Source: Agrococcus jejuensis
GTDB lineage: Bacteria; Actinomycetota; Actinomycetes; Actinomycetales; Microbacteriaceae
NCBI RefSeq assembly: GCF_900099705.1
Contig: NZ_LT629695.1
Coordinates: forward strand, 2,046,001 to 2,110,000
DNA: 64,000 bases
Direction of reading: 5' to 3'
In this document: piece by piece, positions 1 to 64,000 of the stretch
Layout: each line of letters begins with the position of its first letter
Numbering within the stretch: the first letter of the stretch is position 1
The notes under the pieces: model-generated
What the model saw: only the letters and a program-made list of their open reading frames with translations
Database searches by the model: none
Told to the model about the DNA's origin: nothing
Translations under genes and position numbers: made by a program

Positions 1-240
1 GACCGCATCCTCGGTCTCGGCCACGACCGCGACGGTCGTCGTCGATTGGAACAGCTGCGGTCCGACCGACGAGAAGATCACTGCGGCGAGGGCGCCGAGC
101 AGCACGATCGCCGCCGAGATCAGGTACGCCTTCGAGCGCAGGTTCACCATGATCTCGCGCTGCGCGACGATGCCGACGGCACGCCAGAACGGCACGCGGC
201 TCGCGGCGTGCACGTGGCCGGTGGGGGATGCGGTGCTCAT
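1..240 (-). CDS. ABC-2 type transporter permease, N-terminal part (runs off the window)
   Basis: Only the first 80 codons are present; the gene continues past position 1. The start is the ATG at 238-240, which overlaps the stop codon of the upstream ATPase gene (ATGA), so the two are translationally coupled. A cytoplasmic N-terminus with the segment REIMVNLRSKAYL is followed by one hydrophobic span (about residues 41-58), then an extracytoplasmic stretch. That REI..NLRSKAYL-then-TM layout is typical of NatB/YhaP-like ABC-2 permeases that pair with NatA-like ATPases. Substrate cannot be told; Na+ or drug export are the usual roles in the family. Confidence 0.8.
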   Translation of the reverse strand, partial: MSTASPTGHVHAASRVPFWRAVGIVAQREIMVNLRSKAYLISAAIVLLGALAAVIFSSVGPQLFQSTTTVAVVAETEDAV

Positions 241-1121
241 CGCACGACCTCCTGGAAGATCTCGGTCAGCGGGCGGGTGACGGGGGAGAACGCGCGCACG
301 CCGCCGCGCTCGACGGCTTGGCTCAGCACGCGATCGGCAGCGGCCTCGTCGACGGCGGTGAAGCGCACCTCGCCGCCCGCGAGGTCCACGACCTCGACGC
401 CCAGCGCATCCCGCACCCAGCCGGCGTCGCCCGTCGTGACGAGTCGCCACTCGGGGGAGGTGTGCGCGGCGCGGATCGACTCGCGCGTGCCGGCGGCGCG
501 CACGCGGCCGTCGCCGATGATGACGAGCTCGTCGCACAGGCGCTCGACGACGTCGAGCTGGTGGCTCGAGAACAGCACGGGCGCGCCGGTGCGGGCGACG
601 TCGCGCAGAACCTCGAGCGTGACCTCGACGGCCATGGGGTCGAGGCCCGAGAACGGCTCGTCGAGCACGAGCGCCGCCGGGTCGTGCACGAGCGCCGCGG
701 CGATCTGCGCGCGCTGCTGGTTGCCGAGGCTCAGCGACTCGAGCGTGTCGTGGTGGCGCTCGCCGAGGCCGAGGCGCTCGAGCAGGTCGAGCGCGCGCCG
801 CCGCGCCATCTTCGCGTCCAGGCCGTGCAACCGCGCGAGGTAGACGAGCTGGTCGTCGACGGGCATCTTCGGGTAGAGGCCGCGCTCCTCGGGCATGTAG
901 CCGATGCGGGCACGGTAGTCGGCGCTCATGGGGGCGCCATCGACCTCGACGGTGCCGGCGCTCGGCTCGAGCACGCCGAGCAGGATGCGCATCGTCGTGG
1001 TCTTGCCGGCGCCGTTCGCGCCGACGAAGCCCGTCATGCGGCCGGGGTGGATGTCGAACGACACGTCGTGCAGCACCTGCGTCGTGCCGAACGACCTGTC
1101 GATGCCTCGCAGCTGGATCAT
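237..1121 (-). CDS. ABC transporter ATP-binding protein (NatA/EcsA-like, with C-terminal DUF4162)
   Basis: The 294-residue product is a complete ABC ATPase: Walker A GANGAGKTTT (residues 34-43), signature SLGNQQR (131-137), Walker B LVLDEP (151-156), and an SSHQLD switch-histidine region. About 80 C-terminal residues after the ATPase core match the DUF4162 extension found in ATPases that drive ABC-2 permeases. The start is taken at ATG 1119-1121; a longer frame reaches 1205 but its extra residues are Arg/Pro-rich, and a TAGCGT hexamer sits 7 nt before this ATG, suggesting a leaderless transcript. It is coupled to the permease gene that follows. Confidence 0.9.
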   Translation of the reverse strand: MIQLRGIDRSFGTTQVLHDVSFDIHPGRMTGFVGANGAGKTTTMRILLGVLEPSAGTVEVDGAPMSADYRARIGYMPEERGLYPKMPVDDQLVYLARLHGLDAKMARRRALDLLERLGLGERHHDTLESLSLGNQQRAQIAAALVHDPAALVLDEPFSGLDPMAVEVTLEVLRDVARTGAPVLFSSHQLDVVERLCDELVIIGDGRVRAAGTRESIRAAHTSPEWRLVTTGDAGWVRDALGVEVVDLAGGEVRFTAVDEAAADRVLSQAVERGGVRAFSPVTRPLTEIFQEVVR

Positions 1122-1233
1122 GCCTTCGACGCTACGGGCGGGCGGTGGCGGGCGGATCCGGCGAGGGGCGGATGCGCGGCTCCGCCGAGCGGGTGAGGGC
1201 GGCACCCGTCAGGTGATCGAGGACTCACCCACC

Positions 1234-1392
1234 AGCTGGTCGAGGAGGCCCCGAGCCGAAGGCGAGGAGCCGTCACGAGACCTCGCGGCGAACCCGCTCG
1301 ACGCGACCATGCGCATGGCTGGGCAAGAGCGGCGGTCGCGTGGTCTCGTGACGCGTGCTCGCCCTTCGGGCTCGCGCGCTCCTCGACCAGCT
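1234..1392. repeat. Inverted-repeat intergenic element, copy 1
   Basis: A 159-bp non-coding element bounded by perfect 14-bp terminal inverted repeats, AGCTGGTCGAGGAG at 1234-1247 and its complement at 1379-1392. A second copy lies at 34397-34552; the right halves (from GCGGCGGTCGCGTGGTCTCG onward) are almost identical. The rest of the 1122-1406 gap holds no gene that can be supported. MITE-like, but no target-site duplication was recognised. Confidence 0.7.
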
Positions 1393-1406
1393 GCGGGGAG
1401 TCCGCG

Positions 1407-1654
1407 CTACGACCCCACCCCGTACACGAGCGTCACGTGCCCCGTCGCGTGCCGCTCCACATCCCGCAGCGTCAGCCCGCGCACGCCGAGCGTGGCTGGC
1501 GTGAACCCGCGTCCTTCTCGAGCCAGCGCATCTGCGACGAGTCGGTGCGATCGCCCTCGTCGGTCTCGACGGCGTCGAAGAAGGCCAGGCTGCCGTCGGT
1601 CGCGGCGGCGTAGCCGTCGACCGACACGATCTGCTCGAGCGTGATGGTGCCAAT
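1407..1654 (-). pseudogene. Decayed dihydrofolate-reductase-like (RibD C-terminal) gene
   Basis: Two pieces of a DHFR-like protein of the RibD_C type are visible in different frames. The N-terminal 45 or so residues (ITLEQIVSVDGYAA, then FFDAVETDEGD) read from about 1654 down to about 1515. The C-terminal residues (GFTPATLGVRGLTLRDV, then TGHVTLVYGVGS) follow immediately in another frame and end at the stop at 1407. Intact relatives are about 180 residues, so some 100 codons are missing. The expected start codon reads ATT where the overlap with the upstream TGA would normally supply ATG. The gene is last in the ArsR/SRPBCC operon. Confidence 0.75.
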
Positions 1655-2103
1655 CAGCGGGCTCCCGCCAGCGCGACGTCGAGGTGCTCGAACGCCTGCG
1701 ACCAGCCGTCGTGCACCGAGTCGTCGGCACCGACGCGCGCATCCACGCCTGCCACGTGGAACGTCATCTCGGTGCGCCCGTCGGCCGTCTCGACGAGGTC
1801 GATCGTGAGGATGGGCGCCGCGTCGACCGGGTCGTCGGGGAAGCCCCACGAGCAGCGCAGCCGCTCGGGCTCGCGCACCTCGAGGTAGGTGCCGCCCGTC
1901 GGGTACTCGGTGCCGTCGGGGCCCGTCATGACGTAGCCGTAGCGGCCGCCGACGCGCAGGTCGACGTGCACGGAGGCGGGATCGGTCGTGACGTCGTGCG
2001 GATGCCACCAGTGGGCGGCGATCGTCGGGTCGGTCCACGCGCGCCAGACGAGCGCCCGCGGGGCGTCGAACGTGCGCGTGATGGTGAACTGGCGGTCGGT
2101 CAT
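1654..2103 (-). CDS. SRPBCC (AHSA1-like) domain protein
   Basis: A 149-residue single-domain protein of the START/AHSA1 superfamily. It opens with the characteristic ITRTFDAPRALVWRAWTDP and continues with WWHPHDVTTD, GGRYGYVM and a C-terminal helix DGWSQAFEHLDVAL. Such proteins form a helix-grip fold with a hydrophobic pocket; the ligand is unknown. The ATG at 2101-2103 overlaps the stop of the ArsR gene (ATGA). ArsR-AHSA1-DHFR-like operons are common in actinobacteria, and this is such an operon with its third gene broken. Confidence 0.85.
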   Translation of the reverse strand: MTDRQFTITRTFDAPRALVWRAWTDPTIAAHWWHPHDVTTDPASVHVDLRVGGRYGYVMTGPDGTEYPTGGTYLEVREPERLRCSWGFPDDPVDAAPILTIDLVETADGRTEMTFHVAGVDARVGADDSVHDGWSQAFEHLDVALAGAR

Positions 2104-2465
2104 CGGTCGTCCTCCTGCACTGCATCGGGCATGGGGTCCTGGGCCTGGAGCCTCGCGAGGGTCTCGTCGAGACGGTCGAAGCGGGTGCTCCAGATCGCGC
2201 GCTGCTCGGCGACCCAGGCGCTCGCGTCGTCGAGGGGCTCGGGCTGCAGCGCGTTCGTGCGCCACTGCGCCTGCGCCGACTGCGTGACGAGCCCGGCGTC
2301 GCGCAGCACCTTGAGGTGCTGCGAGATGGCGGGGCGCGACATCGCGTGGGGCGCGGCGAGGTCGGTGACGCTCGCGGGGCCGGCGGCGAGCTGCGCGAGC
2401 ATCGCGCGGCGCGTGGGGTCGGCCAGCGCGGCGAAGGTGCGGCTGAGCGCATCAGTGGCGGGCAT
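2100..2465 (-). CDS. ArsR-family winged-helix transcriptional regulator
   Basis: A 121-residue repressor of the ArsR type. It has a winged helix with LADPTRRAMLAQLA, then VTDLAAPHAMSRPAISQHLKVL as helix-turn-helix and a wing region. There are no metal-binding Cys clusters, which fits the AHSA1-linked subgroup rather than metal sensors. The start at ATG 2463-2465 is preceded by AAGGAG at good spacing; an earlier ATG at 2504 would overlap the operator-like palindrome at 2479-2494. It is the first gene of the operon and probably autoregulates through that palindrome. Confidence 0.88.
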   Translation of the reverse strand: MPATDALSRTFAALADPTRRAMLAQLAAGPASVTDLAAPHAMSRPAISQHLKVLRDAGLVTQSAQAQWRTNALQPEPLDDASAWVAEQRAIWSTRFDRLDETLARLQAQDPMPDAVQEDDR

Positions 2466-2478
2466 CTCGACTCCTTGC

Positions 2479-2494
2479 GTAAGCGATTGCTTAC
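2479..2494. promoter_or_regulatory. Probable ArsR operator palindrome
   Basis: GTAAGC and GCTTAC form perfect 6-bp arms around a 4-bp spacer, 14 bp upstream of the ArsR start codon. Position and symmetry fit a dimeric winged-helix repressor acting on its own operon. Confidence 0.65.
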
Positions 2495-2534
2495 ACAGTG
2501 GCACTCGTGCTGGCGCGCGTCAAGGGTCGGCGGA

Positions 2535-2595
2535 ATGTGCGCGAACTCGGGCACATGTGGCGCTCAGCGCCGCGAAGGGCTGGATTCGCGCACAT
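2535..2595. terminator. Inverted repeat downstream of the response-regulator gene
   Basis: Perfect 11-bp arms, ATGTGCGCGAA (2535-2545) and its complement (2585-2595), enclose 39 nt in the 2466-2684 gap. The hairpin lies after the stop of the minus-strand response regulator at 2685. There is no U-tract, so terminator function is inferred from place alone. Confidence 0.4.
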
Positions 2596-2684
2596 CTCAC
2601 CGAGCTCGCCGGCCGAATCCCCGTCACAGCGCAGCCGGGTGCAGTGCGACCTCGGCGCCCCGCTCAGCCGCGGATTCGGCGGCG

Positions 2685-3365
2685 TCAGTCGACGGTGGGC
2701 ACCGAGCCGGTGCCCGCCTGCACGACGCCGTGCTCGTACGCCCAGATGACGGCGTGGATGCGGTCGCGGATGCCGAGCTTCATGAGCACGTTCGACACGT
2801 GGGTCTTCACGGTGGCCTCGCCGACGTAGAGGCGCTCGGCGATCTCGCCGTTGGAGTGGCCGCGGGCGAGCAGCATGAGCGTCTCGCGCTCGCGCTCGGT
2901 GAGGGTGTCGAGCTCGACCGCCTCGGGCAGGGCAGTCGTGCCGTCGGGCGTCGCGAAGCGCTCGATGACGCGGCGCGTGACGGCGGGCGCGAGCAGCGCA
3001 TCCCCGCGGGCGAGGGCGTGGATGGCGTCGATGAGGTGCTCGGGCTCGGCCGTCTTCAGCAGGAAGCCCGAGGCGCCGGCGCGCAGGGCCTCGAAGAGGA
3101 AGTCGTCGCGGTCGAACGTCGTGAGCATGAGCACGGAGGCGCCGGAGTCGCCGTCGCAGATCTCGCGCGTGGCGGCGAGGCCGTCGAGCACGGGCATCTG
3201 CACGTCCATGCAGATGACGTCGGGGCGCAGCTGCGCCGCCTTCGCCACGGCCTCGCGTCCGTCGGCGGCCTCGCCGACGACCTCGAAGCCGGGCTCGGTC
3301 TCGAGGATGGTGCGGAAGCCGACGCGCACGAGCGACTGGTCGTCGACGAGCAGGATGCGGGTCAC
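2685..3365 (-). CDS. LuxR/NarL-family response regulator
   Basis: The 226-residue protein has a receiver domain (about 1-120) with the acidic pair at D8-D9 and the phospho-acceptor D54 in CMDVQMP, then a NarL-type helix-turn-helix (about 155-220) with LTERERETLMLLARGHSN and ATVKTHVSNVLMKLG. It is the partner of the histidine kinase just upstream: its ATG overlaps the kinase stop (ATGA). Phosphorylation would promote dimerisation and binding to unknown promoters. Confidence 0.93.
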   Translation of the reverse strand: MTRILLVDDQSLVRVGFRTILETEPGFEVVGEAADGREAVAKAAQLRPDVICMDVQMPVLDGLAATREICDGDSGASVLMLTTFDRDDFLFEALRAGASGFLLKTAEPEHLIDAIHALARGDALLAPAVTRRVIERFATPDGTTALPEAVELDTLTERERETLMLLARGHSNGEIAERLYVGEATVKTHVSNVLMKLGIRDRIHAVIWAYEHGVVQAGTGSVPTVD

Positions 3366-4750
3366 TCGGAGCTCCTCGTGGCGGCGGGATGCGGGGTGCT
3401 GGTGTCGTTCGTCGCGTCGGCGTCGAGCAGCGCGCGCTCGACGTCGTCACGTTCGGCGGCGATCGCGGCGGCGATCGACGCGGCGGCCTCTCGACCCGCG
3501 TGCGGGGTCGCCGCATCCGTCTCGGCAGCGGCGGCCGCGACGATGCGCGTGGGCAGCGTCGCCCGCACGAGCCATCCGCCGGTCGGGCGGGGCCCGGCCT
3601 CGAGCGAACCGCCGACGGCGGCGACGCGCTCGCGCATGCCCGTGAGGCCCATGCCGGTGCCGAGCGCGCGAGCCGGGGCGCCGTGGCCGTCGTCGGAGAC
3701 CTCGACCTCCACGACGTCGCCGCGGTAGCGCAGGCGCGCGTCGACGTGCGCGGTCGGGCCGGCGTGCTTGCGGGCGTTCGTGAGCGACTCCTGCAGCACG
3801 CGCACGAGCGTCAGCTCGGCCATCGGCGACACCGCCGAGGGCTCGCCGACGACGCGGTAGTCGACGATCTGGCCGGCGTCCTGCGCGGTCGCGAGCAGGC
3901 CATCCACGTCGGCGAGCGTCGGCATGGGGCCGTCGCCGTCGCCGTCGCTGCGCAGGGCGACGACCATGGTGCGCAGCTCCGCGATGGCGTCGCGCGCGGA
4001 CTGCTCGACGTTGCGCAGCGCATGCTCGGCGCGGTCGGCGTCGGTGCGCAGCGTGCGGCGCGCGGCGCCGGCCTGCACGCCCATCGCGGAGACGTGGTGG
4101 GCGACGACGTCGTGCAGCTCGCGCGCGATGCGCACCCGCTCGAGGGTCACGGCCTGCTCGGCGAGCTGGTCGCGCTGGGTGACGATCTCGGCGTGCGCAT
4201 CCTCGAGCTCCTCCTGCTCGAGCGCACGCGTGTAGGCGCGGTCGCCGAACACCCACGCGCCGCCGAAGTAGGCGACGTTGATGGCGGTGAGGATGAACAT
4301 CTGCGAGATGACCGCGGTCGTCGCGGGCTCCGACGTGAGGGTCGTGAAGAACGCCCAGCCGAGCCACACAGCCATGACGACGACGACGCCGATGCGCACC
4401 CACAGCGCGCGGCGACGGTTCGGATCCCACGCGCCCACGGAGTAGACGGCGAGGAACATGATGACCTGCGAGACGGTGAGCTCGACGATGCCGAGCTGCC
4501 CGAACACGATGTAGAGCGCCGACGACAGGATCGCCGGCACCCACGGCCAGATGCGGCGCACGGCGAGCGGCGCGGCCATGGCGAACGAGGTGAGCACGAA
4601 CGCCCACGCGGGGGTGTCGTCGTGCACGAGCATGTACTGCGCGACCGAGCCGAGCACGCCGACGACGGCGCTCACGAGTCCGAGCGCGGCGGCGACGAGG
4701 ACGTCGGTGCGCAGCTCGGCCCGCGTCGGGCGTCGGCGGGTGACGGGCAT
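3362..4750 (-). CDS. Sensor histidine kinase (HisKA_3 type)
   Basis: The 462-residue kinase has several N-terminal membrane spans (roughly residues 15-165) and no large extracytoplasmic domain. A coiled segment leads to the HisKA_3 box ARELHDVVAHHVSAMG, whose His is the phosphorylation site. The ATPase domain shows the N-box QESLTNARKHAG and the G-boxes VSDDGHGAP and GTGMGLTGMRER. This is the DesK/NarX-like class that pairs with NarL-type regulators, and its regulator is coupled to it. The start is ATG 4748-4750; a frame reaching 5116 is rejected because it overlaps the next gene. A TAGCCT hexamer lies 7 nt before the ATG. Confidence 0.9.
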   Translation of the reverse strand: MPVTRRRPTRAELRTDVLVAAALGLVSAVVGVLGSVAQYMLVHDDTPAWAFVLTSFAMAAPLAVRRIWPWVPAILSSALYIVFGQLGIVELTVSQVIMFLAVYSVGAWDPNRRRALWVRIGVVVVMAVWLGWAFFTTLTSEPATTAVISQMFILTAINVAYFGGAWVFGDRAYTRALEQEELEDAHAEIVTQRDQLAEQAVTLERVRIARELHDVVAHHVSAMGVQAGAARRTLRTDADRAEHALRNVEQSARDAIAELRTMVVALRSDGDGDGPMPTLADVDGLLATAQDAGQIVDYRVVGEPSAVSPMAELTLVRVLQESLTNARKHAGPTAHVDARLRYRGDVVEVEVSDDGHGAPARALGTGMGLTGMRERVAAVGGSLEAGPRPTGGWLVRATLPTRIVAAAAAETDAATPHAGREAAASIAAAIAAERDDVERALLDADATNDTSTPHPAATRSSE

Positions 4751-4825
4751 GCGCTCCAGGCTATGCGCGGTGCGTGGGAGGCGCCTCAGTCGTGCGGGGG
4801 AGTGGTGGGAGCCGTTGGTCCTCGC

Positions 4826-4868
4826 AACCGCTCCGTGTGGTGCGAGCAAAGCGAGCCTCGAGGGGAGC
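4826..4868. repeat. Short intergenic GCGAGCNAAGCGAGCC element, degenerate copy
   Basis: GTGCGAGCAAAGCGAGCCTCGAG in the 4751-4872 gap, between the histidine-kinase start and the helicase stop, is a one-base variant of the element best preserved at 53228-53265 and 56099-56138. Confidence 0.55.
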
Positions 4869-4872
4869 CGAC

Positions 4873-6582
4873 CTACGCGCCCGCCGCCTCCACCCGCTCC
4901 ACGAGCGACGGGTCGACGGTCAGCACGAACAGGTGGTCGGTCGCCCGCGTCGCGCCGACGTAGAGCAGCTCTTCGCCACGCGGTCGCGCGGGATCGACGT
5001 CGGTGAGGATGACGGCGGGCGACTCGAGGCCCTTGTACGCGTGCACCGTGCCCCAGCGGATGCGGTTCGGCACGATCGCGGTCGCGCCGGGAGGGGCGAG
5101 TCGCTCGTGGAGCCACGGGTCGGTCGCCCGTGCGGCCGCAGAGTCGCGCTTCGGAGCGAGCACGAGGATCTCGTCGAGCCGGTAGCCGTCGTCGACGAGC
5201 GCCACGACGGCGTCCGTGAGCAGCCCCTGCTGCTCCGACTCGTCCGCGTACGACACGACCTTGCCGCGTCCGTCATCCATGCGCAGTCGCTCGCGGAACA
5301 GCTCGTCGCCCGTGAGCGCCTCCACGAGCTCGGCGAGCGCGGGCGCCGCGCGGGCGTTGTCGACGAGGCGCGTGATGGTGCTGTGCGGGATGCGCTCGCG
5401 CACGCGGGCGAGGCCGTCGGCCGTGGTGTCGGAGCGGCGGAAGATGTCCTGCCGCTCGAAGTCGCCGGCGACGAGGCTGCGGCTGGCGGCGAGGCCGCCG
5501 TCGACGATGGAGTCGAGCACGTCGAGCACGAGCGGACGCGAGAGGTCCTGCGCCTCGTCGACGACGAGGGCCGTGAACCGCGGCGCGTAGTCGTCGGCCT
5601 GCGTGATCACGAGGGTCTCGCGCGGCAGCACCTCGTTCCACCATTCGTCGCTCGCGTGCTCGGGAGCCTCGAGCCCGGTGAGTTCGAGCATGATCTTGTG
5701 CGCTCGAGCGACGGTGACGCCGTCGTGTCGGGCGAGCGTGGCGTCGAGCACGCCTTCGAGGCGCTCGTTGAAGCACGTCACGAGCACGCGTTCGTCGCGG
5801 TTCGCGAGCCGACGTGCGGCGCGGATGGCGAGGTTCGTCTTGCCGGTTCCTGCCGGGCCGAGTACGAGGATGCGGTCGTTGTCCTCGACGATCTCGAGGA
5901 TGTGCTCCTGCCGCTCGGTCGCCATCCGGATGCTCTCGGCGCGCGCCTCGCGCCGATCGGCGGGGCCCGCGACGATGCGGAACGCGGGCATGAGCGCGCT
6001 GCGGACGGCCCGCAGCTCGTCGACGTTCGGGGCATCGGAGTACATCGAGACGCCGCGGTGCTCGAGCATGGCGCGCTGCTTGCGGAGCGCTGCGACGACC
6101 GCACCGGCGAGGCGCTGCGGCTGCCGATCGGCACGGCTGAGCAGCTCGCCCGGGTCGAGGTCGATGCGCGCCGGGATGCCTGCGAGGCGCTCGCCGCCGA
6201 TGTGCGTGAACCACACGACGGACGCGATGGGGAACGCGACGCGCTCGCCCTTGCGTCGCAGCCACGCCTCGACGCTGCGCATGTTGTCGCGTGCCTGCGT
6301 GATCGGCGACCGCTGCTGCCGCTTGCCGCCGAGCACCCACTCGTTGTGCTCGTTCAGCTCGACGCTCTGGTGCGACTTCACCTCGATCACCAGCAGTCCC
6401 TCGCCGGGCACGAGCACGACGAAGTCGGCCTCGCCCTCGATCTGCCGAGCGTGCTGCACGATCGGCAGCCCGTGGAAGGCGATCCAGCCCTCGGTGCCCG
6501 GTGCGTCCCGCAGCGCGGCGAACAGCGCCTGCTCGCCCGGAGGCGCGTCGGCCGGGCAGGTGCCGGGGATGAGGGCGGTCAC
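4873..6582 (-). CDS. NERD-domain, UvrD-like helicase fusion
   Basis: The 569-residue protein starts with a nuclease-related (NERD) domain, about residues 10-150. Its conserved acidic/lysine pattern is visible as GEADFVVL (D53) and LLVIEVKS (E67, K69), the PD-(D/E)XK layout. A superfamily 1 helicase core follows: Walker A GPAGTGKT (242-249), Walker B VVDEAQD (DEAQD 342-346), a WGTVHAYKGLE motif and motif VI VGATRATDHL (542-551). The ATG at 6580-6582 overlaps the stop of the HNH gene, so both are made together. NERD-helicases are common in anti-phage loci; the pairing with a nuclease makes DNA processing or defence likely. Confidence 0.85.
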   Translation of the reverse strand: MTALIPGTCPADAPPGEQALFAALRDAPGTEGWIAFHGLPIVQHARQIEGEADFVVLVPGEGLLVIEVKSHQSVELNEHNEWVLGGKRQQRSPITQARDNMRSVEAWLRRKGERVAFPIASVVWFTHIGGERLAGIPARIDLDPGELLSRADRQPQRLAGAVVAALRKQRAMLEHRGVSMYSDAPNVDELRAVRSALMPAFRIVAGPADRREARAESIRMATERQEHILEIVEDNDRILVLGPAGTGKTNLAIRAARRLANRDERVLVTCFNERLEGVLDATLARHDGVTVARAHKIMLELTGLEAPEHASDEWWNEVLPRETLVITQADDYAPRFTALVVDEAQDLSRPLVLDVLDSIVDGGLAASRSLVAGDFERQDIFRRSDTTADGLARVRERIPHSTITRLVDNARAAPALAELVEALTGDELFRERLRMDDGRGKVVSYADESEQQGLLTDAVVALVDDGYRLDEILVLAPKRDSAAARATDPWLHERLAPPGATAIVPNRIRWGTVHAYKGLESPAVILTDVDPARPRGEELLYVGATRATDHLFVLTVDPSLVERVEAAGA

Positions 6583-7553
6583 GGGACCAGAGTCATCGGT
6601 GAGGGTCGGTGCTGCGTCCAGTGCGCGTCGAGCCAGGTGTCGTGGCCGCGATCGATGGGCACTTGGATCGCCTGGCGATGCAGCGCGGCATACGCGGGGT
6701 AGTCACGCGCCTCGGGTGCTACATCCAGGCGACGTTCTCGCACAGCAATGACGCCGTCATCGAAGAGCCGGTGGACGTCGCGGCGCAGGAGCAGACCGCC
6801 CGATGACTCGTGCCGACCGTGCCGGGCGTAGGAGTAGAGGTGAGCCGCTTCCAACGCCTGGAACGGGGCGGGGCCAGTGAATGCACACGTCGATCCGAAT
6901 CGCTGGAGCAGTTGATTGCGGAAGTTTGCCTGGCCGATGCGTGCTCTGGTGAACACGGTGACGTGTCCGTCGGCGGATCGCTCTTCGTGCCAGCTGAGCG
7001 ATCGGCGTGCAAGCAGATCGATGGCGGCGGGCAACTCGGCGATGACCCGTTCGGCCACCATCGGCCGGATCGCGTTCTGGTCGCCGCGATGCAACTGGAG
7101 CTCTGCCAGTTCCGACCGGCTCAGCGCGCCCGCGAGGTCGACCCAGGCCGGGCCGTGATGGCTGCGATAGCGGGTGGTGGGCTCGGTGGCCTCAACGCGC
7201 TGGTCGAACTCAGAGCGACATGCCTGGCAGCGGTATCTAGGTGCGCGCTGCTTTCGCTCGGCCACCTTGGCCGAGCCGCATACCGGACACGCGTATGTCT
7301 GACGAGTCGACGCCTCGAGCGTGATGTCGTCGATGACCGAGATGCCGATCAGGGCCTCGGTATCGCGGAGCAGGATGACGTCGCCCTCCCGGACGCTGCG
7401 ACCGTTGTTGACTGCGCTCGTCCACTCGTAGGTCTGCGACGGGTCGTCGTCGTAACCGTCGTGATTCTGCAATCCACGTTGGTCGCCCACCGCGAGCATG
7501 AGCCACACCTGAGGTTCGAGGTCCGACTCCACGAGTCGAGCGAGCACGTCCAT
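6579..7553 (-). CDS. EVE-like / zinc-ribbon / HNH endonuclease
   Basis: Three parts can be seen in 324 residues. Residues about 15-85 resemble an EVE/PUA-like fold (VWLMLAVG, then SVREGDVILLRDTEALIGIS), the kind that reads modified bases. Residues 89-112 form a zinc ribbon (C89, C92, C109, C112). Residues 205-275 are an HNH_2-type nuclease with FRNQLLQRFG, C223, EAAHLY (H238) and LLLRRDVHRLFDDG (H261). The EVE assignment is inferred from pattern, the HNH is clear. Hand-counted lines in this gene are near 60-67% GC against 70% or more around it, suggesting transfer. Known EVE-HNH proteins are type IV-like, modification-dependent nucleases. Confidence 0.8.
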   Translation of the reverse strand: MDVLARLVESDLEPQVWLMLAVGDQRGLQNHDGYDDDPSQTYEWTSAVNNGRSVREGDVILLRDTEALIGISVIDDITLEASTRQTYACPVCGSAKVAERKQRAPRYRCQACRSEFDQRVEATEPTTRYRSHHGPAWVDLAGALSRSELAELQLHRGDQNAIRPMVAERVIAELPAAIDLLARRSLSWHEERSADGHVTVFTRARIGQANFRNQLLQRFGSTCAFTGPAPFQALEAAHLYSYARHGRHESSGGLLLRRDVHRLFDDGVIAVRERRLDVAPEARDYPAYAALHRQAIQVPIDRGHDTWLDAHWTQHRPSPMTLVP

Positions 7554-7620
7554 GGACCCAGTGTCGCAAGGTCAGCTGAAGCGATGCCGAGCGCGGACCG
7601 GGCCGCGCGGTTCTTCCTCC

Positions 7621-7878
7621 TCACGGCTGCGAACGTCCGACGCGCGTGCCCCACTGATGCTTGTGCAGCGCCGCCAGCAGCGCGCGCGACGACTCCAGGC
7701 GCTCGCGGAAGAACTCGACGTCGGGCTGGGCGTTCAGCGCCGACTGATCGCGGCCCGCGAGGATGCCGGCCGCTTCGACGAGGCGGTCGAAGTCGCGGCG
7801 GGACAGAGAGATCGCGTGTCGGGGAGCAGCGTCAGGATCGGTCCAGAGCGCGACCATGGCGTGGGGGTCTCGGTGCAT
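7621..7878 (-). CDS. Small hypothetical protein upstream of the HNH/helicase operon
   Basis: An 85-residue soluble protein with no recognised domain. It is mostly charged and helical (LSRRDFDRLVEAAGILAG, FFRERLESSRALLAALHKHQ). The start is put at ATG 7876-7878; GTG 7909-7911 would add 11 residues, and neither has a strong ribosome-binding site. It lies 67 nt upstream of the HNH gene on the same strand, so it may be the first gene of a three-gene operon. A frame on the opposite strand overlaps it but has poorer protein character. Confidence 0.5.
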   Translation of the reverse strand: MHRDPHAMVALWTDPDAAPRHAISLSRRDFDRLVEAAGILAGRDQSALNAQPDVEFFRERLESSRALLAALHKHQWGTRVGRSQP

Positions 7879-7973
7879 GACGGCAGCCTCGCCGCGATCG
7901 CGGTGCTGCACAGCTGATGACGGCCACAGCTGCCCGCCGTTGCTTTGAGGCGATCGTCAGCTGACGGCGAGGG

Positions 7974-8588
7974 TCACGACCCCACCAACCCCACGATCTC
8001 GCTCGCCACGTCGTCCACGTCCGAGTAGCCGTCGAAGGTGCGGTCCGGCTCCGCCGAGCGGTCGGCGGCCGAGACGAGGGCCTTCACGCGGATGACGTGC
8101 GTGGTCGCCGGGGTCGCTCGCAGGGCGTGGCTGACGGCGGCGAGCCAGGTCTCGGCCGCTGCCTTCAACGACACGTACGACGCATTGCCCGCCGTCGGGC
8201 GATCCAGGCCCGTCGTCGAGATGATCACGACGCGACCGGCGGAAGACGCTCCCAGCGCAGCCTCGAACGCCCGCGTCGTGTTGCGCAGCGTGCCGACGAC
8301 GCGCTGCTCGAGCCAGGCCCAGTCCTCGTCCGACTGGCCGGCCAGGCCGCCGCCGCCGCGCCATCCGCCCACGAGGTGCACGAGCGCATCCACCGGTCCG
8401 ACCGACGCAGCAAGCGACGAGACCGCGGAGAACGACGTCAGATCGCACACCACCCGCTCGTCGGCATCCACCGGCTCCAGCCGCTCGGCCGACGAGCCGA
8501 CGGCGATCACGTGATGGCCCGCCGCACGTGCCGCGCTCGCGGTGGCGCGGCCGAGGGCGCTGGACGCTCCGGCGATGAGGATCCGCAT
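7974..8588 (-). CDS. Short-chain dehydrogenase/reductase family protein
   Basis: A 204-residue Rossmann-fold protein. The cofactor loop GASSALGRATA is at residues 7-17; a VHLVGGW segment takes the place of the NAG motif. The catalytic Ser region is VIISTTGL and the active-site Tyr-Lys pair is in SYVSLKAA. It is shorter than classical SDRs (about 250), ending soon after the substrate loop. Start ATG 8586-8588 carries a CAGACT hexamer 6 nt upstream, while the longer frame to 8669 adds a poor N-terminus. Substrate unknown. Confidence 0.85.
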   Translation of the reverse strand: MRILIAGASSALGRATASAARAAGHHVIAVGSSAERLEPVDADERVVCDLTSFSAVSSLAASVGPVDALVHLVGGWRGGGGLAGQSDEDWAWLEQRVVGTLRNTTRAFEAALGASSAGRVVIISTTGLDRPTAGNASYVSLKAAAETWLAAVSHALRATPATTHVIRVKALVSAADRSAEPDRTFDGYSDVDDVASEIVGLVGS

Positions 8589-8740
8589 CGCACCAGTCTG
8601 CCGAACCCGAGCGCCGAGGCCGAGCGCAGATCGCTTGACAACCCCCATCCGCCCCGCGAATCTCGACATGAAGACCGGTGTCGCAGGGTTGCGACATCCC
8701 TGCCACCCGTGCGCGATATGGGATTCCTAGCGTTGGAGCC

Positions 8741-9289
8741 ATGAGCACGCACAACCCCATCGCCCAGCCCCGCTGGGTCGCGCTCGCCGCGCTGACCCTC
8801 GTCGCGGTCGGCAGCCTCTCCGGCTGCGGACTCGCCTTCTCCGAGCCGGATGCATCCCCGGCGCCGCCGGCGAGCTCGCCGCAGACGCCGAGCACCGAGC
8901 CCGCCGACGACGACCCGGCGGAGAGCCCCGCGGAGAGCCCCGAGGAGTCCGACCCCACCGAGATCGGCGCGCCGAGCGCCGAGCGCGACGAGCTCATCGC
9001 CCGCGCGCAGCAGACCGTCCCCTGCTCGGCCGGCCTCGACGTCGCGAACGACGGCGCGATCATCCGCGTCGAGGGCGCATGCGACGAACTCACGGTCAGC
9101 GCCGACGCCGCCATCGTCATCGCCGACGACGTCACGACCCTCACGGTCAGCGGCTCCGGCAGCGTCGTCTACGCCCTCGAGCTCGCCGACCTGCGCATCT
9201 CGGGCGACGTCAACGAGGTGCGCTGGACGGGCGCGACCCCCGCCGTGACCGACGACGGCACGGCCAACACGATCGGACAGCAGCGATGA
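8741..9289 (+). CDS. DUF3060-like secreted lipoprotein
   Basis: A 182-residue lipoprotein: the hydrophobic signal segment ends in the lipobox LSGC, with C29 as the lipidated residue. An Asp/Pro/Glu-rich linker (about 35-75) follows, and then a repetitive beta region (CSAGLDVANDGAIIRVEG, LTVSGSGSVVYALEL) typical of DUF3060. The start at ATG 8741 is chosen because the signal peptide begins there; TAGCGT lies 7 nt upstream. It heads an operon with a DUF4190 protein and a two-component system, so it may be sensed or regulated by that system. Confidence 0.82.
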   Translation: MSTHNPIAQPRWVALAALTLVAVGSLSGCGLAFSEPDASPAPPASSPQTPSTEPADDDPAESPAESPEESDPTEIGAPSAERDELIARAQQTVPCSAGLDVANDGAIIRVEGACDELTVSADAAIVIADDVTTLTVSGSGSVVYALELADLRISGDVNEVRWTGATPAVTDDGTANTIGQQR

Positions 9290-9696
9290 GCGCCCCGGCT
9301 CCCACGCAGCAGTCCGCGCCGACGACGGTGCAGCCGACGATGGATGCGCACGCCCAGCCGAGCGCGGATGCGCACGCACCGCACCCCGCATCCGGCCCGC
9401 ACCAGCCCACCTGGCAGGGCCACCCGCAGCCCGGCTACGCCTACCCGGCGCCGCAGCCCGCCCGCCCCATGAGCGGCCTCGCGATCACGACGTTCGTGCT
9501 CGGCCTGCTGGGCCTCGCGATCCTGCCGATCGTGCTCGGTCACATCTCCATCGCGATGATCCGGCGCTCGGGCCAGGGCGGCATCGCGTTCGCGATCGTC
9601 GGCACCGTGCTCGGCTACCTCTACCTCGCCGGATACGTGCTGCTGCTCGCGATCGCGGGCCTCGGCATCCTCGCCGGCACCTCCGGATGGCTCTGA
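9286..9696 (+). CDS. DUF4190 domain membrane protein
   Basis: The 136-residue protein has a Pro/Gln/His-rich cytoplasmic leader (residues 1-60) and then two membrane spans, LAITTFVLGLLGLAILP and VLGYLYLAGYVLLLAIAG, the hairpin that defines DUF4190. The start ATG overlaps the stop of the lipoprotein gene (ATGA). Function unknown; such proteins are often envelope accessories. Confidence 0.82.
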   Translation: MSAPAPTQQSAPTTVQPTMDAHAQPSADAHAPHPASGPHQPTWQGHPQPGYAYPAPQPARPMSGLAITTFVLGLLGLAILPIVLGHISIAMIRRSGQGGIAFAIVGTVLGYLYLAGYVLLLAIAGLGILAGTSGWL

Positions 9697-9697
9697 C

Positions 9698-10417
9698 ATG
9701 ACCGACGCGACCCGCCCCTCGCTGCTGCTCGTCGACGACGACGATGCCATCACGGCCGGCCTCGGCGCGTTCCTCGCGCGCAGCGGCTACGAGGTGCGGG
9801 TCGCGGCGGATGGGCAGGCCGCCCTCGACGCGGTCGCCGAGCAGCGGCCCGACCTCATCGTCTGCGACATCGTCATGCCGCGGCTCGACGGACGGGAGGT
9901 CGTGCGGCGCATCCGCGCAGCTGACGACTGGGTGCCGATCATCCTGCTGACGCAGGTGGGGGAGTCGTACGAGCGGTCGGCGGCACTCGACGAGGGTGCC
10001 GACGACTACCTCGGCAAGCCGTTCGACCCGCAGGAGCTGCTGTCGCGCGTGCGCGCCGTGCTGCGCCGGTCGGTGCGCGGCGAGCGGCCCCTGTCGGCAG
10101 CCGTGCGGCTGCGCGCCGACGGCCTCGAGCTCGACCGCACCGCTCGCCGGGCCTGGCTCGACGGCACCGAGGTCGTGCTGACGCCGAAGGCGATGACGCT
10201 GCTCGACTTCCTCATGTCGCACCCCGACGAGGCCCACGCGCGCGAGCGGCTGCTCGCGACCCTCTGGGGCTTCGAGTCGCTCACGACGACGCGCGCCGTC
10301 GACCACCGCGTCGCCGAGGTGCGCCGCGTGCTCGGCGACGACGCCGCGCATCCGCGGTTCGTCGAGACCGTGCAGAGCACCGGGTACCGCTTCAAGGGGC
10401 CGGTGAGCGTCGCGTGA
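9698..10417 (+). CDS. OmpR/PhoB-family response regulator
   Basis: A 239-residue protein: receiver domain (about 7-120) with acidic cluster DDDD (13-16), D57 in CDIVMP as phospho-acceptor, T at LLTQVGES and the conserved Lys in GKPFDP. The C-terminal winged helix contains LTPKAMTLLDFLMSHP and AVDHRVAEVRRVLG, ending in VETVQSTGYRFK. It begins one base after the DUF4190 stop and is coupled to the kinase gene that follows. Confidence 0.94.
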   Translation: MTDATRPSLLLVDDDDAITAGLGAFLARSGYEVRVAADGQAALDAVAEQRPDLIVCDIVMPRLDGREVVRRIRAADDWVPIILLTQVGESYERSAALDEGADDYLGKPFDPQELLSRVRAVLRRSVRGERPLSAAVRLRADGLELDRTARRAWLDGTEVVLTPKAMTLLDFLMSHPDEAHARERLLATLWGFESLTTTRAVDHRVAEVRRVLGDDAAHPRFVETVQSTGYRFKGPVSVA

Positions 10418-11373
10418 CCCGCCGCATCCTGCTCGCGCTCGTGCCCCTGCTCGTCGGGGTGGTTGGGGCCGTGACGCTCGCGATCGCGGGCGTGCGCACG
10501 GAGGCGATCCTCACGGTGCCGCTCACGACCGCTGCGCTCGTGTTCGGTCTGCTGGTCTCGGTGCTGCTCGTGCTGCTCGTGGTGCGCGCGCGTCGTCGGG
10601 CGCTCGCTCGCGGTCGCATCGAGGATGCGCGGCAGCAGGGGATCGCGCAGGGCAGCGCCGCCGAGCGCGAGGCGCATCGCCGGTTCCTCGCTCGGCTCGA
10701 TCACGAGCTGAAGAACCCGGTGCAGGCGATCCGCGCGACCGTCGCGGCGGTGCCGGGCGCCGCATCCGACCCGCGGCTCACGACCGTCGACGCGCAGGCG
10801 TCGCGCCTCGCATCCCTCGTCGGCGACCTTCGTGGACTCTCCGACCTCGAGACCCGCCCGCTCGAGCTCGAGCCCGTCGACCTCGAGCAGCTGCTGCACG
10901 ACTGCGTCGCGTCGCTGGCGCAGCAGCATCCGGATGCGGCGTCGCAGGTGTCGGTGCAGGTCACGCGCGTGCCGTGGCCGGTGCCGACGATGCGGCTCGA
11001 CCTCGACCTCGTGGGCCTCGCGATCGACAACGTGCTCGCCAACGCGCGCAAGTTCGGCGGCGGCGGGCCGGTGGAGGTGCGGCTGCGCGAGTCCGACGGG
11101 TGGGCGGTCGTCGAGGTCGCCGACTCGGGGCGCGGCGTGCCCGCCGACGAGGCTGCGCACGTGTTCGACGAGCTCGCCCGCGCCCGCAACGCCCGCGACG
11201 TGCCCGGCTCGGGCATCGGCCTGTCGCTCGTGCGCACCGTCGTGCAGCGGCACGGCGGCTCGGTCGCGCTGCGGTCGCGCGAGGGCGAGGGCACGGTCGT
11301 CGAGCTGCGTCTGCCGCCCGCTCCGCCCGCGGATGCGCCGGGTGTGGGGATGCCGTCGGCGGGTGTGCGCTGA
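10414..11373 (+). CDS. Sensor histidine kinase (HisKA/HATPase_c)
   Basis: The 319-residue kinase starts at GTG 10414, overlapping the regulator stop (GTGA). Two closely spaced membrane helices (about 5-27 and 33-57) leave almost no extracytoplasmic loop, so the stimulus may be membrane-borne or come from the lipoprotein/DUF4190 partners. H-box: FLARLDHELKNPVQAI. ATPase boxes: N-box IDNVLANARKF, G1 VADSGRGVP, F-box VFDELAR, G2 GSGIGLSLVRT. All kinase residues appear intact. Confidence 0.93.
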   Translation: MTRRILLALVPLLVGVVGAVTLAIAGVRTEAILTVPLTTAALVFGLLVSVLLVLLVVRARRRALARGRIEDARQQGIAQGSAAEREAHRRFLARLDHELKNPVQAIRATVAAVPGAASDPRLTTVDAQASRLASLVGDLRGLSDLETRPLELEPVDLEQLLHDCVASLAQQHPDAASQVSVQVTRVPWPVPTMRLDLDLVGLAIDNVLANARKFGGGGPVEVRLRESDGWAVVEVADSGRGVPADEAAHVFDELARARNARDVPGSGIGLSLVRTVVQRHGGSVALRSREGEGTVVELRLPPAPPADAPGVGMPSAGVR

Positions 11374-11390
11374 CCAGCCATCCGTTCCGG

Positions 11391-11490
11391 TGACTGGTCG
11401 CAGTTGCACCACACTGGTCGCAGTTTCGGTGCAATGGCGACCAGTCATGCGTGCATCTGCGACCAGTCGCGTGCAACTGCGACCAGTCCC
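11391..11490. repeat. ACTGGTCGC repeat cluster 1
   Basis: Between two convergent genes lie five copies of a short unit: ACTGGTCGC forward near 11393 and 11413, and its complement GCGACCAGT near 11437, 11459 and 11479, several followed by AGTTGCAC-like sequence. Forward and reverse units can pair as hairpins. Related clusters are at 38360-38479 and 39127-39265. It may serve as a bidirectional 3'-end structure. Confidence 0.75.
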
Positions 11491-11497
11491 GGAGGGG

Positions 11498-12280
11498 TCA
11501 GTCGGTCGAGGTGCTCGAGCCGTCGACGCCCGCACGAGACGCGGCAGCCTCGTCCTCGGCGCGCAGGCGCTCCCACTGCTCCTGCCGCAGCGCGCCGCGG
11601 TGCACGAGCACGGCGGAGAGACCCATGAGGATGAGCCACGCGATGATCGGGTAGACCGCGAGCCGCTCGATGCCGCCCACGCCGAGGCCCAGGTCGGCGC
11701 CGGGCGTCGACGGCAGCAGCACGAGGCCGACCATGCCGACGGCGCCGATCGCGACGAGCACGAGCGACAGGATGCCCACCCCGCGCCAGCGCCGCGCGAG
11801 CATCCCGAGCCCGGCGACGAGCATCCACACGAGCCCGCCGCCGATCGCGAGCATCGCGCCGACGCCGTGGATCGCGGCGCGCGTCGCGTCACCCCCGAGG
11901 TCCTCGGCGATCGATCCCGGGAAGGTGCCGACGAGCAGCATCCCCACGCCGTGCACGACGCCCAGCGCCGTCGCCGCCCACCGCCACGCGCGCGGCAGCA
12001 GCCACGCGAGCTGCCACACCGCGACGAGCACGATGAGCCCCTGCAGCACGAACGCCGCATCCATGAGCAGCCACTGCGGCGAGCACACGACGCGGTCCTC
12101 GAGCACGAGGCACTCGGGCACGCCGAGGTCGGAGATGTAGTTGTCGCCGAACGAGTACGGCGCCGACGTCCACGCCGCCGACACCACCTGCTCGGCGATG
12201 AGGTACTGCGCCGTCGCCACGAGCGCGACGCCGCCGCGGGCGAGGCGGCGGTCGGTGAGGTCGGGGGCGGATGCGGTCAC
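11498..12280 (-). CDS. DUF998 family membrane protein
   Basis: The 260-residue product has about six membrane spans. The DUF998 pattern is recognisable: a first loop containing YSFGDNYISDLG, a mid-protein GVVHGVGMLLVGTFPGS, and an IHGVGAMLAIGGGLVWML span. Start is taken at GTG 12278-12280, with CAGGCT 6 nt upstream; a longer frame to 12334 adds only Arg/Cys-rich residues. Function unknown. It converges on the histidine-kinase gene across a repeat cluster. Confidence 0.8.
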   Translation of the reverse strand: MTASAPDLTDRRLARGGVALVATAQYLIAEQVVSAAWTSAPYSFGDNYISDLGVPECLVLEDRVVCSPQWLLMDAAFVLQGLIVLVAVWQLAWLLPRAWRWAATALGVVHGVGMLLVGTFPGSIAEDLGGDATRAAIHGVGAMLAIGGGLVWMLVAGLGMLARRWRGVGILSLVLVAIGAVGMVGLVLLPSTPGADLGLGVGGIERLAVYPIIAWLILMGLSAVLVHRGALRQEQWERLRAEDEAAASRAGVDGSSTSTD

Positions 12281-12390
12281 CCGACAAGCCTGGCACGCGC
12301 AGCGGGTGCGGGATGCGGCGGGCAGGGAGCGCACCGCGATGGCGGTCGCCCAGGACGGGGTCGCGGACCAGCCTCCTCGCGGGGACCCTT

Positions 12391-12423
12391 CGAGGCTCGC
12401 TTCGCTCGCACCTCAGGGAGCGG
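12391..12423. repeat. Short intergenic GCGAGCGAAGCGAGCC element (inverted copy)
   Basis: On the minus strand this reads CCGCTCCCTGAGGTGCGAGC followed by GAAGCGAGCCTCG, matching the copies at 34334, 53228 and 56099. It lies between divergent genes. Confidence 0.6.
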
Positions 12424-12497
12424 CGGTGGGAGCGCACCCATCCACGCCCACGCCCCGGACACTGGCCGCGCACCGCGTCGAGGAGGAAGGTAGGGGC

Positions 12498-12992
12498 ATG
12501 CGCCCCGAGCCCATCCCGCCGAAGCCCGGCCAGGAGTCCGTCTGGGACTACCCGCGGCCGCCCCGACTCGAGGACGCCGGCGTGCACATCGTCGTGCGGC
12601 TCGCCGGCACGATCGTCGCGCAGACCGACGACGCGCTGCGCGTGCTGGAGACGAGCCATCCGCCGACCTACTACCTGCCGTCGGAGGCGTTCGCGCCCGG
12701 CGCGCTCGTGCCCGCCGCGGGCGCGAGCATGTGCGAGTGGAAGGGCCGAGCGCGCTACGCCGACGTGCGCGCCCTGGGCCACTCCGTCGCCCGCGCTGCC
12801 TGGACGTACCCGACGCCGAACGCCGGCTACGAGCGCATCCGCGACCACTGGGCGATCATGCCCGGCGCCCCGCTCGTCTGCACCGTCGACGGCGAGGAGG
12901 TCGTGCCGCAGGACGGCGGCTTCTACGGCGGCTGGATCACGTCGAAGGTCGCGGGCCCGTTCAAGGGCGGCCCGGGCTCCATGGGCTGGTAG
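12498..12992 (+). CDS. DUF427 domain protein
   Basis: A 164-residue protein with the DUF427 signature: VWDYPRPPRLED near the start, VLETSHPPTYYLP, SMCEWKGRARYADV, and a C-terminal GGFYGGWITSKVAGPFKGGP. These small beta-rich proteins are widespread in actinobacteria; their biochemical role is not established. The start ATG 12498 has a GGAGGAAGG upstream. A GC-rich hairpin after the stop separates it from the convergent surface-protein gene. Confidence 0.88.
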   Translation: MRPEPIPPKPGQESVWDYPRPPRLEDAGVHIVVRLAGTIVAQTDDALRVLETSHPPTYYLPSEAFAPGALVPAAGASMCEWKGRARYADVRALGHSVARAAWTYPTPNAGYERIRDHWAIMPGAPLVCTVDGEEVVPQDGGFYGGWITSKVAGPFKGGPGSMGW

Positions 12993-13033
12993 CCCAGCGC
13001 GACCGGCACGACCGAAGCCCCACCGCACGAAGA

Positions 13034-13061
13034 AGGGGCGCGAGCCGAAGCCCGCGCCCCT
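13034..13061. terminator. Bidirectional terminator-like hairpin
   Basis: AGGGGCGCG at 13034-13042 pairs with its complement at 13053-13061. It lies between convergent genes ending at 12992 and 13077. Confidence 0.6.
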
Positions 13062-13076
13062 CCACCCTCCCGTGGG

Positions 13077-16000
13077 TCAGCCCGTGCAGGCCGTCAGGTC
13101 GAACACGCTCTGGTCGAGCGCGTTCTGGTCGCCGAGGAGCACGATCTGGGGGTCGTCCAGACGGTCCACCTCGCCGAGCACGTCAGCCCACATGCACGTC
13201 GGTCGGGTCACGAACACCGGCACGCCCTGCGCGCCAGCGATCGCGGATCCGGCCAGCGCATCCGGGAATCGGAGACCGGTGGCGACGTAGATGCGGTCGG
13301 CGCTGCCGGCGAACGAGTCCTGCGCCACGAGCACGCCCGTGTCGAATCGGTTCGCACCGGCGTAGCGCTCGGCGATCGTGAAGCCAGCCGACTGGAACGC
13401 CGCCTCCTGGCTCGTCGCGACCGCGTTCGCGTCACCCGCGATGTACAGGTCCTCGACGCCCAGGTCCTGCAGGCTCGAGATGAGCCCCGGCGTCGGGGTG
13501 GCACCGTACGTCAGCAGCAGCGGCGCGTTCAGCGCACCTGCCGCGGCGCCGGCCGTCAGCGCGTCGGGGAAGTTGAGCCCCGTCGCGATGTAGGCCGAGT
13601 CGGCGCCGTTGAACGCGTACTCCGCGATGAGGATCGACGTCTCGAAGCGGTTCGCGCCGCCGAGTCGCACGATGTCGCCCGCGTACGGGTCGACCTGCGA
13701 TGCGACGTTGGCGCTCACCGAGTTCTCGTCGCCGAGGATCACCACGATGTCCGGGTCGAGGCGGTCGAGCTCCTGGATGACGGACGGCTCCAGGTACTCC
13801 TGACGGGTCAGGAGCAGCGGGGCGTCCTGCTGCGCGGCAGCGGGGGCTGCCGACAGCGCATCCGGGAACTTCAGGCCGTTGGCGAGGTAGACCACGTCGG
13901 CGCCGAACGGGAAGGCGTCGCGCGAGATCTCCACGGCCGTCTGGAACCGGTCGGGGCCGGCGAGACGGATGACGGGGTCGCCAGCGGCCCGCACCGAGAA
14001 GGTGTCGGATGCGCTGCGCGGGCCCTGCACGCCCGTCGCGGTCAGCGTCTGCGGCGCCGTCACGGTGGGCGGCACCTGGAACGCGCCGGTCACGAGCGCG
14101 CCGTCGGGGGCGACGGAGACGGGCACCGTGCCGAGCACGACGCTGTCCTCGTCGGTCACCGACACCGCGACCGTGCCCTGCGTCGGGTCCCAGCCCTCGC
14201 CATCCAGCGCGACGAGCTGGCCGGGCTCGACGGCGCTCGGCGACACGATGAGCGTCGCCGGGCCGGCGGGCACCTGCACGACCGTGACCGTGGCGGTCTC
14301 GGTCTTGCCGTCCTGCACCGCGGTGAAGGTCAGCGGGCCCAGCGGCACCTCGCCCAGGACGTAGAAGCCCTGCGAGAACGCGGAGTCCGCCGACGTCGCC
14401 GTGAACGAGCCCACGACGGCGCCGCCCGTGGCGGTGGCGATGATGCTCACGGTGCCGTCGGACCAGCCGGTGCCCGAGACGGTCACGACCTGGCCGCGCT
14501 GCACGACCGGGGGCGTCGCGGCGAGCGTCTCCTCGAGGTCGATCTCGAGCTCGGTCTCACCCTCGTCGTCGCACGGTGCGGAGGCGGAGGTGACGGCCGT
14601 GATGGTGACGGAGTCCACGTCGATGCCCGTGGGCACCGTCCAGATCTGCGTCCACTCGCCGTCGATCACCGGCACGAGCGCGTACGTCGCGACGACGGTC
14701 GAGCCCGAGGCGATCGTGATGTCCACGGGGCCGCAGAGGAAGCCGGTGCCCGTGATCGTGACCGGGTCGCCCGGGTCGACGGGGTCGGGATCGGCGGTGA
14801 CGACCGCGTCCTCCAGCACCTCGAGGGGCGTGGTGGCCTCGTCGGTGCCGTCGTCGGCGGTGACCGTGAGGTCGGCCGGGCCGGTGCCGTCGGGGATCGT
14901 GAACGTGCCGGTGATGACGCCGTCGACGGGCGTCAGCACGAGCGGCGGCTCGCCCTCGATGATCGTCACCGTCACGTCGTCGTCGCCCCAGCCGGAGCCG
15001 CCGATCGTCACGGTGTCCTCGTCGTGCACGCGGCCGGGCGTCGCCGTGACCGTGGGCGCGAGCGTGACCTCGAGCTCGGTCGTGGCCGTGTCGACGCCCT
15101 GCGTGGCCGTGGCCGTGAGGGTGCCGGCGGGGGTGCCGTCGGGCACGAGGAACTCGTCGGCGATCACGCCGTCGGCGGGCGTGATGACGAGCGGCTCGCC
15201 CACAGGCTCGTCGAGCTCGTTCGTGAAGATCACCGTGACGTCGCCGGGGCCCCAGCCGGAGCCTCCGACCTGCACGGTGTCGAGCGGACGCGCGATGCCG
15301 GGCGTGACCGTGACCGACGGCTCGGGCACGACGGTGAGCGACGTCGCCGCATCCTCGTCGCCCTGCACGGCGGTGACGATGACCGAGCCCGTCGCGGTCC
15401 CCGCGGGGATCGCGAACTGGTCGGCGATCGTGCCGTCGTCGGCGATGTCCGCCTCGGCGATCGTGACGGTGCCGATGGGCGCGCCGCCCTGCGTGAAGGT
15501 GACGACGACGTCGCCGCCTGCGGGCAGCCAGCCGCCGCCCGTGACGTCGACGGTCGCGCCGACGCGCACGCTCGGCGGGTCGACCGCCACGGTGGCGGCG
15601 CCGAAGATCTCCACGGCGTCGGTCAGCGTGTCGTCGCCCTGCACCGCGGTGGCGTCGAGCGTGCCGAGCGGCGCATCGGTCGGCACCGTGAAGGTGCCGT
15701 CGAGCGAGCCGCCCGTGCCCGGCGGGATCGTGACGGGCGAGCCGACCGGCGTGCCGTCGTGCGAGAACGTCACGGTGACGTCGGTGCCCTCGGTCCAGCC
15801 GGCGCCCGTGATGTCGAGCACGTCGCCGAGGCGAGCCTCGGCCTGCGCGACGTCGAACTCCTCGGGGAGGTCGATGTCGACCGGGGTCTCCTCGTCCTCC
15901 TCGCACTCGCCCGAGCCGTAGGCGCGGATCGTGACCTGCGTCACGTCGATGTCCTCGGGCACCTCCCACACGACCGACCAGGATCCGTCGGTCTCGGAGA

Positions 16001-18152
16001 CGGGCACGTCGGTGAAGGTGTCGATGACGTCGGTGCCGTCGAGGATGTCGACGGTGAGCGGGCCGCAGATGAAGCCCTCGCCGCTGATCGTCACGGGCGT
16101 GCCGGGGTCGAGCGGGGGCTCGGGGTCGACGATGATCACGGGCGGTCCGAAGACGTCGACGCTCGCCGACGCGGGGGCGCCGTCCTGCGTCGCCGTGCCG
16201 GTGAGGGTGCCGATCGCGGTGTCGCCGGGCACCGTGAAGGTGCCGGTGATGCCGCCCTCGCCGTCGAGCGTCGCCGTCACCGGGGCGCCGACGGGGTTCT
16301 CGTTCTCGTCGACGAATGCCACCGTGACGGGGCCGCCGTCGGGGTTCCAGCCGGAGCCGGCGATGTCGACCGTGTCGCCCTGGTGCACGCGCGGGGGCGT
16401 GAGCTCGAGCGTGCCGGCGACGGCCGACGGCTCGACGTTCGACACCGACGACGAGCCGAGGTCGATGTTCGCGAGGTTCGAGCCGAGCGCGTTCGGCAGC
16501 AGCGTGATCGTCATGGCCCGCACGGTGTAGCCGTCGGGGATGTCGACCTCCTCCGTGCCGGACATCGTCGAGTAGCCGTCGCGGTTCGTGGCGAACGGCT
16601 GGCCGCCGCCTGCGACGAGGTGCGGCTGCACGTTCACCGTGATGCTGGCGATGTTGCTCGCGACGCCCGAGAGGGCCGGGCTCAGCAGGTTCGTGGCACC
16701 CACGACGACGCCCTGGATCGCGGTCGAGACGTCGCCGCTGGACGCGGCGAGGATGTTCGCGACGGGGGTCGCGAGTCCGGCGACGATGGCGGGCACGATG
16801 GTGCCGACGAGCTCCGTGGTGAGTCCGCTGACCAGGCCGTTGACGAGACCCTGGACGGCAGGGCCGACGATGGGGCCGAGGCTCGCGATGAGCCCGGGGA
16901 TGAGCGCGATGTTCACCGTGCTGGTGGCGGTGCCGTTCGCGAACTGGCCGATCGTGCCCGAGATGAGGATCGAGCCGTCGATGATGGGGATCGTGCCGAC
17001 GCCGAGCGGCAGCGCGGCCGACGCGGCGACGTCGATGCCCACCGTGAGCGACGTCGTGTTCAGCAGCGTGCTGACGGAGTTGGTCAGCGGCGTCGTGATG
17101 TCGCCGAGCGCGCTCGCGATGCCCGTCGTGAGCGCCTGGATGGTGTCGGCGTCGAGGATCTGCGTGTTGGGGTCGAGGCCGTTGAGCCCGATGCCGTCCG
17201 GGTTCACGATCTGCGCGAGATCGACCGAGACGGCGCCGGTGGCGAGGTCGATCGTGACCGACTGGTCGTCGGAGACGAGCACGCCGTTCGATCCGCCGAG
17301 CGCCGTGTCGACGGCCGCCGACAGGTCGGGCGCCGTGACGTTGACCTGGATGTCGTCGAGCGTGAGGCTCGCGAGCCCGAGTGCGTTGAGGTCGACGTTC
17401 AGGCCGTCGAGCACGTCCTGCACGGCGCCGTCGGGGCCGGCGAGGCCGTTGAGGTCGGTGCGCAGGTCGATCGTGACGCCCGTGAGGCCCGTGCGCAGCT
17501 GGGTCGTGATGCCCGCGACGAGGTCGGAGTGCACGTCGAGCGTGAGGTCGGTGAGGAGGTACTCGGAGTCGAAGGCGTCGTCGACCTCGGTCGCGTGCGA
17601 GCCGAAGGCGCCGAGCTCGAGGGAGACCTGGTCGACGATCTCGTCGGTCACCGCGTCGACGCCGAGGCTGCCGAGCAGCGCGGTGAGGTCGACGGACGAC
17701 GAGCCCGTGCCGGAGGGCGGCTCCTCGTTCGGGTCGAGCTGGAGCCCGCCGTCCTCGTCGAGGAGGCCGGCGGCGGCGACGGCGTCGTTCGCGCTCGACG
17801 CGTCGGCGTAGCTCGAGAGCACGCCGGCGCCGCCGAGCTCGAGCAGGCCGTTGTCCTGGCCCGCGTGGAGGAGTGGCACCGTGAGGCCGTCCTCGATGAC
17901 TTCGAGCTCGCCGCCGAGCAGGCCAAGGTTGAGGCCGTTGGAGTCGATGCCGGGGTTGCTGGGGAAGGCCGACTGCGAGAAGGCCGTGGCGAGGAGGTCG
18001 TCGGAGCCAAGCAGCTCGACGCCGAGCACCTCTCCGAACGCCTCCGCGGTGTCGCCTGGCGCCGCTGACGCGGGCGCGACTCCGAATCCCGCGATCGCGA
18101 TGGCCGCTGCTGCGACCCCCGCGATCGGCTTCCATGTTGCTGTGCGACGCAT
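13077..18152 (-). CDS. Choice-of-anchor G surface protein with nine Ig-like domains and three CWB2 repeats
   Basis: A 1691-residue secreted protein. The signal peptide has positively charged MRRTATWK, a hydrophobic core and an ASA cleavage region near residue 30. Residues about 35-600 are rich in DL..LG..TDAV-like repeats typical of choice-of-anchor G proteins. Nine Ig/IPT-like domains follow, each opening with a GDTV..GSGW-type motif; the second and seventh carry Cys pairs (GFICGP, GFLCGP and later Cys) suggesting disulphides. About 300 C-terminal residues form three CWB2 cell-wall binding repeats (RLAGPDRFQTA, RLGGANRFETS, RYAGANRFDTG, each with FPDAL). No LPxTG, so anchoring is through CWB2. 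RBS AGGGGG before ATG 18152. Confidence 0.88.
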   Translation of the reverse strand: MRRTATWKPIAGVAAAAIAIAGFGVAPASAAPGDTAEAFGEVLGVELLGSDDLLATAFSQSAFPSNPGIDSNGLNLGLLGGELEVIEDGLTVPLLHAGQDNGLLELGGAGVLSSYADASSANDAVAAAGLLDEDGGLQLDPNEEPPSGTGSSSVDLTALLGSLGVDAVTDEIVDQVSLELGAFGSHATEVDDAFDSEYLLTDLTLDVHSDLVAGITTQLRTGLTGVTIDLRTDLNGLAGPDGAVQDVLDGLNVDLNALGLASLTLDDIQVNVTAPDLSAAVDTALGGSNGVLVSDDQSVTIDLATGAVSVDLAQIVNPDGIGLNGLDPNTQILDADTIQALTTGIASALGDITTPLTNSVSTLLNTTSLTVGIDVAASAALPLGVGTIPIIDGSILISGTIGQFANGTATSTVNIALIPGLIASLGPIVGPAVQGLVNGLVSGLTTELVGTIVPAIVAGLATPVANILAASSGDVSTAIQGVVVGATNLLSPALSGVASNIASITVNVQPHLVAGGGQPFATNRDGYSTMSGTEEVDIPDGYTVRAMTITLLPNALGSNLANIDLGSSSVSNVEPSAVAGTLELTPPRVHQGDTVDIAGSGWNPDGGPVTVAFVDENENPVGAPVTATLDGEGGITGTFTVPGDTAIGTLTGTATQDGAPASASVDVFGPPVIIVDPEPPLDPGTPVTISGEGFICGPLTVDILDGTDVIDTFTDVPVSETDGSWSVVWEVPEDIDVTQVTIRAYGSGECEEDEETPVDIDLPEEFDVAQAEARLGDVLDITGAGWTEGTDVTVTFSHDGTPVGSPVTIPPGTGGSLDGTFTVPTDAPLGTLDATAVQGDDTLTDAVEIFGAATVAVDPPSVRVGATVDVTGGGWLPAGGDVVVTFTQGGAPIGTVTIAEADIADDGTIADQFAIPAGTATGSVIVTAVQGDEDAATSLTVVPEPSVTVTPGIARPLDTVQVGGSGWGPGDVTVIFTNELDEPVGEPLVITPADGVIADEFLVPDGTPAGTLTATATQGVDTATTELEVTLAPTVTATPGRVHDEDTVTIGGSGWGDDDVTVTIIEGEPPLVLTPVDGVITGTFTIPDGTGPADLTVTADDGTDEATTPLEVLEDAVVTADPDPVDPGDPVTITGTGFLCGPVDITIASGSTVVATYALVPVIDGEWTQIWTVPTGIDVDSVTITAVTSASAPCDDEGETELEIDLEETLAATPPVVQRGQVVTVSGTGWSDGTVSIIATATGGAVVGSFTATSADSAFSQGFYVLGEVPLGPLTFTAVQDGKTETATVTVVQVPAGPATLIVSPSAVEPGQLVALDGEGWDPTQGTVAVSVTDEDSVVLGTVPVSVAPDGALVTGAFQVPPTVTAPQTLTATGVQGPRSASDTFSVRAAGDPVIRLAGPDRFQTAVEISRDAFPFGADVVYLANGLKFPDALSAAPAAAQQDAPLLLTRQEYLEPSVIQELDRLDPDIVVILGDENSVSANVASQVDPYAGDIVRLGGANRFETSILIAEYAFNGADSAYIATGLNFPDALTAGAAAGALNAPLLLTYGATPTPGLISSLQDLGVEDLYIAGDANAVATSQEAAFQSAGFTIAERYAGANRFDTGVLVAQDSFAGSADRIYVATGLRFPDALAGSAIAGAQGVPVFVTRPTCMWADVLGEVDRLDDPQIVLLGDQNALDQSVFDLTACTG

Positions 18153-18190
18153 CGCTGCCCCCTATGGATGACGAGTGAGGTGTCCTCAAC

Positions 18191-18204
18191 CGTGAACGTA
18201 CCCC
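18191..18204 (-). promoter_or_regulatory. GGGGTACGTTCACG motif shared with the giant adhesin promoter
   Basis: On the minus strand this reads GGGGTACGTTCACG, about 40 nt before the start codon. A 12/14 match lies at 40384-40397 before the other large surface gene. TACGTT could serve as a -10 element, but no clear -35 was found. A second possible -10, TATACA, lies near 18250. Confidence 0.4.
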
Positions 18205-18328
18205 GCGCCCTCGACTGTGGATAGAGCCGCAGTGGTCAGGGAGCGGGTGTATAGTCAGCCGCCCGCGACGGATGAGGAATCGTGCAATCCTCACGTCGCC
18301 TCTGCCGCACCACAGCGGGCGAGTCGAG

Positions 18329-18351
18329 GATCGTTCGATGACCGAACGATC
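18329..18351. promoter_or_regulatory. Palindrome upstream of the choice-of-anchor G gene
   Basis: 9-bp arms (GATCGTTCG and CGAACGATC) around ATGAC, 177 bp upstream of the start codon. The core TCGTTCGATGACCGAACGA matches 16 of 19 bases of the palindrome at 40192-40210 upstream of the giant adhesin, with compensating changes in the arms. Confidence 0.6.
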
Positions 18352-18399
18352 GACGCCCGGGGGTCATCCGCATTCGGGGCACACGCCCGGGCATGCAGA

Positions 18400-18430
18400 G
18401 ACGCCCCGGACCTGGACGGTCCGGGGCGTC
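18400..18430 (-). terminator. Terminator-like hairpin after the DUF6421 gene
   Basis: GACGCCCCGGACC (18400-18412) and its perfect complement (18418-18430) with a 5-nt loop, just downstream of the minus-strand stop at 18454. Strong GC stem, no U-tract. Confidence 0.65.
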
Positions 18431-18453
18431 TCGGGGGACGAATCGGGGTACGG

Positions 18454-19830
18454 CTAGGCGTTCGCCGCCGTGATGCCCGACGTCGACGCGATGACGTCGC
18501 GCATCTTGCGCTCGAACGCCTCGAAGAACATCGACAGCGGGAACTCGTCGTCCATCACGAGGTCGGTGAGCTCGCGCGGCGCACCCGTGAGCGGCAGGTC
18601 GCCCGCCTTCCACGCGGATGCGGGGTGCGGCTCGACCGTCGCCGACACGAGCTCGTACGCGGCGAGCCAGTGCGCGATCTTGGGGCGGTCGATCGAGCGC
18701 CAGTACAGGTGCTCGATCGCTGCGCCGAGCTCGTTGACCATGTCGGGCACCGCATCCCAGTCGAACGCGAGCTGCGTGTCGGTCCAGTGCAGCACGCGGC
18801 GCTGGTGCAGCCACGCGAACAGCAGCTGGCCGCCGAGGCCGTCGTAGTTGCGCACGCGCGAGCCCGTGATCGAGAAGCGGAAGATGCGGTCGAAGATCAC
18901 CGCGAACTGCACGAGGCGGGCGCGCTGCATGAGCAGCTCGTCGGCGTCCGTGCGCACCTCCTGCGCCTTGAGGCGACGCTCGATCGCGACCGACTCGCGG
19001 AACGCGGTGAGGTCGCAGCGCAGCTCCTCGAGCGAGTAGAGGAAGAACGGCATGCGCTGCTTGATCATGAACGGGTCGAACGGCAGGTCGCCGCGCATGT
19101 GCGTGCGGTCGTGGATGAGGTCCCACATCACGAAGACCTCCTCGGTGAGCCGCTGATCGTCGAGCATCGCGGCGACGTCGGCGGGCAGGTCGAGCTTCGT
19201 GACGTCGACGGCGGCGCGCACGACGCGGCGGAAGCGCGCGGCCTCGCGGTCCTGGAAGATCGCGCCCCACGTGAAGGTGGGGATCTCGCGCATCGCGACG
19301 GTCTCGGGGAAGAGCACGGCCGAGTTCGTGTCGTAGCCGGCGGTGAAGTCGATGAAGCGCAGCGGCACGAAGAGCGCGTTCGAGTAGTCGGTCGCCTCGA
19401 GGTCGGCGATGAACTCGGGCCAGATGACCTCGACGAGCACGGCCTCGACGAGACGGTTCGACGAGCCGTTCTGCGTGTACATGGGGAAGACGACGAGGTG
19501 CTGCAGGCCGTCGACGCGGTGCTGCTGCGGCTGGAAGTGCAGCAGCGAGTCGAAGTGGTCGGGCACGTCGAAGCCGCGCTCGGCCCAGCGCTCGAAGTCG
19601 ATCGCCGACTGCTCGAGGTACTCGGCGTCGTGGGGGAAGAGCGGGGCGAGCTCGCGCATGCCGGCGACGAGCTCGGCGACGTGTGCGCGGGCGGCGTCGT
19701 GGTGCGCCGCATCCTCGATCGCGCCCGTCTTGGACTGCACGGGCTGCAGCGCGGTTGCGGCGGCCTTGAGGCGCAGCCATGCGGGGTGCTGCGCGAGCTC
19801 GGTGGTCGAGAGGGGCGTGGCGATGGTCAC
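18454..19830 (-). CDS. DUF6421 family protein
   Basis: A 458-residue soluble protein that matches the actinobacterial DUF6421 family from memory of its strongly conserved segments: HRVDGLQHLVVFPMYTQNGS, FTAGYDTNSAVLFPETVAMR, VMWDLIHDRTHMRGDLPFDP and NYDGLGGQLLFAWLHQ. The HDRTHMRGDLPFDPFMIKQR stretch has conserved His/Asp/Arg residues that could bind metal or substrate, but no activity is known. Start is GTG 19828-19830, with AGGAAGG a few nt upstream; a longer ATG frame to 19893 lacks this signal. Confidence 0.75.
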   Translation of the reverse strand: MTIATPLSTTELAQHPAWLRLKAAATALQPVQSKTGAIEDAAHHDAARAHVAELVAGMRELAPLFPHDAEYLEQSAIDFERWAERGFDVPDHFDSLLHFQPQQHRVDGLQHLVVFPMYTQNGSSNRLVEAVLVEVIWPEFIADLEATDYSNALFVPLRFIDFTAGYDTNSAVLFPETVAMREIPTFTWGAIFQDREAARFRRVVRAAVDVTKLDLPADVAAMLDDQRLTEEVFVMWDLIHDRTHMRGDLPFDPFMIKQRMPFFLYSLEELRCDLTAFRESVAIERRLKAQEVRTDADELLMQRARLVQFAVIFDRIFRFSITGSRVRNYDGLGGQLLFAWLHQRRVLHWTDTQLAFDWDAVPDMVNELGAAIEHLYWRSIDRPKIAHWLAAYELVSATVEPHPASAWKAGDLPLTGAPRELTDLVMDDEFPLSMFFEAFERKMRDVIASTSGITAANA

Positions 19831-20004
19831 GTCAGAGCCTTCCTGGCGGGCGATCGGGGGATGCATCCAGCGTAGGAAGGGCTGCTCGCACAAGGATTGT
19901 GCGCGGGGGTCACTTTGCTGCGCGTTCCGTGCGTCGCGACGATGCGCAGCGCGCGGCGCAGGTTCGTTGCGTGCGCGATCGGATGCGGCGTGCGGGCGGG
20001 GCGA

Positions 20005-20358
20005 TCAGGACGCCGCGACCAGCGCCACCGCGAGCCCCGCGAGCCACGACGCGACCACGGCGGCGCACGCGATGGCCGGCCAGCGGATCGCGCGGCTGCG
20101 GCGGGCGAGCTGCACGGCGCCGCCGACGATGCCGACGACGACCGCGGCCGCCGGCGCGACGAGCATGAGCACGATCGCGAGCGGGCCCGACGTCTCGTCG
20201 CACGGCTGCAGCGCCACGGGGCACGGCTGCGACACGACGAACAGCGGCACGAGGCCGAGCGTGCCGAGGGCCGCGACGAGCGCGACCGACAGCACCATGA
20301 GCGCCACGACGCGCAGCGGGCTCTCCGGCCGCCGCGCCTGCGCTCCGTCTGCCTCCAC
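20005..20358 (-). CDS. Small membrane protein, unknown
   Basis: A 117-residue protein with three predicted membrane spans (about 17-40, 52-75 and 88-112). The loop after the first span has two Cys (QPCPVALQPCDE) that could form a disulphide outside. The start GTG 20356-20358 is preceded by GGAGG five bases upstream. Same GGAGG/GGGGG-N5-GTG arrangement as the small membrane gene at 23364-23696. No domain recognised. Confidence 0.6.
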   Translation of the reverse strand: MEADGAQARRPESPLRVVALMVLSVALVAALGTLGLVPLFVVSQPCPVALQPCDETSGPLAIVLMLVAPAAAVVVGIVGGAVQLARRSRAIRWPAIACAAVVASWLAGLAVALVAAS

Positions 20359-20424
20359 GCATCCTCCGATCGCGGCCAGCATGGCACGGCGAGCAGGTCG
20401 CGCGGCGGGTGCGGGCGACGCGGA

Positions 20425-20467
20425 CGAGCCCACCCGCACGTCGACGGTCGACGTGCGAGTGGGCTCG
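20425..20467. terminator. Long hairpin after the LPxTG gene
   Basis: 21-nt arms (20425-20445 and 20447-20467) complementary except at one position, with a one-base centre. It lies downstream of the minus-strand stop at 20483. Confidence 0.6.
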
Positions 20468-20482
20468 ATCGATGCGATCAGG

Positions 20483-22369
20483 TCAGCGCTGCGCGAGCAC
20501 CCGCTGACGACGCACGACGAGCGTGACCGCGCCGGCTGCGAGCAGCAGCATGGCCGCGAGCAGCGAGCCCGTCACCTCGCCACCCGTCACGGGCAGCGAG
20601 CCTCCACCGGCGCCGCCGGCAGCGGGCGGTGTCGTGGGTGCGGGCGAGGCAGGCGGCATCGTGGGCGGCACTGCAACCGCGGCCACCGTGAACCCCTGAC
20701 CCTCGGACGGCGCAGACCGGTCCGCGGCGTCACCCGTGAACTGGGTCGCCGATGCGACGTAGTCGCCGGCCTCGAAGTCCGCCGACGTCGTCCAGGTGCC
20801 ATCCTCGGCGACCGTCGCGGTGACGACCGTCGGAGCCGCGAGCGCCGCGGTCGCGACGTCGCCGGTCGGCGCCTGCGCCGACGCGATGGCAACCTCGACC
20901 GTCGCACCGGCGATGCCCGTGCCCGAGAAGGTCACGGTCGCGCCGTCGACGACAGGCTCGTCGAGCGTCGGCGCAGCCAGCGGCGTGACGACGGGTGCGA
21001 CCTCGAAGAAGATCGTGCGAGCGATCTCCTGCGCGACGCGCTCGCCGTCCGCGTCCTCCTGCTGCGTGAACGTGTTCGCGAACAGCTGGCCCTCGGGCAG
21101 GCCGTCGAAGATCGCGGTGACCTCGAACGCGCCGTCGTCGCCGACGATCGCCGTGCCTGCGACGGCCAGGCCGCCGCGACCGTCGAAGTACTCGACGACG
21201 ATCGTGTTGCCGGGCTCGCCGGTGCCGACGTAGGCGACGCCCGCGCGCGGGTTCGCGATCGTGGTGCCCTCCTCGGGCGTCGCGAGCGTGAAGTCGATCT
21301 CCATCGCAGGCGCCTCGGGCAGCACGATGTCGACGAAGCGCGCGCCGGGGCGCTCGACGCCGTTCGCGTCGGTCGCCGCCGCGACGACCCGGATCTCCGT
21401 CTCGCCGAAGCTCGCGTTCGAGAAGTCGGTCGTCGGCACCGTCCACGTGCCGTCGTCCTCCACCGTCGTCTGGCCGGCGAGGTACGAGCCGAGCTGCTGA
21501 CCCGAGTACCGCAGGGTCACGGTGTCGCCCGGCGCGCCGGTGCCCGTGAAGGCGGGCGTGATCGAGTCGACCATCTCGCCGCTCTCGGGGCTCGTGACAG
21601 TGAACGGGCTCGCCTCGACGGGAGCCACGGCGAAGTTGAACGTGCGACCGATCTCGGCTGCGACCGGCTCGCCCGCCGGGTTCGTCTGCTGCGTGAACGT
21701 GTTCGCGAACGTCTGGCCGGCAGGCAGGTCGCGGAACGTCGCGAAGACGTCGAAGCGACCGCCCTGGTCGACCTGGCCCGTGCCGGCCGTGGCGAGGCCG
21801 CCGCGGCCGTCGAAGTAGCGCACCGTGATGGTGTTGCCCGCATCGCCCGTGCCGACGAAGTGCACGATGTTGAGGAAGTCGGCGCGAGTCTCGCCCTCGA
21901 CGGGCGACTCGAGCGTGAAGGCGTTCGCCGCCGGCACCGGGGCGGTGGGGAACGTGATGGTGATGAAGTACGTGTCGGTCTCGACGCCGCCCGGCGTCGT
22001 CTCGACCGCGCGCACGCGCGTCTCCGTCTCACCCGGATTCGCCGACGCGAACGACGTCGGCGTCGACCAGGTGCCGGCGTCACCGACGACCGTGCTGCCC
22101 GCGACGTAGCCGCCGAGGTTCTGACCGCTGTACGAGAGCGTGACCGTGTTGCCCGTCGTGCCGACGCCCGAGAACGTCGGGGTCGTCGAGTCGACCATCG
22201 AGCCGTTCGCAGGGCTCTGCACGGCGAACGGCTGCTCGACGGCGAAGGCCGAGGGTGCTGCGACCAGCGCGGCGGCGGCTGCGAGCGCCAGCGACACCCC
22301 CGCTGCGGCGACTCGAGATCGGAGGGAGAGGCGGCGACGCCCCTCCCATCTGGTGGTGGCGTGCGTCAT
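20483..22369 (-). CDS. LPxTG-anchored Ig-like repeat surface protein
   Basis: A 628-residue sortase substrate. The signal peptide (about residues 1-45) runs from WEGRRRLSLRSRV through a long hydrophobic core to APSAFA. Four Ig-like domains follow in an A-B-A'-B' order: A units share SPANGSMVDS/SPESGEMVDS, TVTLSYSGQ/TVTLRYSGQ and GTWS/GTWTVP. B units share NTITVRYFDGRGGLA/NTIVVEYFDGRGGLA and FANTFTQQ. So a two-domain unit was duplicated. A fifth Ig-like domain (VTFSGTGIAGATVEVA) leads to the anchor SLPVTGG, a membrane span and RRQRVLAQR. The start ATG 22367-22369 is preceded by AGAGAG. No sortase gene is in the window. Confidence 0.88.
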   Translation of the reverse strand: MTHATTRWEGRRRLSLRSRVAAAGVSLALAAAAALVAAPSAFAVEQPFAVQSPANGSMVDSTTPTFSGVGTTGNTVTLSYSGQNLGGYVAGSTVVGDAGTWSTPTSFASANPGETETRVRAVETTPGGVETDTYFITITFPTAPVPAANAFTLESPVEGETRADFLNIVHFVGTGDAGNTITVRYFDGRGGLATAGTGQVDQGGRFDVFATFRDLPAGQTFANTFTQQTNPAGEPVAAEIGRTFNFAVAPVEASPFTVTSPESGEMVDSITPAFTGTGAPGDTVTLRYSGQQLGSYLAGQTTVEDDGTWTVPTTDFSNASFGETEIRVVAAATDANGVERPGARFVDIVLPEAPAMEIDFTLATPEEGTTIANPRAGVAYVGTGEPGNTIVVEYFDGRGGLAVAGTAIVGDDGAFEVTAIFDGLPEGQLFANTFTQQEDADGERVAQEIARTIFFEVAPVVTPLAAPTLDEPVVDGATVTFSGTGIAGATVEVAIASAQAPTGDVATAALAAPTVVTATVAEDGTWTTSADFEAGDYVASATQFTGDAADRSAPSEGQGFTVAAVAVPPTMPPASPAPTTPPAAGGAGGGSLPVTGGEVTGSLLAAMLLLAAGAVTLVVRRQRVLAQR

Positions 22370-22541
22370 CGTCGACTCTCTCTGCTCCGAAGCGGCGTCG
22401 GAAGCGAGGGACCTCGCAGCGACGCGCCTGTGCAGAAGGTTCGGTGCCGACCGTCGCATCAGCTTGTGCCGATTGCGCCAATGATTCGGCGAATTCCTTG
22501 CGCCCTTCGCGTCTGGCGTGGCGAAGGATCCTCAGCCAGCC

Positions 22542-23354
22542 CTAGAAGATCATCGGGCGATCGTCGTCGAGCTCGGTCTCGACGTCGATGTCGACCACGA
22601 CGGGCACGTGGTCGCTCGGGGCGTCGCCCGCACGCTCGCCCGAGTCGATGCGGGCGCCCGTCACGAGCTCGGCGAACGGGGCGGTGCCGAGCACGAAGTC
22701 GATGCGCATGCCCTCGCCCTTCTGCCAGCGGCCCGCCTTGTAGTCCCAGTACGTGTAGCCGGCGGCGCGGTCGCGCACGACGTCGACCATGCCGAGGCGC
22801 TCGAACGTGCGGAACGCCTCGCGCTCGGGCTCGCTCACATGCGTCGACTCGGCGAACGCCGCGATGTCCCACACGTCGTGGTCGAACGGCGCGATGTTGA
22901 AGTCGCCCATGAGCGCGAGCGGCATGCGCTGCCACGTCTTCGCGTGCTCGGCGAGGATGCGCAGCCACTCGAGCTTGTACGCGAGGTGCGGATGCCCCAG
23001 GTCGCGACCGTTCGGCACGTACAGGCTCCACAGCCGCACGCCCTCGACGGTCGCCGCCATCGCGCGGGCCTCGACGACGGGCTCGCCCGTGTTCGCGTAG
23101 CCGGGCTGGTCGTCGAACTGCCGCACGACATCCACCATCGGCAGGCGCGACGCGATCGCGACGCCGTTCCACTGGTTCGTGCCGTGCGCCTCGACGTGGT
23201 AGCCGGCGGCCTCGAACTGCTCGTAGGGGAACTGGTCGACGCGGCACTTGATCTCCTGCATCGCCAGCACGTCGACGTCGGAGCGCTCGAGCCAGTCCAC
23301 GATGCGCCCGACACGGGTGCGGACGGAGTTCACGTTCCAGGTCGCGACGCGCAT
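22542..23354 (-). CDS. xth: Exodeoxyribonuclease III (AP endonuclease)
   Basis: A full-length 270-residue member of the Exo III/APE1 family. It begins RVATWNVNSVRTRV (catalytic Asn region) and has LAMQEIKCRVDQFP (metal-binding Glu), LWSLYVPNGRDLG (active-site Tyr/Asn), LMGDFNIAP (catalytic Asp-Asn), and a C-terminal SDHVPVVVD (catalytic Asp-His). It repairs abasic sites in DNA by 5' incision. TAGGCT lies 6 nt upstream of the ATG, which suggests a leaderless mRNA even though a small gene ends only 9 nt before it. Confidence 0.95.
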   Translation of the reverse strand: MRVATWNVNSVRTRVGRIVDWLERSDVDVLAMQEIKCRVDQFPYEQFEAAGYHVEAHGTNQWNGVAIASRLPMVDVVRQFDDQPGYANTGEPVVEARAMAATVEGVRLWSLYVPNGRDLGHPHLAYKLEWLRILAEHAKTWQRMPLALMGDFNIAPFDHDVWDIAAFAESTHVSEPEREAFRTFERLGMVDVVRDRAAGYTYWDYKAGRWQKGEGMRIDFVLGTAPFAELVTGARIDSGERAGDAPSDHVPVVVDIDVETELDDDRPMIF

Positions 23355-23363
23355 GGGATCAGC

Positions 23364-23696
23364 CTATTTCGTGGGGCGGACATGGGATGCGCGGCGGCGC
23401 GCGTCCACCAGGTTGCCGAGGGCGACGATGCCGATCGGGCCCGCGATCGCGGCGAGGCCGCTGGCGATCGCCAGGAGGCGCAGCGCCAGGTCGACGTCGG
23501 AATCGGTGACGGCCGCCATGTATCGGTACAGCCACGCGCCGCGGCCGGTCGGCCTGTCGAGGTCGCCCTCGGTCGCGATCGAGCCCGTGATCCAGACGCC
23601 CGCGAGCCCGGCGACGAGGCCGACGGTCGAGAGCGCGAGCAGGAGACGCTCGACGTTCGAGAGCCGTCGCTCCGGCTCCCTGCCGCGTCTTCCCAC
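23364..23696 (-). CDS. Small two-span membrane protein, unknown
   Basis: 110 residues with two membrane helices (about 17-40 and 72-95), an extracytoplasmic loop containing TGSIATEGDLDRPTGRGAW, and basic cytoplasmic tails. Start GTG 23694-23696 is preceded by GGGGG at five bases. It lies just upstream of xth. No domain recognised. Confidence 0.6.
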   Translation of the reverse strand: MGRRGREPERRLSNVERLLLALSTVGLVAGLAGVWITGSIATEGDLDRPTGRGAWLYRYMAAVTDSDVDLALRLLAIASGLAAIAGPIGIVALGNLVDARRRASHVRPTK

Positions 23697-23741
23697 GCAT
23701 CCCCCTTCGTCCGTCTCGATCCTGGCAGGCGCACCACGACA

Positions 23742-23776
23742 CGAGGCCCGCATCCCGTGCCGGGATGCGGGCCTCG
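23742..23776. terminator. Terminator-like hairpin after the aztD-like operon
   Basis: CGAGGCCCGCATCCCG (23742-23757) and its perfect 16-nt complement (23761-23776) with a 3-nt loop, 17 nt past the minus-strand stop at 23793. Confidence 0.75.
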
Positions 23777-23792
23777 CGCAGCGCGGCGGGGA

Positions 23793-25007
23793 TCAGCCCG
23801 CGAACGCCATCTCGTTGGGCGCCGCATCCAGCGACGCGGTCGCGAGGGTCTCGCCCGAGTCGAGGTCGATCGCGACGATCTGCAGGCTGTCGGGATCGGT
23901 CACGTACGCCGTGTGGCCCTCGACGACGAGGTACGGGTGAGCCGTCTGCCACTCGATGGGGTTCTCCCACGCCTCGATCGCCGGGTACGAGGCGACGAGC
24001 TCGCCCGACTCGTCGATGCCGTGCAGCTGACCGTCGGTGCCGACGAACCACAGGCCGCCGTGGTGGTCGCGCTCGACCGTCTGCCACGTGTACTCGACGC
24101 CCTCGGGCAGGTCGACGATCTGCCACGTGCCCGCGGCGGTGTCGACGAGGCCGAAGCGGTGCAGCACGTTGCCCTCGGCGTCGGGGTCGTCGCGGTAGTC
24201 GGTGAAGGCGATCGCCGACTCGTCGGTCGTGTAGAGGTTGCCGACGCGGCCGAACTCGTCGGGGCTGTCGAGCTTCGTGAACGCGCCGTCGCCGTACAGC
24301 AGCACGCCGTCCTGGCAGCCGATGAGCACGTGCTCGTCGGCGGCGACGCCCTCGCCGTGCACGGAGGGGCACGACTCGTCGCGCGCGGTCTCGGTGCCGT
24401 CGACGTCGAGGATGCGCACGCCGGTGCGGGCCTCCTCGGTGCCGAGGGTCGACACGATCGTGCCGTCCTCCAGCTCGACGGCGACGCCGTGGTGCGCTGC
24501 CTCCGACTCGTGCGCCGTCACGTCGGCGGGCAGGGCGGCGCCGTCGGTGAGGCTGTCGGCGTCGAACGTCCAGAAGTCGCCGGTCGCGTCGTCGAAGAGC
24601 ACCGTGCGGCCACCGTGCAGCACGACGTGACCGGGGGCGGCGCCCTCGAAGACCGCGCCCGTGAGCGCGGGGTCGGCGTCGGTCGACGCGCCCGTCGCGA
24701 GCACCTCGAAGCCGGCGCTCGTGCTGAGGAACACGTGCTCGCCGTCGCCTGCGGGGTTGACGCGCACGAAGTCGTCGTCGAGCGCGACGGTCTCGCCGAT
24801 CTGCTCGAGCGTGTCGGCGTCGAGCACGACGACGCCGCCCTCGACGGCGAGGGCGAGACGGCCGGCGTGGTCGTGCGCCTCCTCGGCCGAGGGGTCGGAT
24901 GCGGCGGGCTCGGCCTCGGCGGTCGAGCACGCCGCGAGGGCGAGCGCGGCCGCGGCGGCGACGGCGATGGCCGACGTCGTGCGCGTGCGGTGGCGGGGAT
25001 GGTGCAT
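23793..25007 (-). CDS. aztD: AztD-like secreted zinc metallochaperone (beta-propeller lipoprotein)
   Basis: A 404-residue lipoprotein. A signal peptide ends in the lipobox LAAC (about residue 27), followed by an acidic/His segment EEAHDHAG. The rest is a beta-propeller whose segments match the actinobacterial AztD family: DDFVRVNPAGDGEHVFLST, AHHGVAVELEDGTIVSTLG, CPSVHGEGVAADEHVLIGC, VLLYGDGAFTKLDSP, IEWQTAHPYLVVEGHTAYV. AztD proteins hand zinc to the AztC solute-binding protein of an ABC importer. The start ATG 25005-25007 has GAGAGGA upstream. It lies 43 nt after a paralogous gene in an operon with a Zur-type box. Confidence 0.82.
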   Translation of the reverse strand: MHHPRHRTRTTSAIAVAAAAALALAACSTAEAEPAASDPSAEEAHDHAGRLALAVEGGVVVLDADTLEQIGETVALDDDFVRVNPAGDGEHVFLSTSAGFEVLATGASTDADPALTGAVFEGAAPGHVVLHGGRTVLFDDATGDFWTFDADSLTDGAALPADVTAHESEAAHHGVAVELEDGTIVSTLGTEEARTGVRILDVDGTETARDESCPSVHGEGVAADEHVLIGCQDGVLLYGDGAFTKLDSPDEFGRVGNLYTTDESAIAFTDYRDDPDAEGNVLHRFGLVDTAAGTWQIVDLPEGVEYTWQTVERDHHGGLWFVGTDGQLHGIDESGELVASYPAIEAWENPIEWQTAHPYLVVEGHTAYVTDPDSLQIVAIDLDSGETLATASLDAAPNEMAFAG

Positions 25008-25050
25008 GGGGTTCCTCTCGGTGGGGGATGGGTGGGGTGGAGCTCGTGGG

Positions 25051-26163
25051 TCAGCCGGTGACGGCGAGCAGCGTCGCGTCGGGGGCGAGGACCGTGACCT
25101 CGCCGTCGTCGAGATCGATCGCGACGGCGCCGTCGGCGGCGATCGCGAAGGCGCGGTCGGCGTCGAGGGCGATCGGATGCTGCGGGTCGACGCCGCTCGT
25201 GCCGGCGAGCTCGGCGTCCGTGGCGTCGAGCACGGCGAGCGTGCCGTCGGCGCGCACGACGACGAGGCGTTCGGCGTCGTCGCCGACGGCGGCGACCTGC
25301 GTCGCGGCGCCCGTCGGCACGAGCGTCCACGTGCGCGCTCGGGTGTCGAGCATCCATGCGCTCGCGCCGTCGGCGGCGAGGCCCGCGACCGTCGGGCGGT
25401 CGCCACGGCCCGTGAGGCTCGCGGGAGCAGGGGCGCCGTCGGGCATCGGGATGGGCTCGGCGGCGACGTTCGGGCCGTCGACCGTCACGAGCACGGCGCC
25501 CTCGGCGCAGAGCACGGCGGCGCCGACGCGCGTCGCGACCGCATCCCGCGGGTCCGTGCACGCGGCGAGCGGGGCGAGCGCGCCGGCGTCGACGAGGCCG
25601 ACGGCACCGTCGGAGGCGGCGACGACGTGCCCTCCGACGACCGACGCGACGGCGCCGGGCGCGAGCGTGGCGAGGTCGGTGGCGGCGAGCTCGCCGTCGT
25701 CGAGCGCGTCGGGGTCGAGCGCGACGATGCGTCCGTCGGCACCGACGACGATCGTCGTCGTCGCGCTCGAGGCGATGCGCACCGGGCTCTCGAGGTCGAG
25801 CGTGCCGAGCACGCGCGGCGTGCCGACGTACGAGTGCGCGTGGTCGCCGTGCGGCACCGTCCAGGCGCCGCCGTCGACGATCGTCGCGCCGTCGGGCGTC
25901 GAGAGCGCCACGAGGCGGCCGTCGGTCGCGATCGCCGTGGCGCCAGGCACCTCGCCGACCGGCTCGGCGTCGCCCGACGCGACGTCGACGACCGTCACGG
26001 CGCCGTCGGCATCGACCGCGACGACGGTGCGCTGCGGGGCGTCGACCTCCTCGGCGCGGTCGGGCGCGGCGAGATCGGCCGACGCCGACGGCGTGGACGC
26101 GGGTTCGGGTTGCGGCGTCGCGCAGGCGGCGAGCGCGGTCGCTGCGGTCAGGGTCGCCGCCAT
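25051..26163 (-). CDS. AztD-like beta-propeller lipoprotein, divergent paralogue
   Basis: A 370-residue (from ATG 26163) propeller-like protein related to its downstream neighbour. It has a signal segment ending LAAC, a linker rich in Ala/Pro/Ser, then blades such as VVAVDADGAVTVVDVASGD. The motif WTVPHGDHAHSYVGTP matches the His-rich loop of AztD proteins, which the downstream copy lacks. The ATG at 26163 leaves out the positive n-region expected of a signal peptide; RIRR lies just upstream in frame, and a GGAG stands before an in-frame ATC at 26242-26244, so translation may begin there at a non-standard codon. Probably zinc-binding and exported. Confidence 0.65.
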   Translation of the reverse strand: MAATLTAATALAACATPQPEPASTPSASADLAAPDRAEEVDAPQRTVVAVDADGAVTVVDVASGDAEPVGEVPGATAIATDGRLVALSTPDGATIVDGGAWTVPHGDHAHSYVGTPRVLGTLDLESPVRIASSATTTIVVGADGRIVALDPDALDDGELAATDLATLAPGAVASVVGGHVVAASDGAVGLVDAGALAPLAACTDPRDAVATRVGAAVLCAEGAVLVTVDGPNVAAEPIPMPDGAPAPASLTGRGDRPTVAGLAADGASAWMLDTRARTWTLVPTGAATQVAAVGDDAERLVVVRADGTLAVLDATDAELAGTSGVDPQHPIALDADRAFAIAADGAVAIDLDDGEVTVLAPDATLLAVTG

Positions 26164-26288
26164 GGCGAGGGTCAGGCGGCGGATGCGGATGGGCGGGGCG
26201 TCGGGGCGCGCTACGGCGGCGCGCGGCGGCGTGGGGATGCGGATGGGGGCTCCTCGGTCGGTGGTCGCTGTGGACCTGCGACGAAGTT

Positions 26289-26307
26289 ATTGAGAATGAT
26301 GCTCAAT
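26289..26307. promoter_or_regulatory. Zur-box palindrome
   Basis: ATTGAG and CTCAAT flank AATGATG. The core TGAGAATGATGCTCA follows the actinobacterial Zur consensus pattern TGANAATNATNNTCA. It sits upstream of the AztD-like operon (126 bp from ATG 26163) and is the first AT-rich spot in the region. It predicts zinc-repressed expression. Confidence 0.8.
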
Positions 26308-26340
26308 CGCAAGTCGAGGACGGCGCGCGAGATGCTGCGC

Positions 26341-26379
26341 AGCGGGTGGGCACGTGCGCATCGCGCGTGCCCACCCGCT
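26341..26379. repeat. 14-bp inverted repeat between divergent genes
   Basis: AGCGGGTGGGCACG (26341-26354) and its perfect complement (26366-26379), 11-nt loop. The 26164-26470 gap otherwise holds the Zur box and the two promoters. Confidence 0.6.
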
Positions 26380-26470
26380 CAGGAGCACTCCGCGCGCATC
26401 CACGACTCGCCCGCGACACGGCGTCACCCCATCCGCATCCCGGGCATGGCGCATCGGGCAGGATGAGCGC

Positions 26471-27022
26471 ATGGCGCTGCCGCTCCGCGAGCTCTACCTC
26501 GACGCGCTCGAGCTGTTCACCGCCGAGGCGCTCGCGGCCTCGGACTCGCTCGGGCTGCCGTCGGCGTGCGAGGGGTGGGCGATCGCCGACGTCGTGCTGC
26601 ACCTCGTCGAGACGCAGCGCGGCAACGTCATCGCGCCGCTCACGGGCGACGTCGCCCCCATCGGGCCCACCTCGGCCCGTGCCGACGTGGCCGCCGTGCG
26701 CGCCATCGGCGTCTGGGAGCGCACCGCCCGCGAGGCGATGGCCGCCGTCGACGCGTGCGACGACGATCGCCTGCCGCTGCTGTACTTCCCGACGATGGAC
26801 CTCACGATGCACGCGTGGGACATCCGCTGGGGCGTCGCCCGCATCGGCCTCGCCGAGCGGCTCGAGCTGCCCGAGTCGCTGCTCGCGTTCGCCGAGGGGC
26901 TGCCGTCGCGCGTCGACTCCGACGCCGTGCGCTCGCCCGTCGCGTTCGCGGATGCGGTGCCCGCGCCGGCGGGTGCGTCGCGCACGACGGCGATCATGGC
27001 GTGGGCGGGCCGGCGGGTCTGA
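26471..27022 (+). CDS. Maleylpyruvate isomerase N-terminal/DinB-like fold protein
   Basis: A 183-residue helical protein of the mycothiol-dependent maleylpyruvate isomerase-like (TIGR03083/86) type. ELFTAEALAASDSLGLPSAC, then WAIADVVLHLVETQ (His ligand region), DLTMHAWDIRWGVAR (second His/Asp) fit the metal-binding four-helix bundle. Many such actinobacterial proteins are thought to be thiol transferases; its substrate is unknown. Start ATG 26471 with CAGGAT 6 nt upstream; an in-frame ATG at 26354 lies inside the inverted repeat and is not used here. Confidence 0.75.
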   Translation: MALPLRELYLDALELFTAEALAASDSLGLPSACEGWAIADVVLHLVETQRGNVIAPLTGDVAPIGPTSARADVAAVRAIGVWERTAREAMAAVDACDDDRLPLLYFPTMDLTMHAWDIRWGVARIGLAERLELPESLLAFAEGLPSRVDSDAVRSPVAFADAVPAPAGASRTTAIMAWAGRRV

Positions 27023-27038
27023 GCCCGCGCTGCGTTCG

Positions 27039-27109
27039 GCACGAGGCGACGCTGTGCGCGCCGTGCCGTGCGACACGCACCGGAAGGTGCTCTCAGCGTC
27101 GCCTCGTGC
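27039..27109. terminator. 16-bp inverted repeat after the isomerase-like gene
   Basis: GCACGAGGCGACGCTG (27039-27054) and its perfect complement (27094-27109) enclose 39 nt that contain a smaller GCACC/GGTGC hairpin. It begins 16 nt after the stop at 27022. Confidence 0.55.
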
Positions 27110-27159
27110 ACGACGCCGCCGTGCACCGACCATGCCTCAGCCCTGAGTAGCCTGGAGCC

Positions 27160-27711
27160 GTGACCGCGCGCGACGACCTCATCCAGCTCATCCGCGACGA
27201 GGCCGTCTTCCACGGCGACTTCGTGCTGACCAGCGGCAAGCGCGCGACGTACTACGTCGACATGCGCAAGCTGTCGCTCGACCACCGCGGCGCCCCGCTC
27301 ATCGGCGACGTGCTGCTCGACCTCATCGCCGACATCCCCGACGTCGCCGCGGTCGGCGGCCTCACGATGGGTGCCGATCCGCTCGCGAACGCCGTCATGC
27401 ACCGCGGCCTGGCGCGCGGGCTCGCGGTGGATGCATTCGTGGTGCGCAAGGAGCCGAAGGACCACGGCCGCGGCCGGCAGGTCGAGGGTCCGGATCTCGC
27501 GGGCAAGCGCGTCGTCGTGCTCGAGGACACCTCCACGACGGGTGGCAGCCCGATCAAGGCGATCGAGGCGCTGCGCAAGGTGGGCGCCGAGGTCGTGGCC
27601 GTCGCGGTCATCGTCGACCGCTCGACGGGTGCGCAGGCGGCGATCGAGGCGGCCGGCGTCGAGTACCGCGCGGCGATCCACCTCGCCGACCTGGGCCTCG
27701 ACCCCCAGTGA
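27160..27711 (+). CDS. pyrE: Orotate phosphoribosyltransferase
   Basis: A 183-residue type I phosphoribosyltransferase that joins orotate to PRPP to make OMP in pyrimidine synthesis. Seen are FHGDFVLTSGKRATYYVDMR (start of the OPRT fold), the catalytic loop FVVRKEPKDHGRGRQVEG with its Lys, and the PRPP-binding motif VVVLEDTSTTGGS. Start GTG 27160 has TAGCCT 6 nt upstream (leaderless). It stands alone, apart from other pyr genes, and ends 3 bases before a near-perfect 62-nt palindrome. Confidence 0.95.
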   Translation: MTARDDLIQLIRDEAVFHGDFVLTSGKRATYYVDMRKLSLDHRGAPLIGDVLLDLIADIPDVAAVGGLTMGADPLANAVMHRGLARGLAVDAFVVRKEPKDHGRGRQVEGPDLAGKRVVVLEDTSTTGGSPIKAIEALRKVGAEVVAVAVIVDRSTGAQAAIEAAGVEYRAAIHLADLGLDPQ

Positions 27712-27714
27712 CCC

Positions 27715-27776
27715 CACAGATGTGAGGTTTTCGGCCTCTTTTGACATCAAAAGGGGCCGAAAACCTCACATCTGTG
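27715..27776. terminator. Long palindrome of the GAGG..TCGGCC family (H1)
   Basis: 30-nt arms (27715-27744 and 27747-27776), complementary except for one T-G wobble, 2-nt loop CA. The core is GAGGTTTTCGGCC. Related palindromes are at 53920, 54716, 63373 and 63435, all at 3' ends of genes. Confidence 0.75.
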
Positions 27777-27804
27777 CCGAGCAGGACGAGACGAGAGGAG
27801 ACGG

Positions 27805-28728
27805 ATGGGCGGCGTGCTCATCGGGTTCGCGATCATCGCGTTCGTGATCCTCGTCGGCTGGCTGCTCGCCCGCGCGAAGGTCGTCTCGCAGGACGACCGC
27901 CTCGTGCTCAACAAGGTCGCGTTCTTCGGCGCGAGCCCCGCGCTGCTGTTCACGGTGCTCGCCGCATCCGACATCCGCGTGCTGTTCTCGGGTGTGCTGC
28001 TCGTCGCGCTGCTGATGTTCGTCGCCGTCGCGCTCATCTACATCGTGATCGCGCGCCTGCTCTTCACGAAGGACGTCGGCCGCATCGCGATCGGCGCCTC
28101 GACGTCGGGCTACTCGAACGTCAACAACATCGGCCTGCCCGTCGCCGTCTACGTCATCGGCGACGCGCAGTTCGTCGGCCCCATGATCATGCTGCAGCTG
28201 CTCGTGCTCGCCCCCGTGCTGCTCGGCGTGCTCGACGTCGTGCGCGCCGGCAAGGCGTCGTTCTGGGGCATCGTCACGCAGCCGCTGCGCAACCCCATCC
28301 TGATCGCGTCGGTGCTCGGCGCGCTCGTGTCGCTCACGGGGCTGCAGATCCCGGATCCGGTGCTCGCGCCGCTCGGGATCCTCGGCGGTGCTGCGGTGCC
28401 GCTCATGCTGCTGGCGTTCGGCATCTCGCTCGGCGGCGACAAGCCGCTGCGGCGCGGCTCGGGACGCAAGGAGATCCTGCTCGCGACGGCGCTGAAGTCG
28501 TTCGCGGCGCCCGCGATCGCGTTCGTGCTCGCGCGCTTCGTGTTCCAGCTGCCTGCCGACCTCGTCTACGCGTGCACGGTGATGGGCGCGCTGCCGACGG
28601 CGCAGAACATGTACCAGTACGCCCTGCGCTATCAGACCGGTCAGGTCGTCGCGCGCGACGTCATCCTGCTCACGACGATCCTGTCGCTGCCGGTGATGCT
28701 GCTCGTGGCGTGGCTGCTGCATCCGTAG
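27805..28728 (+). CDS. AEC (auxin efflux carrier) family transporter
   Basis: A 307-residue membrane protein with about ten spans. Family features are visible: GWLLARAKVVSQDDRLVLNK near the start (Asn/Lys after TM1), the GYSNVNNIGLPVA crossover motif of the first half, and GGAAVPLMLLAFGISLGG and MGALPTAQNMYQYA in the second half. AEC proteins move small organic anions or amino acids; the substrate here is unknown. Start ATG 27805 has AGGAGAC upstream. Confidence 0.9.
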   Translation: MGGVLIGFAIIAFVILVGWLLARAKVVSQDDRLVLNKVAFFGASPALLFTVLAASDIRVLFSGVLLVALLMFVAVALIYIVIARLLFTKDVGRIAIGASTSGYSNVNNIGLPVAVYVIGDAQFVGPMIMLQLLVLAPVLLGVLDVVRAGKASFWGIVTQPLRNPILIASVLGALVSLTGLQIPDPVLAPLGILGGAAVPLMLLAFGISLGGDKPLRRGSGRKEILLATALKSFAAPAIAFVLARFVFQLPADLVYACTVMGALPTAQNMYQYALRYQTGQVVARDVILLTTILSLPVMLLVAWLLHP

Positions 28729-28828
28729 CGCTGCGCGTCGAGCGCTTCGGCCCCGTGGGTGCCGTTCGTTGCGAGGTCACGACTTTCGGGGTTCGATTGG
28801 CCCACTAGGAGCCGGGAGGTCGAGTTTG

Positions 28829-29284
28829 GTGAGGTTCGTCGATGTTGATCCGGACGTGTTCAAAGCAAGAGAACGCCCACGCTGGGCCGCGCTCGTTCAA
28901 GCGCTGGAAAGTGTCCCGCCTGATTTCTCCTTCACTCGGCCCGGGCGGGGCTTCTTGGCGCGGGTCGGTGCGTGGGCGCTGATCGGAGCCGGTCTACTGG
29001 CACTGTTGTTGCTCCACATGGCCACGAGCGAGCCGAGTTTGGCTGTCCTCGGTTACCTCTCGCCCTTTCCGCTCTGGGTGGGGCTCCCATGGATAGTGGG
29101 CGCTCTAGTGAACTCGCCTCGCAGAAAACGCCGGACCGCGTTGGAAGTGCGCATGCGGACATTCCTCGTCGACAGCGACTACGAGGGTCGCAAGAGGCGC
29201 AGGGACGCGAGACGAGCCGAGCGCGACAGGGATGATCGTCGCTACTACCCACGCGCACGGAGTCGTGGCAGTCGGTTCCGCTGA
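28829..29284 (+). CDS. Hypothetical membrane protein in a lower-GC patch
   Basis: 151 residues: a soluble N-terminal part (FVDVDPDVFKARERPRWAAL), two membrane spans (about 48-65 and 71-92), and a strongly basic tail rich in Arg/Asp. Start is GTG 28829 or the adjacent TTG 28826, both behind GGGAGG. Two hand-counted lines inside are near 60-63% GC, well below the flanks (over 70%), so it may be acquired DNA. No domain recognised. Confidence 0.6.
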   Translation: MRFVDVDPDVFKARERPRWAALVQALESVPPDFSFTRPGRGFLARVGAWALIGAGLLALLLLHMATSEPSLAVLGYLSPFPLWVGLPWIVGALVNSPRRKRRTALEVRMRTFLVDSDYEGRKRRRDARRAERDRDDRRYYPRARSRGSRFR

Positions 29285-29523
29285 ATGCGGTTCTTGCGCC
29301 TGGTCGACGCCGGACTGGGAGCGGAGGGGCGGGCCCAGCCCGCAGAGCCATCATCGCGGTCACGGTCAGCACCACCAAGTCGAACGAATCCGCATGCTTG
29401 GTGCGATCAGAGATCGTCGTCTCGTGCGTGACTCCGGGAAGACAATGTGTCGAGCTGCGGCAGGCGGCGTCTGTGGATGATGTTTCCGACTGTCGCCGGA
29501 CTTCGCGAGATAGCGTTCGAATC

Positions 29524-29745
29524 GTGACCGCTGAGTACCACTCCATCTGGCAGGTCTTGCCGCAGGCGACACGCGACCGTCTGAGACGAGGGGAAGATGC
29601 CACGCACGAAGACGCGGCAGCCATCCTGCGCGCACCCCACGGGTCGAAGTCACACGTGCGCTGGGTGGAGCAGCCAGAACCGGGGAGCTGGCAGTTGACC
29701 CCCGAGTGCCGGTGGTGGTGTTCGCAGCAGTCATCCGGTCTGTAA
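29524..29745 (+). CDS. Possible small hypothetical gene
   Basis: A 73-codon frame starting at GTG 29524, with TAGCGT 7 nt upstream, encodes a Trp-rich, hydrophilic protein (EYHSIWQVLPQATRDRL, HEDAAAIL, SHVRWVEQPEPGSWQLTP). No family recognised. It may instead be a remnant; the surrounding 29285-30160 region contains no convincing gene. Confidence 0.35.
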   Translation: MTAEYHSIWQVLPQATRDRLRRGEDATHEDAAAILRAPHGSKSHVRWVEQPEPGSWQLTPECRWWCSQQSSGL

Positions 29746-30160
29746 GTTGTAGCGCGACGCAGAGTTGGCCGCCTCGGGCGCTGGACGGCCTCGTAGGTGT
29801 CGAGGTTTGCGCAGGCGATGGCCAACCCGTCTTCAGTGCGTGGGTTAGTCCGCGCTCTCTCTGGCCGACGGGTGAGTACTCCCCGGACGGTTCCGCCGTC
29901 CCGTATCGCCGTCGCGGCTACGCGCCGTCTGGCGTCGGGCCAAAGGCGAGCGCAGCCGTTGTATCTCTGCAGCAACGTGCGGCACTCTTTCGTCTTCGGG
30001 CCCATCGCCCTCGGCCCGACGTCGTCACCGCGCGACCTCGGGCACTCAGCAACCTCGATCTCGCCGGAGGCTGGCTGATCGCCGAGGACCGCACGCGCGC
30101 CGCCGCAGACGCGCTCGCTCGAGCGTCCTGCGGACCGGTTGCGGACTCAGCGACAGCGGG
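29746..30160. other. Gene-poor, lower-GC stretch
   Basis: Frames here are short, lack start signals and do not look like proteins on either strand. Together with 28729-29523 it forms a roughly 1.4-kb patch of lower GC between the AEC gene and the TctA-like operon, and may be a relic of transferred DNA. No terminal repeats or transposase pieces were recognised. Confidence 0.5.
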
Positions 30161-31543
30161 TCAGGCCAGCAGCGCCGTGATCGCCGGGACGGTCAGCACC
30201 GCCACGTAGTAGCCCATGAACTGCACGCCCGTGTGCATCTGCACGAGCTTGTTGAGCAGGCCTCCGACGAGGCCGACCGTGATCGCCACGCCCAGCGCGA
30301 CGAGGCCGCCCTCGTAGAGGCAGATCACGACGATGAGGCCCGCGAACGCGCCGATGACGGCCTCGTGCGAGACCGTGCGCATGATCCACGCGGCCGCCCG
30401 GTGCGCCTGCGTCATCGCGAACGGGTAGCAGAGCACCACGGCGATGATCACGGCGAGCAGGCCGAACACGAGGAACTGCCACGGCTCGAGCATGTCGTGC
30501 AGGTTGCTCGAGGTGCCCGCCTCGGCGTCGATCGTGTACACCGGCGGGGCGTTGAACAGGGGCGCGGCGGGACCGGCGGCGACGGGCGACAGCGGCAGGC
30601 CGATCGCGATGAGCGGGATGAGGGTCTCGGCGATGTACGTCGACTCCGTCGTGCCGTTCTTCACCGACATCATCGTCGTGAGGCGGCGGTAGCCGTTCTT
30701 GATGCGGCCCGCGAACGTCTCGCCCATCAGCACGGTCATCGCGACGGGCGAGAACACGAACGTCGCCGACGACACGACCGCCGCGCCCGCCGTCGAGGCC
30801 GCCTGCCGGGCGTCGAGCACCTGCAGGGGGTTCGGGATGCGTCCCGACCACGTGCGCGAGTCGGCCGCGAGCTCGAACGTGCGCGGCGCATCCCGACGCA
30901 TGCCCGCGCGACCCGAGGGGGCGAGCGCGAGGAAGAGGTCGGCGATGAGCGGGCCCGTCGCGATGCCGAGGAAGAACGCGATCGACAGGCCGCGGTCGAG
31001 CGCCCCGGTCGCGAACGCCTGCAGGCCGACGACGAGCAGCACGAACGGCACGAGCGCCACGAGGGCGGCCCAGCGACCCTTCGACAGCACGGCGATCGCG
31101 GCGGCGGCCGCGAGGAACAGCCACGGCGCGACCGCGGTGATGGCATCGGAGAACGGCGTGAGGATCCACGCGAACAGCACCGCGACCGGCACGGCGATGA
31201 CCGCGGCGACCACGCCGCCCGAGATGGCCTTGCGCAGCGCGATGTGCGGCACGCCCAGCTCGCGCAGCAGCTGCGCATCCCGCAGCAGCGGCGCGGCGAG
31301 CGTGTCGCCAGGGATGCCCAGCAGGGTCGTGGGGATGGCGTGCGTGATGTGCTTCGCCGACACCGCGGCCATGAAGAACGCGAAGACGCCCACGGGCGGC
31401 ACGCCCAGCAGGATCACGAGCAGCGTGATCGGCGCGACCGTGGCGGTCTCGTCGGTGCCCGAGACGAGGCCGAGGAGGCCGAACACGATGGCGCCGACGA
31501 GCGCCATGGCGGCGGCCCAGGCGAAGAGCTCGAGGATGTCCAT
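30161..31543 (-). CDS. TctA-like (tripartite tricarboxylate transporter) permease
   Basis: A 460-residue, roughly 10-12-span permease of the TctA/DUF112 family. The first conserved box GLLGLVSGTDETATVAPITL and the loop HAIPTTLLGIPGDTLAAPLL (family-type GIPG) are present. A second repeat-like box GRIKNGYRRLTTMM, then ESTYIAETLIPLIAIGLPLSP, closes the core. In known TTT systems TctA works with a small TctB and a periplasmic TctC; no TctC is in the window. The ATG at 31541-31543 shares one base with the stop of the small membrane gene. Its place after HMG-CoA lyase and reductase genes suggests import of mevalonate or a related hydroxy acid. Confidence 0.85.
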   Translation of the reverse strand: MDILELFAWAAAMALVGAIVFGLLGLVSGTDETATVAPITLLVILLGVPPVGVFAFFMAAVSAKHITHAIPTTLLGIPGDTLAAPLLRDAQLLRELGVPHIALRKAISGGVVAAVIAVPVAVLFAWILTPFSDAITAVAPWLFLAAAAAIAVLSKGRWAALVALVPFVLLVVGLQAFATGALDRGLSIAFFLGIATGPLIADLFLALAPSGRAGMRRDAPRTFELAADSRTWSGRIPNPLQVLDARQAASTAGAAVVSSATFVFSPVAMTVLMGETFAGRIKNGYRRLTTMMSVKNGTTESTYIAETLIPLIAIGLPLSPVAAGPAAPLFNAPPVYTIDAEAGTSSNLHDMLEPWQFLVFGLLAVIIAVVLCYPFAMTQAHRAAAWIMRTVSHEAVIGAFAGLIVVICLYEGGLVALGVAITVGLVGGLLNKLVQMHTGVQFMGYYVAVLTVPAITALLA

Positions 31544-31980
31544 CAGGCGGCACCCTCCGCCTCGACGCGGCGACGGTGCTGCGCGGCGAGGTCGTCGTAC
31601 AGGCCGAGCGCCTTCACCTCGGCGAGGATGCGCTCGGGCAGCTCGTCGGGATCGCCGAGCGGGCCGATCTCGGCCTCGATCGCATCCATCGCCTCCTGGC
31701 GCGAGCCCTCGGTGCTCGTGCCGATCACGACCGAGCGCTTGGGCGCGAACAGGCGCGCGGCGATGACGGCGGCGACGACGCACGCGCCGATGCCCGCGAG
31801 CAGCGCGTACGAGCGCTGCAGGCCCGGCGCGACGTCGGTCTGCGCGAAGCCCCACTCGGCGAGCAGGAACACGGGGGCGCCGAGGCCGACGCCCAGCACG
31901 ATCGACAGCACGAGGTGGCGCTGGTCGACGGTGTCGCCCCACACCTCCAGCAGCCTCGAGGGGGTGGGCGGCTTGGTCAT
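31543..31980 (-). CDS. Small two-span membrane protein (possible TctB counterpart)
   Basis: 145 residues with two membrane helices (about 23-45 and 57-78) and a charged cytoplasmic tail (GDPDELPERILAEVKALGLYDD). No family was recognised, and TctB proteins normally have four spans, so the equivalence is only positional: it is translated directly before the TctA-like permease and directly after the HMG-CoA lyase, with ATGA/TGATG overlaps on both sides. It most likely assists the permease. Confidence 0.65.
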   Translation of the reverse strand: MTKPPTPSRLLEVWGDTVDQRHLVLSIVLGVGLGAPVFLLAEWGFAQTDVAPGLQRSYALLAGIGACVVAAVIAARLFAPKRSVVIGTSTEGSRQEAMDAIEAEIGPLGDPDELPERILAEVKALGLYDDLAAQHRRRVEAEGAA

Positions 31981-32927
31981 GCTGGCTCCTTCGCCGAGAG
32001 CGCGCGGGCGACGCGCGAGGGGGTCGGGCGGTCGAGCGCCGTGGACAGCCACGCGCTCGTCTCCGTGAGGGCGTCGAGGTCGACGCCCGTGCGCACGCCC
32101 ATGCCGTCGAGCATCCATACGAGGTCGTCGGTCGCGAGGTTGCCGGTCGCCGAGCGCGCGAACGGGCAGCCGCCGACGCCCGCTGCCGCCGCGTCGAACG
32201 TGCGGATGCCGGCCTCGAGGCCTGCGAGCACGTTCGCCAGGGCGGTGCCGTACGTGTCGTGCATGTGCAGCGCCAGGTGGTCGAGGGGGATGCCGTCGGC
32301 GGCGAGCGCGTCGACGACGCCGCGCACCTGGCCGGGCGTCGCGACCCCGATGGTGTCGCCGAGCGACACCTCGTCGACGCCCCACTCGTGCAGCAGCGTC
32401 GCGACCCGGGTCACGTCCGAGACGGGCACGTGTCCCTCCCAGGGGTCGCCGAAGACCATCGACAGATACCCTCGCACGCGCACGCCGTCGGCACGGGCAT
32501 GCGCCACCACCTCGCGCGCCGCCGCCTCCGTCTGCGCCCGCGCGGCGCCGAGGTTCTCGCGGCTGAACGTCTCGGTGACGCTGAGGAACACCGCCACGTC
32601 CTGCGCGCCTGCGGCGCGGGCCGCGTGGTAGCCGTGCAGGTTCGGCGTGAGCACGGGCGTGCGGATGCCCAGGTCGGCGACGCCCGCCAGCACCGCATCC
32701 GAGCCGGCCATCTGCGGCACGCGGTCGGCCCGCACGAACGAGCCGACCTCGATCACGGGGAGGCCCGCGCCGGCGAGCATGCGGATGGCGTGGATGCGGT
32801 CGTCGACGCCGAGCGCGATGCGCTCGGCCTGCAGGCCGTCGCGCGGCGCGACCTCCCAGATCGTCACGGCGTCGGGCGTGCCCGGCAGCGGCGCGCGCTC
32901 GGGCAGCCCCACGTCGCGCACGCTCAT
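31977..32927 (-). CDS. mvaB: Hydroxymethylglutaryl-CoA lyase
   Basis: A 316-residue TIM-barrel lyase that splits HMG-CoA into acetyl-CoA and acetoacetate. The catalytic R29-D30 pair lies in APRDGLQ, E60 in VIEVGSFV, the metal-binding His pair in LALHMHDTYG, and the signature loop with catalytic Cys in GVGGCPFA. The length is normal. The start ATG overlaps the reductase stop (ATGA). With the reductase it makes the two-step mevalonate breakdown route; leucine catabolism is the alternative role, but no leucine-pathway genes are near. Confidence 0.93.
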   Translation of the reverse strand: MSVRDVGLPERAPLPGTPDAVTIWEVAPRDGLQAERIALGVDDRIHAIRMLAGAGLPVIEVGSFVRADRVPQMAGSDAVLAGVADLGIRTPVLTPNLHGYHAARAAGAQDVAVFLSVTETFSRENLGAARAQTEAAAREVVAHARADGVRVRGYLSMVFGDPWEGHVPVSDVTRVATLLHEWGVDEVSLGDTIGVATPGQVRGVVDALAADGIPLDHLALHMHDTYGTALANVLAGLEAGIRTFDAAAAGVGGCPFARSATGNLATDDLVWMLDGMGVRTGVDLDALTETSAWLSTALDRPTPSRVARALSAKEPA

Positions 32928-34192
32928 CGGCTGGCCCGCAGCGCGGCGAGCTCGCGCTCCGCGACGTCGGCGCGCACGGCGCCCGCTGCGACGATGCGGG
33001 CGGCGAGCGCATCCACCTCGTCGGCGCTCGCCCCGGCCGACACGGCGACGTTGCGCGCGTGGAGGCCCATGTGGCCGCGCTGGATGCCCTCGGCCGACAG
33101 CGCGCGCACGGCGCCGATGTTCTGCGCGAGGCCCACCGACACGACGATGCGCGCGAGCTCGTCGGCGGTCGTCACCTCGAGCATCCGCACCGCCGCCTGC
33201 GCCGCCGGATGGCTGCGCGTCGCCCCGCCGACGAGGCCCACGGGCATCGGCAGCTCGAGCGTCGCCGAGAGGCTGCCGTCGGCATCCCGCTCCCACGTCG
33301 ACAGCGACCGGTACTGCCCGTCGCGCGCGGCGTGCGCGTGGGCGCCCGCCTCGACGGCGCGGGTGTCGTTGCCCGTCGCGAGCACGACGGCCGTGACGCC
33401 GTTCATGATGCCCTTGTTGTGCGTCGCCGCCCGGTACGGGTCGTCGTGCGCGAGCGCGCCCGCCTCGAGCATGTTCGCCACGACCTCGGGGCCGCCGATG
33501 TCGTCGGGGCGGATGCGCACGCGAGCGCGGGCGAGGCGCAGGTCGGCCTTGTTCGTGAGGATGCGCAGCAGGTGCCTGCCCTCGGCGATGCTCGCGAGCA
33601 GGGGAGCGGTCGCCTCCGCCATGGAGTTGACGGCGTTCGCGCCCATGGCGTCGCGCACGTCGACGACGAGGTGCGCGACGAGGTGCGTGCGGTCGCGCCC
33701 GTGGATGATGCGCACGTCGACGCGGCGGGCGCCGCCGCCGTGCTCGACGAGGCGCGGGTCCTGCGCGTTCGCGAGCTCGAGCACCTCGGCCTCGCGCTCG
33801 AGGATGCGCGCGCGGGCGGCGTGCACGTCGGCGACGCCCAGCAGCTGCACCTGCGCCTGCATGAGCGGGCCGGTCGTCGTGGTGGTGAAGCCGCCCGTCG
33901 CTCGGGTCATGCGGGCGACGTTGCTCGCGGCGGCGATCACCGATGGCTCCTCGGTCGCCATGGGCACGAGCACCTCGCGGCCGTCGACGATGAGGTTCGT
34001 CGCGACGCCGACGGGGATGCCGATCGTGCCGATCGCGTGCTCGACCATGCGGTCGGCCTGGGGCAGGTCGATGCCGCCGCCGAGGAAGGCTGCCAGGTCG
34101 TCGGTCCCGATGCCGAGCTCGGCCGCGACGGCCGCGCGGCGCTCGGCGGGGGCGAGGGATCGGAGTCCGCTGAGACGGGAGGTGCGTGCCAC
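32924..34192 (-). CDS. mvaA: Class II (degradative-type) HMG-CoA reductase
   Basis: The 422-residue enzyme resembles Pseudomonas mevalonii HMG-CoA reductase in length and motifs. Catalytic Glu region ATEEPSVIAAAS (about 79-90); nucleotide-binding DAMGANAVN (181-189); catalytic Lys in THNKGIMNG (K260); Asp in LATGND (D276); catalytic His in QRGHMGLHARN (H374). The Lys-Asp-His spacings equal those of the P. mevalonii enzyme (267, 283, 381). Class II enzymes usually run in the direction of mevalonate oxidation to HMG-CoA. The start is GTG 34190-34192, with AAGAAGG upstream. First gene of the operon. Confidence 0.92.
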   Translation of the reverse strand: MARTSRLSGLRSLAPAERRAAVAAELGIGTDDLAAFLGGGIDLPQADRMVEHAIGTIGIPVGVATNLIVDGREVLVPMATEEPSVIAAASNVARMTRATGGFTTTTTGPLMQAQVQLLGVADVHAARARILEREAEVLELANAQDPRLVEHGGGARRVDVRIIHGRDRTHLVAHLVVDVRDAMGANAVNSMAEATAPLLASIAEGRHLLRILTNKADLRLARARVRIRPDDIGGPEVVANMLEAGALAHDDPYRAATHNKGIMNGVTAVVLATGNDTRAVEAGAHAHAARDGQYRSLSTWERDADGSLSATLELPMPVGLVGGATRSHPAAQAAVRMLEVTTADELARIVVSVGLAQNIGAVRALSAEGIQRGHMGLHARNVAVSAGASADEVDALAARIVAAGAVRADVAERELAALRASR

Positions 34193-34333
34193 GGTTGCCC
34201 TTCTTGGCGCGCGTCGTCGCGCTGCCTCGCTCAGTGAAGCGGGGGTGGGGGATGGAGAGGGTGTCTCGGGCGGACACATCGGGATGGGTGTCGGTGTCCT
34301 CTGTCTTCGCCCACGTCGTCGGGCGTCATCCCC

Positions 34334-34382
34334 GCCGCTCCCTGAGGTGCGAGCGGAGGAGGGAGCGGTCTCGAGGGGAGCG
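34334..34382. repeat. Short intergenic element, divergent copy
   Basis: CCGCTCCCTGAGGTGCGAGC at 34335-34354 matches the inverted copy at 12391-12423, but the following bases are changed. It lies beside the longer inverted-repeat element at 34397 in the 34193-34566 gap, which holds no gene. Confidence 0.5.
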
Positions 34383-34396
34383 GAGGCTCCCCTTCC

Positions 34397-34552
34397 AGCT
34401 GGTCGAGGAGCGCAGGCGCGCAGCGCCTCCGCGTCGCGAGACCACGTGACGCGCGTGCTCGGCGCGACCATGCACGTGGCTGTGCAGGAGCGGCGGTCGC
34501 GTGGTCTCGTGACGCGTGCTCGCCCAGGGGCTCGCGCGCTCCTCGACCGGCT
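34397..34552. repeat. Inverted-repeat intergenic element, copy 2
   Basis: A 156-bp copy of the element at 1234-1392. AGCTGGTCGAGGAG at 34397-34410 faces its near-complement at 34539-34552 (one mismatch). It lies between the reductase operon and the PucR-type regulator gene. Confidence 0.7.
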
Positions 34553-34566
34553 GGTGGGGAGCGGCG

Positions 34567-36408
34567 TCAGCGGGAGAGCAGCCGGCGGGCCAGCTCGAGG
34601 CGCACCGCCACCTCGGTGCGGAAGCGCGCCTCGGGGGCGGTCCACGCGTCGCCGAGCAGGGCGCGGATGCGGCCCGCCCGCTGCTTCACGGTGCTCGGGT
34701 GCACCTGCAGCGCCGTCGCCGCGGCGTGCACCGAGCCGCGTGCGTCGAGCAGCGCCTGCATCGTCTCGACGAGCGCCGTGCCGCGCTCGGCATCCCACGC
34801 GAGCACCGGTGCGAGCACGGCGTCGATCGACGCGGCCGCCGCGGCGCCGTCGCCGAAGAGTCCTGCGTACGGCGCGAGGGCAGCGGCGTCGACGGCCCCG
34901 GAGACGCCGAGCCCGGCAGCGAGGCGGGCGCTTGCGATCGCGCGCGAGGCGGCGTCGGCGGCACCGGCGAGCGTCGCCGCCGCGGCGCCGGCGGCGAGCG
35001 GCGCCGGCCCATCGCCGTCGGCGACGTCCGAGCGAGCCGGCGCATCCGCCCCGACCGTGCCCAGCACCTCCGCCGCCGCGTCCGCGGCCACGCTCCCGGG
35101 CACGAGCACGACGAGCCCATCGGGCGTCGGCGCCGTGAGCCATGCGGCACGGCGGCCGGCGATCGCGACCCAGCGGGCGCGCGCATCCGCCGTCGCGGGC
35201 ACCGCCACCGCGACCCAGGGCGCGTCGATCGCGAAGCCGCGCGCCGCGGCCCGCCGCAGCGCCGCGGGGGAGGCGCCGTCGAGCAGGTCGAGGGCGAGCT
35301 CGCCGCGCACGCGGTCCTCGGCATCCGCGACCGCCGAGCGCTGCACGGCGAGGAACGCGAGCACGAGCGCCGCGCGCTCGACGGTGCGGCGGCGCACGCC
35401 GTCGAGCGGCGCCGACCCGCGGCCGACGAGCAGCGCGCCCGGGCGCTCGCGCGACGCGAGCACAGGCGCGACGAGCTCGACCGCGCCGTCGACCGATGCC
35501 GCGACGCCGTCCCGCGCCGCCGCGGCCAGCGCGCGCCCGAGCGCCGGCACCGCATCCGCCAGCGCAGCATCCCCCGCGACGAGCCGACGCGACTCGTCGA
35601 GCAGCGTCACCGGCCGGTCGAGCGCCGACGCCAGCGCCGACACGATCGCCGCGGGCTCCGCGCCATCGACCGCCGCCCGGGCGAGCTCGGCGTGCAGCTC
35701 GGCCGCCCACTCCGTGTGCCTGCGCCGATCCTCGGCGAGCGACGACGCGGCCGCGACGTCCTCGAAGAGCGACGCGATCTGCAGCACGATCGCCGCGTGC
35801 CCGCCGAAGGTCGACAGCAACGCGATCTCGTCGGCCGTGAACCGATGCGCCGATCGCGTCGCCGCGAACAGCACGCCCAGCACGCGGTCGTGCGCCACGA
35901 GCGGCACGCCCAGCAGCGACCGCAGCCCCTCCTCGGCGAGCACGTCGTCGATGATCGCGTCGTGCGGCAGCGTCGCCTGCGCGTACTCCTCGACCCACTG
36001 CGGCGTGCGCGTGCGCACCGCGAGGCTCGCGACGCCCACGCCCGCCGGCACGACCATGCCGAGGAAGCGCGGGGATGCGATGCCGCGCGTCGCGCGCACG
36101 TACAGCTGGTCCTCGCGCTCCTCGTACGCCGACAGGTAGGCGACGTCGACGCCCATGAGCTCGAACGCCCGGTCGACGATGCGCTGCAGCATCGCATCGA
36201 CCTCGTGCACGTCGAGCAGGTCGCGCGTCGACGCCATGACGGCGCCCAGCTGCACGTCGCGGCGCACGAGGCGCTCGCGCTCGTCGAGCAGGCGCCGCAT
36301 CGCCGCGGCGTCGGAGGCGTCGGGCAGCGCGGCGCGGATGCGCGCGTCGTCGACCGGCACGCCTGCGACGGCGTCGTCGAGCATCCTCGACAGCGGCGAC
36401 GCATCCAT
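34567..36408 (-). CDS. GAF-domain PucR/CdaR-type transcriptional regulator
   Basis: A 613-residue regulator. A short helical lead (1-50) precedes a GAF domain (about 60-200: QLGAVMASTRDLLDVHEVDA, then LRSLLGVPLVAHDRVLGVLF and FTADEIALLSTFGGHAAIVL). A central region of PucR/GGDEF-like type follows, and a C-terminal PucR helix-turn-helix (about 550-613: ETMQALLDARGSVHAAATAL, VHPSTVKQRAGRIRALLG). Such proteins usually activate neighbouring catabolic genes when the GAF domain binds a small molecule. It lies directly upstream of the HMG-CoA reductase operon on the same strand, so a mevalonate-responsive role is inferred. Confidence 0.85.
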   Translation of the reverse strand: MDASPLSRMLDDAVAGVPVDDARIRAALPDASDAAAMRRLLDERERLVRRDVQLGAVMASTRDLLDVHEVDAMLQRIVDRAFELMGVDVAYLSAYEEREDQLYVRATRGIASPRFLGMVVPAGVGVASLAVRTRTPQWVEEYAQATLPHDAIIDDVLAEEGLRSLLGVPLVAHDRVLGVLFAATRSAHRFTADEIALLSTFGGHAAIVLQIASLFEDVAAASSLAEDRRRHTEWAAELHAELARAAVDGAEPAAIVSALASALDRPVTLLDESRRLVAGDAALADAVPALGRALAAAARDGVAASVDGAVELVAPVLASRERPGALLVGRGSAPLDGVRRRTVERAALVLAFLAVQRSAVADAEDRVRGELALDLLDGASPAALRRAAARGFAIDAPWVAVAVPATADARARWVAIAGRRAAWLTAPTPDGLVVLVPGSVAADAAAEVLGTVGADAPARSDVADGDGPAPLAAGAAAATLAGAADAASRAIASARLAAGLGVSGAVDAAALAPYAGLFGDGAAAAASIDAVLAPVLAWDAERGTALVETMQALLDARGSVHAAATALQVHPSTVKQRAGRIRALLGDAWTAPEARFRTEVAVRLELARRLLSR

Positions 36409-36422
36409 GGGTCGATCGTGCC

Positions 36423-36806
36423 CTATGGCGCGGGCGGCCACTCCGTGAGCGGTGCGGCGGGCTCGAGCACGCCCGGCTCGACCGGCACGGGCACCTCGTA
36501 CCGAGCCGGTGCCGGGCCGTCGACCGAGCCGAGGCGGTCCTCCACGAGCACGACGCGCGCGCACGACAGCTCGGCGATGCGCGTGCGCACCTCGCGGCCC
36601 TCCTCGATCGCGTACGACCACGTGCCGTCGAGCCAGGCGATCGAGTGCTCGTCGAGCATCGTCTCGATCGTCAGCCACTCGCCGGGCTCGCCGAGCGCGC
36701 GGCCCAGCAGGTCGTGGGCCTGGAACAGCCCGCCCTCGGCGAGATGCACGTAGCCCACGGTCTCGCCGTCGGCGCGTGCGTGGGGCATCCAGTCGTCGGG
36801 GATCAC
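36423..36806 (-). CDS. Hypothetical protein
   Basis: 127 residues, acidic and Pro-rich at the C-terminus, no membrane span, no recognised domain. Internal pattern: GYVHLAEGGLFQAHDLLGRA, EHSIAWLDGTWSYAIEEG, RVVLVEDRLG. The start is GTG 36804-36806, with TAGGGT 6 nt upstream, a leaderless arrangement. It is 14 nt upstream of the regulator gene and could be co-transcribed with it. Confidence 0.65.
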   Translation of the reverse strand: MIPDDWMPHARADGETVGYVHLAEGGLFQAHDLLGRALGEPGEWLTIETMLDEHSIAWLDGTWSYAIEEGREVRTRIAELSCARVVLVEDRLGSVDGPAPARYEVPVPVEPGVLEPAAPLTEWPPAP

Positions 36807-36919
36807 CGCGCGACCCTACCGCGCGACGCCCTCGCGCGCAGCCCGCGCGCACGGCGTGCGCGAGGGGCGTAGCGTGCCGGGGCACGGGATGCGGAAGCGA
36901 CGGCGAAGGAGCAGCGATC

Positions 36920-38347
36920 ATGGCGAGCGACGGGCACAGCAGGGTCAACGCGAGGGTCATCGGCATCGCGATCGCCGCGGCGCTCGGCGGCTTCCTCTTC
37001 GGCTTCGACACCGCCGTCATCAACGGTGCCGTGGATGCGCTCGCGGGCGCCTTCGACCTCGGCGACGCGCTCAAGGGCTTCGCCGTGTCGTCGGCGCTGC
37101 TCGGCTGCGCCGTCGGCGCGTGGTTCGCCGGTCAGGTCGCGAACCGCTTCGGCCGCATCCCCGTCATGCTCGTCGCCGCCGCGCTCTTCCTCGTGTCGTC
37201 GATCGGGTCGGGCCTCGCGTTCGGCGTCGTCGACCTCATCATCTGGCGCGTCGTCGGCGGCCTCGGCGTCGGCGCCGCATCCGTCATCGCGCCCGCGTAC
37301 ATCGCCGAGGTGTCGCCCGCGCACGTGCGCGGCCGGCTCGGCTCGCTGCAGCAGCTCGCGATCGTGCTCGGCATCTTCGCCGCGCTGCTGTCGAACGCCG
37401 CCCTCGCGGCGACGTCGGGCGGCGCCGCCGAGCAGCTGTGGCTCGGGCTCGACGCGTGGCGGTGGATGTTCATGGCCGAGGCCATCCCCGCCGTCGTCTA
37501 CGGCGTCATGGCCTGGCGACTGCCGGAGTCGCCACGCTTCCTCGTCGCGCGCGGCGACGTCGACAAGGCGTCGCAGGTGCTGCTCGACTTCACGGGCGAG
37601 CCCGACGTGAACATGCGCATCGAGCAGATCCGCACGTCGCTGCAGCGCGAGGACCGCGAGTCGCTGAAGGACCTGCTCGGCCGCCGCCTCGGCCTCAAGC
37701 CCATCGTGTGGGTCGGCATCCTGCTGTCGGTGTTCCAGCAGTTCGTCGGCATCAACGTGATCTTCTACTACTCGACGACGCTGTGGCGGTCGGTCGGGTT
37801 CGACGAGTCGGATGCGCTGTTCACGAGCGTCATCACGTCGGTGACGAACATCGCCGTGACGATCGTCGCGATCCTCATCATCGACCGCGTGGGCCGCCGC
37901 CTCATGCTGCTCGCCGGCTCGGCGATCATGGCGGTGTCGCTCGGCACGATGGCCGTCGCGTTCTCGTTCGCGACGTTGGATGCGGAGGGCGCGGCGACGC
38001 TCACCGGGCCGTGGTCGACGATCGCGCTCGTCGCGGCGAACCTGTTCGTCGTCGGCTTCGGCGCGACCTGGGGACCCGTCGTCTGGGTGCTGCTGGGCGA
38101 GATGTTCCCCAACCGCATCCGCGCCGGCGCGCTCGCCGTCGCGGCGGCGGCGCAGTGGGTGGCGAACTTCGCGATCTCGACGACCTTCCCGGTGTTCGCC
38201 GAGATCGGCCTCACGTTCGCGTACGGCTTCTACGCCGTGATGGCGGCGCTGTCGTTCGTCTTCGTGCTGTGGCAGGTGCCCGAGACGAAGGGCGTCGAGC
38301 TGGAGGACATGTCCGAGGAGCTCGAAGTGCGCAAGCGCGGGTCGTGA
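36920..38347 (+). CDS. Sugar porter family MFS transporter
   Basis: A 475-residue, 12-span transporter. Sugar-porter motifs are clear: GGFLFGFDTAVINGA in TM1, NRFGRIPVM after TM2, YIAEVSPAHVRGRLGSLQQL (PESPR-type partner), WRLPESPRFLV after TM6, QQFVGINVIFYYS in TM7, DRVGRRLML after TM8, and VPETKG near the end. It most likely imports a sugar or polyol by H+ symport. ATG 36920 has AAGGAG upstream. A -10-like TAGCGT near 36869 would give a leader of about 45 nt. Confidence 0.92.
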   Translation: MASDGHSRVNARVIGIAIAAALGGFLFGFDTAVINGAVDALAGAFDLGDALKGFAVSSALLGCAVGAWFAGQVANRFGRIPVMLVAAALFLVSSIGSGLAFGVVDLIIWRVVGGLGVGAASVIAPAYIAEVSPAHVRGRLGSLQQLAIVLGIFAALLSNAALAATSGGAAEQLWLGLDAWRWMFMAEAIPAVVYGVMAWRLPESPRFLVARGDVDKASQVLLDFTGEPDVNMRIEQIRTSLQREDRESLKDLLGRRLGLKPIVWVGILLSVFQQFVGINVIFYYSTTLWRSVGFDESDALFTSVITSVTNIAVTIVAILIIDRVGRRLMLLAGSAIMAVSLGTMAVAFSFATLDAEGAATLTGPWSTIALVAANLFVVGFGATWGPVVWVLLGEMFPNRIRAGALAVAAAAQWVANFAISTTFPVFAEIGLTFAYGFYAVMAALSFVFVLWQVPETKGVELEDMSEELEVRKRGS

Positions 38348-38359
38348 GGCCGCCCGCGC

Positions 38360-38479
38360 TGACTGGTCGCAGTTTCCCAGTGACTGGTCGCAGTTGCACC
38401 ACACTGGTCACGGTTTCGGTGCAACCGCGACCAGTGTGCGCGCAACTGTGACCAGTCGGGGTGCACGAGTGACCAGTCC
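38360..38479. repeat. ACTGGTCGC repeat cluster 2
   Basis: Three forward units (near 38361, 38382, 38403) and three reverse units (near 38427, 38449, 38470), with the same AGTTGCACC and TTTCGGTGCAA connecting sequence as cluster 1. It starts 13 nt after the transporter stop and precedes an unknown membrane-protein gene. Confidence 0.75.
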
Positions 38480-38513
38480 CCGCTTCGCGCGGGCGCAGGG
38501 CTAGCGTGGAGGG

Positions 38514-39110
38514 ATGCTGCGCGAGCGCCTGTACCCGACGCCGCGGGGCGTCGTGCTGGGGCAGGCGGGCACGGGGTGGCTCGGACTGATCTCGTCGTGG
38601 GTGCTGCTCGGCTTCGGCTCGGTGCTCACGGCGCTCTCGGGCTCGGGACTCGCCGATCTGTCGCTCGCGTGCGACGCATCCATCCGCGTCTGCGGCGCTG
38701 CGGCGTGGGGCGGCGTCGTCGCCGGCGTCGTGACGCTCGCGGTGTCGGTGCTCTTCTCGATCGTGATCGCGCGCGGCTTCGGGCCGCCCGTGCGGTGGTG
38801 GATCGTGCCCGTCGCGGTCGGCACGCTCGGCGCGGGGCTCGCGCTCGGTGCCCTGCTCGGCTCGGGCGCCGTGTCGGTGCCGCTGCTCGCATCCGGCCTC
38901 GTGGTGCTCGCGCTCGCGATCGCGCTGGGCATCCTGTGCCTCGGCCGGGGCAAGGCCGCGATCTACGGATGGGTGCGGCTCGACGGGCTCTCGGGACGCG
39001 AGGTGCCGATGCGCGGCGTCGAGGTGCTGCTGCCGGCTGCGGCCGCGGTCTCGTTCGCGGCCGCGGCTGCCTTCGCGGTGCACACGGCCCGCCTGCTCGC
39101 CTCCGGCTGA
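38514..39110 (+). CDS. Hypothetical four- to five-span membrane protein
   Basis: 198 residues with hydrophobic spans at about 22-42, 62-85, 95-117, 121-141 and 170-192. A loop between spans 1 and 2 contains two Cys (LACDASIRVCG) that may pair outside. No domain recognised. ATG 38514 has TAGCGT 6 nt upstream. The gene is bracketed by ACTGGTCGC clusters on both sides. Confidence 0.7.
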   Translation: MLRERLYPTPRGVVLGQAGTGWLGLISSWVLLGFGSVLTALSGSGLADLSLACDASIRVCGAAAWGGVVAGVVTLAVSVLFSIVIARGFGPPVRWWIVPVAVGTLGAGLALGALLGSGAVSVPLLASGLVVLALAIALGILCLGRGKAAIYGWVRLDGLSGREVPMRGVEVLLPAAAAVSFAAAAAFAVHTARLLASG

Positions 39111-39126
39111 GCCCGCGTCCTGCATC

Positions 39127-39265
39127 GACTGGTCAGAGATGCGCGGTGACTGGTCGCTATTGCACCGAAACTGCGACCAGTGTGGGGCAATTGCGACCAG
39201 TCAGCCGGAAACTGTGACCAGTCAGCACAAGAAGTGGCCAATCGACCGCGAAGGCGGCCAGTCGG
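39127..39265. repeat. ACTGGTCGC repeat cluster 3
   Basis: Two forward units (39127 and 39148) and three reverse units (near 39172, 39193, 39215), more diverged towards 39265 (GTGGCCA, GCGGCCAGTC). It lies between convergent genes ending at 39110 and 39279. Confidence 0.7.
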
Positions 39266-39278
39266 CCCAGCCCGAGGG

Positions 39279-40103
39279 TCAGACGTCGGCGTGCGGCGGC
39301 TCCGCGTCGACGTCGGACTCGTGCGGCTGCGCCGACACGAGCTCGTGCACGCCCGACACGATCTCGTCGGGGCGGAAGGGGTACTGGTCCATCGACGACT
39401 GCGTCGTGATGCCCGTCAGCACGAGCACCGTGTGCAGGCCCGCCTCCATGCCGGCGATGATGTCGGTGTCCATGCGGTCGCCGATCATGCCCGTGTTCTC
39501 GGAGTGGGCGCCGATCTTGTTGAGGGCCGAGCGGAACATCATCGGGTTCGGCTTGCCGACGACGTACGGCACCTTGCCCGTCGCGGCCGTGATGAGCGCG
39601 GCGACGGCGCCGGTCGCGGGCAGCGGTCCCTCGGCGCTCGGGCCCGTCGCGTCGGGATTCGTCGTGATGAAGCGCGCGCCGGCGTCGATGAGCCGGATGG
39701 CCTTCGTGATCGCCTCGAACGAGTAGTCGCGCACCTCGCCGACGACGACGAAGTCGGGGTCGGTCTCGGTCATGGTGAAGCCGGCGTCGTGCAGCGCCGT
39801 GATGATGCCGGCCTGGCCGAGCACGTAGGCGGAGCCGCCGGGCATCTGCTGCTTGAGGAAGTCGGCGGTGGCGAGCGCCGACGTCCAGATGCGCTCCTCG
39901 GGCACGTCGAGGCCGGATGCGCGCAGCCGGGCTGCGAGGTCGCGGGGCGTGAAGATCGAGTTGTTCGTGAGCACGAGGAACTCGGTGCCGTCGTCGGTCC
40001 ACTGCTGGATGAGCGCCTGCGCGCCGGGGAGCGGATGGCTCTCGTGGACGAGCACGCCGTCCATGTCGGTCAGCCAGCACTCGATGTCGGAACGATCGCG
40101 CAT
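39279..40103 (-). CDS. HAD-IIA family phosphatase (NagD-like)
   Basis: A 274-residue HAD-superfamily protein. Motif I is CWLTDMDGVLVHE (nucleophile Asp), motif II VLTNNSIFTPRDL, motif III Lys in VVGKPNPMMFRSAL, and motif IV MIGDRMDTDIIAGMEAGLHTVLVLTG. The C2-type cap between motifs II and III marks subclass IIA, which acts on sugar phosphates, nucleotides or phosphoglycolate. Start ATG 40101-40103, TACCGT 6 nt upstream; an upstream frame to 40163 is not needed. Confidence 0.9.
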   Translation of the reverse strand: MRDRSDIECWLTDMDGVLVHESHPLPGAQALIQQWTDDGTEFLVLTNNSIFTPRDLAARLRASGLDVPEERIWTSALATADFLKQQMPGGSAYVLGQAGIITALHDAGFTMTETDPDFVVVGEVRDYSFEAITKAIRLIDAGARFITTNPDATGPSAEGPLPATGAVAALITAATGKVPYVVGKPNPMMFRSALNKIGAHSENTGMIGDRMDTDIIAGMEAGLHTVLVLTGITTQSSMDQYPFRPDEIVSGVHELVSAQPHESDVDAEPPHADV

Positions 40104-40189
40104 GTCCCCACGGTAGTCCGCGAAGCCGTGGCGGGGGAGTGCTGGCGCGATGCGTTCGCCCATCGTGCATCTCCCGCGATCGTCGGAGA

Positions 40190-40211
40190 GATCCTTCGAT
40201 CACCGAAGGAC
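40190..40211. promoter_or_regulatory. Palindrome upstream of the giant adhesin gene
   Basis: TCCTTCG (40192-40198) and CGAAGGA (40204-40210) around ATCAC. It matches the palindrome at 18329-18351 at 16 of 19 core positions; two of the three differences are paired and keep the arms complementary. It lies in the 353-bp gap 40104-40456, which has no other gene. Confidence 0.6.
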
Positions 40212-40383
40212 TTTCGAGACGCCTGAAGTATCGGCGAGTGGTACGGCGGCCGACGATCGGCGCGGATGCGGGCGGCACGTCCGCGACTGCCCAATGCTGG
40301 CGGGGCATGTGCCGTCAGTGGGATGCCCTGAGCAATCCACAGGAAGCGGTGTGACGAATGGTGTATGCGAGCGTTCCTCACCC

Positions 40384-40397
40384 GGGGTACATTCGCG
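40384..40397 (+). promoter_or_regulatory. GGGGTACATTCGCG motif shared with the choice-of-anchor G promoter
   Basis: 12 of 14 bases match 18191-18204 on the other strand. If TACATT is the -10 element, translation of the adhesin must start downstream, which agrees with the signal peptide beginning at GTG 40457. Confidence 0.4.
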
Positions 40398-40456
40398 AAC
40401 GACTCACAGCAGCACGAGTCGCTTCCCTGTCGGCTCCCCTTCCCGAGGTGCTCGAA

Positions 40457-43400
40457 GTGCACGCATCCCCCGTCCGTCGACGCCTCAAGGCTGCCCTCGC
40501 GAGCGTGCTCGCGATCGTCATGGGCGTGAGCGCCGCGACCCTCGTCGCACCCGCCGCGCCGGCCGAGGCCGCCGTCGTGAGCCCCATGACGAACGCCTAC
40601 AACAGCGTCGTCAACGGCAACTACCTCATGGTCGGCAACGGCGTCATGCAGGCGGGCACGTCGTACCTCACGGGTGGCACCGCGGACGCGTTCCACAACG
40701 GCGTCGCGCTCACGGGCCTCGTGAACGACAACTTCCAGATGCAGCGCCGCAACGCGGTGCCCGCGCTGCAGGCCGCGGGTGCCGACAACTCCACGAGCGC
40801 CACCCTCACGGTGCCCTCCGGCGCCAGCATCGCGCGCGCCTACCTCTTCTGGCAGGGCTCCACGGGGCTCGCAGGCAACGGCTCGGGTGGCACGGTGCAG
40901 CGATGCAACGCGTCCGTCACCCCCGACGCGACCCTCGCCGCCGGCTCGCCCGCCAACCGCCAGGTCATGCTGCAGGTCGGCTCGGGCGCGATCTCGAGCG
41001 TCGCGGGCGCCGTCACGATCGAGCCGACGCCCACGGGCACGCTGCCGCAGTACTACTCGGCGTTCGCCGACGTCACGAGCCAGCTCTCGACCATCGCGAC
41101 GGGCTCGAGCCAGACGATCAACGTCGGCAACCTGTGGGCCGCGGAGGGCCGCAACTGCTACGCGGGCTGGTCGCTCGCGCTCGTCTACGACTTCGGCCGG
41201 TTCATCCCGGGCAACGACGCCTCGCAGGCGCGCAACGTCATCATCGCGAACGGCCACGTGCGCCTCGGCCAGAACGAGTCGCAGCACACCACGTTCTCGG
41301 GCTTCACGAGCGCCGCGGGCGACATCCAGTCGTCGTTCTTCCTCGGGGAGGGCGACCGCAACATCTCCGGCGACTACGCGCAGTATCGAGCCGGCACCAC
41401 GGGCGCGTTCACGAGGATCGCCGGCGCGACCGGCGAGACCGACAACGTCGGCACCGGCCGCGCGACCGGCAGCGTGCGGTTCCAGGGCACCTCGACCGAC
41501 ACCTTCTTCAACGGCAGCGTCGACGTGCGCACGACCGCGCTCACGGGCATCCCCGTCGGCACGAGCTCGATCCAGCTCGAGCTCGGCACCGTGCAGGACA
41601 CGTACATGCTGCAGGCCGCCGCGCTCGCGGTGCCCGTCGCCGCCGTGCGCATCGAGAAGACGTTCACGGGATCGGGATCCACCGCGGTCGACGTGCAGGA
41701 CATCCTGCCCGGGCAGGCCCCGTCGTACACGATCACCGTGACGAACGCCGGGTCGTCGCCCGTCTCGAACGTGCAGGTGGCCGACACGCTCGCCCCGAGC
41801 TGCGTGCGCACGATCGGCACCCTCGCCGTCGGCGGGGTGACGCAGTACACGTGCACGGGCCCAGCGACCAACACCGGCCTCACGAACACCGCGACGGTCT
41901 CGGGCACCGGCATCATCTCCGACAGCGACACGACCGTCGTCAACGTGGGCGCCATCTCGCTCGCGAAGACCGTCACGCCCTCGAACGGCTACACGGGCCG
42001 CCCCGGCGACACGCTGAGCTACACGTTCACGATCCGCAACTCGGGCTCGAGCGAGCTCAGGGGCGTCACCCTCACCGACCCGATGTCGGGCCTGCAGGGC
42101 CTCGCGATCGACTGGGGCACGTCGAGCGTCGCGTCGACGCCGCCGGGCACGCTCGCCGCGGGCGAGACGGTCATCGGCACCGCCACCTACGCGCTCACCG
42201 TCACCGACGTCGACCGCGGCACCGTCACGAACCCGAACGCCGTCGCGCGCGGCCTCAACCCCAACCAGGTCGCCGTCACCTCGACGGCGAGCGCGACGCA
42301 GACCATCCCGCCGGCCCCCGCGCTCAACCTGTCGAAGACGGGCACGCTCGCGCAGGGCGCCACGGGCCGCGTCGGCGACCTCGTCACCTACTCGTTCTCG
42401 GCGACGAACACCGGCAACGTCACGCTCTCGGGCGTCACGATCACCGACCCGCACGTCGGCCTGTCGAGCATCGTCTACACGTGGCCCGGCACGGCGGGCG
42501 TGCTGCGCGCGGGCCAGACCGTCACCGCGACCGCGACCGCGCCGATCACGCAGGCCGAGATCGACGCGGGCCGCGTCGTGAACACCGCACGCGTCGCGGG
42601 CACGTCGCCCACGAACGTCGCGGTCAACGGCACCGCCACGACCACCGTGGCGATCACGCAGACGCCGACGATCGCGATCGACAAGAACGGCACGCTGGCG
42701 ACGGGCGCCGGCGCGGCCGGCACGCTCGTGAACTACACGTTCGACGTCGTCAACACCGGCAACGTCACCCTCACGGGCATCACCGTGAGCGACCCGAACG
42801 TGGCCTCGATCACGCCGCCGAGCGGATGGACGGGCACGCTCGCGCCGGGCGCGACGGCGCGCTTCACCGCGAGCCACACGATCACGCAGACCGAGGTCAA
42901 CGCCGGTCGCGTGTCGAACACCGCGACCGTGCGCGGCACGCCGCCGACCGGCGCCGCCGTCACCGGCACCGACACGTTCGTGCAGCCGCTCGCCAACACC
43001 CCGGGCATCGACCTCGAGAAGACCGGCGCGCACGAGCTGAACGGCCCGGGCAACGCCGACGACACCATCCTCTACACGTTCGCGATCCGCAACACGGGCC
43101 AGTCGACGCTCACGGGCATCACGATCAGCGACCCGATGCTCGCCGGACGCCAGCCCGTCGCGCAGACGTGGCCCGCCGCCACCGGCACGCTGCAGCCCGG
43201 CCAGACCGCCTCCGTGCAGTACCGGATGCCGATCACGCAGGCGCAGATCGACGCCGGCTACGTCGACAACACCGCCTCCGCGACGGGCACGGCGCAGGCC
43301 GGCACCGTCACCGACAGCGACACGCACCGCACGCCCATCAACCGCACGACGTCGGTGCTGCTCTCGAAGACCGTGACGGCGCCCACGGGCACGCCGCAGG

Positions 43401-46400
43401 TCGGCACGCAGCTGCCGTACCGCTTCGTCATCGCCAACAACGGCTCGACGACCCTCACGAACGTCGCGCTCTCCGACCCGATGTTCACGCAGGCGCAGCT
43501 CACGTACGCGTGGCCGGGCACGCCCGGCACCCTCGCGCCCGGCGCGCAGGTCGTCGTCACCGCCTCGACGGCGCTGACGCAGGCGCAGATCGATGCCGGC
43601 ACCGTCGGCAACACCGCCACCGCCACCGCCACTGGCCCCTCGGGCGTCCCCTCGGTGTCGTCGACGTCGCACGCCGACGCCGCCATCCCGCGCACGCCCG
43701 CGCTGAGCCTGACGAAGACCGGCGCCATCGCGACCGGCCAGGTCGGCCGCGTCGGCGACACGATCCAGTACGAGCTCACCATCGTGAACACGGGCAACGT
43801 CACGCTCACGAACGTCACGGCCTCCGACGCCATGCCCGGCCTCGTCGGCCCCACCGTCGTGTCGTGGCCGCGCAGCACGCCGGGCACGCTGCTGCCCGGC
43901 GACCAGGTGCGCTTCACCGCGACCTACGTCATCCGCGCCTCCGACGTCGCCGCCGGCGCCGTCACGAACTCCGCCTCCGCCACGGGCCGCGGCCCCATCG
44001 GTGGCACGCCCATCGCGACGGCGAGCGTCACCGTGCCGCTGCCGGCCGCGACGCCCGTCGCGCAGCCCGACACCATCTCGACGACGCAGGGCGCGCCGGG
44101 CCGCGTGCTGCCGCTCGCGAACGACGTGCCCGGCGACCCCGGCGTGCCCCTCATCCCCTCGACGCTCACGCTCGTGGACGGCGCGGGCCTCGCCGTGACG
44201 TCGATCACGCTCCCTGGCGTCGGCACGTTCACGGTCGACCGCTCGACGGTCGGCTCGCCCGCCGTCGTCTTCACGCCCGTGCCCGGCTTCACGGGCCAGG
44301 CGCCCGCGGTCGGCTACCGCGTCAACGACGCGAACGGCACCGCCACGTCGTCGACGATCGTCGCGACCGTGACGCCCGTCACGCCCACGGCGCAGCCCGA
44401 CGTCGCCACCGGCAGGCAGGGTGCGCCCGCATCCGTCGACCCGCTCGCGAACGACGCGCCCGGCTCGGCGAGCATCCCGCTGCAGCGCTCGTCGGTCTCG
44501 TACGTGAACGGTGCCGGCCAGCCCGTCGCGACCGTCACGGTCGACGGCCAGGGCACGTGGTCGGTGAACCGCGACGACCCGCAGAACCCGCGCTTCGTCT
44601 TCACGCCGCTCCCGTCGTTCTCGGGCACCTCCACGGCCGTGCCGTACCGCGTGCTCGACGCGAACGGCACCGCCGCGACCTCGACGGTCACGGCGCAGAT
44701 CACGGCCGTCGCGCCCGCGCTGCAGCCCGACACCGGCTCGAACCGCCAGGGCGCGAGCGTCACGGTGGCGCCGTTCGCCAACGACGCACCGGGCGACCCC
44801 GCCGTGCCGCTGCAGCCCGGCACCATCACGCTCGTCGGCGCCGACGGCCAGGGCACGAACACCGTCACGATCGCCGGCCAGGGCACGTACACGCTCGTGC
44901 GCACCGACCCGGCCGTGCCGCGCATCGTCTTCACGCCGATCGCCCCGTTCACGGGCGAGGCGACCCCCGTGACGTACCAGGTCTCCGACGCCAACGGCGT
45001 GCCCGCACGCACGACCTTCACGCCCACCATCACGCCCGTCGCACCCATCGCCCGGGCCGACGTGGGGGAGGCGCGACAGGGCGCCACCGTGACGATCGAC
45101 CCGTTCGTCAACGACGAGCCGGGCAACGCCGCCGTGCCGATCGTGCGCTCGCAGCTCACGCTGCTCGACGCCGCAGGCAACCCGACCGACGAGATCGTCG
45201 TGGCAGGCCAGGGCACCTGGCGCGTCGTGCGCACGGATGCGGCGAGCCCCGTCATCACGTTCACGCCGCTGCCCGCATTCACGGGCCAGGCGACGCCGCA
45301 GCCGTACCGCATCGCCGACGCCAACGGCACCACCGCGCGCTCGACCGTCGGCGCCACGATCGGCGCCGTCGTGCCGATCGCCTCGCCTGACACCGCCACC
45401 GGCAGGCAGGGTGCGCCCGCATCCGTCGACCCGCTCGCGAACGACCGCCCCGGCGACCCCGCCGTGCCGCTCGTGCCCTCGACGCTGCAGCTCGTCGACG
45501 GCACCGGCACCGTCGTGCCCCAGATCGTCGTGTCGAACCAGGGCACGTGGACCGTCGACCGCACGAACCCCGACGCGCCCCGCCTCGTCTTCACGCCGCT
45601 GCCCGGCTTCACCGGCGCCTCCACCCCCGTCGCCTACCAGGTGGCCGACGCCAACGGCACGATCGCATCGTCGACCGTGCGCGCCACGATCTCGGCCGTC
45701 ACCCCCATCGCGAACCCCGACACCGCATCCGGCCGCCAGGGCGCCGCGCTGCCGTTCGACGTCGTCGCGAACGACACCCCGGGCGACCCCGCCGTGCCGA
45801 TCGACCGCTCGTCGCTCGTGCTCGTCGGCGCCGACGCCCAGGGCGGCGTGACGATCGCCGACCAGGGCCGCTACACGGTCGACCGCACGAACACGGCAGC
45901 GCCGTTCGTGGTCTTCACGCCGCTGCTGCCCTTCACGGGCACCGCGACGCCCGTGACGTACCAGGTCGCCGACGCCAACGGCACGACCGCGCAGTCGACG
46001 TACACGCCGACGCTCACGCCGGTCACCCCGGTCGCGAACCCCGATACCGGCGCCACGCGTCAGGGCGCGTCGACGACGATCGACCCGCTCGCGAACGACC
46101 GTCCCGGCGACCCCGCCGTGCCGCTGCGGCCGGGCTCGCTCACGCTCATCGGTGCGGGCGGTCAGCCCACCGACACCATCACGGTGCCCGGCCAGGGCAC
46201 GTGGACGGTCGACCGCACCGGCACGACCCCCGTCGTGACCTTCACGCCCGAGCCCGGGTTCAGCGGCACCGCCGACCCCGTGACGTACCAGGTGGACGAC
46301 CAGAACGGCACGCCCGTGCGGTCGACCATCACCGTCACGGTCGCGGCCGTCACGCCCGCCGCCGTGCCCGACTCCGCCTCGGGCCGCCAGGGCTCGCAGG

Positions 46401-49400
46401 TGTCGGCCGCCGTGCTCGCCAACGACTCGGCGGGCGACCCCGCCGTGCCGCTCGTGCCGTCGACGCTCACGCTGCTCACCGCCGCCGGCGCCCCGGCGAC
46501 GACCGTGACGATCACGGGCCAGGGCACGTACTCGATCGACGCGATCACCGACCCCGCCGCGCCGCGCATCGTCTTCACGCCCCTCGCCTCGTACGTCGGC
46601 ACCGCGACGCCCGTCGACTACCGCGTCGAGGACGCCAACCGCACCACGGCGCGCTCCACGTTCACGCCCACGCTCGTCGGCGTCACGCCCGTCGCCACCG
46701 ACGACGGCGGCGCCGCGCGCCAGGGCGCCCCGGTCACCGTGCTCCCGCTCGCGAACGACCGCCCCGGCGACCCCGCCGTGCCGCTCGACCCCGCGACCAT
46801 CACGCTGCTCGACGCCGCAGGCGCCGCCGCGACGACCGTGACGTTCGACGGCGTCGGCACCTACACGCTCGACACCACGACGACGCCCGGCACCCCGCGC
46901 ATCGTCTTCCAGCCCGTGCTGCTGTTCGACGGCGACGCGACGCCCGTGCGCTACCGCGTCACCGACGCCAACGGCACCCCGGCGACCGCGTTCGTGCGCC
47001 CCGTCATCGCCGGCGTGCGCCCCGCCGCCGCGCCCGACGCCGCATCCGGCCTGCAGGGCTCGCCCGTCTCGGCCGCCGTGCTCGACAACGACAGCCCCGG
47101 CAACGGCGAGGTGCCCCTCGTGCCCGCCTCGCTCGAGCTGCTGCTCGGCGACGAGGTCGTGCCGTTCGTCGACGTCACGGGCGGTCGGTACACGATCGAC
47201 CGCGGCGCCGCAGGCGGCCCGCGCATCGTCTTCACGCCCGACGCGTCGTTCGTCGGCACCGCCGACCCCGTGACGTACCGCGTGGCGGACGCCAACACCG
47301 AGACGGCGACGTCGACGTTCACGCCCACGCTCATCGGCGTCGAGCCCGTCGCGCTGCCCGACGAGGGATCGGGCCACCAGGGCGAGCGCATCACGCTGCG
47401 CCCGCTCGCGAACGACAGCTCCGGCGACCCGTCGGTGCCGCTCGTGCCGGCGACGTTCACGCTGCTGAACGCCGCGGGCGACCGCGTCGACACGCTCCTC
47501 GTGCCGAACGAGGGTCTGTGGACGACCGACCGCACCGACCCGCTGAACCCGACCGTGACGTTCGCGCCCATCGGCTCCTTCACCGGACCGACGACGCCCG
47601 TGCGCTACGTCGTCGCCGACGAGAACGGCACCGAGACCGAGGCGACCGTCGTGGTCGTCACGCTCACGCCCGTCACCCCCGTCGCGAACCCCGACGCCGC
47701 ATCCGGCCGCCAGGGTGCGCCGGTCTCGGCGCCCGTCGTCGCCAACGACGCGCAGGGTCACCCCGACGTGCCGCTCGTGCCGTCGAGCCTGCGACTCGTC
47801 GATGCGGCCGGCGCGCTCGTGCCCGTCGGCGGCACCGTGACGCTCGACGCGACGCAGGGCACCTACTCGATCGACGCGACGACCGACCCGGCGAACCCGA
47901 CCATCGTGTTCACGCCCGTCGCGACCTACGCGAACGCCGCCGAGCCCGCGACGCGCGTGCGCTACTCGATCGCCGACGCCAACGGCACGCGCGCGGAGTC
48001 GACCTTCACGCCGACCATCACGCCCGTCACTCCCGTCGCGAACCCCGACGAGGGCACGAACCACCAGGGCGCACCCGTGACGGTGTCGCCGCTCGCGAAC
48101 GACGCCCCCGGCCTCGCCGACGTGCCGCTGCAGCCCGAGACGCTCACGCTGCTCGACGCCGACGGCAACCCCGCGACCGAGGTCACGACCACGCAGGGCC
48201 GCTACACGCTCGACACCACGACCGAGCCCGGCGTGCCGCACATCGTGTTCACGCCGCTGCTCTCGTACGTCGGCACGGCCCTCCCCGTGACGTACCGCGT
48301 GTCCGACGCGAACGGCACGCCAGACACCGCCACGTTCACGCCCACGCTCACGCCCGTCGCGCCCACCGCATCCCCGGACTCGGGCACGGGCCGACAGGGT
48401 GCGCCGGTCACGATCCACCCGCTCGTCAACGACGTCGCCGGCGACCCCGCCGTGCCGCTCGTGCCCACGTCGCTGACGCTCGTGGGCGCCGGCGGCGGCT
48501 CGGTCGACGAGCTCGTCGTCGAGGACCAGGGCACGTGGCGCGTCGACCGCACGACCGATCCCGCGAACCCCGTGATCGTGTTCGAGCCGCTGCCGACGTT
48601 CCGCGGCAACGCGACGCCCGTGCCGTACCGGGTCTCCGACGCGAACGGCACGCCCGTCGCCTCGGCGATCTCGGTCACGATCACGCCCGTCGACCCCGTG
48701 CTGCAGCCGGATGCGGGCGAGGCGCGCCAGGGCGCGACCGTGACGCTCGCGCCGCTCGCGAACGACGCACCCGGCGACGCCGGCGTGCCGCTCGTGCCGT
48801 CGACGTTCACGCTGCTGGACGCCGCCGGGAACCCCGTCGCCGAGCGCACCGTGCCGAACGAGGGCACGTACCGCGTCGACGCGACCGACCCCGCCAACCC
48901 GCTCGTCGTCTTCACGCCGCTGCTCACGTTCCGCGGCGAGGCCACGCCCGTGTCGTACCGCGTCGCCGACGCCAACGGCACGACCGCGACCTCCACGATC
49001 ACGCCGACGATCACGGGCGTCGACCCCGTCGCCCAGCCCGACGCGGGCGAGGGGCGCCAGGGTGCCGTCGTGACGATCGACGCGCTCGCGAACGACATGG
49101 CAGGCAGCCCCGAGGTGCCGCTCGTGCGCCCGTCGCTCACGCTGCTCGACGCCGTAGGCGACGCCGTCGACACGCGCGTCATCGCCGGCCAGGGCACCTG
49201 GACCGTCGTGCGCACCGACGCTGCGAACCCCGTGCTCGCGTTCACGCCCGAGCTCGGCTTCGTCGGCGAGTCGACCGTGCCGTACGCGGTGCTCGACGCC
49301 AATGGCACCCGCGCCCCCTCGACGGCGACGGCGACCATCACGGCCGTCACGCCCGCCGCGACCTCCGACGTCGCGACGTCGCGGCAGGGTGCGCCCGCAT

Positions 49401-52400
49401 CCGTCGCCCCGCTCGCGAACGACACGGCGGGCGACCCCGACGTGCCGCTCGTGCCCTCCACGCTCACGCTGCTCGACGGCGACGGCAACCCCGTCGCCGA
49501 GATCGTGATCCCCGGCCAGGGCACGTACACGATCGACCGCTCGACGCCCGCGGCGCCGCGCATCGTGTTCACGCCCGAGCTCACGTTCGTCGGCCCCGCG
49601 ACGCCCGCGCCGTACCGCGTGCTCGACGCCAACGGCACGCCCGCGCAGTCGCTCGTGCTGCCGATCATCGAGCCCGTGACGCCGCTCGCGAACCCCGACG
49701 CCGAGTCGGCCCGCCAGGGATCCGTCATCACGTTCCGGCCGCTCGGCAACGACACGCAGGGCCACCCCGACGTGCCGTTCGCGCCCGCGACGCTCACGCT
49801 GCTCGACGCCGACGGCACCCCCGTCGACACGCTGACGGTGCCCGGCCAGGGCACGTACGCCGTCGACCGCTCGACGCCGTCGAACCCGACCGTCACGTTC
49901 ACGCCCGAGCTCTCGTTCGTCGGCACCGCGAGCCCGGCGACGTACCGCGTCGCCGACGCCAACGGCACCACGACGACGTCGACGATCACGCCGACCCTCG
50001 TGGGCGTGACCCCGATCGCGAACCCCGACGCCGCATCCGGCCGCCAGGGATCCGTCGTGTCGGCCGCGGTGCTCGCGAACGACGCCGCCGGCACCCCGTC
50101 GGTGCCGCTCGTGCCGTCGACGCTCACGCTCATCGACGCCGACGGCAACGCTGCGACGACCGTGACCGTGGCCGACCAGGGCACGTACTCGATCGACCGG
50201 TCGACGGCCTCGGCGCCGCGCATCGCGTTCACGCCGCTCGCCACGTACGTCGGCATCGCGACGCCCGTGACCTACCAGGTCGCCGACGCCAACGGCACGG
50301 GGGCGCGCTCGACGTTCACGCCCACGCTCGTCGGCGTGACGCCCGTCGCGCTCGACGACGCCGGCTCGGCCCGCCAGGGCGCCACCGTGACGGTGCTGCC
50401 GCTCGCGAACGACTCGGCGGGCGACGCGAGCGTGCCGCTCGACCCGTCGACCTTCATGCTGCTCGACGGCGCCGGCAACCCCGTGCCGTCGATCACCGTG
50501 CCGCTGCAGGGCGTCTACACGGTCGCAGGCACCGCGACCGCGCCGCAGGTCGTCTTCACGCCGTTCCCGTTCTTCACGGGCGAGGCGACGCCCGCGCCGT
50601 ACCGCGTGGCCGACGCCAACGGCACGACCGCGACCGCCTTCGTGCGGCCCACGATCGCGGGCGTCGAGCCCGTCGCATCCCCCGACTTCGCGTCGGGGCG
50701 TCAGGGCGCACCCGTCTCGGCGGCCGTGCTCGACAACGACAGCCCCGGCGAGGGCGACGTGCCCCTCGAGCCCGGCACGCTGACGCTGCTGCAGGGCGAC
50801 GATCGCGTCGCCACGGTCGACGTGCCCGGCGGTCGGTACTCGATCGACCGCACGGATGCGGCGAACCCGCGCATCGTGTTCACGCCCGATGCCGCGTTCG
50901 TCGGCACCGCCGAGCCCGTCGCCTACCTCGTCGAGGACGAGAACGGCACCGAGGCGCGCTCGACGTTCACGCCGACGCTCGTGCCCGTGACCCCGATCGC
51001 CGACCCGGATGCCGCATCCGGTCGCCAGGGTGCGCCGGTCTCGGCCGCCGTGCTCGCGAACGACGACGCCGGCCACCCCGACGTGCCGCTCGACCCGACG
51101 ACGCTGCAGCTGCTCGACGGCTCCGGCGCCGTCGCGACGGTCGTCGAGGTGCCCGGCCAGGGCTCCTACGCGATCGACGCCTCCGACGAGGATGCGCCGC
51201 GCATCGTCTTCACGCCGCTGCCCGGCTACGTCGGTACCGCGACGCCCGTGACGTACCGCGTCGCCGACGCGAACGGCACCACGACGGAGTCGACGTTCAC
51301 GCCGACGCTCGTCGCCGTCGCACCCATCGCGAGCCCCGACTTCGCGTCGGGCCGTCAGGGCGCTGCCGTCTCGTCGCCCGTGCTCGCGAACGACGACGCC
51401 GGTGACGACGACGTGCCCCTCGTGCCGTCGACGCTGCGCCTGCTCGACGCCGCCGGCGCGCTGACGACGCAGGTCGACGTGCCCGGCCAGGGCACCTACA
51501 CGATCGACGTCTCCGACGCGGATGCGCCGCGCATCGTGTTCACGCCGCTGCCCGACTTCTCGGGTCAGGCGACGGCCGTCGGCTACCAGGTGTCCGACGC
51601 CAACGGCACGCACACGCAGTCGACGTTCACGCCGACGATCACGGCCGTGACGCCCATCGCGGCACCCGACGCCGCGACCGGCCGCCAGGGCTCGCCAGTC
51701 TCGTCGCCCGTGCTCGTCAACGACGAGGCCGGCGACGACGAGGTGCCGCTCGACCCGGCCACGCTCACGCTGCTCGACGCCGACGGCAACCCCGTCGAGT
51801 CGGTGACGATCGTCGGCGAGGGCACGTACCGCGTCGACGCGTCGGCGCCCGCGTCGCCGCGCATCGTGTTCACGCCGCTCGCCGACTACGTCGGCACCGC
51901 CGTGCCGGTCGCGTACCGCATCTCCGACGCCAACGGCACGCCTGCCGAGTCGACGTTCACGCCGACCCTCGTCGAGGTGCTGCCCATCGCATCCCCCGAC
52001 TCCGGGCAGGCGCTGCAGGGCAAGACGGTGACGCTGGATGCGCTCGCGAACGACGCCGCAGGCTCGGCCGACGTGCCGCTCGTGGGCTCCACGCTCACGC
52101 TGCGGAACGGCGCCGGCGAGCCCGTCGACGAGCTCGTGCTCGACGGCGTCGGCACGTGGACCGTCGACCGCACGAACCCCGACCGGCCCGTGCTCGTCTT
52201 CACGCCGCTGCCCGGCTACGTCGGCACGTCGACCGTGCCGTACACGGTCGCCGACGCCAACGGCACGCTCGCGCCGACGACGGCATCCGCGACGATCGTC
52301 GCCGTCACGCCCGTCGCGACCGACGACTCGTCGGTCGGCCCCGTGGGCGAGACGCAGACGATCGACCCGCTCGCCAACGACCGCGCCGGCGACCCGTCGG

Positions 52401-53131
52401 TGCCGCTCGACCCGTCGACGCTCGTGCTGCTCGACGAGTCCGGCGAGCCCGTGCTCACCCGCACGGTGCCCGGCGAGGGCACGTACGTCGTCGTCGACGG
52501 CCGCATCGCGTTCACGCCCGAGGCCGGCTTCGTCGGCACCGCGACCGGCGTGCCGTACCGCGTCGCCGACGCCAACGGCACGACGGCGCAGGCCGTGTAC
52601 ACGCCGCGCGTCGTCGACGGCCCGGTCGTCGAGGTCGAGGACCTGTACGGCGAGGGGATGCGCGGCACGCCCGTGACGGTCGACCCGTCGAGCGGCGAGC
52701 CGAACCTCGACCCGACGTCGGTGCGTCTCGTCGACGCGTCGGGCGCGCAGGTCGGCGCGATCGTCGTGCCCGGCGAGGGCACGTGGACGGTCGACCCGGT
52801 CACGGGGTTCATCACCTTCACGCCCGAGGCGGGCCTCGAGGGCGACCCGACGCCGATCCGCTGGATCGGTGCGACGACCGACGGCACGATCGTCACCGGC
52901 CAGGTCGTGGTGCACTACCTCGACCCGGTGTCGCCGCCGCCGACGGTCGACCCGACGGGGTCGACGCCGCCGACGGCGCCAGCGCCGAGCGGGCCCGGTG
53001 GACCCGGCGGCCCCGACCTGCCGCGCACCGGCGTCGAGCCTGCCGGCTGGCTGCTCGTGCTCGCGGCGATGCTCGGCCTGGTCGGCTTCGGGCTGCTGCG
53101 CCGTCGCCGGCGGTCGGACGAGCTCGTCTGA
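40457..53131 (+). CDS. Giant sortase-anchored adhesin with DUF11 and CshA-type fibril repeats
   Basis: About 4224 residues from GTG 40457 (an ATG at 40358 gives 4257 but adds a poor N-terminus before the signal peptide SPVRRRLKAALASVLAIV..APAEA). Then about 370 residues of beta-rich head (ARAYLFWQGSTG, YAGWSLALVYDF), seven DUF11-like repeats (each with a xLxKT start and LTNTATV-like end, about 41640-44040), and about 26 CshA-type fibril repeats of 330 bp (PD..SGRQGAPVS..LANDxxGDPxVPL, QGTYTIDR, IVFTPL.FxGxATPV.Y.V.DANGT), plus one degenerate unit. It ends in LPRTG, a membrane span and RRRRRSDELV. CshA-like fibrils mediate adhesion; this is a very long fibre or filament protein. Confidence 0.88.
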   Translation: MHASPVRRRLKAALASVLAIVMGVSAATLVAPAAPAEAAVVSPMTNAYNSVVNGNYLMVGNGVMQAGTSYLTGGTADAFHNGVALTGLVNDNFQMQRRNAVPALQAAGADNSTSATLTVPSGASIARAYLFWQGSTGLAGNGSGGTVQRCNASVTPDATLAAGSPANRQVMLQVGSGAISSVAGAVTIEPTPTGTLPQYYSAFADVTSQLSTIATGSSQTINVGNLWAAEGRNCYAGWSLALVYDFGRFIPGNDASQARNVIIANGHVRLGQNESQHTTFSGFTSAAGDIQSSFFLGEGDRNISGDYAQYRAGTTGAFTRIAGATGETDNVGTGRATGSVRFQGTSTDTFFNGSVDVRTTALTGIPVGTSSIQLELGTVQDTYMLQAAALAVPVAAVRIEKTFTGSGSTAVDVQDILPGQAPSYTITVTNAGSSPVSNVQVADTLAPSCVRTIGTLAVGGVTQYTCTGPATNTGLTNTATVSGTGIISDSDTTVVNVGAISLAKTVTPSNGYTGRPGDTLSYTFTIRNSGSSELRGVTLTDPMSGLQGLAIDWGTSSVASTPPGTLAAGETVIGTATYALTVTDVDRGTVTNPNAVARGLNPNQVAVTSTASATQTIPPAPALNLSKTGTLAQGATGRVGDLVTYSFSATNTGNVTLSGVTITDPHVGLSSIVYTWPGTAGVLRAGQTVTATATAPITQAEIDAGRVVNTARVAGTSPTNVAVNGTATTTVAITQTPTIAIDKNGTLATGAGAAGTLVNYTFDVVNTGNVTLTGITVSDPNVASITPPSGWTGTLAPGATARFTASHTITQTEVNAGRVSNTATVRGTPPTGAAVTGTDTFVQPLANTPGIDLEKTGAHELNGPGNADDTILYTFAIRNTGQSTLTGITISDPMLAGRQPVAQTWPAATGTLQPGQTASVQYRMPITQAQIDAGYVDNTASATGTAQAGTVTDSDTHRTPINRTTSVLLSKTVTAPTGTPQVGTQLPYRFVIANNGSTTLTNVALSDPMFTQAQLTYAWPGTPGTLAPGAQVVVTASTALTQAQIDAGTVGNTATATATGPSGVPSVSSTSHADAAIPRTPALSLTKTGAIATGQVGRVGDTIQYELTIVNTGNVTLTNVTASDAMPGLVGPTVVSWPRSTPGTLLPGDQVRFTATYVIRASDVAAGAVTNSASATGRGPIGGTPIATASVTVPLPAATPVAQPDTISTTQGAPGRVLPLANDVPGDPGVPLIPSTLTLVDGAGLAVTSITLPGVGTFTVDRSTVGSPAVVFTPVPGFTGQAPAVGYRVNDANGTATSSTIVATVTPVTPTAQPDVATGRQGAPASVDPLANDAPGSASIPLQRSSVSYVNGAGQPVATVTVDGQGTWSVNRDDPQNPRFVFTPLPSFSGTSTAVPYRVLDANGTAATSTVTAQITAVAPALQPDTGSNRQGASVTVAPFANDAPGDPAVPLQPGTITLVGADGQGTNTVTIAGQGTYTLVRTDPAVPRIVFTPIAPFTGEATPVTYQVSDANGVPARTTFTPTITPVAPIARADVGEARQGATVTIDPFVNDEPGNAAVPIVRSQLTLLDAAGNPTDEIVVAGQGTWRVVRTDAASPVITFTPLPAFTGQATPQPYRIADANGTTARSTVGATIGAVVPIASPDTATGRQGAPASVDPLANDRPGDPAVPLVPSTLQLVDGTGTVVPQIVVSNQGTWTVDRTNPDAPRLVFTPLPGFTGASTPVAYQVADANGTIASSTVRATISAVTPIANPDTASGRQGAALPFDVVANDTPGDPAVPIDRSSLVLVGADAQGGVTIADQGRYTVDRTNTAAPFVVFTPLLPFTGTATPVTYQVADANGTTAQSTYTPTLTPVTPVANPDTGATRQGASTTIDPLANDRPGDPAVPLRPGSLTLIGAGGQPTDTITVPGQGTWTVDRTGTTPVVTFTPEPGFSGTADPVTYQVDDQNGTPVRSTITVTVAAVTPAAVPDSASGRQGSQVSAAVLANDSAGDPAVPLVPSTLTLLTAAGAPATTVTITGQGTYSIDAITDPAAPRIVFTPLASYVGTATPVDYRVEDANRTTARSTFTPTLVGVTPVATDDGGAARQGAPVTVLPLANDRPGDPAVPLDPATITLLDAAGAAATTVTFDGVGTYTLDTTTTPGTPRIVFQPVLLFDGDATPVRYRVTDANGTPATAFVRPVIAGVRPAAAPDAASGLQGSPVSAAVLDNDSPGNGEVPLVPASLELLLGDEVVPFVDVTGGRYTIDRGAAGGPRIVFTPDASFVGTADPVTYRVADANTETATSTFTPTLIGVEPVALPDEGSGHQGERITLRPLANDSSGDPSVPLVPATFTLLNAAGDRVDTLLVPNEGLWTTDRTDPLNPTVTFAPIGSFTGPTTPVRYVVADENGTETEATVVVVTLTPVTPVANPDAASGRQGAPVSAPVVANDAQGHPDVPLVPSSLRLVDAAGALVPVGGTVTLDATQGTYSIDATTDPANPTIVFTPVATYANAAEPATRVRYSIADANGTRAESTFTPTITPVTPVANPDEGTNHQGAPVTVSPLANDAPGLADVPLQPETLTLLDADGNPATEVTTTQGRYTLDTTTEPGVPHIVFTPLLSYVGTALPVTYRVSDANGTPDTATFTPTLTPVAPTASPDSGTGRQGAPVTIHPLVNDVAGDPAVPLVPTSLTLVGAGGGSVDELVVEDQGTWRVDRTTDPANPVIVFEPLPTFRGNATPVPYRVSDANGTPVASAISVTITPVDPVLQPDAGEARQGATVTLAPLANDAPGDAGVPLVPSTFTLLDAAGNPVAERTVPNEGTYRVDATDPANPLVVFTPLLTFRGEATPVSYRVADANGTTATSTITPTITGVDPVAQPDAGEGRQGAVVTIDALANDMAGSPEVPLVRPSLTLLDAVGDAVDTRVIAGQGTWTVVRTDAANPVLAFTPELGFVGESTVPYAVLDANGTRAPSTATATITAVTPAATSDVATSRQGAPASVAPLANDTAGDPDVPLVPSTLTLLDGDGNPVAEIVIPGQGTYTIDRSTPAAPRIVFTPELTFVGPATPAPYRVLDANGTPAQSLVLPIIEPVTPLANPDAESARQGSVITFRPLGNDTQGHPDVPFAPATLTLLDADGTPVDTLTVPGQGTYAVDRSTPSNPTVTFTPELSFVGTASPATYRVADANGTTTTSTITPTLVGVTPIANPDAASGRQGSVVSAAVLANDAAGTPSVPLVPSTLTLIDADGNAATTVTVADQGTYSIDRSTASAPRIAFTPLATYVGIATPVTYQVADANGTGARSTFTPTLVGVTPVALDDAGSARQGATVTVLPLANDSAGDASVPLDPSTFMLLDGAGNPVPSITVPLQGVYTVAGTATAPQVVFTPFPFFTGEATPAPYRVADANGTTATAFVRPTIAGVEPVASPDFASGRQGAPVSAAVLDNDSPGEGDVPLEPGTLTLLQGDDRVATVDVPGGRYSIDRTDAANPRIVFTPDAAFVGTAEPVAYLVEDENGTEARSTFTPTLVPVTPIADPDAASGRQGAPVSAAVLANDDAGHPDVPLDPTTLQLLDGSGAVATVVEVPGQGSYAIDASDEDAPRIVFTPLPGYVGTATPVTYRVADANGTTTESTFTPTLVAVAPIASPDFASGRQGAAVSSPVLANDDAGDDDVPLVPSTLRLLDAAGALTTQVDVPGQGTYTIDVSDADAPRIVFTPLPDFSGQATAVGYQVSDANGTHTQSTFTPTITAVTPIAAPDAATGRQGSPVSSPVLVNDEAGDDEVPLDPATLTLLDADGNPVESVTIVGEGTYRVDASAPASPRIVFTPLADYVGTAVPVAYRISDANGTPAESTFTPTLVEVLPIASPDSGQALQGKTVTLDALANDAAGSADVPLVGSTLTLRNGAGEPVDELVLDGVGTWTVDRTNPDRPVLVFTPLPGYVGTSTVPYTVADANGTLAPTTASATIVAVTPVATDDSSVGPVGETQTIDPLANDRAGDPSVPLDPSTLVLLDESGEPVLTRTVPGEGTYVVVDGRIAFTPEAGFVGTATGVPYRVADANGTTAQAVYTPRVVDGPVVEVEDLYGEGMRGTPVTVDPSSGEPNLDPTSVRLVDASGAQVGAIVVPGEGTWTVDPVTGFITFTPEAGLEGDPTPIRWIGATTDGTIVTGQVVVHYLDPVSPPPTVDPTGSTPPTAPAPSGPGGPGGPDLPRTGVEPAGWLLVLAAMLGLVGFGLLRRRRRSDELV
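44041..52620 (+). repeat. About 26 tandem ~330-bp CshA-type coding repeats
   Basis: Each unit is about 108-112 codons. A 51-base run at 44405-44455 recurs identically at 45395-45445, exactly 990 bp (three units) away. Units 8-10 and 19-21 resemble each other more than their neighbours (shared ATAFVRP.IAGV and VSAAVLDNDSPG), pointing to an older 11-unit block duplication. Confidence 0.8.
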
Positions 53132-53227
53132 CGCGCGCGGGCCCGGCACTCCTTCGGGGGTGCCGGGCCTCGTGCGTCGCTCGGGACGCTGCTTCCCGTG
53201 CGGCGAGATGCTCCACCTGCCCCCACC

Positions 53228-53265
53228 GCTCCTCGAGGTGCGAGCGAAGCGAGCCTCGAGAGGTG
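53228..53265. repeat. Short intergenic GCGAGCGAAGCGAGCC element
   Basis: GTGCGAGCGAAGCGAGCC flanked by CTCGAGG and CCTCGAGAGG, between the adhesin and the SpoU gene. Same as 56099-56138. Confidence 0.65.
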
Positions 53266-53292
53266 CACCCGCGCACCCGCCAGACTGAGCAC

Positions 53293-53916
53293 ATGCGCGA
53301 CCATGACGCCGAGGCCCAGCTCCCCGCCGTCGGGGTCGGCCCGTGGCCGGGCCCGCATCCCACCGATCCGCGCTACGACCCCGAGCTGCTCGAGCACGGC
53401 GACCGCCGCAACGTCGTCGACGAGTACCGGTACTGGACGGTCGAGGCGATCGTCGCCGACCTCGACGCGCGTCGGCATCCGTTCCACGTCGCGATCGAGA
53501 ACTGGCAGCACGACCTCAACATCGGGTCGATCGTGCGCACGGCGAACGCGTTCCTCGCGGCCGAGGTGCACATCGTCGGCCGCCGTCGCTGGAATCGCCG
53601 CGGCGCGATGGTGACCGATCGGTACCAGCACGTGCGGCACCACGAGTCGGTCGATGCGCTCGCCGCGTGGGCGGCCGAGGCAGGGCTGCCGATCGTGGCG
53701 GTGGACACGCATCCCGAGTCCCGCGCCGTCGACGCCGCGCCGCTGCCACGGGCGTGCGTGCTGCTCTTCGGCCAGGAGGGGCCTGGTCTCACCGACGAGG
53801 CGATCGCAGCGGCATCCGAGCACGTGCACGTGCGGCAGCTCGGCTCGACCCGATCGCTCAATGCCGCGGCCGCCGCCGCGATCGTGATGCACGAGTGGCT
53901 CCGCACCCACGCCTGA
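53293..53916 (+). CDS. SpoU/TrmH-family RNA 2'-O-methyltransferase
   Basis: A 207-residue SPOUT enzyme that methylates a ribose 2'-OH in tRNA or rRNA using SAM bound in a trefoil knot. Motif 1 is NWQHDLNIGSIVRTANAF (Asn-Arg), motif 2 LLFGQEGPGLTDEAI, motif 3 LGSTRSLNAAAAAAIVM. The N-terminal 50 residues are an extension. The target cannot be read from sequence. CAGACT lies 6 nt before ATG 53293. Confidence 0.92.
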   Translation: MRDHDAEAQLPAVGVGPWPGPHPTDPRYDPELLEHGDRRNVVDEYRYWTVEAIVADLDARRHPFHVAIENWQHDLNIGSIVRTANAFLAAEVHIVGRRRWNRRGAMVTDRYQHVRHHESVDALAAWAAEAGLPIVAVDTHPESRAVDAAPLPRACVLLFGQEGPGLTDEAIAAASEHVHVRQLGSTRSLNAAAAAAIVMHEWLRTHA

Positions 53917-53919
53917 GTC

Positions 53920-53963
53920 GAGGATCTCGGCCCGATGCGACGTCGCATCGGGCCGAGATCCTC
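53920..53963. terminator. Perfect 44-bp palindrome of the GAGG..TCGGCC family (H2)
   Basis: Uninterrupted arms of 22 nt (53920-53941, 53942-53963), core GAGGATCTCGGCCC. It begins 3 nt after the SpoU stop and lies 19 nt before the phosphatase start. Confidence 0.75.
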
Positions 53964-53982
53964 AACTGCGTAGGGTGGCCGG

Positions 53983-54720
53983 ATGCGCGACCTCGACTGG
54001 GACGGCCTGCGGAACGTGCGCGATCTCGGCGGGCTGCCGACGTCGCTCTCGCCGACCGGCGCGACGTTCCCGCGACGCGTCGCGCGCGGACCGCGACGTG
54101 AGCTGCTCACGACCGCCGGATGGGATGCGGCGGCAGCGTGGGGCGTGCGCGCGATCGTCGACCTGCGCAGCGCCGACGAGGTCGGGCGACGCGAGTCCGA
54201 CCCCGACGCGACCGTGCCCGAGGCGGTCGTCGTGACGCTCGCACCGACCGAGGATCAGGCGCATCCCGAGTTCCGTGCCGTGTGCATGCCCATCCTCGAC
54301 TCGCCCGAGTACTGGCGGCACAACGTGCGCATCCTGCCGGGTCTGCTGCGGGCGACGCTCGAGGCCATCGCGGCATCCGAGCCCGGCGTGCTCGTGCACT
54401 GCGCCGCCGGCCGCGACCGCACGGGCATGGTGAGCGCGATCCTGCTCGCGCACGCGGGCGTCGCGCCGGCCGACGTGCTCGCCGACTACGCCGCATCCGT
54501 GCGGGCCATGGCCGGCACCGCCGCGCACGGCGGCCCGACGCACGACCGCCAGGCTCGCTGGACGCCCGCCGAGACCGACGCCTTCCTCGCCGACGTCGCG
54601 CCGCACGTGCTCGCCTTCGCCGTCGACGTCGAGGCGGTGCTCGACGAGCTCGCCGTCGCCGCATCCACCCGCGACCGCCTCCGCGCGCTGCTCACCGACC
54701 CCGCAGGCGCAGAGATCTGA
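53983..54720 (+). CDS. Tyrosine-protein phosphatase (Y_phosphatase3-like)
   Basis: A 245-residue phosphatase with N-terminal GLRNVRDLGGLP and DLRS segments typical of the family, and the P-loop VHCAAGRDRTGM with C140 and R146 (C-x5-R). An Arg replaces the Lys often found in the HCxxGKDRTG loop. The closest roles are dephosphorylation of protein tyrosine or phosphoinositide-like substrates. TAGGGT lies 6 nt before ATG 53983. The stop codon lies inside the left arm of the next palindrome. Confidence 0.88.
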   Translation: MRDLDWDGLRNVRDLGGLPTSLSPTGATFPRRVARGPRRELLTTAGWDAAAAWGVRAIVDLRSADEVGRRESDPDATVPEAVVVTLAPTEDQAHPEFRAVCMPILDSPEYWRHNVRILPGLLRATLEAIAASEPGVLVHCAAGRDRTGMVSAILLAHAGVAPADVLADYAASVRAMAGTAAHGGPTHDRQARWTPAETDAFLADVAPHVLAFAVDVEAVLDELAVAASTRDRLRALLTDPAGAEI

Positions 54721-54765
54721 GGTTCTCGGCCCCTTCTGATGTCAGAAAGGGCCGAGAACCTCAGA
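54716..54765. terminator. Long palindrome of the GAGG..TCGGCC family (H3)
   Basis: 24-nt arms (54716-54739, 54742-54765) with one mismatch and a 2-nt loop, core GAGGTTCTCGGCCC. It ends 9 bases before the convergent Nramp stop. The right flank (CAGAACGTTGCGTCA) is nearly the same as that of H5 at 63435. Confidence 0.75.
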
Positions 54766-54773
54766 ACGTTGCG

Positions 54774-56021
54774 TCAGGCGCCGGTGAAGGTGAGGACCAG
54801 CAGCAGCACGTTGAGCGTCACGAGCGCGGCGGCGAAGAGGGCGCCGAGCGCGGTCGTCCACCAGCGGTTCGCGTGCTCGCCCATCACGGCGCGGCGCGCG
54901 GTGAGCCACACGAGCGGCACGAGCGCGAACGGGATGCCGAACGACAGCACCACCTGGCTCAGCACGAGCGCGAGCGTCGGGTCGACGCCGAGGGCGAGGA
55001 TCGCGAGGGCCGGCACGAGCGTCACGAGGCGCCTGGTGGTGACCGGCACGCGCACCCGCACGAGGCCCTGCATGATCTCCGAGCCGGCGTAGGCGCCGAC
55101 GGCCGTCGAGGCGAGGCCCGAGGCGAGCAGTCCGATGGCGAACATCGTCGCGACGCCGGCGCCGAGCGCCGCGCCGATCGCGGCGTGCGCGCCCTCGAGC
55201 GAGTCCGTGCCCTCGACGCCCGCGAGGTTCGCGGCCGCGAGCACGATGATCGCCACGTTGACGGTGCCGGCGATCGCGAGCGCGATCGACACGTCCCACC
55301 GCGTCGCGCGCAGCAGGCGCGGCACGGGCAGCGCGTCGGCGCCGGTCGCGCGGAACCGATCGCGCGTGAGGCTCGAGTGCGCGTAGATCGCGTGCGGCAT
55401 GACGGTGGCGCCGAGGATGGATGCGGCGAGCAGCACCGTGTCAGGCCCCTCGAAGCGCGGCACGAGGCCGCCGAGCGCCTCGGCGCCGGGAGGGCCTGCG
55501 AAGAGGCCGGCGGTGAAGCCGACGGCGATGACGACGAGCATGCCTGTGATGACGATCTCGAACACCTTCGGCCCGCGCCGCGTCTGCAGCCACAGCAGCG
55601 CCATCGAGAACGCGCCGGTGATCGCACCGCCGGCGACGAGCGGGATGTCGAACAGCAGCCACAGCGCCACGGCGCCGCCGATGACCTCGGCGACGTCGGT
55701 CGCCATCGCCACGGCCTCCGCCTGCAGCCAGTAGGCGATGCGGCCGACGCGCGAGCCGAACCGCTCGCCGAGCACCTGCGGCAGCGACTTGCCGGTGACG
55801 ATGCCGAGCTTCGCCGACAGGTACTGGATGAGCCACGCCATGAGGTTGCCCACGACCACGACCCACAGCAGCAGGTAGCCGTAGCGGGCGCCCGCGGTCA
55901 TGTTCGCGGCGACGTTGCCGGGGTCGAGGTAGGCGACGCCGGCGACGAGCGCGGGTCCGAGCAGCCAGATCGGGCGCGGACGGAGGAGCGGGGATGCGAC
56001 GCGCTCGACGGTTTTCGGCAT
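54774..56021 (-). CDS. mntH: Nramp family divalent metal transporter (MntH-like)
   Basis: A 415-residue, roughly 11-span H+-coupled Mn2+/Fe2+ importer. The TM1 metal site DPGN (33-36) and the TM6 site MPHAIYAHSS are present, as is GAAVAL-type TM3 sequence (TDVAEVIGGAVALWLLF). ATG 56019-56021 is in the middle of a 16-bp palindrome, and a TATGGT hexamer is 6 nt upstream, so transcription likely begins at the start codon. A longer frame to 56057 would include the promoter and is rejected. Probably repressed by a DtxR/MntR-type regulator. Confidence 0.92.
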   Translation of the reverse strand: MPKTVERVASPLLRPRPIWLLGPALVAGVAYLDPGNVAANMTAGARYGYLLLWVVVVGNLMAWLIQYLSAKLGIVTGKSLPQVLGERFGSRVGRIAYWLQAEAVAMATDVAEVIGGAVALWLLFDIPLVAGGAITGAFSMALLWLQTRRGPKVFEIVITGMLVVIAVGFTAGLFAGPPGAEALGGLVPRFEGPDTVLLAASILGATVMPHAIYAHSSLTRDRFRATGADALPVPRLLRATRWDVSIALAIAGTVNVAIIVLAAANLAGVEGTDSLEGAHAAIGAALGAGVATMFAIGLLASGLASTAVGAYAGSEIMQGLVRVRVPVTTRRLVTLVPALAILALGVDPTLALVLSQVVLSFGIPFALVPLVWLTARRAVMGEHANRWWTTALGALFAAALVTLNVLLLVLTFTGA

Positions 56022-56028
56022 GCCGAAA
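56013..56028. promoter_or_regulatory. Probable MntR/DtxR-type operator over the mntH start codon
   Basis: TTTCGGCATGCCGAAA is a perfect 16-bp palindrome covering the ATG. It overlaps the last base of the -10 element, so a bound repressor would block initiation. Confidence 0.6.
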
Positions 56029-56057
56029 CCATAGGACCAGGCTCTGCGAAAGCGCAA
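56028..56057 (-). promoter_or_regulatory. Promoter of the Nramp gene
   Basis: On the minus strand: TTGCGC (56057-56052), 18-nt spacer, TATGGT (56033-56028), 6 nt, then ATG. The clearest -35/-10 pair in the window. Confidence 0.6.
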
Positions 56058-56098
56058 CGGCTCGCCGGGCTGGTCCGCCGCCGCCGCACCTCGAGGAC

Positions 56099-56138
56099 CG
56101 CTCCTCGAGGTGCGAGCGAAGCGAGCCTCGAGAGGTGC
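56099..56138. repeat. Short intergenic GCGAGCGAAGCGAGCC element
   Basis: GTGCGAGCGAAGCGAGCC flanked by CTCCTCGAG and CTCGAGAGG, in the gap between the Nramp gene and the YhgE-type gene. Confidence 0.65.
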
Positions 56139-56156
56139 CCCGGAGGGGACGCTCGC

Positions 56157-58181
56157 CTACCCGATCAGGCTCGGCTGCAGGTCGCGCAGCGTGCGGTGAT
56201 CCATCATCCGCGCGACGCCGAGGATCACGAGCACGAGTGCCCCGGCGCCGAACAGCGCGAGCACGAGCGCGTCGTGCCACGCGATCCCCGCGGATCCTCC
56301 GTACATCACCTGGCGCAGCGCCTCCACGGCGTACGTCATGGGCATGGCGTGGTGCAGCGCGGCGAGCGGCCCGGGCAGCGTCTGCCACGGGAACGTGCCG
56401 CCGGCGGTCACGAGCTGCACGACCATGAGCACGAGGCCGAGGAACTGGCCGACGGAGCCGAGCCACACGTTGAGCGCGACGACGATCGCCGCGAAGACGG
56501 CGGAGGCGAGCAGCATGACGCCGAGCACGCCGAGCGGCACGGCGAGGGTGAAGCCGAGCGCGAGCGTGACGATGCCGAACAGCGCGACCATCTGCAGCGC
56601 GCCGAGCGCCGCGGGCGCGAGCCACGAGGCGAGGCCGACGCGGATGGGGGAGCGCAGCGCCGTGACCGCACGCCGTGAGACGGGGTGCACGATGAGCAGC
56701 AGCGCGTAGATGCCGATCCAGGCGGCGAGCGACAGGAAGAACGGTGCGAGGCCCTCGCCGTACGAGCCTGCCGACGTCACGGCGTCGGCGTCGAGGGCGA
56801 CGGGGTCGGCGATCGTCGCCGCCTGGTCGTCGCGCTCGGCGGCGGTGGATGCAGGGATCTCGTCGACCGCATCCGAGAGCCCGCCGGCGAGCTCGGTGGC
56901 GCCGTCGTCGAGCTGCGCGAGACCGTCGTCGAGGCTCGTCGCACCCGACGCGGCGTCGTGCGCGCCGGAGGCGAGCGTCGATGCGCCCGAGGCCGCGGAG
57001 GCGGCGCCGGTCGCGAGCTGCGACGCGCCGGTCGACAGCTGCGACGCCCCCGAGGATGCCTGCGCGATGCCGTCGGCGAGCTGCGGCGCGGCGGCCGAGA
57101 GGCGCGCGGCGCCGTCCGCGACCTGCTGCGCGCCCGCGGACGGCTGCTGCAGCTGCCCCGACGCCTGCTGCACCTGCCCGTCGCCATCGACGACGGCCGA
57201 GCCGAGCGCGTCGAGCGGCACGAGCGCATCCGCGATCTGCGTCTCGGTGAGGCCGGCGGCCTGCAGCGCGGCGACGATGTCGGCGCGCGTCTGCGGCACG
57301 TCGGCCGCGAGGCCGCTCGTCACCGACGCGACCTGCGCGCCCACGGCGGCGACCTGCGCGTTGCCGTCGGCCACCTGCTGCGCGCCCGAGGCGAGCGCGG
57401 CGGCGTCTGCGGGCAACGTGGCGGTCGACGACTGCAGCGTCGAGAGCCCGGAGGCGAGCGGCGCGGCGCCGTCGGCGAGCGCCTGCGCGCCTGACGCGAC
57501 CTGTCCGGTGCCGTCGGCGAGCGCATCCGCCCCCGTGGCGAGCTGTGCCGTGCCGCCGGCGAGCGCGGTCGAGCCGTCGTGCGCCTCGGTCGCGCCCGCG
57601 GCGAGGTCGCCAGCGCCCGTCGACGCGTCGACGAGCCCGTCGCGGATGTCGCTGATCGCGAGCAGCAGCCGCCCGGCGGCCTCCTCGCCGACCGACTCGC
57701 GCACGGAGGTGAGGATGGCGTCGGTCGCGCGCTCGCCGAGCGTGCCCGCGAGGTAGCCGTTCGCGTCGTTCGTCTCGAGCACGACCTGCGCCTGATGCGG
57801 GTCGTCGCCCGAGGCGCTCAGCAAGTCGGCCGAGAACGTCGCAGGCAGCGTCACCGAGAAGTCGTACGTGCCGTCCTCGACGCCGGCCTGCGCGCTCGCG
57901 GCGGTCACGCGGTGCCACTGGAACGAGTCGGAGTCGAGCAGCTCGTCGGCGACCTCGTCGCCCACGACACGCGTCGTGCCGTCGTCGTCGGCCGCGCCGG
58001 CATCCGACACGACGAGCGCGACGGGCACGTCGTCGAGGTTGCCCTGCGGGTCCTGGTTCGCCCAGAGGTAGAGGCCGCCGTAGAGCAGCGGCACGGTGCA
58101 GAGGGCGAGCAGCGCGAGGCGCGCCATGGGCGTCGCGACGAGCCTGCGCAGCTCGGCGAGCACGATCTGCGGCACGGTCAT
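56157..58181 (-). CDS. YhgE/Pip-type ABC-2 membrane protein
   Basis: A 674-residue protein: N-terminal membrane span (about 20-42), a long extracytoplasmic part (45-465) and five or six C-terminal spans (from about 475). The long part contains heptad-like Ala/Gly/Asp repeats (ADGTGQVASGAQALADGAAP, QLSTGASQLATGA), the hallmark of YhgE/phage-infection-protein relatives. The C-terminal region ends with FPWQTLPGPLAALHHAMPMT and VRQVMYGG-like sequence of ABC-2 permeases. It is coupled (ATGA) to the degenerate ATPase gene upstream. The exported substrate is unknown. Confidence 0.88.
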   Translation of the reverse strand: MTVPQIVLAELRRLVATPMARLALLALCTVPLLYGGLYLWANQDPQGNLDDVPVALVVSDAGAADDDGTTRVVGDEVADELLDSDSFQWHRVTAASAQAGVEDGTYDFSVTLPATFSADLLSASGDDPHQAQVVLETNDANGYLAGTLGERATDAILTSVRESVGEEAAGRLLLAISDIRDGLVDASTGAGDLAAGATEAHDGSTALAGGTAQLATGADALADGTGQVASGAQALADGAAPLASGLSTLQSSTATLPADAAALASGAQQVADGNAQVAAVGAQVASVTSGLAADVPQTRADIVAALQAAGLTETQIADALVPLDALGSAVVDGDGQVQQASGQLQQPSAGAQQVADGAARLSAAAPQLADGIAQASSGASQLSTGASQLATGAASAASGASTLASGAHDAASGATSLDDGLAQLDDGATELAGGLSDAVDEIPASTAAERDDQAATIADPVALDADAVTSAGSYGEGLAPFFLSLAAWIGIYALLLIVHPVSRRAVTALRSPIRVGLASWLAPAALGALQMVALFGIVTLALGFTLAVPLGVLGVMLLASAVFAAIVVALNVWLGSVGQFLGLVLMVVQLVTAGGTFPWQTLPGPLAALHHAMPMTYAVEALRQVMYGGSAGIAWHDALVLALFGAGALVLVILGVARMMDHRTLRDLQPSLIG

Positions 58182-58876
58182 GCGGCCACCTCCTGGGATG
58201 CGGATGCCGATCGGTCACGATCGGCGGCCGAGTGGTCGCGAGTGGTTGCCGACACGCCGCTGGGCGAACCACTGCTGCCCAATCGATCCAGCTCGCCCGC
58301 CGCGCGCAGCACGCGCTCGGATGCGGGGCTCGCGAGCACGAGCACCGCGAACCCGCGGTCGGCGAGCGCGCGGGCGAGCGCCCACCAGTCGTGCGGGTCG
58401 CCGCCGTGGCGGTCGGGGCTCGCGAGCACGACGGCCTCGACGCCGTCGCGCAGGATGGCGAGCTCGGCGAGCACGCGCGTGCGCGTCGCGGGGGCGAGGT
58501 CGGCGACGGCGGTGGCGAGGGCGTCGAGCACGCCGAGCTGCGCCGCCCAGCCGCGCACGCTGCGCGGGTCGCCGGGCAGGCCGGCGAAGAGCAGCTCCTC
58601 GGCGATGGCGCCGGCGAGCGAGACGGCGGGGTCGGGGTCGGATGCGCGGGGCGCGTCGACGAGCGCGACGCGCGTGTGCAGGTCGCGGCGGTCGTCGAGA
58701 CCGTCGAGCAGCACGCGTCCGGTCGAGGGCTTCATGCGGCCGGCGGCGATGAGCCCGAGCACCGTCGGGCGCTGCTCGGTCTCGACGACGACGAGCGTCG
58801 CCTCGCCCGACGCGAACGCCGCATCCGTCGCGGGCAGGGCGTCGCCCATCCCGACCTGCTCGAGCACCACGTCCAT
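58178..58876 (-). CDS. Degenerate ABC ATPase-like protein paired with the YhgE protein
   Basis: 232 residues that follow the outline of an ABC ATPase but lack key residues. Where Walker A (GxxGxGKS/T) is expected, VVETEQRPTVLGLIAAGRMK is found; the following STGRVLLDGLDDRR matches the usual post-Walker-A strand. The signature region reads DLAPATRTRVLAELAIL instead of LSGGQ, and Walker B reads AVVLASPD. So it is unlikely to bind or hydrolyse ATP normally. It could be a structural partner of the YhgE protein. The divergent TetR gene and shared operator suggest regulated expression. Confidence 0.7.
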   Translation of the reverse strand: MDVVLEQVGMGDALPATDAAFASGEATLVVVETEQRPTVLGLIAAGRMKPSTGRVLLDGLDDRRDLHTRVALVDAPRASDPDPAVSLAGAIAEELLFAGLPGDPRSVRGWAAQLGVLDALATAVADLAPATRTRVLAELAILRDGVEAVVLASPDRHGGDPHDWWALARALADRGFAVLVLASPASERVLRAAGELDRLGSSGSPSGVSATTRDHSAADRDRSASASQEVAA

Positions 58877-58912
58877 CGCGCTTCCTCCTTCGACCGACCT
58901 ACGGTAATATAA

Positions 58913-58926
58913 ACTGACCAGTCAGT
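58913..58926. promoter_or_regulatory. TetR operator-like palindrome
   Basis: ACTGAC and GTCAGT arms with CA between, in the 75-bp space between the divergent ATPase-like and TetR genes, beside an AT-rich TAATATAAA. On the minus strand TATATT could be the -10 element of the YhgE operon. Confidence 0.65.
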
Positions 58927-58951
58927 ACAAGTATTCCGATGGGAGTCGACG

Positions 58952-59494
58952 ATGGCCCGCCCCAACCGCAGCCGCGAGAAGGTGCTCGACGCGGCCGCCG
59001 CCCTCGCCGCCGAGCACGGCGTCACCGCCACGACGGTCGACGACATCGCCGAGCGCGCGGGCGTCGCGAAGGGCAGCGTCTACTACTCGTTCCCATCGAA
59101 GGATGCGGTCTTCGAGGCCGTGCTCGCCGACGCCGTCGAGCGCACCGGCACGCGGCTGGGGGAGGCGCTCGAGGCGGCCCCCGCGGGCGGCGCGCTGCGG
59201 GCGATCGTCACGGCGTTCCTGCAGGGCGTCGAGGACCGGCCCACCGCCGCGAAGGTCGTCGCCGGCGAGCTCTTCCGCACCGACCGGCCGTGGCAGCAGT
59301 CGCTCGCCGCCTACCGATCCGCGCTCTTCGCCCTCGTCGCCGACGCGATGGAGGCCGACGGCGCACCGCGCCCGTCGACGCTGCGCGCATCCGCCGTCGT
59401 CGGCGCCATGGTCATGGTCGCGTTCGAGCGCACGGTCTTCGAGCCCGACGCGTCGATCGCCGACGCCGTCGAGGCGGTGCTCGCCGGCGCCTGA
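58952..59494 (+). CDS. TetR family transcriptional regulator
   Basis: A 180-residue repressor. The N-terminal helix-turn-helix (about 5-50) reads [40 protein letters not shown] with the usual F..KD follow-up. The C-terminal ligand domain has no recognised family. Start ATG 58952 with GGGAG upstream. It is divergent from the YhgE operon and very probably represses it and itself through 58913-58926. Confidence 0.9.
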
Positions 59495-59605
59495 CGCCCG
59501 CCGAGCGATCGGCGACGTCGGCACGGATGAAGGCGCCGATCGGTGGCCGAAGTCGCCGATCACCGAGGAGCCGGCACCCCACGAAGCCGCGCAGGCACCC
59601 CGCGA

Positions 59606-59636
59606 TAGGGTGGAGTGCAAGCGGGCTCCCGCTTGC
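59606..59636 (+). promoter_or_regulatory. purA promoter and 5'-leader hairpin
   Basis: TAGGGT at 59606-59611 looks like a -10 element. Just after it, GCAAGCGGG (59617-59625) pairs perfectly with CCCGCTTGC (59628-59636) with a 2-nt loop, which would sit at the very 5' end of the leader. Confidence 0.45.
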
Positions 59637-59658
59637 CGACCAAGCAGAAGGGGACCCC

Positions 59659-60948
59659 ATGCCGGGCATCGTGATCCTCGGGGCGCAGTGGGGCGACGAG
59701 GGCAAGGGCAAGGCCACCGACCTCCTCGCGAGCCGCACCGACTACGTCGTGAAGTTCAACGGCGGCAACAACGCGGGCCACACCGTCGTCGTCGGCGACG
59801 AGAAGTACGCGCTGCACCTGCTGCCCTCCGGCATCCTCACCCCCGGCGTCGTGCCGGTGATCGGCAACGGCGTCGTCATCGACCTCGAGGTGCTCTTCGA
59901 CGAGCTGCAGGCGCTGTCGGCGCGCGGCGTCGACGTGTCGAAGCTGCGCATCTCGGCGAACGCGCACATCATCGCCGACTACCACCGCACGCTCGACAAG
60001 GTGTCGGAGCGGTTCCTCGGCAAGCGCTCGATCGGCACGACCGGTCGCGGCATCGGCCCCGCCTACGCGGACAAGATCAACCGCGTCGGCGTGCGCGTGC
60101 AGGACCTCTTCGACCCGTCGATCCTGCGCCAGAAGGTCGAGGGCTCCCTCGACGTCAAGAACCACCTGCTCACGAAGGTCTACAACCGTCGCGCGATCAC
60201 GGTCGACGAGATCGTCGCCGACCTCACGCAGTACGTCGAGCGCCTGCGCCCGATGGTGGCCGACACGGCGCTCGAGCTCGACCGGGCGCTCGACCGCGGC
60301 GACATCGTCGTGTTCGAGGCCGGCCAGGCGACGATGCTCGACATCGACCACGGCACGTATCCGTTCGTGACGTCGTCGTCGGCGACCGCCGGCGGCGCCG
60401 CGACCGGCTCGGGCGTCGCGCCCGCGCGCCTCGACCGCATCATCGGCATCGTCAAGGCGTACACGACCCGCGTCGGCTCCGGCCCGTTCCCGACCGAGCT
60501 GTTCGACGAGTGGGGCGAGCGCCTGCGCGCGACCGGCTTCGAGTTCGGCACGACCACGGGTCGCCCGCGCCGCACCGGCTGGTACGACTCCGTCATCACC
60601 CGCTACGCCGCGCGCGTCAACGGCGTCACCGACTTCGTGCTCACGAAGCTCGACGTGCTCACGGGCATCGAGCGCATCCCCGTCTGCGTCGCGTACGACG
60701 TGGATGGCGTGCGCCACGACGAGATGCCGGTGTCGCAGTCCGACGTGCACCACGCGACGCCCATCTACGAGGAGTTCCCCGGCTGGACCGAGGACATCTC
60801 GGGCTGCCGCACGTTCGACGAGCTGCCGAAGAACGCGCAGGACTACGTGCTCGCGCTCGAGGCCATGTCGGGCTCGCGCATCTCGGCGATCGGCGTCGGC
60901 CCCGACCGCGAGGCCATCGTCGTGCGGCACGACCTCATCGAGGGCTGA
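59659..60948 (+). CDS. purA: Adenylosuccinate synthetase
   Basis: A 429-residue enzyme that joins IMP and aspartate using GTP, the first step from IMP to [17 protein letters not shown] (GTP P-loop, catalytic Asp) opens the protein, [11 protein letters not shown] follows with the catalytic His, then [23 protein letters not shown], and the C-terminal base-binding [26 protein letters not shown] replaces the common EGAQGT loop, as in relatives from this family of bacteria. Length is normal. AAGGGG precedes ATG 59659. Confidence 0.97.
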
Positions 60949-60959
60949 CGCCCCGGGGG

Positions 60960-62036
60960 TCAGCCCCGCTCCCACCATCCGATGCTGGCCTGCGCCCCGT
61001 CGGGCGTGACGTCGAACACGAACACGGCCGCCTCGATCGGGAACCGCTGCTCGACGGTCGCGCCGGCGTCGTCGACGTAGGTCGCGACGAGGGTCGTCGC
61101 CACGTCGAACATCCACGTGTCCGCGCCCGCGGTCGCCGTCGGCTCGCCGACGAGGGCCCAGGCGACGTCGGCCTCGTACGGGGCGTCGCTGAACGCCGTG
61201 AGCCCGTCGCAGGACAGGTAGTCGTCGTCGGCCACCTCGACGCACGGGGCGATGCCGTCGATCGCCGTGGACTCGGCGAACGCGGATGCCTGCTCGCCGG
61301 GCGCGGCCTCCAGCGTGATCCACGTGGCCTCGCCCACGACGACCTCGGGCATCGCGGTCGCCTCCAGCATGGGGGTCGAGACCGGCTCGAGCGCGTAGAC
61401 GCCGGGATACACCACCGCCGTGGCAGGCGCGGGGGTCACGACCGACGGCGTCGTCACCGTCGTCGTGGCGCCGGCGAATCGTGCCTCGATCGACAGCACC
61501 GACGGCGGCGTCGTCACCCGCACCTCCATCGCGAGCCCCTCGCGGATCGACCAGCGCTCCGTCGCCCACCAGCCGCCCTGGGACTCCGTCATCACGCTGC
61601 CCTCGAACGTCTGCCCGTCGACGACGAACGTCAGGTCGAACCACATGCCGTCGATGACCTCGTCGGCGAGGTTCCGCAGCGACGCAGGGTAGCCCTCGGC
61701 GACCTCGAACGACGTCAGCGGCGTCGCGTCGTCCATCGACTCGGGCGCCGGGATCGCGCTCGCCGGCTCGGCGAACGCGAGCGCGTTGGCCGCCTCGACG
61801 TCGCCGGCCTGCAGCGCCTCCATGTAGGCGACCACCACCTCGCGCGGGTCCTGTCGCACGGCCTCGCCGATCGCGTAGGCGCCGCCGCCCGCAGCGAGCA
61901 CGGCGACGATCGCGGCGATCGTCACGATCGCGGTGCGCCGCTGTCGTCGACCGCTCCTGTCGTACGGGTCGTGCGACTCGGGCGGGAGGTGCGGCGGCGG
62001 CACGGGCGTGCGATCACCGGACGGCGGCTGGTGCAT
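60960..62036 (-). CDS. Hypothetical membrane-anchored extracytoplasmic protein
   Basis: 358 residues: a Pro-rich cytoplasmic leader with GRRQRRTAIV, one membrane span (about 35-57), and a large outer domain. The outer part has an initial helical stretch DPREVVVAYMEALQAGDVEA, like NTF2-type or DUF4878-like lipoproteins, followed by beta-rich sequence and two Cys (APCVEV, LSCDG). No family firmly recognised. CACGCT lies 6 nt before ATG 62034-62036. It converges with purA. Confidence 0.7.
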   Translation of the reverse strand: MHQPPSGDRTPVPPPHLPPESHDPYDRSGRRQRRTAIVTIAAIVAVLAAGGGAYAIGEAVRQDPREVVVAYMEALQAGDVEAANALAFAEPASAIPAPESMDDATPLTSFEVAEGYPASLRNLADEVIDGMWFDLTFVVDGQTFEGSVMTESQGGWWATERWSIREGLAMEVRVTTPPSVLSIEARFAGATTTVTTPSVVTPAPATAVVYPGVYALEPVSTPMLEATAMPEVVVGEATWITLEAAPGEQASAFAESTAIDGIAPCVEVADDDYLSCDGLTAFSDAPYEADVAWALVGEPTATAGADTWMFDVATTLVATYVDDAGATVEQRFPIEAAVFVFDVTPDGAQASIGWWERG

Positions 62037-62148
62037 CGGGCCAGCGTGCCACCGACCGCGTCGTCGAGCCTGCGCGAACGATCCGAGCCGCGTGACGGCG
62101 AGCCGGGAGCGCCGGGGCGTCCGGCGGAGCGTGCGATTGGATGGGCGC

Positions 62149-63378
62149 ATGGCGGCGAGCGACGGGGATGCGCGGGTGCCCCGCTCGTTCCGCTGGCTGC
62201 TCGCGGCCGAGTCGGCGTCGAGCGTCGGCACGTACGTCACCCTGCTCGCGCTGCAGACGATCGTCGTCGTCACGCTCGGCGGCGACTCCGCCGACACCGG
62301 CTTGCTGAGCGCCGCGCGCTGGCTGCCGTACCTCGTCGTCGGCCTGCTCGTGGGCGCGCTCGTCGACCGCATGCGGCGGAAGCCCGTGATGGTGTGGAGC
62401 GACGCCGTGCGCGCCGTGCTGCTCGCGGCCATCCCGGCGCTGTGGGTGCTCGACGCCCTCACGCTGCCGACCCTGCTCGTCGTCGTCGTCGCGTACGGCG
62501 TCGCGACGGTCGTGAACGACGCCGCGTCGATGGCGTTCCTGCCGCGCCTCGTGTCGGGGGCCTCCTTGCAGGCGGCCCATGCGCGCATCGACACGGCCGA
62601 TGCCGTCGCCCAGTCGGGCGGGCCCGCGCTCGGCGGCCTCGTCGTGCGACTCGTCGGCGCCCCGTTCGCGGTGCTCGTGGATGCGGTCGCGTCGGCGTTC
62701 GCGGCGCTCGCGGTCGCGCGCATCCGCGTCGACGAGCCCGAGCCCGCCGGGCGGCGCTCGGTGCGCGGCATCCTCGCCGACGTGGGCGAGGGCATCCGCC
62801 TCGTCTACCGCGGCACCGCGCTGACGCGGCTCGCGGTCGCGACGCACGTGTGGTTCGCGGCGAACGCCACGTTGGGCGTGCTCGTGGCGCCGTTCGCGCT
62901 CACGACGCTCGGGCTCGACGCGGGCGCGTTCGGCATCGTGCTCGCCGCGGCGGGCGTCGGCGCCGTCGTGGGGGCGTCGGTCACGGGATGGGTCGGGCGG
63001 CGCCTGGGCGCGCTGCCGACCGTCGCCGCGTGCCATGGGCTGTCGACGGTCGCGGTGCTCGTGATGGCGGCGGCGGTGCTCGTCGCCTCCTCACCCTCGC
63101 TCGCGACCGTGCTGCTCGGCGCGGGGCAGCTGCTGCATGGCATCGCGATGGGCGCGTCGAACTCGCACGAGATGGCGTACCGGCAGACGCGCACGCCCGA
63201 CGAGGCGCAGGCGCGCGTCAACATGACGATGCGCGCCGCGAACCGCGCCGTCATCGTGGTCGTCGCGCCGATCGCGGGATTCGTGGCGGTGCTCACGGGC
63301 CTGCTGCCGATGCTCGCGGTCTCGGCGGCGCTGTTCGCGACCGCATCCCTCGCGATCGCCCTCCGCCCGCGGAGTTGA
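62149..63378 (+). CDS. MFS transporter (MFS_3/enterobactin-exporter-like)
   Basis: A 409-residue, 12-span MFS protein of the MFS_3 type. FRWLLAAESASSVGTYVTLL starts TM1; the loop 2-3 motif GALVDRMRRKPVMVWSD is present, followed by NDAASMAFLPRLV and DTADAVAQSGGPALGGLVV in the middle. It ends RVNMTMRAANRAVIVV...GL. This group usually exports drugs, siderophores or peptides; its substrate is unknown. ATG 62149 is preferred over an out-of-frame ATG 8 nt before. Confidence 0.85.
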   Translation: MAASDGDARVPRSFRWLLAAESASSVGTYVTLLALQTIVVVTLGGDSADTGLLSAARWLPYLVVGLLVGALVDRMRRKPVMVWSDAVRAVLLAAIPALWVLDALTLPTLLVVVVAYGVATVVNDAASMAFLPRLVSGASLQAAHARIDTADAVAQSGGPALGGLVVRLVGAPFAVLVDAVASAFAALAVARIRVDEPEPAGRRSVRGILADVGEGIRLVYRGTALTRLAVATHVWFAANATLGVLVAPFALTTLGLDAGAFGIVLAAAGVGAVVGASVTGWVGRRLGALPTVAACHGLSTVAVLVMAAAVLVASSPSLATVLLGAGQLLHGIAMGASNSHEMAYRQTRTPDEAQARVNMTMRAANRAVIVVVAPIAGFVAVLTGLLPMLAVSAALFATASLAIALRPRS

Positions 63379-63424
63379 GGACTTCGGCCCGAATCGAGGT
63401 CGCATCGGGCCGAAACCCTCGACT
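63373..63424. terminator. Palindrome of the GAGG..TCGGCC family, diverged (H4)
   Basis: 25-nt arms (63373-63397, 63400-63424) with five mismatches, core TTCGGCCCGA. It overlaps the stop of the MFS gene. Confidence 0.65.
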
Positions 63425-63434
63425 CTCCGAACGA

Positions 63435-63484
63435 TCTGAGGTTCTCGGCCCTTTCTGACATCAGAAAGGGCCGAGAACCTCAGA
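63435..63484. terminator. Perfect palindrome of the GAGG..TCGGCC family (H5)
   Basis: 24-nt arms (63435-63458, 63461-63484), loop CA, no mismatch. It lies in tandem with H4 between convergent genes. Almost the same as H3, including its right flank. Confidence 0.75.
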
Positions 63485-63493
63485 ACGTTCGCG

Positions 63494-64000
63494 TCACCAG
63501 GGGAGCGCGTCGGGGATGGGCTGGGTGCCCAGCACGTGCTGGCCGCAGAACGCGAGCACCGTCTCGTTCCACGTGACGGCGTTCGACGGACGCAGCACCC
63601 AGTGGTTCTCATCCGTCAGCTGCAGGAACCGGTGCGGCATCGACGCCGGCGTGCCCCGCCAGCCCGACACGAGATCCCACCACAGCCGCAGCGCCTCGCT
63701 CACGGGCACGCGGTAGTCGCGGTTGCCGTGCGTCACGAGCATCGGCGTCGTGATGGATGCCGCCGAGTGGTGCGGCGAGTACGCGCGGTACCACTCGGGC
63801 AGGTCGTCGGGGTGGCCGTGCACGCGCACCTTGTGCGACGCGGCATCGGTCGTCGTGTGCTGCTGGTCGAGCGCCCACAGGCCCGCGTGGGTCACGATCG
63901 CGCCGAAGCGGTCGGAGTGGCCGGCGATCCAGTTCGTCATGAACCCGCCGAAGGATGCGCCGAGCAGCGCCGTGCGCGACGCGTCGAGCGTGCGGCGGGT
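63494..64000 (-). CDS. S9 family peptidase (prolyl oligopeptidase type), C-terminal part
   Basis: The last 168 residues of an alpha/beta-hydrolase; the gene begins beyond position 64000. The nucleophile elbow GASFGGFMTNW is at the window edge, Asp is in THGNRDYRVPVSEA, and the catalytic His is in LQLTDENHWVLRP. This layout matches acylaminoacyl-peptidase/DPP-like S9 enzymes, which cut short peptides. It converges with the MFS gene across two palindromes. Confidence 0.88.
   Translation of the reverse strand, partial: TRRTLDASRTALLGASFGGFMTNWIAGHSDRFGAIVTHAGLWALDQQHTTTDAASHKVRVHGHPDDLPEWYRAYSPHHSAASITTPMLVTHGNRDYRVPVSEALRLWWDLVSGWRGTPASMPHRFLQLTDENHWVLRPSNAVTWNETVLAFCGQHVLGTQPIPDALPW

Follow-up and report, generated by a model that had tools for sequence, protein, structure and literature searches.

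The window, by which we mean the whole stretch of 64,000 nucleotides of Agrococcus jejuensis DNA that was analysed, belongs to a host genome of one 3.4 Mb contig and carries on its minus strand, in order of transcription, a small gene (7621–7878), an HNH nuclease gene (6579–7553) and a NERD-UvrD helicase gene (4873–6582). All three genes were found where the original prediction had placed them. A histidine kinase and a response regulator flank the locus downstream, and a short-chain dehydrogenase (SDR) gene lies upstream. The proposed coupling of the nuclease and helicase genes through an ATGA is right in that the HNH stop and the helicase start share four bases; the overlap (6579–6582, minus strand) is a GTGA, and the helicase start is GTG. 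A short intergenic stretch of the window (4815–4891) is repeated at several sites of the G023 locus, with one match in the G009 locus, and two very long open genes elsewhere in the window (13077–18029 and 40505–53131; 1650 and 4208 aa) are surface-protein-like by eye.

The HNH protein is 324 aa long and combines an N-terminal EVE-like part, a zinc ribbon and an HNH nuclease. Its catalytic core (residues about 206–290, positions 6684–6938) matches HNH_2 (PF13391) at residues 223–271 with 39 bits against a Pfam cut-off of 21, and H238, H248 and H261 are present in 92/92 aligned sequences. Where the HNH motif has its central N, 90 of the 92 carry G and the other 2 carry A, with the invariant H248 close by; the middle residue of this motif is variable across the superfamily. 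The four ribbon cysteines, C89, C92, C109 and C112 (7218–7289), are likewise kept in all 92 sequences, bearing out the HNH protein with a CxxC..CxxC ribbon that had been read from the DNA. The same alignment shows conserved aromatics in the EVE-like part (W17, Y34, Y42 and W44), while at position 63, where 85/92 sequences have W, the window protein has R. An extra N-terminal helix-turn-helix (PF12728) was seen in 7 of the 120 listed family members (P0035, P0047, P0075, P0081, P0099, P0100 and P0103).

Recognition of the N-terminal region as EVE-like needs structure, because the Pfam matches listed for the HNH protein, up to an E of 1, include no EVE or PUA model; nor did residues 1–198 match any EVE chain at the sequence level, where zinc ribbons dominate the list. 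In the predicted structure residues about 14–180 (7014–7514) form a barrel with a PUA-superfamily (EVE)-like fold, in agreement with the EVE/PUA-like N-terminus originally proposed rather than with some other fold, and the ribbon sits between the model's barrel strands 76–88 and 120–132. Structurally, the EVE-like domain is best matched by the N-terminal domain of DrmA, among the Foldseek candidates to which VIA-align re-alignment is confined. The HNH catalytic domain is homologous to those of VcaM4I and TagI, and the suggested relationship to a modification-dependent enzyme thus holds for the HNH part, which is akin to VcaM4I. Bell et al. 2020 (PMC7641849) treat EVE-HNH fusions as one class among putative Type IV enzymes, and no report of an inserted zinc ribbon in EVE-HNH proteins was found in the open-access literature searched.

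The helicase (569 aa) joins a NERD nuclease-like domain (PF08378, residues 16–126, positions 6205–6537; 49.5 bits against a cut-off of 22.1) to an SF1 helicase part (residues about 215–556, 4915–5940) with Walker A at 242–249, DEAQD at 342–346 and a Pfam match to UvrD_C_2. The NERD residues D53, E67 and K69 singled out by the original prediction are invariant in 16/16 aligned sequences; the same holds for the GxAGxGKT and DE-QD motifs of an intact SF1 helicase, and by these active-site and motif residues the protein qualifies as a predicted NERD-UvrD nuclease-helicase. PADLOC models RTasNERD-Hel (104 bits) and C3a187 (NERD+UvrD, 68 bits) both match it. At E ≤ 1e-20 the helicase is found in at least 13/24 genus genomes and at least 5/75 other relatives searched, the counts for genus, family and wider search all being lower bounds since only part of the first-look candidates was scored in most genomes; its nearest named homologues are from Agrococcus. 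Partial copies of the NERD-UvrD helicase, mainly of its C-terminal half, lie around the intact gene, separated by small genes of which some are toxin-antitoxin-like by eye (L040 3341–7858, L046 7686–9873, L035 16411–16635, L038 14884–15036 and L227 12862–13689); these scattered copies suggest recombination at the helicase gene.

The two genes differ in composition. The HNH gene has a GC of 0.659 and a GC3 of 0.782 against 0.722 and 0.932 for the helicase gene, while 44 window genes longer than 300 bp average 0.736 (sd 0.023) and 0.956 (sd 0.020), a spread that is somewhat too narrow because our own simple gene caller, which supplied these genes, had learned from host-like genes and did not call the HNH gene itself, with the contrast still large. 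The nuclease gene is thus foreign in composition, as hand-counted values of 60–67% against about 72% for the helicase had first suggested.

The region next to the helicase gene is also exchangeable. A slot at 6583–7648 has no counterpart in the two relatives found to share the locus, and both (2/2) carry different restriction genes there, so the nuclease is not kept as a partner at the syntenic locus. The small gene, which encodes 85 aa, is kept in one of these relatives, whose slot contains a different nuclease, and was not found in the other; a conserved three-gene operon is therefore rejected, and the small gene is not linked to the HNH gene. It has 8 homologues including the window's own, one other being named (Agrococcus sp. 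SGAir0287), with 0 Pfam matches, 0 PADLOC matches and a single weak match in NCBIfam. An empty site was sought beside the SDR gene, which is present in 24/24 genus genomes, and 17 stretches of 12–13 kb (G003, G005, G010 and G016 lay outside the sample) had no adjacent kinase or helicase match above 35% identity; a plain unoccupied version of the three-genome locus is therefore missing from the stretches inspected.

The arrangement of the window raises the idea, central to the original prediction, that HNH protein and helicase form one system. The nuclease would nick modified phage DNA on recognising it, and the helicase, loading onto the cut DNA, would unwind and degrade it. The four-base overlap speaks for such a two-gene system, as does the presence of the helicase in 3/3 genus genomes with the HNH gene, less than 1 kb away in 2 of them. 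Genome counts do not bear the idea out, however. Among 24 genus genomes at least 13 have the helicase, 3 the HNH gene and 3 both, and among 299 family genomes at least 17 have the helicase, 3 the HNH gene and 2 both, leaving 10/13 genus and 15/17 family helicase genomes without the nuclease; the pair does not co-occur in most genomes with either gene. Seen from the other side, among the best 80 of 139 confirmed HNH places a helicase relative lies within 10 kb in just 4, and within 5 kb in 1, and is absent from the remaining 76 (flanks up to 10 kb). Order and strand vary as well: the window HNH gene is upstream of the helicase on the same strand, that of G014 is downstream, that of Cellulomonas marina is divergent and that of G017 is 22.6 kb away. 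With slot contents and composition differing too, we judge a dedicated two-gene system unlikely, and the claim of one conserved system is not supported; the genes do co-occur in a few places, an outcome short of the total lack of co-occurrence named beforehand as part of a refutation, and short of conserved pairing.

Two kinds of HNH gene nevertheless recur beside the helicase, a point on the side of the two-gene system. The EVE-HNH kind is represented by the window, G014 (L039) and Cellulomonas marina (L052). A second kind is divergent from the helicase at two loci, L031 of the SGAir0287-like genome and L221 of another genus, and lies in two pieces 1.1 kb from it in L228. Either kind was found within 2.5 kb of the helicase in 7/66 loci (L274 being weak, at 30 bits) against 0/40 controls (p 0.03), falling to 4/52 against 0/40 (p 0.10) in the class and family sets only, and any HNH core was found within 2 kb in 5/66 against 0/40 (p 0.09), all p values for these loci ignoring partial kinship among them. 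The 66 loci comprise 40 of 65 places from the wider search (after setting aside genus copies, places close to a contig end and most of those ranked low), 12 from the family, 12 from the genus, one from G068 and the window itself. As controls we took 39 offset stretches in 23 of the helicase genomes and one from the own genome; 2 of these 40 contain a generic HNH core, in both cases farther than 2.5 kb from the central span. HNH gene and helicase may be linked as neighbours.

The genes around HNH relatives bear on a further question, whether the HNH protein might be a Type II endonuclease that cuts unmethylated sites, its methyltransferase lost or encoded elsewhere. C5-methyltransferases are found near HNH relatives above expectation, and a C5-methyltransferase frame lies within 250 bp of the HNH frame in 10/83 loci (L035, L051, L064, L072, L076, L098, L116, L125, L126 and L128) when counted on six-frame reading frames, the gene caller having found 51/80 HNH genes. 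Vsr occurs near HNH relatives in 7/150 against 8/432 (p 0.06), and a PADLOC Type II HNH model gives a weak match of 30 bits to the protein. The motifs of the neighbouring methyltransferases nevertheless differ among them and the methyltransferase label is scattered over the HNH tree (the 14 labelled rows among 86 require 12 changes), unlike a co-evolving pair, and we accordingly rejected a fixed Type II pair with the HNH protein as one half. No cognate methyltransferase lies beside the window gene, whose neighbours are the SDR, kinase and regulator genes, and the sole C5 enzyme of the genome (in a search with PF00145, which covers neither adenine nor N4 types) is 686 kb away in a DISARM-like island; without its partner such an enzyme would be lethal. 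We consider a Type II role improbable.

That island (L161, C1:1352000-1371999, 2696–14989) lies about 690 kb from the window locus and encodes a large sacsin-like ATPase (named by eye), a second NERD-UvrD helicase of 494 aa, DrmA (615 bits), DrmB (202 bits) and the C5-methyltransferase. Its DrmA aligns to solved DrmA from chain residue 221 onward only, and may therefore lack the N-terminal domain. A similar collection is seen in G014, where NERD helicase, HNH (37% identical), sacsin-like ATPase, DrmA, DrmB-like protein, Vsr and C5-methyltransferase are found in one locus (names by eye, except HNH, helicase and DrmA) and DrmA scores 502 bits to the DrmA of the own genome; in G017 the HNH gene (41% identical) adjoins a C5-methyltransferase. 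Genes for NERD-UvrD proteins lie directly upstream of, and touching, DrmA in 6/66 helicase loci (L264, L265, L266, L267, L230 and L045) against 0/40 controls (p 0.05, again ignoring kinship), as well as in the own genome, tying this helicase family to operons resembling DISARM (DrmA, DrmB, DrmMII), although the available text of PMC9142583 does not name NERD-UvrD or a sacsin-like protein as DISARM genes. No Drm genes are among the neighbours of the window locus, which sets it apart from DISARM. These links allow a broader and doubtful reading, that NERD-UvrD helicases may be a shared effector with which exchangeable modification-sensing HNH nucleases, of the EVE-Zn-HNH and second kinds, work at the same slot, with DISARM as a cousin plan because the DrmA N-terminal domain best matches the EVE-like domain and NERD-UvrD genes stand upstream of DrmA. 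If true, such modular effectors would link simple Type IV nucleases with DISARM.

Relatives of the HNH protein occur on 9 plasmids, 8 from Rhodococcus and 1 from Paenarthrobacter (including NZ_AP023173.1; these 9, out of 94 matching records, span 80% or more of the query). Phage contigs gave one partial match. Among 7 phage records 0 cover 80%, and a less complete relative lies in Salmonella phage SEN8 (KT630647.2:1342-2133; 79% covered, 30% identical). In a quick tree of 86 sequences the three genus copies group with a support of 20 and very long branches; one old acquisition is possible, and separate gains would fit their low identity and differing neighbours. Plasmid and phage relatives, together with R63 in place of W, could point to a decayed or selfish gene, homing-type or phage-derived and with no restriction role, but the intact open frame, the retained family-conserved histidines and cysteines, the sensor-nuclease architecture and the C5-methyltransferase neighbourhoods make this very unlikely.

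We therefore favour, at a probability of roughly two in three, a stand-alone EVE-HNH Type IV nuclease, VcaM4I-like with a ribbon in its barrel, acquired beside a separate helicase. The barrel would flip a modified base out of foreign DNA and read it, after which the HNH domains, as a dimer, would cut the duplex, in what may be an anti-phage role. The lineage would have gained the gene in a slot next to a NERD-UvrD helicase common in the genus, a slot filled in relatives by other restriction genes. The helicase would act separately on broken or foreign DNA, and is probably a DNA-processing defence protein akin to those next to DrmA. The two genes thus appear to sit side by side in a small defence hotspot and not to make up a new system of two parts. 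This assigns a likely function, modification-dependent cleavage, to an actinobacterial family mostly labelled just HNH endonuclease; its sensor, an EVE-like barrel with an inserted zinc ribbon, is unusual, base reading by it is a testable hypothesis, and the helicase marks a small site of exchange at which close relatives hold different restriction genes.

Among known systems, the PADLOC proteins C3a187 and RTasNERD-Hel, the latter of DRT, resemble the helicase in joining a NERD domain to an SF1 helicase, but no reverse transcriptase is among the immediate neighbours inspected. NCBIfam NF045808, which we take to represent phosphorothioate-dependent HNH enzymes of the ScoMcrA kind, matches the HNH part weakly (30 bits, family cut-off 180), and the sulfur-binding domain of that kind is missing among the Pfam matches of our protein. 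TagI (PDB 6ghs) is a modification-dependent SRA-HNH endonuclease, with an SRA rather than EVE-like sensor in the available part of its description (PMC6212794). The top fold match of the HNH protein is VcaM4I (PDB 6yex), which is of near-equal length (309 against 324 aa), gives a significant profile match in the HNH part and, in the accessible text of PMC7897488, has the same order of N-terminal EVE/PUA-like domain, helical linker and C-terminal HNH. Our protein differs in its four-cysteine ribbon inside the barrel, a G for the central N of the HNH motif and a distant HNH sequence. According to the same text, VcaM4I is an HNH dimer with an inhibitory linker helix, whose EVE domain is moderately specific in binding 5mC and 5hmC DNA and takes up the flipped base in a pocket formed by P24, W82 and Y130.
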